Positions 1-64,000 of a stretch of 64,000 bases of DNA are shown piece by piece. A program made the position numbers and the translations under genes. The notes beneath the pieces were generated by a model. It saw only the letters and a program-made list of their open reading frames with translations. It did no database searches and was not told the origin of the DNA. Location of the stretch: positions 82,591,785 to 82,655,784 of the forward strand of contig CM048555.1 of NCBI GenBank assembly GCA_026413225.1, written 5' to 3'. How positions within the stretch are numbered: position 1 is the stretch's first letter; every line of letters starts with the position of its first letter. The DNA comes from Otis tarda. Taxonomy: Eukaryota > Chordata > Aves > Otidiformes > Otididae.

Positions 1-3000
1 GAGCAGGGCGAGGGGACGGCGTTAGGGGCCATTGCCCACCACGGCCCCCTGCCCGCCGTAGCTCTGCGCCCCGGCACCCGCCTGCGCCCCTGCGCCCTGC
101 CACGCAACACACCCCCCCGGGCTCAGTTTCCCCCACGGCTGAACCTGCTGTGCCGGAGACACCCAGAGACCTTCCCTTTCTTGGGACAGACCGATCGACG
201 GCCCCTGACCGGGTGCAGGGGGTATTTTGGGATGGGTCACCCTCAGCCGCCCCCACACCTTCTTTCTTATCCAGCCTCAGACGCTGGCGCTGCCTCTGCG
301 TTTCTCTGGGGCTTTACTCTGCTTTCTCCTGTTTCACCAGAGCTACTTTGCCTTAAATGCCTGCCCTGAACAGGGACAAACAGGCCGGGTCCCTCCGGGG
401 GGGCTGATCTGCTGCAACGGGTCTCCCTGTGCCCGGGACGCACTGCTGGTGGCTCCGCAGGTGCTGGCCATCCTCGGCAGTGAGGGCAGAGGAAGGCTCT
501 GGACACGCCAGCGCCCTGCAGTTGCCGGCCACAGCAGCAGGCTTCCCTTGCTGCCGCACTGCGACGTGCGCCCCGAGCAGGGCACGGCTTCTGGGGGTGC
601 TGCGCCATCCCCGCGGGGCTGCGGGATCCCCCTGGCTCAGACTAACACAGCCTGAGACTTTGCCCAGGACACACCGAGGGTGAGGAGCCGGCCAGCCGCC
701 TGAGCTGGGGACAGTGCTGGTGCAGGGGGCGAGCCCAGGGTCCCTGGGACGCCCCCAGAGAGGGGCTGCCTTTCCCAGTTTGTCCTGCCACCAGCACCGC
801 ACCCGGCCCGCACGGGCTGAGAGCAGCTGCAGCTGCAGGAGGTGACACGAGTGTGCCAGGGCTGTGCTGCTGCCTGTCACACCGCTAGCGATGCACAGAA
901 TTAGGGTGCCCCGTGTCTGGGTAGGTAAGAGGGGCTGTGCCCCCCACCACAGCCCGCAGGTTTCCGGCAAGCGCCGCAGCTCTCTGGTGTCCCCGCAGCA
1001 CCCTGCAGCGCAGGCTGGCTGCTGGTGGCCGCGTGCCGTGCAGATTCCTCACATGGAAAGCGCGCTGGTCTCCCCACACCAGCCACATCCCATCGGATCA
1101 GTGAGGTGCTGCGGTATGCGCCCGGGCCCATGCACGTGGTGTGGCTGCCCCGCACACGGGAGCGCCCCACGAGCCCCCGCGCAGCACGCTGACACCCCCG
1201 TCACCTCGCGCTGCAGGGACGCTGGCTGTCCCCAGCTGTTCCTAGGATAACGGGCCAGCCACGGCAGACAGCCCCTTGCAGGGGGGCAGCGTGGGAAGGA
1301 CCCCGCGTTCCCAGCGCAGAGGCAGAGGAAGGGCTGGGACTGCTACGGGGGTGCACAGCTGGCGCGTTTGTGCACGATCCTGGGATGGGACGCACACAGG
1401 TCTGCTCCCCTCTGCGGGCGATTGCCAAGGGTCAGTGCCAGCAGCGCTGCCCTGGCTCCTGGCACCCTGCGCTTGGGCTGGGCGCTGCCCCACTCCCCCT
1501 GCCCCGTGTCCCATGTCCCGTGTCCCACCGGAGCCTCTTCTCATCACGCGGATGGCAGTGGAGCCCAGAGGGACCCCGCAGCGGGAGCCTGGCGATTACA
1601 GGGAGCCACCTCGCTCAGATGTGACATCGCTCCCCGCTGCAGTGCCGCGTGGAGACAGGCTCGTCAGACCCAATTAGCGCTGAAGTCCCCCACGAGCTGC
1701 GGCAGGGTAGTTCATGGTGTAAATAAGCAGATAACAGGAGAGATGGATGCAGCGATGGATGCAGCACCGCTGCGGTGGCATGGGCAGGCAGGGCGGCCAG
1801 CACTTTGTATGAGGATGCTGCTGCGCAGCGGGGGCCGGCTCTGGGGCCCCCCCAGCCTGGAGGAGAGGGCGTCCGTCCCACGCACAGGAGCTCACAAAAG
1901 CACAGCGGGGCAGCGGCTAAACCGTCCCGTGTGCACACCGTGGAGCGCTGCTCGGTGCCAGCTCTGTGCTTACTCAGCAGAGTAAGCCTAATTAATAGCA
2001 AAATGGGAAGAAGCTGGGCCGGCCACCTGCACGTGCACAGAGGGAGACGGCGGGCTGCAGGGCCAGAGGGGCAAACGGGCACCCACGGACGCCTGGACTG
2101 GCAGAAGGCTCGGGCAAAACCGCGACGCCCCGATTCCCACAGGGCTGATGGGCCCTGGCCCTGTCACTGCACCAGGAGGCGTGAGACACCTTTCCCCGAG
2201 ACCGAACGGGACTGAGGAGAGAGGGCTGTGGAGGAAAGTCCTTCCACGCCAGCCCAGAGCCAACACCGGGGAGCAGAGCTGAGGCCCCGCGGTCCCAAAC
2301 CCCGGTGAGGGGCAGGACCCCCCCTGCCTGCAGCCCATCCGCAGCGTCTGTGCGAAGCTGGCATGGGGACAAGATGCAGCCTGGACTCGGAGCGAGCGAG
2401 CCCCCCCGCCAGCCGCTAATGAGGCTTCCCTGATACATTGCTTTTACAGAAGATAAACGCTCTGGCAGCGAACCGGAGCGGCTCTCCCAGCTGCAGCCAG
2501 CCAGCTGTCCTTCAGGAAAATCACCCCATCTTCTCCCGGGAGCGGGAGCTGCTCTCCGCAGAGGCACAGGCACCAGATTCAGGCCAAGTAACTCCAGGAC
2601 CCTGCCCTGGCCTTTCGACACCTGGCAGGAGCTGGCAGCAGAGCCGCGAGGTGCCTGCACCCGTGCCGGCAGCACGCTGGGGTAGAGCTGGCACCATGTG
2701 CCAGAACTGCTCTTCGGCTGGCCTGGCGACCTGAGCCCTGCTCTGAGGGCAGCGAGCACCCGTGCCCCTCCAAATCTGCCGCTGAGGGGTCCTGGCACGC
2801 CGCCGGCCATCAGCCAGGGACAGCTCAGACCTGGACAGGGTGGGACCCTGCAGCCCCTCGCGGCTCGAGGTGCCCTGAGCATCCACCTGCCAGGGGGCAG
2901 GCGATGGACACAGGCGGGCAGGTCCCCAGCACAGTCCCCAGGACTGGGCACTCGCAACTGCCCCGCATCTCTGCCTCTGAGCCGAATCAGGAGCCTGAGG

Positions 3001-3057
3001 GGTGGAGGGGAGCAGGGCCCCGCCGGCAACGTGCAGGGTGCCAGAGCTGGCTCCTAC
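1..3057. other. Non-coding stretch left of INSYN2-like exon 2
   Basis: This is GC-rich intron of the DOCK gene and, on the minus strand, intron or downstream region of the INSYN2-like gene. I looked for the last INSYN2 exon (expected SVE-D-F start and a basic, Trp-containing end) and for upstream DOCK exons and found neither. Confidence 0.5.
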
Positions 3058-6000
3058 CTGTAGATGATGCAGGCACAGTCCCGGCAGGTCCCACAGTTGG
3101 CGATGTCTTGCCCTGTCCGGTACGAGTGTCGCCTGCAACAGAGCAGAAGTGCTGTGAGCCTGGAGACCTGGCCTCCATCTGCCCGGGCCTCCCCTGCCGC
3201 CCATGGGCCCCTCATCTCGAGTTCAGGAGCTGGGACTCAGCTCCTCTTCTCCCCAGGTCCCAGCTCCTCTCCTCCTTGGGATCCAGCTCCTCTCCTCCCT
3301 GGGATCCAGCTCCTCTCCTCCTTGGGATCCCAGCTCCTCTCCTCCCCGGGATCCAGCTCCTCTCCTCCCTGGGATCCAGCTCCTCTCCTCCTTGGGATCC
3401 CAGCTCCTCTCCTCCCCGGGATCCAGCTCCTCTCCTCCCTGGGATCCAGCTCCTCTCCTCCCCAGGATCCAGCTCCTCTCCTCCCAAGAGACGCTGTCTG
3501 ATGCCAGGCCAAGCGCAGTGCCTCTCAGCTCCACAGTTTCTCAGACGGTTGCAAAGCAGAGACAGGCACAGCAGAAGCCCTGAATCCTTCACACCTCCTC
3601 TTTCATCTCCATCCCAGAGCTCCATCTGACGCCCATGGCCACCCCAGGCCCCGTGCATCTCCCCACACATGGTGCCACAGAGGGAGCGAGACCGTGGGCA
3701 GCGCACGGCTTTTGCGGGGCACTGCGGCACACAGCAGTGCCCTGACAGATGGGCAGAGGGAGATGCTCCAGACTAATCGCCAGCCCACGCCACACTCAGG
3801 AGTTAGCTCTTTTTGATGCTTCCGCACCAGAGAAGCATCCTCCTCCAGGGAAGGTGCAGGGGACTCCAAGCTGACGAGCCCCGACGCTCAGCTCAACCCT
3901 GAAGCGGTCCTCCTCCCCGATCGCACCCCGAATGGTTCTGCTGCTGGTGCCGAACACCAGCGCCAGTGCATCCCTGGGCCAGTTGGGCCGTGCCAGGGCT
4001 GTGCCAGGGCTGTGCCGGCGAGTGCTCCCCAGTGCTGCCCCAACTCCGGTTGCTCTCAGAGGTGTAAGGAAAGGGCTGTACAAAATGCTTTGGTCACCCT
4101 CGCGGACTCTGTCTCCGCAGCTCCATTGACCCCTTAGGCAGCGCAGGCTCTTGAGAAAACACCCCCGTGTCCCACATAGCAGTCACATCTTCCTGGTTAA
4201 ATCTTCCTCCTTTTGCTCGACCTTGATCATGATTGTTCTCAGCCCTCAAAAACTAGGTCTTTGAGTGCACCAAATTATATATTACAATGGGGATTATACT
4301 CTTGGCACATAAATTAGATCACGATACCGTTTATATATAAATATATAAGGGGTGTGTATGTGTGTGCGTGTGCCTGCACCTAACGTTGTGCAAGCCGCGC
4401 CTCTCTACCAGGGTGAGATCTAGCCCTGAGGGATGCTGGCGGTGGAGGCGCCTGGACCCTGCAAGGATGCGTTACCCGCGGAGCGGTGCTGAGGCTGGTG
4501 GCACGGCTCTGGTTCACGGCGGGCACCTCGGAGCCTCCGCGCGCCTGTAGGATGCTGACCCGTGTCAAACGAGGCCATGCTGTTCCTTAGCATCAGGACA
4601 TTAGGATAAATTTTTATATGATTTCCTATCCCATTCCTTATGTCTCCGGGCATCTTGTTTGCTCATTTGACTGCAACAGTGTACAGAGCCGAGATCTTAA
4701 TTAAGCTGCCCGCAGTGAAGCTAAATCAGCTTCCCAGGCAGACAAACTCAGTTCTGCCCACGGGAGCAAACCTGCCCTCTCGACAGGCACCGCTCTGCAC
4801 ATGGTCTTGCCGTACCCCGTGGGGACCAGGCTCAGCATGGCTGTGGCACGGCCACAGCACGGCCACGGTGCAGCCGCGGGCCTGTGGGCACCAGCGTTGC
4901 GGGCAGGGGGTCACTGTCCTGGGGGCAGCAGACCCCCGTGCAGCCCTGACAGGCGAGGGGCAAGTGGGCTGTGTGTGCACCGCTGCACTTGGCCGTAAAC
5001 AGTGCGTTTTCAGCACTGGGCTCTGAAAAGCCAGGAGAGCGCAGGCGGGGCGCGGGGCTCCCTGGGAGCCAGGGCGTGCTGAGCTGCTCCCCTTTTGGGG
5101 TGATTGGGGCCGAGCCCCGGACCACGCTCGCTCCTCTCTGCTGTGGTCACCCCAGGGCTGCTGGCAGCTCCCGGCCTGGCTGGGCACACACGGGCTGCAC
5201 CCATGGCGGGGCCGCCTGCGGCAGGGAGGGAGCGTGGCGCTGCACGCCCTGCCTAAACGCCTGAGAGCGCGTGCACGCTCTTGCACACGCCTCTGTGGTA
5301 TCCACACCGCCTCTGTTGCCCCTAATTGGAAGGAGGTACTTAGCGGTTGTTTATTTTAGATAAAACAATTAAACATGTGTGCAGGCACCAGGGCCAGGAC
5401 TACCAGGCGCTGCTCATCTGGCAGGTCTGTGTGCCACCCTGCCTCCCAAAAACCACGTGCCAAGGCAGACACACCAGTACCGCTGCGGCACACACCGAGC
5501 AGGGTGTCCCTGGCAGGCTGGACCCCTCTCCACCTGTGAGGCCAAACGGATGAGCTCTCCCGTCCCCAGGCCACCCTCACGCGGCTGAAGCACAGCACAG
5601 CTGTTCCCAAAATGCCGCCTGGGCACGGGGGATGCTCCACAGCATCACAGCCCCCACCACCCCATGGCAACTTTGCAGGACGTTGCCAGGACTGGTACGG
5701 GGTCAGCAGCTCCTCACATGTCTAGGGAGGTTGGTGGCCCTTGTGTGAGATGAGTTAGGAGGGTCTCAGCTCTGGGCTATCACAGATGAACCTCTAACAT
5801 CTTGCGCCATTTAGCAAATCTACCTGTGAGCGGGTCTTGTGCAGGGCAGGGCAGGACGCGGGTGCGTGGGCACCTCCCTGGGGCACAGACACATCAGTCA
5901 CTGGGGCACTGGCCCCTAAATTTGTGCCTTAGGGAACTCGGAGGCACACATTGTCCGGGGGGCTGCCATGGCTGGGCTGAGCCTGTAGTCGGGACGCCAC

Positions 6001-7833
6001 ATCCCGGGTCTCTGCTCCCAGTGACCGATGGGCATGCCAGCTGTGCCAGAGCTGGACAGGGGACCCAGCCCCCCCTCATCCCCCTGGCCTGCTCCCCCCT
6101 GCACCCTTTCCCTGGGCACGGAGAGGGCACCCAGGCACACGCAGAATGAGCTGGGGCGGGCGAGACATTGCACCAAGTTGCGGTGTCCTGTGTACGTGGA
6201 CGGCAGCTCTGAGTTTCTCAGACCAAAACGCGGCTGGGCGGCAGCAGCACCCAAATCTCCAGCAAGACCCCCGCCATGCTCCATCCACAGCTCCCCAGGG
6301 ACACTGCCCCCCCAGCCCCCATCCCCATCCCAGCCGGCTCACCCGTCCCGCTGGGCCTCCTTCTTCTCCAGGTCTTGGATGACGTCCAGCAGCACCCGGA
6401 TGGTTTGTTGGCTGGTCTCCAGCACCCCTTCCAGGGACTGCAGCTGGGACTGCAGGTCCCTCCGCTCCCCGGGCCCCCGGCGGCCCTCTCCCTGAGATGT
6501 CCGGGCATTCTCGTCTCCCTGCTGGTGGTCCCGCCGGCCCCTTGGCCGCCACCACCAGCTGCAGAAGGTCCTGGACGTGGCGCAGCGTCTCTGACTGCTC
6601 GGCGGTGAGGCAGGGCTGCCCATGCCGGGGGACCTCCAGTGCCCGTCCAGCCGGCTGCGTCCCCTCCGGCCCTGCCCAGCCGTGCCTGGGCTCAGCGGCA
6701 CGTAGTCGGCTGCAGATGCCGTGGGGGTCCGAATGGCTGAGTGCAGCTGGTGTCTTCTCTGGCGCAGTGGCAGCAGAGCTGTGCCAGCCCGGCGCTGGCG
6801 GGATGGGGACCGGAGAGGTGCAGCAGGGTCCCCCCCAGGGCGTGCCGCAGAGCTGGTGCTGGGGTGGTGGGGGGTCCCGCGGGGGGTTGCCCTGAGCTGG
6901 CTGGCGGAAGCCGTGGGTGTCCGTGGCAGGGACGGTCTGCTGGCGGTGCGGTGAGGGCTGGGGCGGTGGGCGCCCACGGGGCAGGCTCCGCTCTGAGTCG
7001 CTCCGGCCGAGCCCCCGCGACTCGGCGGGCGGCCAGGGCTGACCGCAGGGCACGGAGGCTGGGCGCGGGGGGACCCCACGGCCGTGCCCGGGGTTCCCGC
7101 GGAGCCGGACGCAGGCAGGGGGTGGCGGGCATGATTCAGGGGCGCAGCTCCGCGCTGGGGAGGCGCAGCGGGCAGTGGGGCACCCAGCCGCGCCCTGATA
7201 AGGGGGACAGGGGTCCCTGGGCGGTGGCGGTGGCACGTGGCACACCGCGGCGTGCTGGGCGAGGGCTGCGGCACGGTCACGCGTGGGGAGGCTGCCGGGT
7301 GCCCGCGGGGGCGCAGCACGGCCGGCGCCGGTGGGCGCAGCCGCCCCCGGGCACCAGGCACTGCCCGCAGCAGCAGGCAGCACGGCGTCGCCGGCCACGT
7401 CGCACACGCTGGTGCTGCGGGGCTGGGAGGCCGGGAAGGGCTTCTGGAGGCTGGGGGAGGTCTGGATGGCGGTGCTCATGCAGCCCCTCCTGGGCAGGGG
7501 CAGCGTCAGCGAGCCCGGCGGCGCCTGAGGCCAGCTCCGCCGCGAGGCACAGAGAGCCGCCGGCTCAGGGGCGTCCCTGGGGGGCGGCGAGGCACGTGGG
7601 GTGTTGGGGCCGGGGGCGGCCGCGGGCCCCGGGCCGGGGCCAGACCCCTGCCCCGCGCCGCCCTCCACCAGGTCCTTGAAGCGGACCTGCTGCGTGCGGT
7701 TGCGCCGGCGCTTGAGGCGGCTCTCGACGTCGGGCGAGTCGCGGTTGAGCAGCACCGAGCGCACCGTCATGGCTTTCTCCTGGCCGGCCTCGCCGGCGGG
7801 GCCCGGGCCGGGAAGGGGCTCGCGGCTGACCAT
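3058..7833 (-). CDS. INSYN2-family gene (INSYN2A/INSYN2B-like), nested antisense; 3' exon missing
   Basis: INSYN2A and INSYN2B (old names FAM196A/B) are inhibitory-synapse proteins linked to gephyrin. Exon 1 runs from the ATG at 7833 to 6343 (donor GTGAGC). Its start MVSR resembles INSYN2A, followed by a basic stretch and QVRFKDLVE. Further on are AIQTSPSLQK (INSYN2B-like), a Pro/Ser-rich middle, TAEQSETLRHVQDLL, and a coiled-coil end with TIRVLLDVIQDLEKKEAQRDG. Exon 2 is 3132-3058 (acceptor TTGCAG, donor GTAGGA) and gives SYRTGQDIANCGTCRDCACI, the hallmark C-terminal block of the family. Splice phase between the exons matches. The homologous reading changes frame once between about 6545 and 6500, so either an indel or a real break is present. 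The exon expected to begin SVE-D-F was not found and probably lies left of position 1. Features of both A and B are mixed, so I assign it only to the family. Confidence 0.82.
3239..3486. repeat. 23-24-bp minisatellite
   Basis: About ten tandem units of CCAGCTCCTCTCCTCC plus (C/T)(T/C)GGGAT lie in the INSYN2-like intron, starting 107 bp upstream of the exon-2 acceptor. The pyrimidine-rich strand is the plus strand, so the transcript of the nested gene would carry the purine-rich strand. Confidence 0.85.
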
Positions 7834-10800
7834 GGCTCAGGGCCCCGGGGCCGCTGCCCTGCGGGGGGGCGCTGCGGCAGGGCGCGGGGGGCCGAGAACG
7901 GGCGGCCGGAGCCCTGGGCTGCACCCGTTCCCGGAGCTGCCCGGGGCGGCGGGCGGCCTCATCCCGCGCGGCCGCGGAGAGGGGATGCTGCGCGGGAGGC
8001 GGGCGGGGGGCTGCTGGGCATGCTGCCCACCGGCCGGCCCTACACCCCCCGGCACGCCGCCCCGACAGCCCTGCCCGCCGCCCTGCCAACCCCACGGTGC
8101 CGGCAGCCCATGGTCCCGCCGGCGTCCGCCCTGGCTCAGTGCTGCCCGCGGCGGGCTGCCCGGTGCCGGCCGCCCCTGCCCATGGCTCCCGGGGTGCCGG
8201 ACCTGTGGGGACAGAGAGAGGTGGGTGAGTCCCGGCCCCGCCGCAGCCCCCCGAGCACCGCTGGCCTCTGCCCGCCGCTGCGCGCCCCCTCCCAGCCCCG
8301 TCATCACGGAACGCGAAGAGACAAGCTTTGATCTCCGGCGCTGCCTCTTCAGCACAAAGGGAGACTGAAAAAAAGAAACCCCTTTAGCATAAACACGGCA
8401 CAAGTTCACAGCTCAAATCAAGCAGAAGCGGCTGTTAAAAATAGCTCTGCCTCGCTGGGGCTGGTGCCTCGTGTTCGCGGGGCGCTGGCAGCGGAGGGCA
8501 GGCACGGGGGGCTGCGGCGTGCGGGCACGGGGGGGCTGCTGCGTGGGATGGACGGACGTGGGGTACCGGCTCTGGACAAGATGTGGGCCGCCCAGCCTGC
8601 GTGGGGTATGGCTGGAGTGCGCAGAGGACCTGAGGTGTGTGGGGCAGGGCCAGACTGGGCACAGCCCCCATCCCGTACGTGGCACGCAGCAGAGCTGCGG
8701 CAGGGCTGGCTGGGCTGCAGGGGGGGGGTCCAGCTCCGTGGGCGGGGGGCGAGACTGTGACTCGGGGACCTTGAGCCGCCTCAGGTGCGCGAGAACCAGC
8801 CGAGAGGGAGAACGGGCATCGCAGCTGCGACAGTGACTGCGGCGAGACCGGGAGTTTGCTCCCAGCCCCTCACCGCAGAAAAGGGGGGTGGCTGGTGTCC
8901 CCCCAGCTCTCACCCGGGCCCTGCCGCAGGGCTGCGGCTCAGGGAGGCTGCAGTGGGGCTGCCTCCAGAGAGCGAAGTCTCCCTGGGCATCGTACCTTCC
9001 GCCATCGCGCGGCCCCACGCAGCCTGCCCGCATTGACCGCAGACCTCTGTGCACCCTGCCTCACGGGCAGGCACGCAGCACAGCTCCCGCTCGCCAGACC
9101 ACAGCCGGGACCCGGCTGCAGGACCGAGGGCGCAGGAGCGGGGGGCTGCCCCTGGGCACAGGGGATCACACCCGCCGTGTCCCCATCCCTGCCATCCTCA
9201 GTGCAGCTGTGCAGGGTGCCTCCTCCCTGCGCAGGCATGGCAAACCTCCCCCCACAGCCCTGTCCCAGCCATGTCCCCCTCCATGCCCACCTTGCTCTGC
9301 CCACCCTGGTCACTGGCTGCTGTCCCAGCTCATCAGGCTGGCTGGGCACGCAGGGGGCCCTGCCCGGCATGCCCCCGGGAGTGGAGAAGGCTGACGACTC
9401 ATTTCAGGAAGCAGCGCCAGGGACAGGGTGGGAGAGATGGAGACGCCAGCTCCAGCGGGCAGCAGCGCTGCTTTGCCTGGCAGCTCTGTGCCCCCGCATT
9501 CGAGGTCTGACAACACCCAGAAGCATCGGCGGCATGGGTGAGGAGCGGAGCACCGTGGGCTCCCTCGCGGCCTGGGCTCACGTCCTTGGACCACGTTGTG
9601 TCCCACATCTGGCAGCGTCGCGCCTGGCGCCAGTGGCCCCCGTCCTGGACTACAGCCCACTGCTCCCCCGGCGCCCCTGCACCCTCTTTGGCCCGCCGAG
9701 AGGGGAGCCTCTCTTGCTCCGCAGCCCTCCTGGCCCTTGCTGCAGATGGACACCTGGCACCAGCCCCCTGGGACCCCTCGCTGTCTTGCCCTGCACCCAC
9801 TGTAATGAAACAGCTGACTCAGCACAGCTGCCTGGAGTCACCCCGCACCAGGAACAAGCAAACTTCCCGCATACTGAGCGCCTCGGTGCCCCCGGCTTCC
9901 CCAGGCCACCCACAAGCCACCGGACCCCAGAGTGGGGGGCTCTGCAGCCCTTCCGGCCCCAGGCCCAGCGCCTCTGTACGGCGTTAGTCGGGATGCTGCT
10001 CCACACGCCTCCCAGCCGCCCGGCGCTTTTCTTCCCGAGCTTGGAGCCATGCCCAGACACCGGGAGATGTTTGCGAGGCAGGACGCGATGAAGACACAGC
10101 GGAGGGATGGGGCACCTCGTTAGTATGGACAGCAACAGGCGGAGGAGAGAGCTGGCTCAGAGATGGAGCCAGCACCGCTTGCCCCCGCGCCCCGCGCTCG
10201 CCGCAGGCTGCGTGCGAGTCCGGGAGGAGCAGCCCTGCATTCACGCCTGCCAGCACCTGCCCAGGACAGGGCAGAGCCCGCCGGGATGGCGAGGGGCCAC
10301 AGGCCAAGCCCCTGCCCAAGGCCTGGCTGCAGCCGCGGGGTCAGCTCGCCCCCTTCGCGCTGCAGCGATGGCTGATGCCCAGAGCTCAGCGCCCCTGGCC
10401 CAGGTCGCCCTTCAGCATCGCTGGCTGCGTCTGTGCCAGGGAGGTGACACGCCGAGTGGCACAGGGGGGCTGGCTGACAGGTCTCCGTGCTTGCGACCAG
10501 CATGGCCGGGCTGGGCGCTCCCGGAGGGCAGCCTGCGCAGAGGGTGCCAGGAACGGCTCCAACAGCCGCGTGTGGGGCAGGAGCACTTCCGGCAGCCCCC
10601 GTCAGTCTGCAGCGGGACCTTGCTGAGCCACGGCCGACGGCAGAGCGAGACAAGGCTGTTCCACTGCCTACGCAGCAAACGCAGTGCTGTCAGTCAGCGC
10701 GGCCTCCACCGAGGCACCCTCTGCCTCCCGAACCGCTCCGCTGGAGAGATCAGAGACGAGGCACAAGGACAAAGAAATGTCTATAAATTATACATACACT

Positions 10801-13800
10801 AACTCCAGTTGGGAACCGCTCTGAGGATGTCAAACACCAAAAGCTAGGACCCTCCCCTTCGTCTCCCAGCGTACGCTTTATGGTATGGTTAGATTTAGCG
10901 CCGCATTCGGGCGCTCTTTGCCGCATGCCAGCATCGTCACATGCTGGTAGCGAGTCCTGCTGTGGGGCAGAATGGGGACTGCGCTGCCCAGCAGCTGCGG
11001 TATCTGATGGGCTCCCCGTACTGTAGCTGAATCCGAGGAAACCACTCTGCCGATGGATCCGTCTGGAAGCATGGCTCCAGGGACGCTTTGGATGCACAGA
11101 AAGGGCCTCTGGGAAGGGGCTGTGCAGGAAGCAGAGGCACCCAGCACCCACCCGCACCAGTGTCTTCCAGCCACTGTCCTCAAGCATCTTTACTGGGAAA
11201 TGGCACTCAGCCCCCTAGAGCCACGCGCTGACCCACCCTCCCTGCGTTTAGGTACCCCAGCCCGGGCACCACGTGTCCAGCACGCAGCCAGCCTCCCCAC
11301 TCGCCTTCCTGTGCCCCACCAGCTCCCCCGCGGACACCCCAGTACGGGGGCCTGGGCTGGTCGGACTGGAGGAGCAGGAGCGGGGATGTCCAATGCCACC
11401 CGACCCCAACAAGGTACCCAGGGCCCCGGCCAGTCCTGTGGGGCCGAGGGCTGTCGGGAGGACAGCTGTTTGTCCCAGCTGCGGCGTGGTGGGTGACGCT
11501 CACTCTGTGCAGGCAGCCCTCAGCAGCTCCCTGCAGTACTCAGGGGCAGGGCGCCCTGCCGCGGGCTCCTGCCTGCCTGCCAGCACCCAGCTGAGGAGGG
11601 GGCTGCGCGACGCCCCGGGCTCACCGCTCTGCTCTTGTGTGCCATGCTGAGCTCTGCTGCGGGACAGGGGACACCGGAGTCCTCCTTGGGGCGCGTCGGC
11701 GGAGAGTGGCCTCGGGAGAGCCCGTGCCTGGGAAGGGGCAGCAGCAGAGCCCTGGCGCAGGGGGAGGCCAGGGGGCATGGGTGGGCTGGCACAGCCACGG
11801 CACGCGACCGCCAGCCGAGGCCGGCTGGGAGCAGCGGTGAGGGAACGGGCTGGGAGCTTGACCGGTAACAGCTGAAGGATGGCAGTATGTACCAGCCATG
11901 CCAGTCACCACAGGGCCACAGAGAGCACGGCTCATCAACCCATTTGCTGTCTGTTTTGATGAGGTTCCAAGTTTGGACGGTGAAGGTAAAAGCCTCAATG
12001 GAGCGGACTTGGATTTCTGTGAGGCATCTGACATTTTGACGAAGAAAGCAGAATAATATGAAAGCGATGTTGCACACATTAAATGGATTAAAAACTGGCT
12101 AACCAGCACGTCTCAGGACATAATCATCTGGCGATCATCGCCAATTAGCCGTGCTTCTGCCCGGTCCTGCGGAGCAGCAGCCAGGCCCCGTGTGGCACTG
12201 GCTGTCACGGACCTCACTGGAAAAAACTCAGCATTGAGGAAATGTGAGGATTACACCAAGGCTGAGAGAAGGGCAAGGAAGGAAAAAGACAAATGCGGAT
12301 CCGTAAGAGGAGCACAGAGCGGACGCTGCGCAGGAGCGGTCTTTGCGCGGGAGCCTCAAGCTCCTCTCCAGCCCAGCAGGCAAAGCGCAGCAAACGCAGC
12401 GGCTGAAAACCGGGGGTCAGTGCAGCCAGAGGAGTGACTTCCTTAAAAAGTGAGGCCAGCCTGCGCTAGAGCATCTCGGAAGGGATTTGCACGGTCCTGG
12501 ATCCACTGTTTTGGCAATTTTTTAAGGTCTGAGTGTTTTTCTCCTCTAGTTGGTAGGGGAATCACAAGCGCAGAAATAAAGTGAGACAGCAGGTCACACC
12601 GGATGATGTATGGATAAAACTAGATGACGCAGCTATAATGCAATAGATGACACGAGTACTTTAGCGGTGGGCTCCCTGGCTCAGCTGGACATTCAACACA
12701 GTTGGGAATGATGTCTCCTCTGCTGACGGAGCCCTGGAGCCAAGGAAGCGTCAGGGACTGCTTCCTATGACCTGGCCATGGACACCACTGAACTCCAGGT
12801 GCTGACTCCCACCCAGTCCTCAGACTCTCCTCACTCCCCACAAACATTAGACACTCCTCAGGACGATGGGGATTTGTGAGCAGTGCTGGCGCTCTCAATC
12901 ACACATCAACCCAGTGGCCATCCCCAGCCCGGAGCCCTTCGGATCCAGGAACCTGCTGTGCCACTTTGGATGGCGGGATCCAAACCCTGGTCCCCATCAC
13001 CGGTCTGTGCTTCGCCTGCGCTGCCAGCTCCTGCCTCAGCCCCTAAAGAGCTGGAGAATCTGCCCCTGAAGAGCCAACGGCCCCACGCCTGGGCGGCTCC
13101 TCCTTGGCCGGTACCGACTGATGGCGGATTCTCCTCTGAGAGGGAAGCACTAAATCTTCGGGTTTTGTATCCTGAGACTCGTCTCTCATAGGCGGCAGGG
13201 TTGAGCTCAGAGGAACAGAGCCCTGTTTCACACCGTCCTGTCCAGAAAGGTACCTGCCCCCACCAAAAATACTGCAGAGCAGAGGTAAAGCCTCTAGCTG
13301 CCTCCTCCTCCTCTGGGCAGCAAGGCCTGGCTCAGCTCCTCCTCTGGACTCGAGGGATGTCCGTGTCCTGTGGGAAAGACCAGCCCAGGACCGAGGAGGC
13401 TGCTGGGCAGACCCCAGCCCCGGCCATCGAACAGCGGGGCTGCAGGCACCGACGGAGGGTCCAGCTGCCCCCTACACCCGTGAACAACCCTACCCGCCCC
13501 CAGCCAGCCTCGGCCCTTTCTCCACCCATCCTCCACTTCATCCTTCTGGTAATGTCTGTGGCAGAGGGAAAACCAGAGCAGACACATAAATCTTCTCCTC
13601 GGGACACAGGAAGCCAGGAGATTAGATTTATGAGAGAGGAAGTCATATTCTTCTAGAACTGCAGAAGAGAACAGCTAATTACCCAGCTCCACTCACTGGG
13701 TACAACGGCTTCTCTTGGGACAAAACCTTTGCTCTTCCTAATCTCTGGAAAGGAAAGAGGTGCTGCTGGTGCTGAGCGGGCGGCTCCAGAGGACGAGGCG

Positions 13801-16599
13801 TTTGGTCTCAGTGGAGGAGTGGGCAGGAGCCAGGTTCACAACGCATCACTCAGCAGCAGAGCCTAATCCCGCTTTGGCTCCAAGAGGACTCAGCACGTTT
13901 GTACTCAGATCAGAGCATCTGTGGGACCTGAGGATGAAGGACGAAGAGCGTCTCCTTGGGCAGCCTGCAAACCCAAAATCCGGTTCCTCGCTGAAGAAGC
14001 TCCACTGCAAAGCCAGTTCATGCCCTACCCTCACGGTTCTCTTGGAGGTTCTTCCAGGGCCGGCTGCTCGGAGGCTCGCAGACCTTCTAATTTCCTGCAG
14101 GCACTTAATCACAGCCACTTTATGTTCGACTGTGCTCGTGCCAATACAGTGCTTCCGCTTGAGCAGCTCTTCTCCTCTCTCAGCGTCGGGCCCTCGTGCG
14201 CTCACAGCGAGGACACACGCTCTTTCTCTGGCCACGCTTCGCAGCACTCAGCAAGTCCGGCTCTGCCAGCTCCCCACGCTCCCGGTGATCCTCGCAGCCT
14301 CCCTCCGCACCCCCAGCGCTTGACCTCCTCCCTCCTGGCAGCATTCAGGACAAAACCTTAGACTCTGCTCAAACACTCTGGGCCCCACCAGAGACACCCG
14401 GGCTGGCCCAGCTGAGGACAGCAGGCGTGGTCCCCAGCAGCTGGGACAGTGCCCTGGCTGCCTCGTGCTCTACAGGACCCCCAGCTCCCCCAGCAAGCAT
14501 CGCTGGGGTCTCTGGGGAGCGTCGCTGACACACGGGTGTCAGCCAGGGCTGGGTGCGAGCAGCCGCTCGCACGAGCCCAGGGATCAGCACACATCTCTAT
14601 TTAGGTCACTGGCTGAAGGGCTGCGCGGGAAAATTAGTCACTCTCCCAGCCACAGGGCCCAGGAGCGGGCTCTCGTGGCCCGGCTGGAGCAGGGAGCCCC
14701 TGCCACCTGCCTCCCCGCAGCACCAGCACCCGGGGCACCCTGCGGGCACCTCTCCAGGGCTGCCCGAGGCTCCTGGCCGCCCTCACTGCCCGCACCACGG
14801 CTAACGCCCCATGGAAAGGATTCCATCAATTAGGGAAGCAGCAACAGCACCCTCCCGACACGCAGAGGTCACTGACTCTCACTGCCATCGCTCCTCTCTC
14901 AGCTGCAGATACGCTGGTGCTGTCAGATGGAGACTTTACGTGGTCAGGAGACTCGGTGAAGTGCAAAGCCTTCAGAAGCCTGCAGAAGCCAAATTATTTC
15001 TCTGTCTCCCATGGATGCTAATATGGCTGTGATGACAGTAGTGTCTCTGTTCTCGCTGCTCCCCTCTTGCTTCCCCACCTCTCTCTGCCAGGCAGAGGAG
15101 CACCGCTATCACCATTTAAATGAGACAAGACGAGTTGGGCGACCTGCGCAGGGAAACACGGGCAGACCGTGGCACACAGCCTGTACGGAGCGGGATGAAG
15201 CCAGGAGCAGTTTGTTTCCTGTCCCAAGTCTTCCCTCAGCCGCCTCCGCAGAAGAGCAGGCGAGCGTCCTCGCAGCCTGCAGCTGCTGCTGGGCACCACG
15301 GTTCAGCACCTTTCCTGGAGGAGACCGCCGCGGGAGGAAGAGAACACCCTGCTTGGCTGCTTCCTTCCCAGCGAACACGGCATGGGCAATTTCACCTTCC
15401 TCCGAGCTCCAGAGACGCTGCGCGGCTGCATGGGTGCAGGAGAACACCTGGCACAGAGATGCGGCGGGAGAGTTCGGCTGGTGCCCAGCACCGGAGCATG
15501 TGGGCTCTGCCGGCACCGCTGCTGCGGGCTGTTCCTGCGGTGACGACAGGACAAGGGAAGTAGGACACGGCCCAAAGACTTCCAGCCACGGGAGATGCAG
15601 CTCATCACAGGGCCTGCTGCAGCTCCGCGCCCTCCTGGGGAGGAACACCTCACCGCTTGGAGAAGGGTGCTCGGGCACCCCTCTGGAGCCAAACCAGCCA
15701 GCGGAGCAGCTGGCCGGGCTGGGGAGCCCTGACAGACTGGGACTCCGTGTGCTTCTTCGCACGCCAGAAATCTTATTAGAAAGCCACAAGCTGTCCACAA
15801 AGCACACTTCTGGAAAAAGCTGGAAAGGCTCCACCGCCCTGTAGTTCAAAGAGGCGACCGCAGCATCCCAGTTGACCCTGCGTGTGCTAGTCCGGACTCC
15901 TGGGGGCTGGGCCCCAGGGGGCACCGGCCGTGCCCCCCCACTAGCCTCGTCCGCCCCCATTGCACAGCCCCCTCATCCTGCCGGTGCTCGCCAGCCGCGG
16001 TCCTGGCAGCCAGCGCGGAGGCCTCTGCGGCTGCAGCCTCCCAGCACCGATAGGGAGAACGGCGTTTCAGAATACAAATTCCTGCCTTTAAGTGGATTTC
16101 CAATGCCATCTAGCAGCCAGCCCCCCTTTAGCTTTATGTGCTTTAGACAACACTGGCTACCCGGGGAATTTAGGAATCAGCAAGTGTCTGTCTTTGCCGT
16201 GTGCCTCGGTTTCCCCACCCACCGAACAGCCAGGATGATATCGACCATCTCCAAAATACGAGAGACCCTGTCCAGAAGCAGCAGTTAGGACTGAAATACT
16301 GTTGTTACTATAAAAGGGAATAGACCCACTAATTATTTGTGGCCTCTGGATGCTACCATACTATTAAATAATTATAATAATTATCATTCGTAAAGAAGAT
16401 AACCTCCGTCTAAAGGAGCTTCGGCGTTTAAATCCACTCCACTCCTCCGCGCGCACCGGAGGGACGGAACGCTTCCCGCAGAGAGGAAACGTGCTGGGAA
16501 AGGACAGCGGGATCCGGCCTCAGCCCAGCTCTGCTCGGGCAGCACCAGCGCGGAGGGAGCGCGGCCGGTGCCGGCGTCCCCTGCCGCCCTGACTGTCCC
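7834..16599. other. Intronic stretch with no recognised gene
   Basis: Apart from the CR1 remnant near 12 kb, I see only unstructured sequence. The many short open frames overlap in several frames and lack conserved motifs. The CpG-rich zone of the INSYN2-like exon extends to about 8,300. Confidence 0.5.
11940..12140 (+). mobile_element. Degenerate CR1 LINE fragment (reverse transcriptase region)
   Basis: Interrupted plus-strand frames read LNGADLDFCEA and HIKWIKNWLT, resembling the CR1 reverse transcriptase core (LDF-KAFD and WIKNWLTGR blocks) with deletions. It is a dead remnant in the large DOCK intron. Confidence 0.55.
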
Positions 16600-17770
16600 A
16601 AGGGGCTCGCTGCCGTGCCCCCGGGAGGTGAGGGGGCACCGGGAGCTGCAAGCCGGCAAGGAGCGCTGAGTGGCTCGGAGGGCAGGCAGGCAGCCCCTCG
16701 CCGTGCCCGGGCGGGCACACGCTGGCTAAGCCCGGGTCCCGGCGATTACTCAGACGCGTCCACCTCGTGCTCCGAGCAGAAAAACGGCTCCATGGAGACC
16801 TCCGGGCTCCCCCCGCGCTTCCCTGAGGAGCCGCGGCTGTAACTGGGTTTTGTGTGAGCTCCCGCGGGGAGGACAGGGGCTGGAGCAGCCCTGAAAGCTG
16901 CGCCTTCCTATTTCACGGGGAGCAGCCGGGGCTGCACCCAGCTCCGCTCCCGCCTCGGCGCCTGCCAAAGCCCCACCGGCGGCACAAAGGCCTCGAACGC
17001 TGAGCGCGGCGCTGGGCACTGCTGGGAGCAACGTGGGCTGAATGCCTCCAGCGCCAGCAGCCGTGCCCTCGGCCCGCGTCAGCGCGGCGTGCGGTACAGA
17101 AAGTGACATCCCTGGGATCACGCGTGTGCGTGTGTCAAGCAGACACAGCCCCGGCTGATGGACGCGTCTCCTGACGAGGGGGAGCAGAGCGGCAGCCAGC
17201 CGGGCTGAGCGAGGCAGGCTGCTCCCGGAGCGCAGCTCCCGCACCGAGCCGCTCGGCGAGCAGAGGTGCCACGGGCCGGGGTTGGCACCGCGGGGCTGCA
17301 GCGCTGGGGCTTCGGCCCCTCTTACCTCCCTCGGCTGCCCGCCACCGCCCCCAACATGGCTGTGTCCCCCAGAGCCCCCTGCCACGGCAGCCAGCGGCTC
17401 GCTCGGTGCGGGGTGCCAAGTGCGGGGTGCGGAGTCCCACCAGCCACGCGGGTGCGGGGACCCAGCGGCCCCGTGCCTCCCGCGCTTCCCCGGGCAGCTC
17501 CCGCTCGGCGGCGGGGCCGGGCAGGCGAGGACCCGGGGAGCGCTGCGACCCCCGGCATCGCGGGGGCGGCCGAGGCCGCTCGGGGCTGGGCACCGCGCAC
17601 CGGCGGCCGGGAGGAAGGGGCATCGCGGACCCCCCCCACGCCCGCCCCGCCCGGCTCCCGGCCGCGGGCGCCCCTACCGCTCCCGGCGCCCCCGGGGTCC
17701 CGGTTTCGGGGCTCCGCGGCTCCCGGCTGCGGGGTCCCCGCCTCGCCCCGCGCCCCCAGGTCGCCCCGCC

Positions 17771-17820
17771 CGGGTCCGGGTCCCGGTCCCGGTCCCGGTC
17801 CCGGTCCCGGCCCGGCCCGG
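17771..17820. repeat. GGTCCC hexanucleotide tract
   Basis: About six copies of GGTCCC followed by CCCGG units lie in the CpG island core. It is the reverse complement of the GGGACC tract 400 bp downstream. Confidence 0.8.
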
Positions 17821-18220
17821 CAGCCGCCGCCTCGGCGCTCCCGGCGCAGGAGGGCCGATGGCCGCAGAGCCCGGCCCGGCCGCCGCCTCACCCCGCCCCG
17901 CCGGTCGGGACCCCGCTCCCCAGCCCGTCCGGTACCTGGTGCTCGGCAGCGGCGGCGGCGTGGGTCGAGCAGCGGCGGGCGCGGGGCACGGCGGGGCGGA
18001 GCCGCGCGAGCTCGCCGGTACCGGGGCGGAGCCGGCGGGGGCGGGGCCGGGGCGGAGCCGGAGCGGCGGGGCGAGGGGTGCCCGCACGGTGCCCCGGGGC
18101 CCTGGTAGCCGCAGCCTCCCACTCAGTGACTGCGCTCCTGGGGCCCCGCGTCCCCCACCCCGCGCTCCAGCTCCGGCCCCGCGGGCCCTGGGAAGGGCAG
18201 AGCCGGCCCGGGCCCGGGCG

Positions 18221-18294
18221 GAGGCAGAGACCGAGACCGAGACCGGGACCGGGACCGGGACCGAGACCGACACCGACACCGGGACCCGGGGCAC
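18221..18294. repeat. GAGACC/GGGACC/GACACC hexanucleotide tract
   Basis: About twelve 6-bp units (GAGACC, GGGACC, GACACC variants) form a tract complementary to the one at 17,771, making an inverted pair in the CpG island. Confidence 0.8.
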
Positions 18295-18600
18295 CGAGGC
18301 TCTGGGCAGCGCCCGGCGCGGGGCGGGCGTGCAGGAGCCGTGGCCGGTCCGGTGCTCGGGGCCGGGCACGTCGTGGGGCCCATCCCCTGCCATGCCCCGC
18401 CATCCCGGCCCCCCCAGCCCAGGAGCAGCGGCGGGGCCGGGCTGCGGCGGCAGGCGGAGCAGCCGCGGGCAGCGGGGGAAGCCGCGCTTTGCCGTGGGGC
18501 TGGTGCGGCAGCTGCGGGAGGTGCGGGGCGATGGGACTGTGGCTCGGGTGGATGCTGTCGGGGGCCGCTGGTGTCTGTGAGCATCCAGTCCGTTTGTGGG

Positions 18601-20813
18601 CCGTGTGCCGTGCCGGGCTACGCCTGGGCCAGTTCCCCACATGCGTGCCATCCATGGAACAAGCCACATCCATGTGTGTGGCAGTGCCCGTCGGTGTGGC
18701 CTGTGCAATTGGGATGTACGCGCGGTTTCCCTTGAAGGCGGTGTGGCCGGCGGTGCAGGGAGCTCACCTGAACCTCCCTCCAGCAGCCGCCAGCGCAGCT
18801 GTTTCCACACGACTGAACTAATCTCATCAAATCCCTGAACAGACTGGCTTGCCGCGAAGTTTCATCCCATGGCCTTCCTGCCTTGCCCCACGCTCCCCGC
18901 GGGGCTGTGCTTGTCACACAGCACTTCTCTGCGGTGATGGTGGGTGATGCCCACCCCGGGCTGGGTGGTGAGAAGTGGCCCCCCAGAACCTCAGCCCCGG
19001 TGAGCAGCATGGCTGCACAGCTGGGTTCTGCCAGCGTGGAAGGCGACCCCAGCACCCACCACGGGGGCTCTCCTGAGACCGGGGTTCTGTGGCATCGCGC
19101 ACACGGGTGCTCACGGAACACAGGCAGATTCGTAGCTCTTTCCCCACTTCGCCAGCACTTGGTGCTTGCTGCCTTGTAAGCAGGGCATCCCCTGCCCCGG
19201 AGCCGAGCCCTGGGAGCAGGCTGTGCTGCGGAGTCGGGAGGGACTCACCCCAGCTTTGCGGGCAGGTTGTGCTCGCTCAGAGTCGTGCAGGCAGCCGTGG
19301 CCAGCCGCGACCTGGGCATCTGCAGGATCGCTGCTGGCTGGTGCGGCCTCCCTGCGTGCGGGTGCTGCTGGCCCTGCTGCGTGGCGGTGTTCAGCACGAA
19401 GCCTCAGGGCTGTGGCTTCACTTTGATGCTAAAAGGCCTGGGATCGGCCATGGGGCACAGTTCGCCCTCCCTCACCGTGGCGATGCCGGGCTTCCCACCA
19501 CGCTGGAGTGACCTGGCCAGCGCTGGGCTCTGCCTGTCCCGGGCACACCACGGTGCTTCCGAGGGTGCTTGGTCTGTTTGTGTGTTTTCCCTGGTGTATG
19601 CGGCTCAGGTGGTGGCGTGCGGGGTGATGGCACCCGTGTGACGGTGGTTGATGCTGAGACAAGCCGGCTTTTCCCACGCCAACTCTGCTGCTGGGCTCTG
19701 GGGGCTGGACCGGGGCTGTGCATCCCAGGTGATGTTGAGTGCGGGGCTGCTCCCGGGATACAGACTCCTGAATGTCACATTGCGTCTTGGAGCTGCTTTG
19801 CACGGACCCAGGTGCAGCTGTGGTGGTGTCCCCTTGCAAACTGCCTGACTGGAGACTGTCCTTTCTGCCCGGCAGCAGCCGCCCCTCAGGGAAATAGTGC
19901 TTTAAAGCGTCTCTGGGCTCTGACCGAGCAGAGCTGAACGGGCAGAGCTCGAGAGGATCCTGGCAACTGAGCAACAGCCCTGTCCAGTGACCCGAGCCCT
20001 GACCCCGCTGGCTCTGGGGCTGCGGTAGCTGATCCGTGCCCCGGGGAGTTTTCCGTAACCTTTGTCCCCAGAGCAAGTCTGTTGCAGGCTCATCTGTGTT
20101 AGAAGTATCACCAATAAAACGTTGCACTGGTTAGCTAAAGGGAAGAAGAAACACAGTGGTGAGCAGCAGGCAGGTGTTGCCCCTGCCACCTGCACCTCTC
20201 GTTTCAGCTGAGCACAGTTTGGAGATCAGGCACAGCCCTTCTCCTGGTGCGGAGACCGGCATCCTGGCTGCCCTGCGCCACTGTCGTGCTGCTTGTCTTA
20301 CGGCAACGGCGAGGCTGTGAGCACCCGGAACAGGAGTGGAGTTAGGAGCTCCGTTTGGGGCCCTTTGCTAGAGGCAGTCTAGACATGTTGGCCTCCAGAG
20401 GGAAGCTGCTCGCCGTAAGGCATCCACCTATTGCCTTAAATGACCTTTAAAATGGCAGGTGTATGCTGCAGCAGATATGCTACATAGTCACGTCTGCATC
20501 CTGCCAGCGCTGTGGCAGATGTCAGAGCTGTCCCACGCCCGGAGCAGGATGCGCAGGACCGGGAGAGGAAGGGCTGGCTGGGAGCCCACCGAGGGGGGCA
20601 GGAAGAGGGGTTTGGCGAGCCGGGGAGGAGGGGATTGCAGCAGGCAGAGGGCAAGGGTCTGCGGGGTACAGACCGGCTGGAGGAGCACGGGTGGGTGCAC
20701 GGGGCCCCAGCGCATCCCACAGTGTTGGGTGCACGGGGCCCCCCTCATCCCCAGCGCACCCCATGGTGCCGGCTGCGGGGCCTTGGCGGTCCTGAGCAGC
20801 CCCTCTCCCCCAG
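18601..20813. other. Intron upstream of the first DOCK exon in the window
   Basis: No DOCK exon could be placed here. A 36-bp-scale duplication (TGGGTGCACGGGGCCCC twice, 20,691-20,742) is the only structure seen before the acceptor at 20,813. Confidence 0.5.
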
Positions 20814-23800
20814 AGTCACTACGTGGCCTGCATGGCCGCCATCCTGAGCCAGATGGACAAGGACCACTACAGCTCCTACATCAAGGCGTTCCCGTCCCGG
20901 CCCGAGCTGATGGTGAGTGCTGCCCCGCGCCGCGGGACGTGGGTCCTCCATCACCGGTATCTCCCTGCCTCTCCGCTCAGCATCTCGGCAGGGGCACCTC
21001 TGCGAGTCCCAGTGCCCTGCCTGCACCTGAGCACCCAGCACTGGTGCCACCGGCCCTGTCCCCCAGCACAGTCCGCGTCCCCGCTCCACGGAGCTGAAGC
21101 TTTCGCTGTTGGGTAGCAAGGGTTTCTCCTAGCCCCAGTGCTCAGCACAGCATCACCCCTGGCATCTCCTCCTCCCCGGCAGGACTTCCTCATGGAGACC
21201 TTCATCCTCTTCAAGGACCTGATTGGCAAGACGGTGTACCCCTCCGACTGGATGGTGATGAACATGGTGCAGAACCGGTGAGCACCGCCAGGCTGGCGGG
21301 GACTTGGGGGCAGCCATTGGGGCCGGGTGTGAGAACTGGAGGTGCTGGGGCTGGGGCAGAGGGCTTGCAGGCGCTGCAGCGCGGCTGTGCTGGGCGGGTG
21401 AGGGCTAGCTTACCCCCCTCCAAATCCTCCTGGAGCAGCTCTGGGTCCATGCTCAGGCTGGCTCAGGGCAGCTCTGGATGCTCCCTGCTCTGTCCCGGGA
21501 CAGGCTGGTCCCGTCTGGGAGCCGGGTGGCAGAGCTGCTCCCTGCAGCCCCATCCATGTGCTTGGGGGGCTCCCGAGGGGGTGGGAAGCTGATGCCAGAC
21601 ACCTCACCCCTCCCACCCTGGGGGGGGTCCGCACACGGCGGGGACATGGGGCGCGCAGGACTGGTGCCCCCGTGCAGATCCGGCTGCACTGCCGCAGGCA
21701 GAAAGGACGGGACGGAGTGTGGGGGTGGGCACGGGCCCCCTGTGAGGCCAGCCCCGCTCTCCACCCACTGCTCACGCTGCCGCGGGTGGGTGGGCAGCGT
21801 GGCCGCCCTGCGCTCAGTGCCCCACTGCCGCGCGCCCCGCAGGGAGTTCCTGCGCGCCATCAACCACTTCGCCACGACCTTGACGGAAGTGTTCCTGAGC
21901 GACAGCAGCTTCGAGCTGCAGGTAAGTGGGTGCGGCCGGGGCTGGGGGGCCGGGAGGGGACCCAGCCCAGCCCTTGCTGCTGTGGGCGAGGCGCCGTGCC
22001 GCCTGCCGCCCAGACCCCGAGCCTGGCATTTGCCCCCGTTTTTTCACTGCAGCTGTGGAACAACTACTTCCACCTGGCCGTGGCTTTCCTCACCCAGGAC
22101 TCCCTGCAGCTGGAAAACTTCTCCCAGGCCAAGCGCAACAGCATCCTGGCCAAGTGAGTCACTCTCGCCTTCGCTGGCCTCCCCAGCCTGGCACCTCGGG
22201 GCCGAGCTCTGCTTCAGGTTCCGGCCCCAGCCTGCTGCCACGCCGTGCGGTCAGGCGTTTCAGGATGAGCTGGTCTGGCTGTGCTTGGGCCCCTGGCCTG
22301 GACGCCCCGGGCTGCGGAGCGATGCTAACCGACGTCCGTCCTGGCAGGTACGGGGACATGAGAGCCACGATCGGCGCTTCCATTCGGGACATGTGGTACA
22401 ACCTAGGTGAGCCACGGTGTGGCCGGCCATGAGGAGGCTTGGCAAGTCTCTGCAGGCTGGTGTGCGTCAGCACTGTCCCCAGAATGGGTGCAGGGGAGCG
22501 GGATGCTGCCGATATGGGGCAGGTGTGAGCAGGCTGCATGAGCCTGTGTGAGTCTGCAGGCGTGTGAGCCTGGGGGACGAGTGAGCCCGTGAGATGTGCG
22601 ACCTATGGGATGGCACGGGATGTGCAGTCTGGGATATGTGAGCCCGTGGGATGTGCGACCTGTGGGATGGCACGGGATGTGCAGTCTGGGATATGTGAGC
22701 CCGTGGGATGTGCACCTTGGCAAGGGCTCCAGGGCAGCAGCACGGCCCCAGCTGATGGTCCCTCAGCCGAGCGTTTGCTGTGCTGTCCTGGCCATGCAGC
22801 GTTGGCCGGCCCCAGGATTCCCCGGCTGCGCTGCGGCTGCCTGCCCTGGGCGAGCACATCTCCTGGCACCACTCTCCCCCTGCTCCATGCGCTGCTGCCT
22901 GTTCCCAGCCATGGAGCCCAGGCCAGGGCTGGCCCCGGGTAGCAGGCTGCACGAGCCTGGGTCCCCAGCCCCCCTTGCGCTCCCCAGGCAATCGCAAGAT
23001 CGAGTTCATCCCGGGTATGGTGGGCCCCATCCTGGAGATGACGCTCGTGCCGGAGCTGGAGCTGCGCAAGTCCACCATCCCCATCTTCTTCGACATGATG
23101 CTCTGCGAGTACCAGCTGACCAAGAGCTTCAGTCGGGTGAGTACCCAGGGCTGCGGCTGGGCCACGGCAGGAGGCCACCACGGCCGCATCCTGCTCCTCA
23201 CCCAGGCTGTACTGTCCCTGTTGGGGTGGGTGGAGGTGATGCTCAGCCCCCTGTGTCTCATCCTGGGATGTGGGGCTGCAGGAGGGAGGGACGAGGGACA
23301 GGGATGGGGGAGCTGGCAGGGACACGAGGAGCCGCAGGGACAGGGGACGGGGACAGGGACCCGTCTGTGCTGGGTAGCCCTGGGGAAAGGGGCAGCAGTA
23401 GCCGAGCCTGGGGGCTGTTTGGGGGCCCAAGCGGGCTCCAGGCCCCGCAGCCCCTCCCACCCCAGCACTGCGGCCTCGCGTCCCAGGGGCTGCGGCAGCC
23501 GAGGGCCAAGCTCAGCACCCCCTTGCATGCGTCTCCGCAGTTTGAGGACGAGATCCTGCGCAAGCTGGACAGCGAGGTGGAGGGCGGCCGGGGGGACGAG
23601 CAGTACAAGCAGCTTTTTGAGAGCATGTGAGTGTGCAGTGACATCCCCACCACCTCTCCCCAGGGCACAGCCCTTTGCTGTCTGCTGGGCTCCTGCCCAA
23701 GCTGAATCTCGGCCATCGCGCTCCTCCTCATGCTGGGCTCTGACCCGGAGCGGGGGAGCGGGGCCTGAGGAGAGGATGGGCAGCATCGTGTCCTCCTTGC

Positions 23801-26800
23801 GCACTGCAGCTGCCCAGCCAGCCTGCCCCTGCCTGCCTGGGGCGATGCCCCTGTCCCTCCCCATGCCCCTGCCTGGGGCGATGCCCCTGTCCCTCCCCAT
23901 GCCCCTGCCTGGGGCGATGCCCCTGCCCTGCCCCAGCTTTGCTCTTGCCTCGTGGTGCCCGTCACAGATTTGCGTGCAGGGTAGCTGGAGCTGTTGGGTC
24001 TCTCCCCCATCCCTGGTGTACCTGGCGGGGTCAGCACGGGGCTCGCTCTGTCTCGCTGCAGATTGGGTGTTGCTTTTTGTCCCTTGTTGGGGGACCTGGC
24101 CCCGACAGCTCCTGGCCCCTCGAGAGAGCAGAGCTGGGGTGGTGGTGGCAGTGCTGCGGAGCTGGGCATGCAGTGACCTGCTGCCTCCTCTCCTCCCCAG
24201 CCTGCTCAGCTGCTGCCGGGGACACCCTGAGCTGGCCAAGCCTGGGGAGAACTTTGTCGCGCTGGTGACCGGGCTCCTGGAGCGGCTCCTTGACTACCGG
24301 GCTGTTATGAACGACGAGAACAAAACCTACAGCATGAGCTGCACCGTCAACCTCCTGGTGGGCACTTGCCCCGTGCCCCCTGCTCCCCCAGGGCTCGGCC
24401 CCGTGTGTCCCCCTGGGGCTGCAGTGCTCCCGCACAGCAGGGATGGGGTGCGCTCGGTGCCAGACGCGGTGTCCCCTGGGGGGCTTGCTGGGAGGCACCG
24501 TGCAGCGCCCCGCTGCCGAGGGCAGCCCAGTCGCTGTGTGGGGACATTCTCAGCAGCACTGTGACCCCCAGCAAGGTGTGGGAGTGTGGGGGGCTGTGGC
24601 ATGTGCCCCCTCCTGGTACCACTCAAAACAGCCTCATCTGCTCTTCCCCAGAACTTCTACAAGGAGATCGACCGCCAGGCCATGTACATCAGGTGAGCGC
24701 GGCGTCAGGGACACCAGTGTCACCCCGGGATGAGGGGTCCCAGGCCCCGAGCTGCCCGGCCCCCACCGCCCTGGCCCCAGGCACATGGGATGGCGGAGCG
24801 GCCCGAGGCGCGGGGCAGAGGGGATGCTGCCCCACGGAGGAGCGCGGCCAGAGCCCGGGCTGCGCTGGCTGTCACACCCCGCACACGGTACCCTTGCTCC
24901 CAGGTACCTGTACAAGCTGAAGGACCTGCACATCAGCTACGAGAACTACACGGAGGGAGCCTACACCCTGCTGCTGCACGCCCGGCTCCTCAAGGTGAGG
25001 CGTGGGGCGCGGGGGGGCTGCGGGGGTCGCCCGGCCAGGGCCCAAGGGCTCGGCGTGACGGGCTGCCACGGCCTCTGCGCAGTGGTCGGACGAGGCGAAT
25101 GCAGCCCCCATGCAGGGCTTGCACAGCCCCAGCCTGCACACCCAGCGCCAGCTGAAGGAGGCTCTGTACAACCAGATCATCGACTACTTCGACCAGGGCA
25201 AGGTGAGCGCGGCCGCGCGCCCCGGCAGCCCCCCTCGCCCTGGCCGGCTGGTGGGAGCTGGGCGTCCCAGGGCAAGCCGGGCTCCCATCCACCGCTGCCT
25301 CCTGCTGCAAGCCCCCAGACTCCATGCGGCCCACCTGCCCACCCCACTGGTGTGGTGGGGCTGGAGCTGCCCTGCAGCGAGCCTGGGTTGGGCGGTTCAC
25401 CCCACGGCCACCTGCTCTCCTTCCCCCATCCCATCCCAGCTGGGGGCTGGCAGCTGGGACACCCCAGGAGAGGGGCTCACTCGCGTGGGGGGCTCAGTTG
25501 TTGGAGACAGCAGGAAGCCATGTCCCGCTGCAGCCCACCAGCGCCAAGCCGGACCACCAGCTGGCACGGGGAGAGCCCTCCCCTCCTCACTGGGGAGCAG
25601 GGGTGCGGGTGCCCCCCAGGAGGGGCTGGTCTCCTCTGGAAGCCCCCAGTTCCCCCTGCGCCCCAGCTGACCTCAGACCGTGGGACCCCTGCCCTGCTCC
25701 CATCCCGTGCAGATGTGGGAAGAGGCCATCCACATCTGCAAGGAGCTGGCAGAGCAGTACGAGAGCGAAGTCTTCGACTACGAAATGCTGAGTGACATCT
25801 TGGTGAGTGCCCAGCGGGGCTGGGGGCCAGCTGCCAGCGGGCGCCACGAGCCATGGGGAGAATGAGGGGTCCACAAGGCTCCTGTCCCACAGCGGGGCCC
25901 CGTCCCATCCCCGCTCCTGCCCCTCTTCCCCTGCAGCAGCGGGAAGCCAAGTTCTACGAGAAGATCCTGAAGGTGCTGCGGCCCAGCCCGGACTACTTTG
26001 CTGTGGGCTACTATGGGCAAGGCTTCCCCACCTTCCTCCGGGTAAGCAGCTCCCGGCTGCCCGGGGCCGGTGCCATGCCAGCAGCCAGCGCTGTGCCAGG
26101 CCGAGCCTCACAGCGCGACCGTCTCAGGGTGGCACCCCGTGAGCTGAGCACCAGCGGCGTCCCCGCTCCCGAGGGATGGGGCTCCTCTCCGGGATGGGGG
26201 TGAGAACCAGGTCCCCTGGGCCAAGCGCTTCAGCCAGGCCAGCCCCACCTGGGAGAGCGGGAGGAGGTCTGGCAGCACCACGGGGTCCCTGGAACAAGGG
26301 TGTCCCCAGGGATGGGGCGAGCAGGGCGCAGGCTTGGCACCTGTGGGGAGACAGCGTGGCCCCGGCTTGCTGCGGGGTGCAGCACGGCGTCTGCGAGCCC
26401 AGGCTCTTCGGGCATGCTGCCTTTGAGACGAGGACTTGCAAGGGTCGGAACAGGATCTCGGCTGCAAGCAGAAAGCCACAGCCTCAGCAGCAGGTGGGGA
26501 GCCGTGGCTCCTCCAGGCCCCTGTGACCTTCCTGGGGACCCTCCGGCAGCGCCGGCAGAGTGGTGGCTCCAGCACAGACACCTGTGTCTGCACGGTGTCA
26601 CGTCGAGGGTGGAGGGACACGTGTGTGTCGCGGTGCCGAGATGGGTCTGTGCTAACGGTGCTGTTCATGAGCAGATCCGGGTGCCTCCGGGGTCACTGCG
26701 GGAGCCCCACCGCCCCTCTCCCCGCCGCCCTCTCCTTGTGCCGGCAGGGCAGGGCTGTGGGCAGGGTCTTCTCAGCACCTCTCCCTTTTCCTGCGCTGGC

Positions 26801-29800
26801 AAACATGCTCCTGGCATCCACCTGCAAGAGCAGGGCTCGTCTTCCCAACGAGAGCAAAGTGCTTCGCCCCCATTCACCCCCATTGCGTTCCCCACATTTT
26901 AATCTGCTGGAGTTGGCACGCTTGGTGTGCCGCTCCCATCGAGTGTTCAGCCTTACTCCCCTACCCCGCTGTTACTGCCACAGCACGGGCGCCATCACGT
27001 CCACAGCGGTCACGGTGGGTTTCAAGGGCTCCTTGCTGTCCCTGGGTGGTTTCTGTCCCCGTCGACCACAGATCCCGGTCGCTGCGTGCCTGCCCAAAGA
27101 CCTTCACTCCAGAGCCCCAGCCGTCCGAGCCAGCCCGCCCTTTAAATCCCTTTTCCTCCAGTTGCTGGTTTGGAGAAACATTGTTTTCGAGAGGGGGGGG
27201 TCTCCTGCTCGGCTGGGGGCTCGGCGTCGTCGGTGCCTGCACCCCAAGCGCACTGGGACTCGCTGCAGCACGCGGCCGAGGGCTCCACAGCCCCGCTCTG
27301 CAGCACGCTGGGACAAGCTGGCATCTTCCTCCCCACAGAACAAGGTCTTCATTTACCGGGGCAAGGAGTACGAGCGCCGGGAGGACTTTGAGATGCGGCT
27401 GCTGAGCCCCTTCCCCAACGCCGAGAAGCTGAAGAGCACGTCTCCCCCTGGCCAGGACATCACCGGCTCCCTGGGCCAGTGTATCCTCCAAGCGTGGGGA
27501 CAGGGCTGGGGGTGGCTCGTTCCCTGTCCCATAGCCCCCCGCGTGGGTCCCGCAGCGCCTCCCCACGCAGCCCCGGGGCCCCTCTCCTGCTGCGTGCCCG
27601 TGGTCCTTCACTCCCGCAGATATCCAGTGTTTCACCGTGCAGCCGGTGGAGGAAGCCAAGGTCCGGTTCAAGGATCGGAGCATCCCGGAGCAGATCACCA
27701 AGTGAGTGCCGCGGCATGGAGGGGGTGCGCCCGCTCTGCTCCGCAAGGGATGGGGCGCGAGAGGGGGTCTCTCCCATCCTCTGCCCCTTCCCTGCCCCGC
27801 AGTTTCTATAAAGCCAACCACGTCCAGAAGTTCAGCTACTCGCGGCCCTTCAAGAAAGGCCCAAAGGACCCAGACAATGAATTTGCAGTGAGTGCTGGCG
27901 GGGGCTACTGGGACCCCTGGCTGGGAGGGATGGGGAGAGCTGGAGGGGCCCTGTGAGGAGCCAGGTGTCCAGGGGGAGGGGGATACAGGAGAGATGGTGC
28001 TCCCCCGGCCCTGGGATGAGGAAGGTGGTGATCCTGTGCCCATGGGAAGGGGAGGTTAGAGCCCCAGCCCCACGGGGCAGCCGGGGGTGTCCCAGGGCGA
28101 TGAGGAGCAGGGCGGTGGATGACTGCTGCCCTTCCCACAGAACATGTGGATTGAGCGGACGACGTTTGTAACAGCCTACCCCCTGCCCGGCATCCTGCGC
28201 TGGTTTGTGGTGACCTCCACCACCACGGTGAGGAGGGGATGTGGAGGGAGCGGGGGTCTCCCAGGGCATCCCTTCCCCACACAGCACCACAAACCCCAGA
28301 TGCAGGTGGGCGCGCTGCCCCGGCGCCTTCCAGGCTTCCCAAGCGCGAGTGGCTGAAGCCAGGGTGTGGGGAGCGCGTCCCACCCGCTGCCCGGCTGAGC
28401 CCCCTGCCTCGGACCCCAGGCCCATCGGTCTCTGCTCTCGCTGCAGCCCTGCTCCAGCCCACCCAGCGCTCGAGCCCCCAAACCTCGCGACTCCCAGCCC
28501 GCGCCTGTGCCCCCATGGTGGTCCCTCGGGTGCATGGCCCAGGACAGCGCCTGCAGCAGAGCAGACCCAGCTCCGACCTGCACCCTCTGCCCGCAGAGCG
28601 GGGTGCGAGCATGGCCCCCTTCCCCCTGCGAGCACAGAGCCCAGCTACCACCCCTGCCCAGCAGCGAGGGGGCACCCCCCTTCGACATCGCCTTGGGCCC
28701 GCTGCCCCGGCTCCAGGGCTGACCTTGGGCCAGCGCCATGTGGGAACGCTGTCCCTGGCCATGTCCTCAAGAGCTGACACTGGGCACAGAGACCCCCACC
28801 CCGGCACTCGGGGCGCCAGCAGCCTCTGTGGGCTGGTACCAGGGACTGGTTTGTGTGGGTCACCCACTGGGATGCACGTCTCCGTGGGAAGCAGGGGACA
28901 GCGTGCGGGGAGCAGCAGAGGCGCTGGAGGAGTTTCAGCTCTGCACGTGGGCTTCATGGCTCTGTCGGAGCGAAGTGCCTGGCCAAAGCCCAGGGTGTTT
29001 CAGCTGCTGCAGCCAGGAAGGGGTGAAATGCCCCAGCTGAGCTCCCGCACGTCGGCTGTGCTGCAGGGCACCGGTACGGCTGCACGAGTGCTGCTACACA
29101 TGCATCTCCGCAGCGCTGGGGCCCTGCACGCTGCTGCTGCACAGCCGCCCCCCAGGACAACATTTCCCATGAGCTGCCCGCTGAGCTGCCCCGTCACATG
29201 TCCGTCGCCTGCCCTGCGGCTCTGTGCTGCAGGAGTAACCCTGCCAGCAGCCTGCGCACAAAGCCGGGGACCAGCACTCCCAGTGCTCCCCCGTGAGCCC
29301 TCGGCTCGGCTCCAGGCAGCCGGTGCCAGGAGTCCGAGGGGCTTCCTGGGGTGAGACGTGCAACCTCGGGGCTGCCCACCTCCGGGCCCGGGGAGAGACT
29401 ACCCGGCCAGCCTGCGCAGCTCTTGGGGTCAGCCAGCTGCTCACCTTCCCTCCCTCCGCGGGCACAGACCATCATCTCCCCCCTGGAAAACGCCATTGAG
29501 ACCATGATGAAAACCAATGAGAAAATTATGAGCGAGATCAACCGGCACGAGAATGACCCCAGCCTGCCTGTCAACCCGCTCTCCATGCTGCTCAACGGCA
29601 TCGTGGACCCTGCTGTCATGGGTGGCTTTGCCAAATACGAGATGGTGAGGACACGCAGGTGCTGCGCCAGGGCCAGTGTGCGCACTCTCGGGGCTGGCAA
29701 CCGCAAGCGCTGGCGCTGCTTCGCGCCATCCCCTGCCTGTGCAGAGCCAAGCCAGCCACCAACGGGACTGAGAGGGGGTCATTTCAGGCCTTTTTCCGGG

Positions 29801-32166
29801 AGTCCTACCTGCAGGAGCACCCTGAGGACGAGGGGAACATCGAGAAGCTGAAGGACCTGATTGCCTGGCAGGTACAGCCCGCAGCATCGCTCTGGCAGCT
29901 GGAGGGGACCGCTGCCCTGGGGCACCTGGTGTCCCCGTCCTGGGGGAGCCCTGCGAGCCCAGGCAGATCCGTCCCTGCTCTTCTGCAGACGCCGCTGCTG
30001 GCAGAGGGGATCCGGATCCACGGGCGGAAGGTGACGGAGGACCTGCGGCCCTTCCACGAGCGCATGGAGCAGTGCTTCGTGCAGCTGCGGGCCAAGGTGG
30101 AGAGCCAGTACGGAGTGCGGGAGATGGTGAGTGCCAGGGCAGTGAGCGCGGTGCGGGCACAGCCAGGGCTGCATGGACAGTGCATGGCCCTGGACGAGCC
30201 AACGCAGGTCCAGGGCAGCAGGGAACAGCTCGATGGGGACGCAGCTGCAGCAGCAACAGGTGAGGGGCACAGTGCATGGGGGACCTTGGGGTCCCTGCCT
30301 GCCCTGGGTGGGGCGGCAGCAGTGCGCAGGGTGGCTGGTACCCACACAAAACCAGGAGCAGGTGAGGGGATGCTCTGCACTCCATGGCCCCTGGCCCTCA
30401 GGTCCCTGTGCTCTCAGGTGTGCTTTGAGGACCGGCGGAGTGGACGACCACGGTCCATGGCCTGGGGACCTGAGTGGGACCGGCTGAGCCATGCTGGAGA
30501 TAGGTACGTGCTGCGGTGGGGGGCACTGGCCCCGAGCCACTCCCTCTTACTGCCCTCACCCACCTCCCACTGGCCCCTTTATGCCCAGATGCATCTCAGG
30601 GCTCCATCCTGCCATGCCACCACGATGTCACCTGAGCCGCCTTGTGCTTGTCTTGCTGGCTCGTCTCCCCTAAGCATCCACTACTGAGCCCTGCCAGAGA
30701 TGGTGCTGGTGCCTGGCTGACTGTGGCCACTCCTGGCCACCTGTAGCCCTGCTCCCCATTCCCATTGCCACCCCTCACCAGCCACAGTTGCTCCACAGCA
30801 CAGAGGCAACCCTGACCCCAAAGCCTGTCCCTCGCACCTCTGAGAGTGAGGACCGCAGGACGGAGCGCAAGGAGAACCGCTCCAGCACCTTCTTTGGGTA
30901 CCGGCGGCAGGACCTGCGCCAGTCCATCTCGGAGCTGCCAGAGCCCAAGGTGATGCTCAGCACAGCCCTGGTGCCTCCCCAGCTCCCCACTCAGGCCTCA
31001 GCACAGCCAGGACCCCTGGGGGGGCTGCTGGCAGCCCCTGCTGCAGGGTGCAGCCGGCTGAGGGCAGGGAGGGCAGGAGCAGAGGCTGGTGGGGCACAAG
31101 GCTTGGAGACCCAGGGCTGTGGGCAGGGGCTGCCTTTGGGCTGCGGGCAGGGTGCTGGGGAGCACTGCACCCTGCCAGGGGCTCCTGCGTTCCCGGGGCT
31201 GTGGGTGCTGCAACGCAGCCTGGCCCCCCCGAGGCACTGAGCCTCCCCTCTGCACCCCAGGACGAGAAGCGGAGACTCTCCCGCAACATGAGCGAGAGCA
31301 GCCCGGGCAGCTCCGACAGGAAACAGCCCCCGCCAAGCCGAGACCCCACCGGCGCCCAGCCCGGCACTGCAGGTACTCCCCTCCACGGCTTCCGGCTCAG
31401 GGCACCTTCCCAGCGCCTCCACCCCCACCCCGGCATGGCCCAAGGGGGGCACCTTCCCTCACCCCACAACCCCAAACAGCATCCAGCCTTCCTGTGCACA
31501 AGCAGGGCCGTGCCCCCACCTCAGCAGTGCAGGTAGCAGCACCCCAGCGCAGGCACCCTCACCCCCTCGCCCTGCCCCTGCAATGGTGCGGGCACGTCCT
31601 GCAGCTAGGAGCAGGCAGGGAGACCCCACACAGCTTGCGTGTCCCCCACTCAACACTGCCTGTGGGTTGTCAATCCCGGACCTCGTGCCACTGGGTCCTG
31701 GTACTGAGATCAACCCCCCCTCCTGACTGGGCTCGTGCCCCACGCCACCCCTGGGGCAGTCCTGCTCCCGCAGTGGGAGAGCTGGCCTTGGCAGCCCAGG
31801 GCCCCCACAGCCCCCCAGGCTGGACGATGCCCCCAGCTCACCTCCCCTGCCTGCGCAGGGCTGTCCCTGTCTCCCACCGGCTTCGGTGGCCGTGTGAAGA
31901 GTGCCAGCAAGGCCCCGCCACTGCCCCGGAAGATCAGCCCCACAGTGTACGAGACGTTCCTGGAGCAAAGCGACACCACAACTGGAGGGAAGGTAGTGCC
32001 TGGCCCAGGCCCCTGGCCCCGGTGCCCCCCACCCCCAGTGCCCCCTGCCCCCAGTAACTGCCCGCTCTGCTTGCAGGCTTCCACGTCGCCAACAGCAGAC
32101 GGAAATAAAGGGCTGAAGTTGCCACCACCTCCGCCACCAAAGTCCAAACGCCTCTCACAGCTCTGA
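20814..32166 (+). CDS. DOCK-A family Rac guanine-nucleotide exchange factor (DOCK1/2/5-type), 3' half, 25 exons
   Basis: DOCK-A proteins bind ELMO and activate Rac through their DHR2 domain. Exons: 20814-20912, 21183-21277, 21843-21921, 22053-22153, 22348-22406, 22988-23136, 23541-23626, 24201-24357, 24652-24692, 24904-24994, 25083-25202, 25713-25802, 25937-26041, 27339-27480, 27620-27701, 27803-27887, 28141-28227, 29468-29644, 29788-29871, 29989-30126, 30418-30503, 30799-30949, 31261-31372, 31859-31992, 32077-32166 (TGA). All phases match, giving 879 codons with no stops. Landmarks are [65 protein letters not shown] and [19 protein letters not shown], followed by a 190-residue tail with [17 protein letters not shown] and [12 protein letters not shown]3 and DHR1 exons are absent and must lie upstream. 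From memory it is closest to DOCK5 ([13 protein letters not shown]) but too divergent to be its plain orthologue. Confidence 0.93.
22583..22712. repeat. 57-bp tandem duplication in a DOCK intron
   Basis: Two full copies and a partial third of a unit beginning GAGCCCGTGGGATGTGCGAC lie in the intron between 22,406 and 22,988. Confidence 0.8.
23828..23932. repeat. About 36-bp minisatellite in a DOCK intron
   Basis: Three near-identical units containing GGGGCGATGCCCCTG lie in the intron between 23,626 and 24,201. No further structure was seen. Confidence 0.75.
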
Positions 32167-32875
32167 CCCGGTGCCCACCCGCAGCTGCACCTTCTGCTCG
32201 CAGCCACCCCTGCCCACAGGGATGCGGTGCCCTGCTCCCAGCTGGCTGCTGGACAAACGGCCCCGCTTGACCCGTGCCTGCTGGACCACGCCTCGCCTGC
32301 CTCTCACAGCATTCACACCAGAAGCACCCACGCAGCCACAGGGCTCCCCCTGCGCCCACGGTGGCACGGGGCACCACCACCCTGTGTCTGGTCAGGTCTG
32401 GCCGCTGCCACCCTGCAGGGCTGGGACCCACCTGCCCCAGACGCTTCCCAGCCCCAGCGCTCTGCAGCCTGCCAAGGCGAAGCAGACACCAGCCCCGCCA
32501 GGACGTCTGTCCCGCGCAGAGCTCTGCCAAGCTCCCACCTGCACAGCACTATGACCACGCTGCGCCGCAGAGGACTTTCCTCCATCCTCCCGAACCGCCT
32601 GGGGACCACGCCACGTGCATGGTGACAAGCAGGCTCCCCGCCGGCATGCGCTGAGCTCTTCCCTCCCCTCCTGCTCTTCCCCCATCCTGCAGCACCAGGA
32701 CAAACCCTTCTGTCCAGGCACCGTGACCGCACGGGAGCCAGCCAGGCCTGCGAGCGGGCCGGGGCAGTGCCGTGCTTTGCGCAGTGCCAGCTCTGCTGCC
32801 GCTGTCTGGCTTTGCAGTCCTGCCGTGCTCCAGCCCCTGCCTCGCTGCTGCAGCAGGCCACGGCCATGGCCGGCC

Positions 32876-32881
32876 AATAAA
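32876..32881 (+). terminator. Poly(A) signal of the DOCK-A gene
   Basis: AATAAA lies 710 bp after the DOCK stop codon and is the first canonical signal on this strand. The 3' UTR would be about 0.7 kb. Confidence 0.7.
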
Positions 32882-33184
32882 GGACTAACGCATCAGCAGA
32901 GCACCTGCAGTGGGGCTGAAAACCCCGCACGCACCCCAGCACCACGTATCCCTGCCCACACACAGCCCAAGCAGGGGCCTTTCCGTGGCCGGCACCACGC
33001 CGGCACTGTGCCCAGCGCCCCAGAACAGCCGGGACTCGCCCTCCTGCAGCCCCACGGCAGGGAATGCCTGCGGGAACCCGATGCTGCTGGGATGCACGCT
33101 CGCTGGCCCCTGGCCGGGCTGTGCCGGGTCTGGCTGCAATGACTGTGGGCACGCTGCTCTGCCTCCCGAGCTGGCACAGGGCTG

Positions 33185-33190
33185 TTTATT
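33185..33190 (-). terminator. Poly(A) signal of the BNIP3-like gene
   Basis: TTTATT on the plus strand is AATAAA on the minus strand, about 320 bp past the BNIP3-like stop. It is about 300 bp from the opposing DOCK signal, so the two transcripts converge closely. Confidence 0.65.
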
Positions 33191-33508
33191 CGCACGCGGT
33201 GTTGCAGGCTCAGGAGTTGTAGTTACAGTCTCGTGTTAAAGAGGAGGAACCTGGACCCGTAACCGAGGGATGGGGAGGGCAGGAGCTGCCTGCACCAGGG
33301 AGCTGCCGCCAGTGGGTTCCTGTCTACGTGGGAGGGTGGGATCAGCTCCCCAGGCCGGGGCTAAAGAAGGGACAAGGGGAGACAGCGCCTTGTGCCACAA
33401 ACACGAAGTCTGGGGCCAGATGGGCTGCGCTGGCGCCTGGGCTCCCTCCACACGCAGAACGGAGGAGCAGGGCAGTGGAACCACCCGTCTCTCGTCGAGC
33501 CCAGCTCT

Positions 33509-35935
33509 TCACAGCGGGTTTGCTGAGGAGGCCGCCAGCCGCTTCCCAATGTAGATCCTGGATTGGAGAGAGTGACTGTAAGGCACCGGCATGGGGACAG
33601 GACCATGGCTGCTGGGAGACGTGGTGCAGGAAGGGACCCAAGGACAAGGAGTCCAACTGCGGGAGCATTCCTCCACTTCCCATGGGGACAGCCCCCCGGG
33701 TCGGGGCAGCCAGAGGCCTTGGACAGCCTCAGACCGCACAGACACCAAGCAGTGCAGGGCTGGCCCTGCCTGCACCCCAGGGGTCGGTTCTGGCCAAGGC
33801 CACTCGACAGCACAGGGCAGGCCCATCAGAAACTCACCCCAGTCCCAGCGTCAGCACGTGGCTGAGCAGCAGCGAGGGGATGAAGAGCAGCAGCAGCTCT
33901 GAACTGAAAAGTCTCTTCTTTCTCCCCACTGCACCTCCCTGCAGGCTCCACAGCACCGGCTGGGGGGAGCACACAAAGGCAAACTCCCTGGGAAAAGTGC
34001 ACGGTTAAAGAGGGCAGGAGGGAAGAGCACACCAGAGGGGACAGGGACAGCAGGGCAGAGCAGACACCAAGGGCAGCGCACAGCAGGATGTGCTGGTGGG
34101 GGACGTGGGCCTTACTTTGGGGACAGATGCCGAGTATGGGGGGCACAGGCCCAGCCGAGGGATGCTGGCAGGCGTCGCTCCCTCTGCTCAGCTTCCTCTG
34201 GCGCATCTCGCTAGAAGGAGCGTAGCGCAGGTAAGAGCAGGGGCAGGGCCAGCACGGCCACGGGGCGCAGCACAGGGGCCAGCTCCCTTACCTGCCGGGA
34301 GTGGGGACAGCCCGGCTGCGGCTGGCTGCGGGAAGGAGCGGCTCGCTCTTCCCAGGCTGCTCGCTCGCCTGGCCCGCTCCGTTGTCATCCCAGCCCGGGG
34401 AGCCCAGCGCGAGCAGGGCACTGCAAACACAACCCTCTCGGTCACTGAGCCTGCACCGCCCCTCGGCCCCCCAACACCCACCCTGGCCAGGCAGGACTCC
34501 GGGTGCCTGGGCTCCTCCTCGGACTCACCTGTCACTGCTCTCTGTTTCCAGCTGGGCCTCCAGCAGCATCCGCTCCACGTCGGCGTGGCAGGATGAGAAA
34601 CGCGAGGGCGCGGGCTCGGGCTCCGCGCACCCTGGGCCACACCGCAGCTCCACCCAGGAGCCTGGGGGGGCTGTCAGCCCAGCACCAGCCTGGCCCCCAT
34701 AGCACCCTCCTGCTCTGCCCCGGGCCCACCAACGCACCCCACTTTCCAAGAGGCCTCCTTGGCTCACCCCATCCCACTGGGAGCCGGCCCCAGTGCATCC
34801 CACACCACTGCCCAGGGACCACGGGAGCACTGAGTGCAGCCTTCATCCTGGGACGGCCTGCACACCTCTACCTGCCCTGGGCTGCCCCTCGGCGTGCCCC
34901 GCTCCCCCGGGACCCCCATCCTCCTCTGCCCTGGTCCCCAGGGTGCACATCAGCCTGCCTGTCTGAGACCCCCACTGACTCAGCTCCCCCTCGTGCACAC
35001 CCACCCACTTGGGACCCATGGAACCAACCCCTCCTGGTACACACCAGCCCACCCGGGACCCCCGGCGCATGTCAGCCCACCTGGGATGCACCCCCTCCCC
35101 GGTGCATGTCAGCCCGCCCGGGATCCCCAACCCAGACAGCCCGGGTCACGCCAGCCCGCCCGGGACCCCCATCGACCTTTGCCCCCCCCCCCCCCCGCCC
35201 CCCGGTGCACGCCAGCCCGCCCAGGAGCCCCATTGACCCTGATCCCCTGGTACACGCCAGCCCGCCCAGGACCCTCGGGACCCCCATTGACCCCGATCCC
35301 CCCCACTGCACGCCAGTGCGCCCGGGCCCCCCATTGACCCTGATCCCCCGGTGCACGCCAGCTCTCCCGGGCCCCCCATCGCCCCGAGCCCCCGGTGCAC
35401 GCCAGCTCTCCCGGGCCCCCCATCGCCCCGATCCCCCGGTGCACGCCAGCCCACCCGGGCCCCCCATTGACCCTGATCCCCCGGTGCACGCCAGCCCACC
35501 CGGGCCCCCCATTGACTCAGAGCCCCCGGTGCACGCCAGCTCTCCCGGGCCCCCCATCGCCCCGAGCCCCCTGTGCACGCCAGCCCGCCCGGGTCCCCCA
35601 TTGACCCTGATCCCCCGGTGCACGCCAGCCCACCCGGGCCCCCCATCGCCCCGATCCCCCGGTGCACGCCAGCCCGCCCGGGAGCCCCATCGCCCCGAGC
35701 CCCCGGTGCACGCCGGCCCGCCCGGGCCCCCATCGCCCCGATCCCCCGGTGCACGCCAGCCCACCCGGGAGCCACATCGCCCCGAGCCCCCGGTGCACGC
35801 CAGCCCACCCGGGCCCCCCATCGCCCCGATCCCCCGGTGCACGCCGGCCCGCCCGGGCCCCCCATCGCCCCGAGCCCCCGGTGCACGCCAGCCCGCCCGG
35901 GAGCCCCACGGACCGTCGTCGCCGGCGCACGCCAT
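33509..35935 (-). CDS. BNIP3-family mitochondrial receptor (third BNIP3/BNIP3L-like gene)
   Basis: BNIP3 and BNIP3L are outer-mitochondrial-membrane mitophagy receptors. Exons on the minus strand: 35935-35914 (ATG; weak donor GTCCGT), 34661-34529, 34420-34292, 33987-33838, 33557-33509 (TGA). Phases match throughout and give 160 residues, against about 194 for BNIP3 and 219 for BNIP3L. Residues 9-13 are SWVEL, the LC3-interacting region (W-x-x-L) of the family. DVERMLLEAQLE follows, like DMEKILLDAQHE of BNIP3L. The C-terminus carries a Lys/Arg pair, FSSELLLLFIPSLLLSHVL, then GLG-IYIGKRL across the last splice, which is the family transmembrane anchor with its Ser-His and Gly-xxx-Gly pattern. 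The acidic centre and the DWSSRPEN block are poorly conserved or lost. It lies tail-to-tail with the DOCK gene and just downstream of AUP1 on the same strand. Paralogue status is inference. Confidence 0.85.
35020..35910. repeat. 44-bp minisatellite filling intron 1 of the BNIP3-like gene
   Basis: Roughly 20 tandem units contain CCCCGGTGCACGCCAGCCC and CCGGGCCCCCCATCG. Spacing is 44 bp where regular (for example GGTGCAC at 35,350 and 35,394). Degenerate units extend left to about 34,840. It includes a run of 15 C at 35,182-35,196. Confidence 0.9.
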
Positions 35936-35978
35936 GGCCCCGCGGGTGCAGCCGCGCTCAGCCCCCGCCGCTCCGCCA

Positions 35979-35988
35979 GTCACGTGAC
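35979..35988. promoter_or_regulatory. CLEAR/E-box palindrome GTCACGTGAC
   Basis: This is an exact match to the CLEAR consensus bound by TFEB/TFE3/MITF, regulators of lysosome and autophagy genes. It is 44 bp upstream of the start codon of a mitophagy-receptor-type gene, so it is likely in the 5' UTR or core promoter. Confidence 0.55.
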
Positions 35989-36228
35989 GCCCGCGAGCCC
36001 CCATGTAAATAAAACCACCGGCACCGGGAGCCCGCGTCTTAAAAGGGCCCCGGCTCCGTCCCCCGCGGCCCGCGCCCGCCCCGCCCCGTTGCCCCTTTAA
36101 GCGGCGCCTACGTGCGGCGAGCGAGCGGGCGGCTGCCGCGGCGCGTGCGGATCCGCACGGAGCCGGGCCGGCCCCGCCCCCGGTGCCCCGCCCCCCGCAG
36201 AGCCGAGTCGCGCCAGACGCTGCCGCCG

Positions 36229-36234
36229 TTTATT
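36229..36234 (-). terminator. AUP1: Poly(A) signal of AUP1
   Basis: AATAAA on the minus strand lies about 60 bp past the AUP1 stop at 36293. The 3' UTR is therefore very short and ends just before the BNIP3-like promoter region on the same strand. Confidence 0.7.
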
Positions 36235-36292
36235 TCCGCCGCCAGGGGGCGGCCCGGCACCGGCGCCCCCGCGCGCTCCCCGCCGCGCCCGC

Positions 36293-39200
36293 TCAGGGGC
36301 TGCCGCCGGCCCGCGCCGCGCCGTGCTTCTCGGCGAACCTCCTGCGGGAGAAAGCGCCGTCAGGAGCGGCCCCGCCGGCCGCCCATCGCCCCGACACCCG
36401 CCCGGGGAGCGCCGCCCGCAGGGGGGCAGGGGGCCCGGGGGTCCGGGCAGCCGAGGCGGCCCCCGCCGCCCGCCCAGCTCTCCAGCTGCGCGGCGGGAGG
36501 CCCGGCCTCAGCACCGGATCCCGTCGGCTCTTCAAGCTTGCGCAGTGTAAGACTGCCGAGCTGAGCCCGGCTGGCGGGGCACCCCTTCCCGGAGCCACGG
36601 CACCCCGAGGCGCTGCTGGGAACCAGCCCCGGGGAGCATCAACCGAGCGCGGGCTGAGTGGGCCCAGCTGCGAGAGCCTGCTGCCTCCAGAGCCGGCCCC
36701 TGCCAAGGATTCCTGACACGACGGTTCTCTCCAGCCACCCTGCCAGCACAGCCCGGCCGCTCAGTGCTCCCCAAGCCAGGCATGGTACCTGCCTGCCCCA
36801 AAATGTCCTTCCTGGGAAAGCTAAAAAGCACAAGGGAAGTGGTGTGGGCTGCTGGCGAGAAGCTGTACTGTCCCCAGGCGCGGGACCGTGAAAGCTAAGC
36901 CTTACACCTCAGCTGGGATGAGACACATCTGCACAACACTCCAGGCCCCAGAGGCACGACAAGGAGCCAGACCAAAGACTCCGCCTGGGAGAAGGGAGAG
37001 GTGACACTGCAAGACCACCAGACTCCTGCGACCGCCATCCTGAACTGACAGACACCCAGCTTCCGCCGCATCCTTCACATGCTGCTGTTAAACACCAACT
37101 AGCTGGGGAACACAGCGCACTGAAAAGGCAGAACCCTCCCCTGAGACCAGCCACGTATCGCTGCGAATCACCAGTACTTTCAGCAGCCTGGGCAGAGGGC
37201 TGTATGAAAACAAAACATTCAGCAAGCCTTGCTCTGCAAACCCTTTTTGATCTTGAAACGGCTGAGTGACGGGGGCTGCTGCTGTCGCTCAGAACTTGAG
37301 ACAGACACGTACCTGCTCTCCAGCCCAGGACAGTAAGGAAGGCCCTTCTTTGGAGCAAAGACAGATGAGGAGCACAGTTGCCTTTCCAAATCTCACTGGG
37401 ATCCTTTCCTCTCAGAGAAGTATACAGATCTCTACTCTACAGCCAGAAGAGCCTCAGCAAATGTTCATAAAAGATGGGCACGCAGAAGAGCAACCAAGTC
37501 AGGTGAGGTATCCACAGGAAAGGATTTCCAGTCTGTTGTTGTTGAACAGATCAGCCCCGTGGCTCCAGCAAGAGCCCTCAGCCATCTCTCTGCTCGCGTT
37601 AGAAGCTCTGAAGACAGTCTGACATTCTCTATGCCATAGCACTGTTCCGAGATGCGATTCCTCTAAACCGAAATGATCTTTCAGAAAACCAGATCTGTTT
37701 AAATTAAATTCTTGGTGACTAAGAGCTGCCTGGAGTCACCTGGGGCTGGCCCTTTATAAATGGGCACTTCGAATTTCGCTAGTTTCAACTTCCAGCCGTG
37801 GGAATTTCCTAGACTTTCAGCACAGGGAGAAGCTGATGCGGTGTCAAAGACCCACAGGATCTCACGGGTTTAACTGATCCCCGAGCCTCTGCAACCTCCT
37901 CCCAGAGCGCTGTGGGGCAAAGCTCAGTGCAGCGCCTGACCGTGGCACCCCAGACCAGTTCTCCCCTTCACAGCAAGGCCCCACAGAGCGGAGACCCCAT
38001 CTTGCAGCAAGCAAGCTCCTGTCACCCTGCACTGAGCCAAACGCTCCGTTATCTCTGCCATCTTCTAAGCAGTCAGCCAGGCTCACCACGAGACACCCAA
38101 GCACCCGAGAGGCCATCGCTTCTGCTGGAAGCTTCTTCCACTGATTAATCCATCTCCTCTTCAGGAACTACTTCTCCACTACCTGTGTCAAGTCTGTCCG
38201 CCTACAACTTCTAACCACTAGTTACTATTCTGCTTTCCTCTGCCAGATTAAACAACGTTCAGAACCTGGTTCCCTCACCCAAGCTGTGCCACCTCATTTA
38301 GAGTAAGTTTAACAGACTTAACTTACCCTCCAGAGGAATTCTGAATTTTCAGTACCTTTTCTAAAGGAAGACCCAGACATCAGAACTGCACACCTGTTCC
38401 AAACCTCGCCTCATCAAAACCATGCACAGAGGTCATACTCACTCCCTGCTGTCTGTAACTCTCCACTTTCCCTGAGGAAGATAACTGCACTGTTCATGCT
38501 GCCAAACAGCCAACCTCTTTCTAAAACGAGTGTTCCATAGCATCAATACTCGTTTCAAAGAAATCTATAGTCCCACAGTGATGTCTGTCAGTCACATCTG
38601 TTACGCCAAAGAACTGAATGAGGTTTTTTTGCTAAGCCCTATTCCTCAGCAGCTGCGTTTGTGGGAAACGGCTTCTGTCCCACCTCATCCCCAAAACCAG
38701 GAGCCCAGCGGCAATTCAGAAGACAGAGTGCTTCCCAGGAATGACAAGGGGCTACATGCTTGGAAAGGCGAAACAGTCAAACACCTGCCTCCTTTCTCCT
38801 TCAGCCATGGTTCACTGCCTCAGCCCTGCTGTCTTGGGCCAGGAGAGAGGAACTGGAGAACACGAGGCAAAGCAAGGGCTGACCCTTGCGGGGGGCACGT
38901 CTGTGTACTACTGGGGATGGGGTTTTGGGGACTCCGACAGGGTGAGGTGTGGGTGGACTCTCACCTCCTGGCATAGTCATACAACGCTCGTTTCCGCTCC
39001 TGCAAGGACAGATGCCGCTCCACAGGGGACTTCGCAAATTGCTTTGTAGCTGGCTGGAACAGAAAGCACCAGACCCATCAGGAGACAGTCAAACAAAGCA
39101 AGGCGACCTCCTTAGTGGCTCTGCAAGGACCCAGCATGCCAATTCAGCCTCCAGTTTAAAATGCTCCCTTCCCCTGACATCATGGCTAGTCCTGAACACA

Positions 39201-42200
39201 GGCCATCGTGCTCTGGCTGCAAGCCGTCAGAGCAGACGAGACAACACAGCCACCAAAAGTACCTTGGAAGGCGGCACAGCTACAGAGCCCCGGATGCCAG
39301 CTGCAGCCTGGGAGGTAGACGGGGCAGGCAGGTCAGTATCAGCCTCCGTACTTTCAGGGAAGAAGGGTACTCTCCCCTCCAGCAAGTTGGCAATGGTGGT
39401 ATCCACACAGTTGGTTTGGGCTGTCGGGACAAGGAGGATCCATTAGAGAGGGACCTGCTACATCAGGACACTCATGTCCTTGCTGCCATTGCGCTCCACA
39501 GTGCAGCGGGGACAAGGTTTCTGCTTTCAGGTATCACAGAGACTTGGCATGGAACGTGAGCCCGCGTCACTGCTACCACCCCAGGCACCGCTTACCCAGG
39601 TCTATCCTGATGACCTCCAGAGGGACATGAGGCAGCACCTCCTTGACCCGCTGAGCCATTGCCGCGATCCGCACATCCTCGGGAGCAACACCAGGCAGGC
39701 TGGAAGGCACCCTGGTCCTGGCTGCCAGGGGCTGGCTTGAGGCTGCAAGAGAAAGAACAGTGGGCACAAGAGTGTGACCTAAAGGTGCACGGCCTTCGAG
39801 CTGTAACAGCTCCACCTTCTCTAGTGTGACCTGGCGTGATAAGAAAGCCGGAGTTCCTGCACACAACCGTCATGTCTGTGCTCAGGAGCGGTGGTCCTCT
39901 CCCTGCAGCCAGTTACAACCCCCAGCCCAGAGCACACAGGCAGCCCCCGCTCCCCAGGAGGATGTCGAACATGCCTTCTCCTCTCCCTCCATGCACGAGT
40001 AACCAGGAGCAGGCTGAGGCCTCCTGAAAGGCAAAGCCTCAGTGGCAGTTCTGTAGGCAGGACACTACCCAGGAGACCCACCTGGGGCAAAGGGGAGAAG
40101 CGACGTGTGTCTCAGCCTCTTCATGTGTTCAGTTTTATCTGCTGCAGTGAGCCGTGTGGATACCACACCCAGCTCCACGGCCAAGAGCTGTGGAAATGCA
40201 GAGAAGAGTCACATGTACACGACCCACAACATGCGTGACCCAGGCATTCCCATCTTGCAGGGGAGCGTATCAGATGTACAGGCCTGCGTGGAGCCACGGC
40301 GAGGGCAAGAGGACTGGGAACTGATTTCTCCAGGGCCTCAGTGATGCATTTCAGTGTTGCATGGAGCACATGAAGGACCAGTAGGTAATATCATCCTGCC
40401 AAAACAGGCTGACAGGGAGATACAAGATCTTTGGTACAGGAGCTATGACGTACCCGGCACGTAAGGGAAAGGTGGAGAAGCAATTGCTTTACTTGATTCG
40501 TGGTACTATGAAAGGGAGTGAAGGGTTTGAACTAGATGGGGAGAGCCTTGATAACTGGCAGAAAGGATAAATGGGGGGTAGGCCATGGAAAAATTGAATA
40601 ATTGTAAGGGGCAATAAATACGGGCCAGAGCTCCCATCGTACAAAGGCACCCATCCAGAAACGCCCTTTGCAACTCTGCTTGCAGCCCGCTTTCCTCTGT
40701 GACCATCCCAAATTGCAGCAGTCCTACACATCCCTCTCCCACGTCATCCTCCTACCTCCTGAACTCGGAGCGCAAAATCCTCACTCAGTTCTTCAGCTCG
40801 TCTGGGGACAGACGGCATCCACCTGAATGGGGACAACAGCACTGGGCCGACTGCTTCGAGGGCTGCTGGAGGAGCCAGCCCCATCTGGGATCAGTAGTGC
40901 AAAGGCGCTATCCCCACCTCAGCTCTCCCTGCTCACCCCACAAGATGAGTGTCAAACGTCAGCACTAGCTTGCACAATTAAGGGCACAGCTTAGAAGACA
41001 AAACTGGCTCACTGAATCTTTTTTAGCACTCAAGCGTAACATGCGAAGGATCTCCTAATGAAGTTCCCAGAAAGGTCCCAATGAGAAGCCACTGCCATTT
41101 ACATGAAAGCAGAAAACAGATCAGCAAGACTCGAGCCAGATACGGCCAGGGAAAGCTACAGCACAAGAGTTCTCTTTGCTGAAATACCCCGACCTCTAAA
41201 TTTTACCCCAAGCCCCTTCCACTGCCTAAGAACCTGTGTTACAGCAAAGCTGCTCAGACAGCCTGGGCTCACCGGGCCCAAGACAGGTGTCTGAACCCCT
41301 CTGCAATTCACAAGGAATTGCAGGGAAGAGACAGACGCTGCAGGACTGAGGTGCCTGCAGGGAATCACCCCTGGGACCTGAGCAACCCTGGGGTGAATTA
41401 CAGCAGAGCAGCTAGCTTCAAAAATATACCCAGCAAACTTGACATAAAAGCCTTGAGAGACTGCTCTCCTTCATCAACTACACACAGAAACCAAGAGCCC
41501 TCTCCGCTTCAGAAGCTGGTCCAGAAGCTGGACCTGGCACAGACCAAGTAACGCTGAACAAAGCCGTGCTGAGATACCACAACGATGGTGCGCATTAGCA
41601 CATACCAAAAAATCTCTTACTACAACAGCAAAAACGCCAGGCTCTCTACCCACCCTAAACCCCGCCCCAAATGAAAGAGGAAGAGAGATAGTACCTTACT
41701 TGATATACTGTGAAGGGAACAAAGAAGGTCCAGAGCAGCTCTGTGATCCAGGAGGAGTCAGCCACACTCTGAGGAAGAGAGCACAATGAGATCGCGGCCC
41801 ACGACACACCAGCTAGTCAGGTCTCCAGCAGGGAAGCAGGCGGGCAGAACACAGCTAAGCCACGGCAGCAAGTAACAGATACGCAGGCAGAGACGTGGAG
41901 GACTGGGAACGAAGGGACGGTAAAGCCAGCGGCACAGGGAGGCAAGCACCAGGGCAGATTCACCTTCACTAGTCTTCACCAGGCAGAGCAAGAGCGTCAA
42001 AGTTTTCACTGCTCTAAGTCATCTTTTCCTCCCACTAGGACAGCAAGATTTTCCCTCAATACGTCACCTCCTCTACTAGACTGAGCCTTTAGAAAGGACC
42101 GAAAATGCTGTAAGACCTACTAATGCTTCCTCATAATCATGAACAATCCTCCCTTATTGTCATGGGAACAGCCCCTCTGACATCTCAACTCCCATACGCT

Positions 42201-45200
42201 TTACCTCCTCATTTCCAAACAGGCCGCACTGTGAAGTCTTAAACCACTCTTCTCTTTGAAGAGAAATCGTTAAAGGTGAGCTGTAACTTATTACTTTCTT
42301 CCTTTTTCTAAAAATTATTAAAGAACCTTTTCCCTAAGAAGTACCGCGATGCCTGCCAGCAGAGAACACTGGAACAGGCGCTTTGAAGCGGTGGGCTGTC
42401 CATCCTTCTCAACGGGACGCAGCCTGAGCAGCTGCACCGTACTCAGAAGCCAGTCTGACTGTGGGCAGAAAGCTGATAAAGACCTCCAGAGATTCCCACA
42501 CATCTACACTTTTCAATGATTCTAAAGAATTTGCTATTGCGTGGACATTGTTCCCAGGATTTTTGTAGTTGGTTAGTTTTATCCTGCAGTGACTGAACTT
42601 GCCACGAGCTGGTGAGAACACTACCTCAAGAGCTAGAGCTCGCAATGTAGCTACTTCGTCTTCTTTTACCCCGACTTCGTCCTCGACCAAAGCAACGTGG
42701 CTCCAAGACCGGCCACGTGCCTGGTTTACTCCACAGCACCCTCCTTAAAGGTTCCTGACAATGGGAGCTGGAGAAAATTCCTTCTTAAACCCAAATTTGG
42801 TGGTTTGCTCAGCCCAGAGTCTGATATATATCACATAAGTGTCTAAGAAAGCTTTCTGTAAACCACTGATAGAACCATTCAAAGCACCGCATCTCCAGTC
42901 CTCAAAAGTTTCTGATGGTTTAAAACTACTTAGCTAACGTACATGAAGGGCAAGAAGTCCTGCTCGACCTCTGAAGGCAAAAATATGAGCCAAGAAGTGA
43001 CTATAACCAGTATCTTCAAACAGATCCACAGTGGTGTGCCTGCTGTTCTCCCTCACACTCGTGAAGGAAAGGATGCACAGACAAATACACGACTTGTCTC
43101 ACCTTACAGAATTTCTCAGAACCATAAAAAGCTAAGATATTTGTTATAAACAGTCCAGAATGGGACAGCTCTCCCACTTCTCTGCAGTAGGCATTAAAAA
43201 ATCTAAAGCATCCTCACTGTTAGAAAATTGCATCTTAATCCAAAACTGAACTTGTGCAGTACCAACATTTAGTCTCAGCACCTGCAAAGACTGCTGCTGT
43301 GTGCTTTGTCAGAAAAGAAAAAAAAAAGGAATTCTCCACTCTTAAGCCTCTTCTCCAATGTGCAAGCAGCTATCCACAACAATCTCTCTACCTTTTCTCT
43401 GATAAGCTGATTAAGCTGAGTGCCTTTAAGTGCTGCTCTCTGGATTCTGCATCACGCTTACGGCCTTCTCGAACTCTGTCTACTACTGCCCCACTTTCTT
43501 GGCAGCGGGGTTACCAAAGCTTCATGTAATATTTTAGCGGTTTCCATCATTGCGCACATCCAGCTAACGCTGTGTTCCTCGCCCTGCCAGATATTCCTCT
43601 TGTTACACACCCACACAGAACACCAGACTTACACTGGCAGTGATCGGTAGCTCACTGGATCACAATCAACACCTGAGCTTTGTCATTACTGATGTGACCT
43701 TAACCAGCAGGGATCTCGGTATCGTCACCCGCAGCACCAATAAAGCACTAAACAGCACTGGGCAAAGGACTAATCCCTACCAGATCCTCACTTCAAAAAT
43801 ACCTGCATGCTGATCTTTTAGAACGGGCAGCGATGTTTTGTGACCTGCTGGTAAGTGGCTTTAAATCTGTCCACTGTGCCCTACTGCCTTAAAAAGATGG
43901 ACCATAGAGAATCAACTGAAACGTCACACAAATACAAAATGTGTCATTTCATCAAGTAGATCCATAAATCATATTAAGAAACAAAAAGTTTGACAAAATC
44001 TCACTCTCTAAATAAGCCGAGAACGGGTTTATTGCAATCTATTTGGCAGCGGCAGTATCACCATCGTGAACTTTGCCACTTTTCTGGCGCTAGTGTTGCG
44101 CCATGTTACACATCTGCACTGTGAGGCAGGAGTTCAAGAACCCGCTCCAGAGAGCCTTGCACAACCCCTGGCACATCCACCGCTCTCTGAGGTGACTGGA
44201 GCTACTCTTTCAAAGCACTTTAAAAGAAGGGAGCTTACAAAGAGGAGGTGAGACACAGTGACGCTACGGTCACGGAAGCCAGATGGCACACTGTTAGACA
44301 GCTGAGCCACCAAACCCTTTATCAAAATTGCCAGTGTAACTAAGAGTTCCACTTAGTGGAAGGTCCCTGGGAAAGGCACCTGAAAAACAGCGTTAGCACC
44401 GAGAGGCTGGTCCGTGGGGTGACAGGGCACAAGGCCAGGCTGCACTGCCCACGGGCTTCAAAGCAGCAGCAGAATTAACAGCATTGCCAGGACCATCAGA
44501 CAGTGCATGCCTCCACAGCGCCTCCTTGCCCTACGTCCCTGACTCACCACAGTGATCAAAGGCCTCTGAACCTGTAGGGCAACTGGCTGTACCACATCCA
44601 AGATCGAGAACGGCCAAGAGCTGAAAAGGAAGAATTCAGCAGTGAATGACCCCAAAGCTAAAACCAAGCGATGACAGCCCCACTGCAGGAATACCTTCCC
44701 TAGTACCTGAAGCGGAGCAAGCCAGCCCGGCCGTTCGTGGCAGCCTCCTCCGGGAACAGCAGCAGTGGGGGGTTTCCTCTGTGGGACGAATACACCTTCA
44801 GGGAATCCACCAGCTCTGCTCGGCTTCCCGTTACTCCCAGCTCCATGAATCCTCGTGACCAGCAGATGAAGCCAGGGGCACCGTTCAATGCAGGCTGCAA
44901 GGAAAAACAAGAATAAGGTGGAAATGCCGTCCTGTCCTCCCCTCAGGGCTTACTTTCCCAGGTGACAGTGGGAGATAAAGTTCCTGCTTATTAGCAAAAA
45001 TGCCTCTGGGGCTGAGGGAGCAACCTGCGCGCTAAAAGCACTAGCAGCAGAGAACACCTTACTGCCAGCCTTCAGCGACTGCTCTGGCCCCAGTTCCCTA
45101 GGAATCTGATTCCTGATCTTCGGTTCAGACTGTACCTGGCCTGTACCCAGGAAGCGAACTGCCCCCTGGCCCTGGCTGATAACCATGTCTCCTCATGTTC

Positions 45201-47037
45201 TCTCTAGTAGTCCCTGACCTACTTGGTAAAGGACACACTCCTTCCAAGAGTTACTTTTCTCCAGGTAAGGAGCAAACCTACTGCTGTTCAAGATACAGGA
45301 GCAACCAACTCACTCCCAGGCACACTCAGAGCCTGTTGATTCAGAACTCTGCACACGGGGAATTTCACAAGAGCACAGGGACAGTTACACAACCACCAGC
45401 CCAGCACAATAACCCGAGCACCGCTGCCCTGCCACGCAGCTCCCCTCAGCCCTCCTCTGCGGAACGGCCGGCTGCCCACACGCACAGAAGTGGCACCCAC
45501 TGCTGTGTGAAAAGCCCACAGCCAGCTCTGCTTCTGACACCACCTGTTGGAAAGGCCAGAAAGAAGCAGACGCTAGGATTTGCCCACTCTCAATAAAATC
45601 AGTACCCACTGTAATGCTGCCTGTTCCTCCTGTTTCATTTTTTCATGCAGAGCCGAAAGCGTGACACTGAACCACAGAACAGAACTCAAGGCTTGCACAA
45701 TCCCAAGTTAATAAATAAGAACTGAAGAGGCTCAGTGCTACATGTAAATTTTGATTGAGCTCTCGAGGCACTTCTTTTGCAGAGGTGCTTCCAGACCTGC
45801 CATGCTCCAGCTCCAGGTTACTCACCGTGTTACATGAGGTCAGGAGGTTGATGACGTTGTGATCAAATTGCGTCACGTGGTTGGCGATGTACACCCTCAC
45901 ATTGACATCGCGAAGCTGGGGATCACTTTGCCGCACAAATAAGCCCAACACCGAGCACATCACACGTACAATAAACCTGGGAGGGGGGGGAAGGTGGTTT
46001 CCTCACGTCTTGCAGTCTGAGCCATCGCTGGCTTACACATCCACATCTGGGATGTGGACAGACACCTGGGAATTCATGTGACTTGCAAAAGGACACTGGT
46101 ACAAAGTGGAAACAATATGACAGATGTCTGGGACAGGAATTGTTGGGGGGCTGCAGTTGGAGCTGAAGGCTGCCGGCAGAGCTGTAGCTGCAGTATGAAA
46201 TAAGGGGCAGCAGGATACTCAGCTGATCCAAGTGATTCAGATCTGTCCTTGAGCACTCAGGAGGCAGTTACCAGCTTTGGTCTTGGCAGAGAAGGCACTT
46301 TCATGGGTTCTCGGGACAAAGAGTCCCGAAAGCACAGCTGCCGCGAACCTCTGCATGAACCAAGCCTCCACGGTTGAGGACCCCAAATGGGCGAGGGCAG
46401 CCCTCCCACCCCGTGCTGCCCCACAGCAGCCTCTGCACAGGACATCTCCACCCCGGGCGAGAGCAGGAGCTCCGCGCCCTGCAGAGCCGGGCTCACGCAC
46501 CGTCGCACCACGCTGTCAGGCAGGGCGCAGCTGACCAGAAAGACATGTACGCCGATGAAGAGGCGCAGGACGAGCAGGCAGAGCCCCACGGGTGCGTAAA
46601 GCAGCAGGGCCAGAAGCAGGAACCCGTCGGTCGGAAACCTGTGGGGCCAAAGAGCAGCACAGACAGCCTGAGCGCGGCCGGGACACACACGGGGCTCCGC
46701 GCCCTCCCTGGGGCCACCCTGCGCGCCCGCCCGGGCCCCTCGACGGGACAGCCAGCCCATCCCGGGCCTCCCCGGCACAGCCTGGCCCCTCGCCGCTCTC
46801 CCCACGGGACACCCCGAACTTCCCCACGGAGCTTCCGTGGGGTGCCCCCTCCCCGGTGGACCCCAGGGCCTCCCGCCAGCGACAGCCCAGCTTCCTGCCC
46901 GGGCCTGCCCCGGGACACCCCCACCCCCGGGAGCCCGCCAAAAGCGAGGAGGGCCCCGCGCCCCCCCCAGGCCGCCACGGCTCTCACCGGTGCGAGTCGA
47001 AGAGCCGCTCGGGGCCCGGGGCTGCAGGAGGCTCCAT
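36293..47037 (-). CDS. AUP1: AUP1, lipid droplet-regulating VLDL assembly factor / ancient ubiquitous protein 1
   Basis: AUP1 sits in ER and lipid-droplet membranes and recruits the E2 enzyme UBE2G2 for ER-associated degradation. Exons: 47037-46988 (ATG), 46638-46501, 45976-45826, 44894-44707, 44620-44548, 41768-41695, 40822-40756, 40187-40082, 39742-39596, 39420-39263, 39053-38965, 36341-36293 (TGA). Phases are consistent, giving 429 residues against about 410 in human. Visible in order: a hydrophobic hairpin near residues 22-50 ([20 protein letters not shown]), the acyltransferase motif NHVTQFD (H-x4-D) and [19 protein letters not shown], a CUE domain ([17 protein letters not shown]), and a C-terminal UBE2G2-binding helix ([19 protein letters not shown]). 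The 2.6-kb last intron and the tiny last exon place the 3' end inside the CpG island of the BNIP3-like gene. It is head-to-head with HTRA2, as in mammals. Confidence 0.97.
41769..44547. other. AUP1: AUP1 intron 5, lower GC than surroundings
   Basis: 2.8 kb of comparatively AT-rich intron. I found no nested gene or clear small RNA. Confidence 0.5.
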
Positions 47038-47360
47038 CCCCGCCGCTCCCGGTGCCTCAGAGCCGCCCAGCACCCGCCGCCATCTTCCCCCGCCGCCCCC
47101 CCGGCCCGCGCGGGGCAGCCTGGGAGGGGCGGCGCCTTCCCGCCGTGCACCGCGCGACCCCCGCTCCCCGCTGCGGGCCCTCGACGGCCGGCGAGGCGGG
47201 GCCGGCGGCCCCGGTGCTCTCGCCGCAAGCCCGGCCAGCCAGCCCGCTCCCAGCGCGGCCGCGCCTCGGCCACCGGCGCCGCCGAACCCCGCTCCCAGCG
47301 CGCCCCGCGGCGGGACGGCACCCCGGCTCCCAGCGCGCCCCGCGGCGGGGCCCGAGCAGC
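47038..47360. promoter_or_regulatory. Bidirectional CpG-island promoter of AUP1 and HTRA2
   Basis: Only 323 bp separate the divergent start codons of AUP1 (47037, minus) and HTRA2 (47361, plus). The interval is extremely GC- and CpG-rich, has no TATA box, and contains short direct repeats of CCCGGCTCCCAGCGCGCCC type near 47,283-47,345. The CpG-rich zone continues to about 46,650 and 48,000. The same head-to-head arrangement is known in mammals. Confidence 0.8.
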
Positions 47361-50300
47361 ATGGCGGCGCTGGCGCGGTGGGCGCGGGTACAGCTGCGGC
47401 CGGGCGCCGCGCGTTGGTGCCGGGCGCTGAGCGGGGCCGCCGAGGCTCCCCCGCCGCCTCCCCTCCGCCCTCCGCCGGGGGCCGGGCGCTGGCGGCGGCG
47501 CTGGGCGCCGGGGCGGCGGCGCTGGTGCTGCTGTGGGCCCGGGAGGGCGAGGGCCGCCGGCCCGCGCTGCCCGCGCTGCGCGCCGCCGTGCCCGCCCCGC
47601 CCGCCCCGCCGCCCGCCTCGCCCCGCGCCGCCTTCAACTTCATCGCCGACGTGGTGGAGAAGACGGCGCCCGCGCTGGTCTACGTGGAGATCGTGGGCAG
47701 GTACCGGTACCGGCACCGGGCGGCCGCCGCCGGCTTCCCCGCTGCCCCACGGGGCCGGTTCCCTCCTGACCTCGTCCCGGTCCCCGCCCGTCCTGCCCCT
47801 CCGGGAAGGGTCTGGCCCTGGGAACACCCTCGCCCATCCCGCCCGCGCGGAGCAGCCCCCGCCCCGGCCAGCTCGTCTCCTAGGCGGCCTGAACCGGGCA
47901 CGGCGTCCGCGGGGGTCCCGCCAGCGCGGCGGGAGGGACGGGTCCGTGCCCCGGCCCCGCTGCCCGCACACGCAGCCAGCGCGCGCTCGGCCGTCGCCGC
48001 AGGCACAGCCTTCTGCCGCCCCCATGTCCTCCAGGACTGCTCCGGCCCCTTCTGCCGCCCCCATGTCCTCCAGGACTGCTCCGGCCCCTTCTGCCGCCCC
48101 CATGTCCTCCAGGACTGCTCCGGCCCCTTCTGCCGCCCCCATGTCCTCCAGGACTGCTCTGGCCAAGCTGCCGTGTAGGTAGCGGCCGCGGGCTGCCCTG
48201 CGGCGCGGGGTTACTCTGTCCCAGAGCACGGCTCTGCGTTTGCCTTTGAGCTCTGTGACGTTCCTGCTGTCCTGCCTCTCCAGCCTGTCAGGGCAGCTCT
48301 GAGCAGTAGCTCTGCCCTTCTGCTTGTTGTCCACTCGCTGCAGTGCGGTGTCACCCGCGGGGCTGCTGAGTGCGTGCAGTGGCCTGTCCTGCGGTTCATG
48401 AACGGTGTTAGATGGCATTGGCCCTCTCTCGTTTCCTGAGGCACGGCGTTCATAGCTGGTCACCAGCTGGACTTGGACCTTGGTGCTCCAGCCGGTTTTA
48501 CATTACCTGATTACCAGCCTGATGTCACCTGCGTGGCTAGAAAGGCACTGCGGGAGACCATACTGAAAGCCTTCCTAAGGTAGACAACGTCCTTTGCTCA
48601 CCCCTCCTCTGCACAGCCGCTCATCTGTTCGCAGAAGCCACCTGGGTTGGTTGAGCCTGACCTGCAGTTGCTAATCCTGTGCTGGCTGCTCTGGCCCCTT
48701 CTTGTGTGCCAGGCAGGAAGTGTTTTTGGGAGCGTTTGCTCCCTAACTTTCCCAGAGATGGTCCTGCTGGAGCGGGTCCAGAGGAGGCCACGAAGATGAT
48801 CAGAGGATAGGCTGAGAGAGCTGGGGCTGTTCAGCCTGGAGAAGAGGAGGCTCCGGGGAGACCTTAGAGCGGCTCCCAGTGCCTAAAGGGGGCTGCAGGA
48901 AAGGTGGGGAGAGACTCTTCAGCAGGGCCTGTTGTGACAGGATGAGGGGTAATGGGTTTAAAATAGAAGGAGGTAAATTCAGACTGGACACCAGGAAAAA
49001 TGTTTTTACACTGAGGGTTGCAGAACACTGGCCCAGGTTGCCCAGAGAGGCGGTGGACGCCCCATCCCTGGAAACGTTCCAGGCCAGGTTGGCCAGGGCT
49101 CTGAGCAACCTGATCTGGTTGGAGATGCCCCTGCTCCTTGCAGGGGGGTTGGACTGGGTGGGCTTTACAGGTCCCTTCCCACCCAAACTATTCTGTCTAA
49201 TGGAGGTGAAGGTGACTGGCCTGCAGTTTTCAGGACCCTTTTTCTTGGCAGTCTTTTAGGCTGTTGTGACATTTGTCCTTTTCCAGCCATCAGGAGCCCC
49301 CCCTTTACCACTGTGACATTTGAGCACTCGCAGGGACATCAGCCACCCCTCTCATGTGTATCCTGTCTGATGCAATGGCTTGTGTGTGTGCAGTTGGCTT
49401 TAGTGATCCCTCCCTTGATGTTCTTCTGTGTAATGCTGCCTTCCCACAAACTCTGCCTCTGGGCGCAGGACTCGGGAGGCCCAAGAAATATGGCAGAAAG
49501 GCACTGGATCACCTCCGCCCTTTCTGAGTCCTGTGTCACCAGGTCCCTTGCCTCACTCAGCAGCAGGCCTCCCGCAGAGTCAGGGTGATTGGTGTACCCC
49601 GTGGGCACCATGGGCTGCGACTGGGAGTCGTGCTCTAGCTGTCTGAAGATGGTGTGCCCATCACCTCCCGGGTGGTTATCACCTGCTGCGAGGCAAGGCT
49701 GCGTGTTCAGGCTACTCCTCTGCACAGATCACAACCCCTCCTGCTTGCCTCCTTGTCGCTCTTTCCCATGGAGCCTGCACCGTCCGTTGCAGCTCTCCCC
49801 TCACGTCAGCTTCCCCCTGTGCCTCTCTCGTCCCAGCAGCATCCTACCTTTGCGGTCTCCTGGCTCTTCCTGCTTGTTCCCCTGCTGTGTGTGTTAGTGC
49901 AGACTCTCGAGATGGGGAAGTGAAGGAGTCTCCCCCATCGGGCTGTTGCCCAGGCATCCTCACTGTCCTCCGCTTCTTTCCAGGCCTTCTGGTCTGGGCC
50001 ACCCAGTCTGCGTGGCCCCTGCATGCCCCATCCTACCCCGGTCCCCTCAGGGTCCCTGCCATCCCTCCCTGACCTGTGCCCACCTTGCAGGCATCCCTTT
50101 TCGGGCCGTGACGTGCCCATCTCGAACGGCTCGGGTTTCCTGGTGTCTCCGGATGGGCTCATTGTGACCAACGCACACGTGGTGGCAAACCGGCGGCGCG
50201 TGCGGGTGAAGCTGGCCAGCGGCGAGCAGTATGACGCTGTGGTGCAGGACGTGGACCAGGTTGCAGACATCGCTACCATCAAGATCAAGCCTAAGGTGTG

Positions 50301-53300
50301 CGTCGTGGTTGTGGAGGTGCTCCCTTCGCGCCCTCCTGTCCGCTCACTGTCCTCCTCTCTTCCAGCACCCACTGCCCACCCTGCCGCTGGGGCGCTCCTC
50401 CGAGGTGCGGCAGGGAGAGTTCGTGGTGGCCATGGGCAGCCCGTTCGCCCTGCAGAACACCATCACCTCTGGAATCGTCAGCTCCGCCCAGCGGGGCAGC
50501 CGGGAGCTGGGCCTGACCGCCTCTGACATGGAGTACATCCAGACCGATGCCGCTATCGATGTAAGGGGAGCGTGTGGTGCGTGCTGGGTTGGCACCTCAC
50601 CCTGGCTGCGCTCTTTGGGGAGGGGGGAGCTGGTAAGGGCTGCGGGTGCCATGGGGTCAGAGGAGGCTGGAGGCAGAGCACTGGGAGACGAAGGGATTCT
50701 GGACAGTCGCTGCGGCACTGTTTCTTGGCCTGACCCTGTTCTCTGGGCTCTGCTTCCCTGCTGCGGGTCCTGCCGTGTGAGGACGTCTCTTTCACGCCCT
50801 GTTTTCTGCTCTCTCCTCTGCTGCAGTTTGGGAACTCCGGGGGCCCCCTCGTCAACTTGGTGAGTTCTCCTGCCCGCACCCTCGCTGGCCGGGGCAGAGA
50901 CGTGCTGCGTGCCCTTTGGTCGGTGCCCCTTGGCGGGAGCACCTGTGGGTGCAGCTGCCAGCAGGGAGGGACTGTGCGTGCTCCAGGCTCCGTGAGGAGG
51001 AGTGGGATCGGCCTGGTCTGGGAGCTGTTTCACCGGAGCCGATGGGACTCCCGTGCGGCAGAGCCGGGCCCTGCCCTGGTGAAGCCAGCGTGGGTGGTGC
51101 TGGCGGGGCAGCGGGAGGGGCTGCACGGGCTGTGGCCCCTGGGACCAGTCCCTGCCCAGCCTCAGCAGGGTCGGGCAGGCTGGGGAGGGGTGGGCGCGCA
51201 GGCGGGACCCAGGCTTGCGCTGTAGTTCCCTCCTCTCCACAAGGATGCAGGCTGGATAGCATGGCCCTTTTCCCCGCAGGATGGCGAAGTGATTGGGGTG
51301 AACACTATGAAGGTGACGTCAGGCATCTCTTTTGCCATCCCCTCAGACCGGCTGCGGAAGTTCCTGCAAAAGGAGGAGCAGCGCAAAAGTGAGTTGGGCG
51401 CCTCTCTGGTCGGCTGTTGTGGAAGGAGGCGAGGAGGAGCACGACAGAGGGAAGCTCTGACGCAGCTGGGCTGCAGGCCCTTCTTCTGAGAGCGGGGCAA
51501 GCGGAGCAGGAGAAAGAGCCTTTGGGGGCAGGGAGATTCTCTCATCAGGCATGAAACTCCCCTCTGCCATGAGAAAGCTGTGCTGCTGCTTCCTGCCCAG
51601 AGGGACCTAGCAGACTGCAAGGAGGACGCAGGCCTGCATTACTGCAGAAAGGACTTTTAAAGTGTTCCAGGTAGCTTCAGTCCCCAGGGGTAGGTGAGGA
51701 TTTTTTTTTTTTGCCATCCATTGCCACTTTCGATTAGATTTCAACATAGGGGAGAATCGGTGGACCATTTGTTGGTGTTCAAACAGGGAAAGGATGGCCT
51801 GGAAACTGAGGGCTACTTAGCCTGACGTGTAGTAATGGAAACACAGGTGCAGGATTTGGCTGTCTCGTAAAGCACAGGTGGTTAGCTTAGTCCTGTAGAG
51901 CATTGCCTGGTTTTGTTCCTCTGTGTTTGTGATGACTTATTTAATGCAGCCTCTTGCTACCTGGTTCTCATGTTGACGCTGTGGAGTGATATTCTCAGTC
52001 AGAAAAATGACAGCTCAAACCAGGAAGGCAAAGTATTTAAACCTGTACAGCTCTAACTGGTGAATGGAACTCAGATAAGCTGTTGGTAGGGAATCAGAAC
52101 TACTCCCTGCGTACAGCGCCTGCCTTGAGGTGCGTGGGCCTTGCAGCTCGGCTGGCTCAGCCCAGCGCTGTTTCGAGTGCATGTCTGTTTTCAGCCTTGT
52201 CATTTGATGTCCTTTCTGTCAACAGGCTCCTGGTTTGGCAACACAGAGACAAAGCGCCGGTACATAGGGGTGATGATGCTGACTCTTACACCAAGGTACG
52301 TGCTCCGAGGTCAGGGGCCACCGGGCCGGTCCTGTTGGGGCGTGGCGGCTGTGTGACGGGATCTTCCAAACTGACTGCGAGTGCCTGTTTTTGGGAGGAT
52401 TGTCTTCACAGCTTAAGCTCTCAGATCTCTTTGTGCTCATGTTGTGTTTAGACTCTAGGCTATGTTGGGTAAATTCAAAGCTTGCAAGTTTCTACACTTG
52501 TGGCAGAATCTGCAAGCAGATAAAAGGTCCCTGACCCTACCCCGCAGAGTGCCAGATCAGTCTGTAAATTGTCATTGAGGGGATTTGATAGAGCCCTTGC
52601 AGCACAGCGTGAGCGAAGAGCCACCAGAAACCTTGTGTAATTAATAGATGCGCAGTGTACCAGCTGAAAGTTGTGATGAAACAACTGGGCAAGTTGTGTC
52701 CTCTGGGAGGAGGGATCTACCAGGTGAATTCTGTGGTGCAGAAACAGTTCTGGAAAATGGGACTTTCAGAATAAGAAGTGGCAAGTTTGCCTGCAGCAGA
52801 GCCGACTGAGGGAGGAGGTGAGCAGGTAGGAGAGCGGGCTGGGTTGGCGCACCCAGCATGGCTGCCACAGAGGGTGGTGTGAGACTCCTGGGTTTCAGGA
52901 GCAGGGCTGGGTCCTGCCTCTGGAGAGAAGTCGTCGTGGTGCTGACCAGTACAGCACTGACAAGTGGGGAGAGGACGACTTCTGTGTCTGAGACTCTTCA
53001 CCCTCGTGACTGCGGCTTGGGAAGGGCATTACGCAAAGAAGACTGCAGACAGACAACCTGCTTGGGTCTGATGGAAGGATCACCTGCCCTTGCTTCAGCT
53101 GGTCCCCAGGATGTGCCTGTGGCCTTGCCAGCCAACCAGACACCCTGGCATGGGTGCCCTGCTGGCAGCGGCAGCTGTTCCCTGCTGAGGGCTGGACCGC
53201 CCTGGTCGGGCCTGCACAGAGCTCCGCTCAGGGCTGCGAGCCCTGGGAGGGAGTTGCTACAGGAGCTGTACCTGAACGCCTACCAGTAGCCTCCTAAGTG

Positions 53301-56300
53301 CAGCAAGTGCACGTGTCAGGAGTGTGCTGCACCTGTGCTCTCACCTCTGAGAGCAGTTCTCCTTTTCAGGGGCAGGGTGTCTGCTCTGGTGCCTTGGCTC
53401 TTGCAGCCATCTTTCAAGAGACCTTTAAGCGGCTCTTGGGGCTCAGCATGCTCGTGGGGTTGACTGTAGCGTGCTTGGCAGAAGCACCCTTCAGGGCTGT
53501 GCTCTGCCTTTGCTAACACTCTCATGGCTCTTGGTGTTCGCTGGGTTTGCAGGCTGCACCTCTGGACACCACGAGCCGTCTCTGGGGTTCGTGCCTGGGA
53601 CACAAAGGGAGGAGCAGACGCTGTGTGCCTCCTGGGATTCAGGGCAGTGCGGTGGTGGGGGAGCACTGTCGGCATTGCCGGCGTGCCCAGTAGATGGTGC
53701 TGGTACGCGGCAAGACCTGTGGGCTGTGGGAGCCCAGCCTCCTCCTGCTTCCCTGGGCAGGGGTGGAGGACAGTCTGTCAGGGAAGCAGCGTGAAATGCT
53801 GGGGATGTGGCTCCTAGGAAGCGGGTCCAGCTTCAGCGCAGCCAGCCAGCAGTCTGGCAGCTGGTCCGCAGAAACCATCTGACTGCAGGTCTTGTTTGTG
53901 CCCGGTTGCTGGGAAGGGATTGCTCGCCTTGGAATGTGGTGATTACACTGTCTGAACATGCTCATTTGGGAGACTAGAAACGTGCCCTAGCACAGGAAGA
54001 AGGAGAAGCTCCATGTTGGGTACAAGCTCCTCGGGATCTTGCAAAGACTGTTTGGCAGGCAGGAGCTTCCCGAGACACCAGGCCTTTGCTCTGCTTCCCG
54101 AAGGGAACAGGGGTGTGGCAATGGCTTTGAGCTCAGCTGAGGTGGAGCTCGTAGGTACCCTCGCCCTGGCCACAAAAAGCCCAGGGAAGAGGCAGGACCC
54201 TGGCTAGCACAGCCCTCCGCAGTCGTCGTACAGCGTGGAGTAAGTAGGCACTGAGCAAAGGGCTTTGAAACCAGCAAAGGAGAGAGATGCTGATTATTGG
54301 GAGCATGTTCTACAAGGAGCTGCTACTGGAATGTGTTGCTGGTCAGGGCTGTTAACGGAGGGATGTCCAAAACATAGTTGGTTCTTGGTTCAATGTGTGA
54401 TGGGACTTGGTGGTGCTGTAGGGTTCACGTGAGCAACTAGAAAATTTTACAGAAGAAAAATCTTACTGGCTTTTGAATGCAAAGATGCAGCGTTGCAGCT
54501 CAGGAGTTTTGTGAGACAGGCAGCTGGGGTCCATGGGCACGTGGAACTGTCTCGTCCGCAGCTGGCCTGTGGGTGCAGGTGTGGTGGACCCGTCATCTGG
54601 CTGACCTGTGGGCTTGGCCTGGCTGGGATGGAGCAGTTTTCTTCTCAGCAGCCCAGGTGGTGCTGCGTGTTACAGACCTGTGACCAGAGCTGTTGGTGAC
54701 ACACGGGTGTTTCAGCTGTTGCTGAACGGTGCTGACATGGCGCCAAGGCCTGCTCTGTTTCTGACTGACACTCCAGGGAGGAGACTGGGGGGACACACAG
54801 CTGGACAGCTGACCTGAGCTGCCCACGCGTGATGTGCTCAGCAATGAAACTTTTCCAAGTAGCCATTGCTCGGGGATTGGCTGGGCATCGTGCTGCTGGT
54901 GGGAGGTGGTCAGGGAGTGTCTTTGCATCGCTTTCCTTTTTGTTTTTTTTCTTCCCTTTTTTTTCTTTTCTTTCTTTCTTCACATATTAAGCTATCTTTA
55001 TCTAGACCCACAAGTTTTCCTGCTTTTGCCCTTCCAATTCTCTGCCCCATCCTGCTGTGGGAATGACTGAGCAGCTGGGTGGGGATTTACCAGCCAGCCG
55101 GGGCCCACAACAGGGTGCAGCCACCCTTAGTGCTGTGTAGCCTAAAATCACAAAATCACACGTTTACTCTGTTTGTAGAGACCCGCTTAAGGGTGTGTAT
55201 TGTTCAGTGTCAGGCTTGACTTGGTACACGTGCAGACACCATCAAATGGGTGGTTCTGTCCCCAGTGACCAGTGCCAAGGCAAGAGGCAATGGGCAGAAA
55301 CTGGAACACAGGAGATTCCGTGTTTTTTACTCTGAGGAGAGTGGTCAAGGCCTGGCACAGGTTGCCTGGAGGGGCTGGAGAGTCTCCAGCCTTGGAGATG
55401 CTCAGAACCTGACTGGACATGGTCCTGCTGAGCCTGCTTGAGCAGGGAGGTTGGGCGAGACAGGCTCAAGAGGTCCCTTCCAACCTCAGCCACGCTGTCA
55501 TCCTGTGAAATCAACAGGCAGCTTGCAGAAGTCTATGAAAAAGTCCCGTAGAGTTCAGCAAAGACCAGTGCAAAGTGGGAAGCTGTAACTGGCTGAACAG
55601 GTACCTGATAAGGAGCAAGGAGCTGGGCAGAGTGACCGCGGGAATTTCTGGGGCTGCAGTGGATCAGAGCTGACGCACAGTGTTTGAGGGAAGAATGCTG
55701 TTTACACCTTGCACGGTCCCACCACTCTGGTGAGATCCGGCTGGAGCACTGTGTCTAGTTCTGGACGCTTTCGGGAGGGGAGAGGAGCTGTTGGAGAGAG
55801 TCCAAAGAGGAGCAGTGAGAGGTGCAGAGTTTAAGCTAGGTTTAGAGAACCTCATCTGGAGGAAGATTGGAGGAACTGGGATTGTTTAGTCTACAGACTT
55901 GGGAGGAGAGATGCAAGTATACCTCTGCTTGATACGTCTGGCAAAAAGAGGGGGCACAGCTCTTGTTCTGTGTCTGCCTGCCAAAGGCAGAGAAGTGAAA
56001 CTGCCACAGGGGAGGGATGGACCTGATGCCAGGAAGGCAATCTGACGTGGGGCTGCTCAGACAAGGGACGTGCATCACCAGCAGCTGTAATCCAGCTGGC
56101 AGCTACTCCGGTAGTTTCCAGCTCTCCGTGGAGCCGTCAGGACTTTTGTCCTCTAGTTTTTGACAGGAAGGTGGTGGTCTCTGGGTGCCCAAGGGGTTTG
56201 CAGCTGTTCGCTTGTGCTTTGCAGCATACAGGGACACAGGAGGAGAGGTTCTGCACCGTGGTCTCCAAGTCCATGCAGCCATAGTGGGGTGGGAGCCATG

Positions 56301-57040
56301 CTCTGCCTCCCAGCTCCTTACCATGATGTGGATTTTCCCTCTGCAGCATCCTGGCAGAGCTGAAGCTGCGTGACCCCAGCTTCCCTGATGTCTCCTACGG
56401 AGTGCTAATCCACAAGGTGATCATCGGCTCCCCGGCCCATCAGTAAGTGCTGCCTTATATTGTTATTATTGTAGCCTTCCCTTGTTATTTTAGTAAATTG
56501 TCTTCATCTCAACCCACGAGTTCTCCTTCCTTCCCAATTCTCTCCCCCATCCCACTGGGGAGGGGGAGGATGAGCGAGAAACTGTGTGGTAATTTGGGCT
56601 AAACCGTCACAGGGGGTGGCGTGGGAGAGCAGCTACGAGGGATGGGATGTATTTAGCTCTGAGTGGTTTGCCCCAGAGCAGCAGAGCTTGGGCCCCACAA
56701 GGGTCAGTCTGCAGCAGAAGCTGACTGGGGACCCTTGCCCAGGCTTGATGTGCATGTGTGGCCTGGTGCAGCAGCCCCAGCCCCCTGTAGTGCCTGGCTC
56801 CACTGCCTTTTGGGAAGATGAAGCCAAGCGTCTGCTTCACCTGCTGTGCTTTCCTGTTGTCCTTCTCCCCACAGGGCAGGGATGAAGGCAGGTGACGTGG
56901 TGCTGGAGATCAATGGGCAGGCATCACGCCGTGCAGAGGATGTGTACGAGGCAGTACGGACGCAGCAGAGCCTGGCCTTGCTGGTGCGGCGCGGCTATGA
57001 CACGTTGCTGGTGAGCGTTGTCCCTGAGGTCACGGAGTAG
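47361..57040 (+). CDS. HTRA2: HTRA2, mitochondrial HtrA serine peptidase (Omi)
   Basis: HTRA2 is a trimeric intermembrane-space protease whose processed N-terminus binds IAP proteins. Exons: 47361-47700 (ATG), 50091-50295, 50366-50560, 50827-50859, 51280-51388, 52226-52295, 56347-56442, 56875-57040 (TAG). Seen: an Arg-rich leader starting [12 protein letters not shown], a hydrophobic membrane anchor ([13 protein letters not shown]), then AVPA as the predicted mature end (human AVPS), [19 protein letters not shown], catalytic His in TNAHVV, Asp in DIATI, Ser in [10 protein letters not shown], and a PDZ domain with [18 protein letters not shown]. Exons 2-8 keep phase perfectly. Within exon 1 the frame carrying the ATG and leader differs from the frame carrying the anchor and protease, with the switch between about 47440 and 47490. 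A missing base in this very GC-rich sequence is the simplest explanation. With one base restored the length would be about 404 residues (human 458). Confidence 0.96.
48008..48170. repeat. 39-bp minisatellite (four units) in HTRA2 intron 1
   Basis: Four almost perfect copies of a 39-bp unit containing CATGTCCTCCAGGACTGCTC lie about 310 bp after the exon-1 donor. The unit length is a multiple of three, so the region stays open in two plus frames, but there is no evidence of coding. Confidence 0.85.
48755..49200 (+). mobile_element. CR1 LINE 3' fragment
   Basis: This is the classic CR1 3' end: GGGCTGTTCAGCCTGGAGAA near 48,825, GGTTGCCCAGAGAGG near 49,035, and the terminal GGTTGGACTGGGTGG stretch ending at CAAACTATTCTG. 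It lies in HTRA2 intron 1, is 5'-truncated and same-sense to HTRA2. Confidence 0.92.
54936..55110. mobile_element. LTR-like fragment, copy 1
   Basis: A pyrimidine-rich start is followed by CCTTCCAATTCTCTGCCCCA and GGGGATTTACCAGCCAGCCG. It shares its arrangement with 56,455-56,612 and resembles the end of an avian endogenous-retrovirus LTR as I remember it. No retroviral genes are present. Confidence 0.5.
55290..55505 (+). mobile_element. CR1 LINE 3' fragment (diverged)
   Basis: The CR1-type blocks GGCACAGGTTGCCTGGAGGG and AGGTCCCTTCCAACCTCAGC, in order, end in TCCTGTGA. It lies in the 4-kb HTRA2 intron 6. Confidence 0.75.
55690..56060 (+). mobile_element. Further retroelement-derived stretch (probably CR1)
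   Basis: Blocks such as CTGGAGCACTGTGTCTAGTT and GGAGAGAGTCCAAAGAGGAG follow the CR1 layout upstream of the 3' end. It is strongly decayed and adjoins the previous fragment. The subfamily is not assignable by eye. Confidence 0.6.
56455..56612. mobile_element. LTR-like fragment, copy 2
   Basis: CCTTCCCAATTCTCTCCCCC, CCCATCCCACTGGGGAGGGG, and a tail GGGCTAAACCGTCACAGG match copy 1 in order. It starts 13 bp after the donor of HTRA2 exon 7. Confidence 0.5.
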
Positions 57041-57234
57041 CGGTGCCGTTGCGCAGGCTGCTGCGGGTGCTGGCTGGCGGTGCTGGCCGAGAGCCGAGGA
57101 CACGAGACTGAGCCGTGTCTGTGTGCCGGTCAGGGAGAGACTGAGAGCGCGTGAGGGACTGCAAGGGGCCAGGCAGAGGGGCCCAGCCCGGTGCTCGGGT
57201 GGACTCGTGGTGCAAACGCTCCCCTCTGTACTTG

Positions 57235-57240
57235 AATAAA
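57235..57240 (+). terminator. HTRA2: Poly(A) signal of HTRA2
   Basis: AATAAA lies 195 bp after the HTRA2 stop, preceded by a GC-rich 3' UTR with no other canonical signal. Confidence 0.75.
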
Positions 57241-59265
57241 GCACTTTTCTAGGGACCCCCCCATGCTGTGTGGCCTCCTTCTCACAGCAACGGCAATTGC
57301 CATGGGGAGGCTGGGCTGCAGGACCATGCCCTTCCTGTCAGTCCTCGCATGAGTCCCTCTAGCTGTGCTTCCAAGGATCTGCTCCATGTTAGAGTAGAGG
57401 TGTCCTGCTGCCTGCTTGGCACACGGGACTCGGCAGTACGGCAGTACGCTCGGCACACGCACGGGCTGTGATATGACTTCTCCAGCTGTAACTTGTGGGC
57501 ACCCGTCAAGCCGTGGCTCGTGAGGCCACCTCCCCTGCGAGTGTGGCCCTGGAGCTGCTCTGGGGCAGGCTGTGCCGGGGCGGCTCTCCCAGGCTCCTGG
57601 TGTGCCGCTGAGCTGGTCCCTGGCAGCACTCGCCGCTGTGGCTGCGCCTTCGAGGCCAGAGGGATGCGGCAGATGTCTCTTGTCAGTTGCTTCCACCGGG
57701 AGCATTGCAAATGCTCCAGCGTCTGTGTCTGCATCTGCAGCCATGAAGCAGCTTTCTGGGCCGCGGTGAAAGGAGCGTTGGCGCTGGACTCTGAGATGGC
57801 CAGGGCAGCGTCTTGCTGGCCCTGATGCTTGGGAAGGCCGGAGGTGGGAGCCTGCACCGGGGCCGGGGCTTTGCATTCCTCGCCAGCGCTGCCTGTCCCT
57901 CCCCGGGGCCGTGTCTGTGCTGGAGCAGTGCTCTCCCACGCGCGCAGCCGGCCCCCGGGGACAGTGGGGGCCCTCCCTGTGCTCTGCAGCTGGTGGCCGG
58001 GAGCCCAGCTCGCCCTTCTGGGAAGGAGCAGCTCGGGCTGTTCCTCGCCTTCCTGGAAGAGCTGCTGCTCCGCTCCAGCCCCTGCCAGAGGCTGTGGGAG
58101 GCAGGCAGCTCTGCGGCAAGGGCTGCCTTGAGAGGCTGCGTCCGGCCCTGTTCCGGCGGCAGGAATGCGCCTGTCGAGCCAGGCCCTGCTCATGACGGCG
58201 CTGCCGAGCCCTCGCTCCTGCCTGTTATTTTTAGGAGATGAAAGAAGCACAGTTCCTTGGGGGTGCTGTGGCAAAGGGTGGCTTGGAGCCGCTGCTCCCC
58301 CCCGCGCTCTTCCCGCCCTGGAGAACAGGCCTCCTTTCAGGCGGCCCTGGCCTCACCAGAGGAATTCGCTCCCCTGGCAAGCCCCAGCCAGCTGCTTGCA
58401 CGGGAAATAGCTGAGACGCCGGCGGCGTTTCTCGCATAGCTGCTCCGCAGCGCTGACCGCAGTGCTTTCCACTGCCTGGAGCCAGGGGCTGCCCTGGCCT
58501 CGCTGCTGACTGCCCCTTTCCTCCCGGGGCGCGGGGAGGAGCGATCTGTGCCCCAGCAATGTGGAGGCAGCTGGAGCTGCCTCTCTGTGCTGCTCTGTGC
58601 TGCAGATGGGACTGAGCTGGCTGAAGTGCGAGTGCTGCAGGAGCTGGGATGTCCCTCCCTGTGCCCTCATACCACGGCCTCATTCCCTGCCCCAGGTGTC
58701 TGTGCCCGTGGCTGTGCTGCCCCCACACCAGTCACGGCAGCCCACCTCTGCTGCGAGCCTGCAGTCGTCGTGGGTCACAGCCCCACAGTGGCATTTCTGC
58801 TCAATGACATTTGCATTGCATTGGGTATGGGGAACCAGCACTTCACCGCATCCCTGCTGCACCAGCGTGGCCCCGTTCCCTTCCGTGCGGGGCTGTGGGG
58901 CCACTTCAGGCCAGCGTGGCTATGCTGGGGCTCTTGCTGGCCCCTTCCTCTCACCCGCAGGGGCCTCTCCCCGGTGGACCGGCACCGGCTTTCTCTAGCC
59001 CGGCACTGGCTGAGGGTGGTGCAGGCAGGTGAGCTGCTGTGCGGCTGGCTCTGAGCCAGCCAGGGCTGTGGGGCAGGGGGAATTTCCTTCCTCCAGGGGG
59101 GGACTGGGAATGGGCGCAGGGGATGGGGACCAGCTCCCCAGCTCTGTGCTGGAGCGTGCCAGCCAGCCCCGCAGCACGAGCACCGCTGTGCTTCTCGGTC
59201 CTACCCAGCAAATCGTCCCACCCCAGAGAAGAACCAGCAGCTGTTGGGGAAATAGAACTGGCACC
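57241..59265. other. HTRA2-LOXL3 convergent intergenic region
   Basis: About 2 kb of GC-rich sequence between the HTRA2 poly(A) signal and the putative LOXL3 3' end. Overlapping open frames on both strands show no recognisable domain. Nothing else is seen. Confidence 0.45.
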
Positions 59266-59282
59266 TTTATAGAGAAAATAAA
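59266..59282. terminator. Possible LOXL3 poly(A) site (TATAAA, minus) beside a plus-strand AATAAA
   Basis: TATAAA on the minus strand (59271-59266), a known variant signal, lies about 570 bp past the LOXL3 stop and is the best candidate for its 3' end. A plus-strand AATAAA sits at 59277-59282 but has no assigned upstream gene. HTRA2 already has a signal at 57235. Confidence 0.35.
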
Positions 59283-59841
59283 ATTACAACAAAGAGGTGG
59301 GTGTGGGAGCTGCTGCTGGGCAGCTGGAGGCAGCGCTGCCGGGGCAGGGGCAGTCACCCCATCCCCGGGAGATGAGGGGCTCCCTGCGGCTCTGCCAGGG
59401 CCGTGCAGGGGTGCGAGTCCCTGCGAGGGCAGTGGCTCCTGGGGCCGGCTGAGGGCCGAGCCCCGGGGGTGAGAGGGACCAGGGCAGGACGAGGAGGTCG
59501 GATGTGGCTGGGACGGCGGGGACTGGGAGCAGAGGGGGGCACGGCGCGGGGTGCAGGACCCCCAGACCGTACCCGTGTGCTGCAGCCCAGGGGATGCGGG
59601 CGCAGAGTCCTCTGGCCAGTGGTTGGGGCGGTGGCCCGGGCCGGGAGGTGCGGATGTGCAGTGCCTCCAGCACCAGCTCCCCGCGCTGGGGAGGGCAGCT
59701 GGGGATGGTGAGTCCTGGGCAGCCCCCGCAGGGCCACGGGGGCGGCTGTGCGGGGCATGCAGCCTCCCTGCCGGCCCCCAGCAGCTGCCTCCCACCTCTG
59801 CGGCGAGGGAGGGAGATGCCCGTCTCCCCAAGCGCCGGACC

Positions 59842-62800
59842 CTACGAAATCTGGTTGTTGAGCTGGCCTGGGTACTGCTCAAATCGCTTGTTGGCCTCTT
59901 CGCTGAGCGCGTCGCCTGGGGGGGCAGAGGGCGAGAGCTGTGAGCTGGGGCACTGCATAACCCCTGCCCCGCCAGCACCTCTGCTCCCCCTGCAGCTACC
60001 CCAAGCTCCCCAGCCCCTGCCGCCCCATGCCAGCCCAACCATCCTGCCCCAGCCCCGCAGCCTGCCCCAGCCCCACTGCTTCCTGCAGCCCCCTCATTGC
60101 CCCCTCGCCCACTCTGTGCCGCATCCTGGGGTGGTTACCGATGTGGCAGCTGTGCACCCAGATGCGGTGCCCGTCGTACTTGCAGTTGCATTTCATGGCA
60201 TTGTTGGTGAAGTCGCTCTCTGCCACCTCGAAGTTGGGGTTGATCACGACCTGTGGGGCACTGACAGTAAGGGTCGCAGTCCCCTGCCCCACACCAGCAG
60301 TGCTGCAGCCCCCCACCCTGTCTGCTTGGCCACCCTGGCCTCGGCAGAGCTGCTGCCTGTGGCACGGCCTCCAGCCCCCCAGCCCGGGCAGGGCTTGTCC
60401 CCAGCCGCGGTGGGATGTGCTGGCGGGCTGCAAGGAGCTGGGGGCTGCCCCTGTAGGGGGGGCGTGCCCTTGTAACTGCACCATGTGCCCACAAGCAGCG
60501 TTCCTCAGAGCAGGAAAACCTGGGCTGAAGCGTGCCTGAGCAGTTCCCGCATGAGCCCTGCACCGTCCCACACCAGCACGCACCCCGCCAGCCCCACCAC
60601 GCTCCAGCCCGCTCGGAGAGCAGGGGAGAGAGGGCCGGCTGCATGGCGAGCCGGGGGTGCAGGGGCAGAGAGCGGGGGTGCACGCGGGAAGGCGGGACGA
60701 GGGCCCAGGGGCGGCTCAGCTGCAGCACCTGCAGGATGTAGTTCCCTGGCTTGACGTCGGTGATGTCGATCCACTGACAGTCGATGTCATGCCGGTACAG
60801 GTCCCAGCAGCCCACGGTGATGCCCTGCTCCCCAAAGTTGGCACACTCGTACCGCTTGGCCACGTCTGCAGGGAGGAAGAGAGCGCGGCTCGTCCTCGCT
60901 GCAGCCCCCTGCACAGCCCTCGTGTCACCCCTGCAGCGCGGCCCCAGCCTGCACAATGGCAGCCCTGCGGCGGGGACGCGGGCAGGGATGGGGACGCAAA
61001 GCCTCACGGCGCCCACCTTCCTCACACTCGGTGTCCTCAAGGCAGAAGCTGGCCTTGTGTCCCTCCGCCACCTTGGTGCCGTTGGGGGTCAGGATGTCGT
61101 AGTGGGTGAAGATGTCCATGCTGTGGTAGTGCCTGCAAGAGGGAGCCCGCAGCTCCGGCTGCAGCAGTGCCCAGCGGCTGGGGAGTCGGGGATGCTCGGG
61201 GCAGAGGAGACCCACAGAGCGGACAGGAGACGCCCTGCCCTGTGGCAGGTCCTTCGCCACCTGCCCGGCCCCTCGCTGCTGGGAAGGTCCCCACAGCCCC
61301 TGCTCTGAGGCCGCAGTGCTGCGGGGTCAGGCAGAGCTCGGTCCTGCCCTGGGAGGGGACACGGCTGTCCCCAGCCAGATGGCCCGGGCAAGCAGGGGGC
61401 TCAGCCACAGTGCACAGCCTGCAGCCCCAGTCCTGCCCCCTCAGTCCTCGCCCCCCCCCCCCCCCAACACTGCTTATCCAACCCTGAGCCAAAACGGACC
61501 CCAGTCAGCAGAAGGCGCCTGACCCGGCCTCCATGCCACAGCCAGTGCCACCCTCGCCCAGCCCACCCCAGCAGCACCATCACCCTCTTCCCACCGTGGC
61601 CCCCTGCCCAGGCTGTTCCCCTGCCCGTGCCGCGCACGCACCGGTGGCACTCGTGCCAGACCCAGGAGTGCCGGCCAGCCTTGGGGCGGAAGTCGGCGCG
61701 GCCATTGTTGTGGATCTGCGAGGAGAAGCGGAGCAGGCGACGGTGCCCGTAGGGCCAGTTGGCCAGGCGGGCCGAGCTGGAGAGGCAGTTCTCCTCGGCA
61801 GCACAGTACAGCATGTGCAGCGGCCGATCCTCGATGTACGCGGTCTCCTGCACCAGCGGGGCGTGCAGCAGCAGGTCGGAGGCGGCTGGGGAGCAGGCAG
61901 CTGCTCAGCGACAGGTGGCCGCTCCACTGCTTGGCGGGCAGCAGGGATGGGCGAGCACTAGGGCTGGGGTGAGCACCCAGTGCAGGCAGGGCTGAGCCAG
62001 CCAGGGGATGCATGCCCTCCACATCGGCTGGGCGCAGGCTGACCCGGCAGCCCCGTCATCGGCAAACCTCGCTGCCCGCAGCCCCATTGCTCGCAGCCCC
62101 TTTATCTGCAGCCCCTGGCCCCACAGCACCCCACTGCCTGCAGACCCCACAGCCCCCGTTGTCTGCAGACCCCACTGCCCGCAGACCCCATCGCTGCTCA
62201 CTCTCGGAGCAGATGACGCCTGCGGCGAAGCGTGTGCCCGTGTTCCTGCAGTTCAGGCTGGTGCCGTGGTGCTGGCAGTGGCTCAGGGACATCTCATGGC
62301 CGGCACACTTCACCCCACTCAGCACCATCTCCGTCACGTTGCTGGCGTCCCAGTACCACGTCTCCTAGGGAGGGGGTGAGACAGGCTGGGCGGCAGAGCT
62401 GGCTGCCACGGGTGCCCCAGCTCGCACGCGCCAGCACCCTGCCACAGCGCAGCCCTGCCCACAAACCCGGGCTGCCCACAAGGGCCCCATCCCACGGCAT
62501 GGAGCAGCCACGTCCCTTTGCCCCCATACAGCCCCACAGCCATCAGGGAAGCGCCGGTGCCTCTGCTCGCCAGGGTGTCACCGAGGGCCTCCCCGCCGGC
62601 ACCTACCGTCACTGCGTGCAGGGAGTAGCCCAGGCCGAGCTGGCGACAGGCCACCATCGCCTCCTTGGTGGTCCAGCCATCGCTGCACACCACGCCCCAC
62701 TTACTGCCTCGCTTCACCTCCACACGTCCCTCAAACGCCGTCCTCCCGCCAGACAGGCGGATCTGCGGGGAAGCCCTGGGGCCGTAAGCAGACACCCCGC

Positions 62801-63064
62801 GCCACGCCGCCTCGCACCCCGTCCCCATCCCATCCCTGCGGAGCAGTGGTGGCGGCACGCTGCCCTGGCCAAGCTGGCGCGCCCACCTACTTGTAAGCCA
62901 TGGTTAGCGAATCCCAGACCCAGCTGGCGACAGGCCACCATCGCCTCCAGCGTACCCCAGCCTTCGCCGCAGACCAGACCCCAGCGGGGCTGGTCCCCGT
63001 CGCCAGTCCCCACCGCCACCTCGACCCGCCCCTCGAAGCGGCTCCGGCCCCCGCTCAGGCGAAT
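59842..63064 (-). CDS. LOXL3: LOXL3, lysyl oxidase homologue 3, 3' part (5' exons beyond right edge)
   Basis: LOXL3 is a secreted copper amine oxidase that cross-links collagen and elastin. Exons in the window: 63064-62891, 62762-62607, 62364-62202, 61885-61642, 61132-61017, 60865-60729, 60250-60139, 59915-59842 (TAG). The first two are alternative-looking halves of the last SRCR domain, and the third completes it ([13 protein letters not shown]). The catalytic domain begins at [15 protein letters not shown]. It contains the copper-binding run [20 protein letters not shown] across a splice, the lysine of [13 protein letters not shown] and the tyrosine of KPGNYILQV that form the LTQ cofactor, the [19 protein letters not shown] block, and the cytokine-receptor-like end with [19 protein letters not shown]. 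It ends in NNQIS. Three of the four SRCR domains and the signal peptide must lie past 64,000. It is convergent with HTRA2, as in human 2p13. Confidence 0.96.
61451..61465. repeat. Poly-C run (15 C) in a LOXL3 intron
   Basis: An uninterrupted 15-C homopolymer lies between the exons at 61,132 and 61,642. Its length is prone to sequencing error. Confidence 0.8.
62607..62762 (-). other. LOXL3: LOXL3 SRCR4 half-exon, version B (duplicate of version A)
   Basis: This 156-nt exon (52 codons, phase 0 at both ends; acceptor CCCCGCAG, donor GTAGGT) starts [16 protein letters not shown], continues [20 protein letters not shown] and ends GYSLHAVT. It has the same start, phase and position in the domain as version A 130 bp upstream. 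Joined to 62364 it reads HAVT-ETWYWD, again a complete domain. Inclusion of both would leave one half-domain without its partner cysteines. Confidence 0.82.
62891..63064 (-). other. LOXL3: LOXL3 SRCR4 half-exon, version A
   Basis: This 174-nt exon (58 codons, phase 0 at both ends; acceptor TTTCTCTGCAG, donor GTAGGT) encodes [16 protein letters not shown], then [20 protein letters not shown], and ends GFANHGLQ. Human LOXL3, as I recall it, has GYANHGLQ directly joined to ETWYWD, so this version is the one expected in mammals. Joining it straight to 62364 keeps the frame and gives one complete SRCR domain. Confidence 0.85.
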
Positions 63065-63381
63065 CTGCAGAGAAAGGCAGTGGCAGCATCATTGTCATCA
63101 CAAGTGATGCACTGCTGGGGCCGCAGCCCACAGGACAGTCCTCCCCAGCCCCTGTCCCTCAGCGGCCACAGCTGCCCCATGCCCCGACACAGCCGGGGAT
63201 GTGCTGCAGCACCTGGACGGGCCCTGGGCTGGGGGCTGCGGGACACCCGGGGAGGTAGCAGCCAGGAGCTGAGCAGAGCCAGCCACAGCTTTGGTCAGCA
63301 GGGAACTCGCCCAAACTGGTGGGACTGGGGCCAAGAAATTGCTTGTGAGTTTGGGAATTGTCTCACCAAAGCAGGAAAACC

Positions 63382-63582
63382 ATAGCATCAAAGAATGGTT
63401 TGGGTTGAAGGGACTGGTAAAGCCCCCCCAGTCCAACCCCCCTGCCAGGAGCAGGGACATCTCCAACCGGATCAGGTTGCTCAGAGCCCCATCCAACCTG
63501 GAATATTTCCAGGGATGGGGCATCCACCACCTCTCTGGGCAACCTGTGCCAGTGTTTCACCACCCTCAGCGTAAAAAAAATG
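63382..63582 (-). mobile_element. CR1 LINE 3' fragment, reverse orientation
   Basis: Read on the minus strand this is the CR1 3' end (GGTTGCCCAGAGAGGTGGTG, then TTGGACTGGGGGGG and the terminal TTCTTTGATGCTATG). It lies in the LOXL3 intron upstream of exon 63,064. Confidence 0.9.
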
Positions 63583-64000
63583 GTTCATTTTGAAATGGCA
63601 TTCTCATTTCAGAAATGACAGGTGTGAGAGAGTTAAAAGTTATTAAAAAGCTCAGAGTGGATGAAATGACAGGTGAGGGCAAACAGGAACACGTGGCTCC
63701 ATTTGCTCATTTCATCACCAGAAAAAAACCACTCTCCTGGTTGGCCCACAGTGATTTTTTTTCTGGTGCGCTGGCACGGGCTGGCAGCAGGGAGAGCAGC
63801 AGGGAGCAGCTGTCCCACACCACCCCACACCATGGGGCCCACAGGGTGCCCAGAGCCCCCCGTGGCCTCCCTCCCGCCCCTCTCCTCACAGGGGCAGCTT
63901 GGGACTCCCACTCCCAAAATACCCAACCCCTCCAGGGCAGCCCTTGCCTCAGGGTGCAATGGGGTGCACGGGAGGGATAACGGGCCATCCTACAGCAGGT
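63583..64000. other. LOXL3: LOXL3 intron to the window edge
   Basis: No SRCR exon was found here. The preceding LOXL3 exon lies beyond 64,000. Confidence 0.45.

Follow-up and report, generated by a model that had tools for sequence, protein, structure and literature searches.

A probable fourth vertebrate DOCK-A gene, sister to DOCK2, near the presumed AUP1, HTRA2 and LOXL3 genes of Otis tarda

DOCK1, DOCK2 and DOCK5 are related proteins that act as switches in cell movement. The DOCK family is counted as eleven proteins, three of them DOCK-A, in a review (PMC9559381). A gene of this type in Otis tarda raises the question of whether vertebrates possess a fourth. The gene lies partly within the window (i.e., the whole stretch of 64,000 nucleotides that was analysed), and an earlier note had suggested that it fits none of DOCK1, DOCK2 and DOCK5 as an orthologue and may be a fourth DOCK-A gene retained in birds. 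With a probability of roughly 0.93, we consider it to be a fourth vertebrate DOCK-A gene, sister to DOCK2, that most likely derives from the early vertebrate genome doublings, belongs to the Lbx2/Tlx2 paralogon and would encode a Rac exchange factor. The name DOCK2L is proposed for it in this analysis; no description of the gene was found in the literature searched.

The window holds 25 exons of the gene (Table 1), which share one reading frame, encode 879 residues and end in TGA. Their limits were chosen by eye and then checked by script; CAG precedes 25/25 exons, and a GT donor is present at 24/24 internal sites. These exons are the 3' half (exons 28-52) of a complete gene of 52 exons and 1810 residues that starts ~29.8 kb upstream of the window, exons 1-27 occupying window positions -29788 to -3177 (contig C4, 82561996 to 82588607). 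As the N-terminal exons are present upstream, a truncated half-gene consisting of DHR2 only was dropped as an interpretation. Neither a stop nor a frame break occurs across the 52 exons. When exon lengths were compared with those of DOCK5 from the same genome (one DOCK5 exon, split by the aligner, being rejoined), 37 of 45 were identical, one was at the uncertain DOCK5 start and seven were off by multiples of three, among which exon 47 differs only because the DOCK5 model ends there. The Pfam domains exceeding their own cut-offs comprise SH3 (called by the SH3_2 model only, with SH3_1 and SH3_9 below their cut-offs), DOCK_N, C2/DHR1, a TPR region and DHR2 lobes A-C. The description of 25 intact DOCK-A exons with family-typical borders thus holds. 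In addition, transcript P0006, closest to quail (96.6%), carries a 1816-aa ORF on a 6390-base contig, which leaves no space for the introns of the window gene.

Table 1. Features in and around the window, in window coordinates; exon numbers are those of the complete DOCK-A gene.
Feature	Position	Strand	Remarks
INSYN2/FAM196-family gene	3057..7834	-	nested antisense in intron 27; Pfam PF15265
Exon 28	20814..20912	+	first in window
Exon 29	21183..21277	+	
Exon 30	21843..21921	+	
Exon 31	22053..22153	+	
Exon 32	22348..22406	+	
Exon 33	22988..23136	+	
Exon 34	23541..23626	+	
Exon 35	24201..24357	+	DHR2 lobe A begins near exon end, residue 1203
Exon 36	24652..24692	+	
Exon 37	24904..24994	+	
Exon 38	25083..25202	+	
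Exon 39	25713..25802	+	
Exon 40	25937..26041	+	
Exon 41	27339..27480	+	DHR2 lobe B begins inside
Exon 42	27620..27701	+	
Exon 43	27803..27887	+	
Exon 44	28141..28227	+	
Exon 45	29468..29644	+	nucleotide-sensor stretch; DHR2 lobe C
Exon 46	29788..29871	+	
Exon 47	29989..30126	+	
Exon 48	30418..30503	+	tail
Exon 49	30799..30949	+	tail
Exon 50	31261..31372	+	tail
Exon 51	31859..31992	+	tail; CRK-type PPLPRK
Exon 52	32077..32166	+	stop TGA
BNIP3-family gene	33521..34661	-	core exons only; Pfam PF06553 on joined pieces
AUP1 (presumed)	39260..47037	-	CUE domain on joined pieces; outer limits approximate
HTRA2 (presumed)	47361..57040	+	trypsin-like domain
LOXL3 (presumed)	59847..64000	-	SRCR + lysyl oxidase domains on joined pieces; runs past window end

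Could the gene simply be a bird DOCK5 or DOCK2 that evolves rapidly at a GC-rich chromosome end? Its region is GC-rich and many of its relatives bear the names DOCK2 or DOCK2-like in databases, but the same genome carries DOCK5 on contig C23, DOCK2 on C14 (N-terminal half examined, 89% to the tinamou protein) and DOCK1 on C7 (two exons examined, 92-94% to a bird DOCK1), the DOCK-A genes being spread over these three contigs and C4. This true DOCK5 is 89% identical to human DOCK5, whereas the window protein reaches 56% over its whole length; the earlier note had called roughly 60% in one stretch low for a bird-human orthologue. Two DOCK2 rows share 60.3-60.5% of the full window protein (38-48% in the SH3 domain), and a bird DOCK1 shares 60.6%. 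The earlier view that DOCK5 is the nearest relative did not survive; DOCK2 exceeded DOCK5 in a search of solved structures (1089 vs 1033 bits) and is the sister group in the tree described below. Two further DOCK_N places in the genome were compared with DOCK-A proteins over one exon each and gave 31-42%. A PF06920 search of the genome listed 12 matches, and the eight loci obtained from it correspond to no member of the DOCK-A quartet; this search missed the window gene itself and is therefore non-exhaustive, so that a fifth DOCK-A gene may exist in the genome.

Phylogenetic analysis resolved four groups. A tree of 51 proteins (49 of 359 retrieved proteins, picked for taxon spread, and two of our own sequences) took the form ((DOCK1,DOCK5),(DOCK2,window clade)) under LG+G4, with support of 100/100 each for the window group (19 rows), DOCK2 (14 rows), DOCK1 and DOCK5; with a PMSF mixture model, the groups were recovered at 99-100. 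The tree is unrooted, being built without invertebrate, lamprey or DOCK3/4 sequences, and its DOCK5 rows are amniotes only. AU tests, whose groups are partly post hoc in that the gar row, labelled DOCK2, was counted with the window group only once the tree had been viewed, rejected placement of the window clade with DOCK5 (p 1.9e-67) or DOCK1 (p 4e-8), of the gar row with DOCK2 (p 1.2e-6), and of the tetrapod and gar window-clade rows with DOCK2 of tetrapods, coelacanth and lungfish (p 1.8e-31), the last tree being 704 log units worse. By the initial labels, the window and DOCK2 groups each needed two changes. A wider classification of the best 120 of 1936 matches plus 15 others (FastTree, root placed between DOCK1+DOCK5 and the rest) put turtles, a crocodilian, amphibians, gar and cartilaginous fishes in the window clade alongside birds. 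Orthology to DOCK5 or DOCK2 was thus rejected, the protein grouping within neither clade and the genome holding its own copy of both, and the suspicion that the gene is no orthologue of DOCK1, DOCK2 or DOCK5 was supported. With the other copies on separate contigs and sharks in the window clade, outside DOCK2, an ordinary bird DOCK5 or DOCK2 has virtually no chance of being the right reading.

The window clade comprises birds, turtle, alligator, caecilian, salamanders, gar and seven cartilaginous fishes. The proposal of a fourth gene is thus supported, with retention extending beyond birds. Cartilaginous fishes fall in the DOCK1, DOCK2 and window clades, the DOCK2 side being represented by one shark row; since they occur within both the DOCK2 and window clades, the split in this unrooted tree predates the divergence of jawed vertebrates. 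Judged from these sequences, the separation of DOCK2 from the window clade appears older than the parting of cartilaginous and bony fishes. Database names of clade members are "DOCK2-like" or "DOCK2", and the window gene may be what lies behind "DOCK2" entries of chicken, alligator, manakin and elephant shark. Among the best 120 of 1936 matches, which reached down to 2387 bits (8000 candidates scored) and which a fragment or fast-evolving copy would escape, no window-clade protein came from mammals, squamates, frogs, teleosts, coelacanth or lungfish.

The surroundings of the gene bear on its origin. Within the nested INSYN2/FAM196-family gene, the first coding exon (~6340-7834, by eye) scored 26.1 bits against PF15265, just below the cut-off of 27, and the later pieces (3057-3134 and a further match from 18 to -56) scored 76.6 bits when joined. 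INSYN2-type exons also lie antisense beyond exon 27 of DOCK2 on C14, whereas intron 27 of the genome's own DOCK5 measures 0.9 kb and is without a convincing INSYN2 match. A CpG-rich stretch occurs at 17.3-18.4 kb of the window, in a GC-rich setting; an alternative DOCK promoter was dropped as its explanation, and it more likely serves the nested gene. On the other side, the gene does not adjoin AUP1, as had been stated, a BNIP3-family gene sitting in between. In a non-exhaustive family search of the genome, BNIP3 matches were confined to the contigs that carry DOCK1, DOCK5 and the window gene, the window copy being the third, and BNIP3 (C7, C23) and INSYN2 (C14) are the only paralogon neighbours seen at the other DOCK-A loci here.

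The three genes that follow are presumably AUP1, HTRA2 and LOXL3 (outer limit of the last by eye, pieces tested 60720-62768). The first name fits the gene order given by Wotton et al. (2008, PMC2446394), whose Lbx2/Tlx2 paralogon shares the order AUP1-HTRA2-LOXL3. In that paper, chicken Aup1-Htra2-Loxl3 are assigned to a chromosome 4 contig of the Lbx2 paralogon, Dock2 with Tlx3 to chromosome 13 and Loxl2/Dok2 to chromosome 22; of five "dock" mentions in its main text, four are Dock2 and one is "Docking" (DOK1), none of them placing a DOCK gene at the Lbx2/Tlx2 locus. A later duplication of DOCK2, in tetrapods or birds, would accord with the sister position of DOCK2 and with the antisense INSYN2-family gene beyond exon 27 in both, yet the window neighbours are unlike those of Dock2 in that text, seven cartilaginous fishes belong to the window clade and another shark to DOCK2, and joining the groups was rejected, as noted above; this late origin is very improbable. 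Next to the window gene, a TLX-type homeobox lies 17 kb upstream of exon 1. Of four neighbour probes applied to 144 kb around the gene, PCGF1 and DOK1 found no match, and LBX matched only the TLX place, more weakly. Human SLC4A5 and MTHFD2 lie in 2p13, near AUP1. In chicken, both occur together with DOCK5 at the GnRH1 locus (PMC6135963); thus, human 2p13 is mixed, and the paralogon map is imperfectly clean.

The protein shares its domain types with DOCK1 (DOCK180) and DOCK2. The 10-residue nucleotide-sensor stretch in DHR2, which presumably includes the sensor valine, is intact and identical to the compared DOCK1 and DOCK2 rows. A nucleotide-sensor role is ascribed to a DHR2 valine in PMC7351999. 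Among positions invariant across the DOCK1/2/5 rows, the window protein keeps 152/160 in DHR2, and 16/123 in DOCK_N are changed. Tail motifs were scanned in residues after 1560 of 19 window-clade, 14 DOCK2, 11 DOCK1 and 6 DOCK5 rows, the genome's own DOCK5 model, from which the tail is missing, being excluded. PxLPx[K/R] is carried by 16/19 window-clade rows (all except cormorant, falcon and gar) but by 0/14 DOCK2 rows; with K required, the counts are 15/19, 0/14, 11/11 for DOCK1 and 1/6 for DOCK5. A PPPPPPKSK stretch is common to the window protein and human DOCK5 and absent from the compared DOCK2 rows, contrary to the earlier note, which had described the tail as differing from that of DOCK5.

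The window protein is 95% identical to its cormorant counterpart and 67% to that of elephant shark, for which the DOCK1 equivalent is 87%; on the latter comparison, the window clade evolves faster than its sister genes. This speed, the several lineages without a protein among the listed matches, the motif loss in cormorant and falcon, and the DOCK_N changes would all be expected of a fourth ohnolog that, in birds, has ceased to function as a Rac GEF, through decay or changed partners. The proposal is nevertheless unlikely in view of the uninterrupted 52 exons, the closeness to cormorant, the conserved DHR2 with its sensor stretch, and the full-length intronless ORF of P0006. As predicted from its sequence, DOCK2L is most likely an ELMO- and CRK-coupled Rac activator: the SH3 domain and neighbouring helices would bind ELMO, DHR1 would bind phosphoinositides at the membrane, the valine sensor of DHR2 would drive GDP release from Rac, and the tail PPLPRK may recruit CRK-type adaptors, by analogy with DOCK1.

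The genome doublings (2R) would have produced DOCK1, DOCK2, DOCK5 and DOCK2L, and a fourth DOCK-A gene would complete the quartet ((1,5),(2,2L)). The same locus may hold further unrecognised ohnologs, as suggested by its nested INSYN2-family gene and by the third copy of the BNIP3 family. DOCK2 is the DOCK-A Rac GEF of leukocytes, and DOCK2L offers a natural comparison for its turn to an immune Rac activator and its loss of the CRK-type tail motif. A bolder and decidedly tentative reading is that ancestral vertebrates had four DOCK-A genes, and that a twelfth DOCK gene, surviving in sharks, gar, salamanders, caecilians, turtles, crocodilians and birds, keeps the ancestral CRK tail motif, which DOCK2 lost on becoming a leukocyte specialist. 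This reading is rated lower since DOCK2 has been reported to associate with CrkL (PMC9559381); DOCK2 and DOCK2L may thus differ in the manner, not the fact, of CRK contact. If it is true, DOCK biology inferred from chicken "DOCK2" entries may partly concern a different gene, and mammals would be left with DOCK2 only, in place of the two genes, differing in adaptor coupling, on which other vertebrates draw.

The DOCK-A gene whose 3′ half lies in the window, here called DOCK2L, belongs to a fourth DOCK-A group. The earlier note had described a DOCK-A gene near AUP1 that fits none of DOCK1, DOCK2 and DOCK5 and is perhaps a fourth one retained in birds; the trees bear out its separateness. The main tree (51 rows, 1816 columns, LG+G4) has the topology ((DOCK1,DOCK5),(DOCK2,DOCK2L clade)). 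The gar row (P0095, 'DOCK2-like'; end branch 0.63 vs. a median of 0.07) was first labelled DOCK2 from its database name and falls in the DOCK2L clade. With the original label, the DOCK2 and DOCK2L groups each needed two changes on the 51-row tree; after the row was moved, the 19-row DOCK2L group, the 14-row DOCK2 group, DOCK1 and DOCK5 were each supported at 100/100. A mixture-model tree returned the identical four groups with support of 99–100. In AU tests, for which the groups were chosen with the tree in view, the joining of tetrapod and gar DOCK2L with tetrapod, coelacanth and lungfish DOCK2 was rejected (p = 1.8e-31), as was that of the DOCK2L clade with DOCK5 (p = 1.9e-67) or with DOCK1 (p = 4e-8). 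Placement of the gar protein with DOCK2 was also rejected (p = 1.2e-6), though the gar branch is long. Since cartilaginous fishes are present in the DOCK1, DOCK2 and DOCK2L clades, the split between DOCK2L and DOCK2 predates the diversification of jawed vertebrates, wherever the root between the groups lies. Within its clade, DOCK2L is 82.5% identical to the alligator, 74% to the caecilian and 66.7% to the elephant shark protein; outside it, identity is 60.3–60.5% to two DOCK2 rows, 60.6% to one DOCK1 row and 56% to human DOCK5. At the level of sequence comparison, these values agree with the tree.

Membership of the clade was surveyed through a database search with the full DOCK2L protein, the best 120 of 1936 hits being placed with FastTree alongside 15 further proteins. 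Of these 120, 92 fell in the DOCK2L clade, 27 in DOCK2 and one in DOCK1. By database name, the 92 rows comprise 77 from birds (many of them isoforms or fragments), two from turtles, one from alligator, one from a caecilian, two from salamanders, seven from cartilaginous fishes, one from gar and one without a name. Mammals, squamates, frogs, teleosts, coelacanth and lungfish contribute no row to the DOCK2L clade among the best 120 of 1936 hits; the 27 DOCK2 rows do include all of these lineages.

The window covers bases 82591785–82655784 of contig C4, near the end of this 82.8-Mb contig of the 1.2-Gb genome. Its 25 DOCK2L exons, read and spliced, are preceded by CAG in 25/25 cases, carry GT at 24/24 internal donors and form a single frame of 879 residues ending in TGA. 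Spliced alignment to 50 kb of upstream DNA, with a human DOCK1 sequence as the query, recovered 27 more exons. The complete gene thus has 52 exons over 62 kb, and its frame runs from ATG to TGA for 1810 residues with neither internal stop codons nor frameshifts. One of the donors is GC; among the borders, that at the start of exon 27 is the most doubtful. Pfam domains found in the protein are SH3, DOCK_N, C2/DHR1, the TPR region and DHR2 lobes A, B and C. Compared with DOCK5 of the same genome (n = 45), 37 exons have the same length, in seven the difference is a multiple of three (for exon 47 this reflects the end of the DOCK5 model) and one is uncertain. Evidence of transcription comes from P0006, a 1816-residue ORF on a 6390-base contig, with its source named only 'lgn' and 96.6% identity to the quail protein. 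Given the 62-kb span of DOCK2L, this contig has no room for introns; the simplest reading of P0006 is a transcript from a relative of quail, and it may instead be a retrocopy.

A profile search of the genome found DOCK_N family matches on six contigs; the family searches were not exhaustive, as that with PF06920 gave no match at DOCK2L itself. On C23, 46 exon pieces of DOCK5 were recovered, with 89% identity to human DOCK5 over 1575 positions. The 24 DOCK2 matches on C14, which cover the N-terminal half only, have a mean identity of 89% to a tinamou DOCK2; their identity is 57% to both DOCK2L and DOCK1, and 61% to DOCK5. DOCK1 on C7 is 94% and 92% identical to bird DOCK1 at the two exons compared. 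Therefore, the three known DOCK-A genes exist besides DOCK2L. The places on C13 and C1, one exon each, reach only 31–42% identity to DOCK-A proteins and are presumably DOCK3 and DOCK4.

Features at and around DOCK2L (window positions unless a contig is named; negative values lie upstream of the window start)
Feature	Position	Strand	Basis or remark
TLX-type homeobox	-46.7 kb		middle of homeobox in unknown letters
DOCK2L, 27 upstream exons	-29788 to -3177
INSYN2/FAM196-family gene	3057-7834; next match 18 to -56	-	antisense in DOCK2L intron 27
CT-rich repeat	3240-3490		by eye
CpG-rich stretch	17300-18400		by eye; within DOCK2L intron 27
DOCK2L, 25 window exons	20814-32166	+
BNIP3-family gene	33521-34661	-	adjoins DOCK2L
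Long run of imperfect G+C-rich repeats	34900-35930		by eye; between BNIP3-family exons and AUP1
AUP1			CUE domain
HTRA2, first exon	47361-47703	+	trypsin-like domain (gene)
LOXL3			SRCR and lysyl oxidase domains
INSYN2-type matches at DOCK2	C14:4311534-4314466		antisense; E 4e-10 and 0.003

The order on C4 is TLX-type homeobox, DOCK2L, BNIP3-family gene, AUP1, HTRA2 and LOXL3. Within 144 kb around DOCK2L, PCGF1 and DOK1 probes had no match, and an LBX probe matched at the TLX place only. In the first exon of HTRA2, the start MAALARW and a later ten-residue stretch are in different frames, possibly through an indel in GC-rich sequence, real or made by the assembly. Seven BNIP3-family matches lie on three contigs: C7 with DOCK1, C23 with DOCK5 and C4 beside DOCK2L, the last being the third such gene found in the genome.

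In one study, the GnRH1 locus of chicken and gar includes SLC4A5 and MTHFD2; DOCK5 accompanies GnRH1 there, and DOCK1 lies together with FAM196A near GnRH3 (PMC6135963). Human SLC4A5 and MTHFD2 are located in 2p13, so that human 2p13 seems to be a mix of two blocks. Another study gives the human order as LBX2, PCGF1, TLX2, DQX1, AUP1, an HTRA gene, LOXL3 and DOK1, from which the position of DOCK2L is between TLX2 and AUP1 (PMC2446394). It also describes four Lbx/Tlx paralogons and assigns the chicken contig with Aup1, Htra2 and Loxl3 to chromosome 4, Dock2 with Tlx3 to chromosome 13 and Loxl2/Dok2 to chromosome 22 (PMC2446394). The gene neighbourhoods, read at the other three DOCK-A genes for BNIP3 and, at DOCK2 and DOCK5, for INSYN2, follow the pattern expected from one ancestral block copied in two vertebrate genome doublings.

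The gene nested in DOCK2L intron 27 belongs to the family whose known INSYN2 members are INSYN2A and INSYN2B. PF15265 scores 26.1 bits on its first exon, just below the cut-off of 27, and 76.6 bits, well above it, on two later pieces joined. The CpG-rich stretch in the same intron is possibly its promoter and 5′ exon. At DOCK2 of the same genome, two INSYN2-type matches lie 8–11 kb past exon 27 with no DOCK2 exon found in between; we infer that they are inside DOCK2 intron 27, exon 28 being outside the DNA examined. DOCK5 intron 27 (0.9 kb) contained no convincing INSYN2-type match.

The usual database name of DOCK2L is 'dedicator of cytokinesis protein 2-like'; for alligator, manakin and elephant shark, and in part for chicken, it is DOCK2 outright. 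Four chicken UniProt entries (P0044, P0069, P0079 and P0084) bear the name DOCK2 or DOCKER-domain protein but group with the DOCK2L clade and not with DOCK2. A 2022 review puts the number of DOCK proteins at eleven and assigns DOCK1, DOCK2 and DOCK5 to DOCK-A (PMC9559381). A near parallel in kind is a 2026 paper on an undescribed four-member Kazald family (PMC12955574). The protein is already in databases under DOCK2 names, yet no description of it as a separate gene was found in the mostly open-access literature searched; we therefore take DOCK2L as a new DOCK-A member.

Tails were scored as CRK-type by the consensus PxLPx[K/R]. The motif is present in 16/19 rows of the DOCK2L clade, that of Otis tarda included, and missing in cormorant, falcon and gar; elsewhere it occurs in 11/11 DOCK1 and 5/6 DOCK5 rows. 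In contrast to DOCK2L, DOCK2 lacks it (0/14). With K required, the counts become 15/19, 11/11, 1/6 and 0/14 for DOCK2L, DOCK1, DOCK5 and DOCK2. On the simplest reading of these counts, the ancestral tail would have had a CRK-type motif that was lost in DOCK2 and retained in DOCK2L. The DOCK1 tail has poly-proline CRK-binding sequences (PMC9688060). The contrast between DOCK2 and DOCK2L in adaptor use should not be drawn too sharply, since an association of DOCK2 with CrkL has been reported (PMC9559381), as have maximal DOCK1 and DOCK2 activities when ELMO1 and CRKII are co-expressed (PMC7351999).

Of the positions invariant across 32 DOCK1, DOCK2 and DOCK5 rows, DOCK2L keeps 152/160 in DHR2, 58/63 in DHR1, 181/191 in the TPR region, 107/123 in DOCK_N and 6/7 in SH3, and its ten-residue sensor stretch is intact. 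As described in the literature, an invariant DHR2 valine is the nucleotide sensor, DHR1 binds PI(3,4,5)P3, and the ELMO-binding site is formed by SH3 and adjacent helices (PMC7351999). For DOCK2L, we infer that the protein recruits CRK, binds ELMO and activates Rac.
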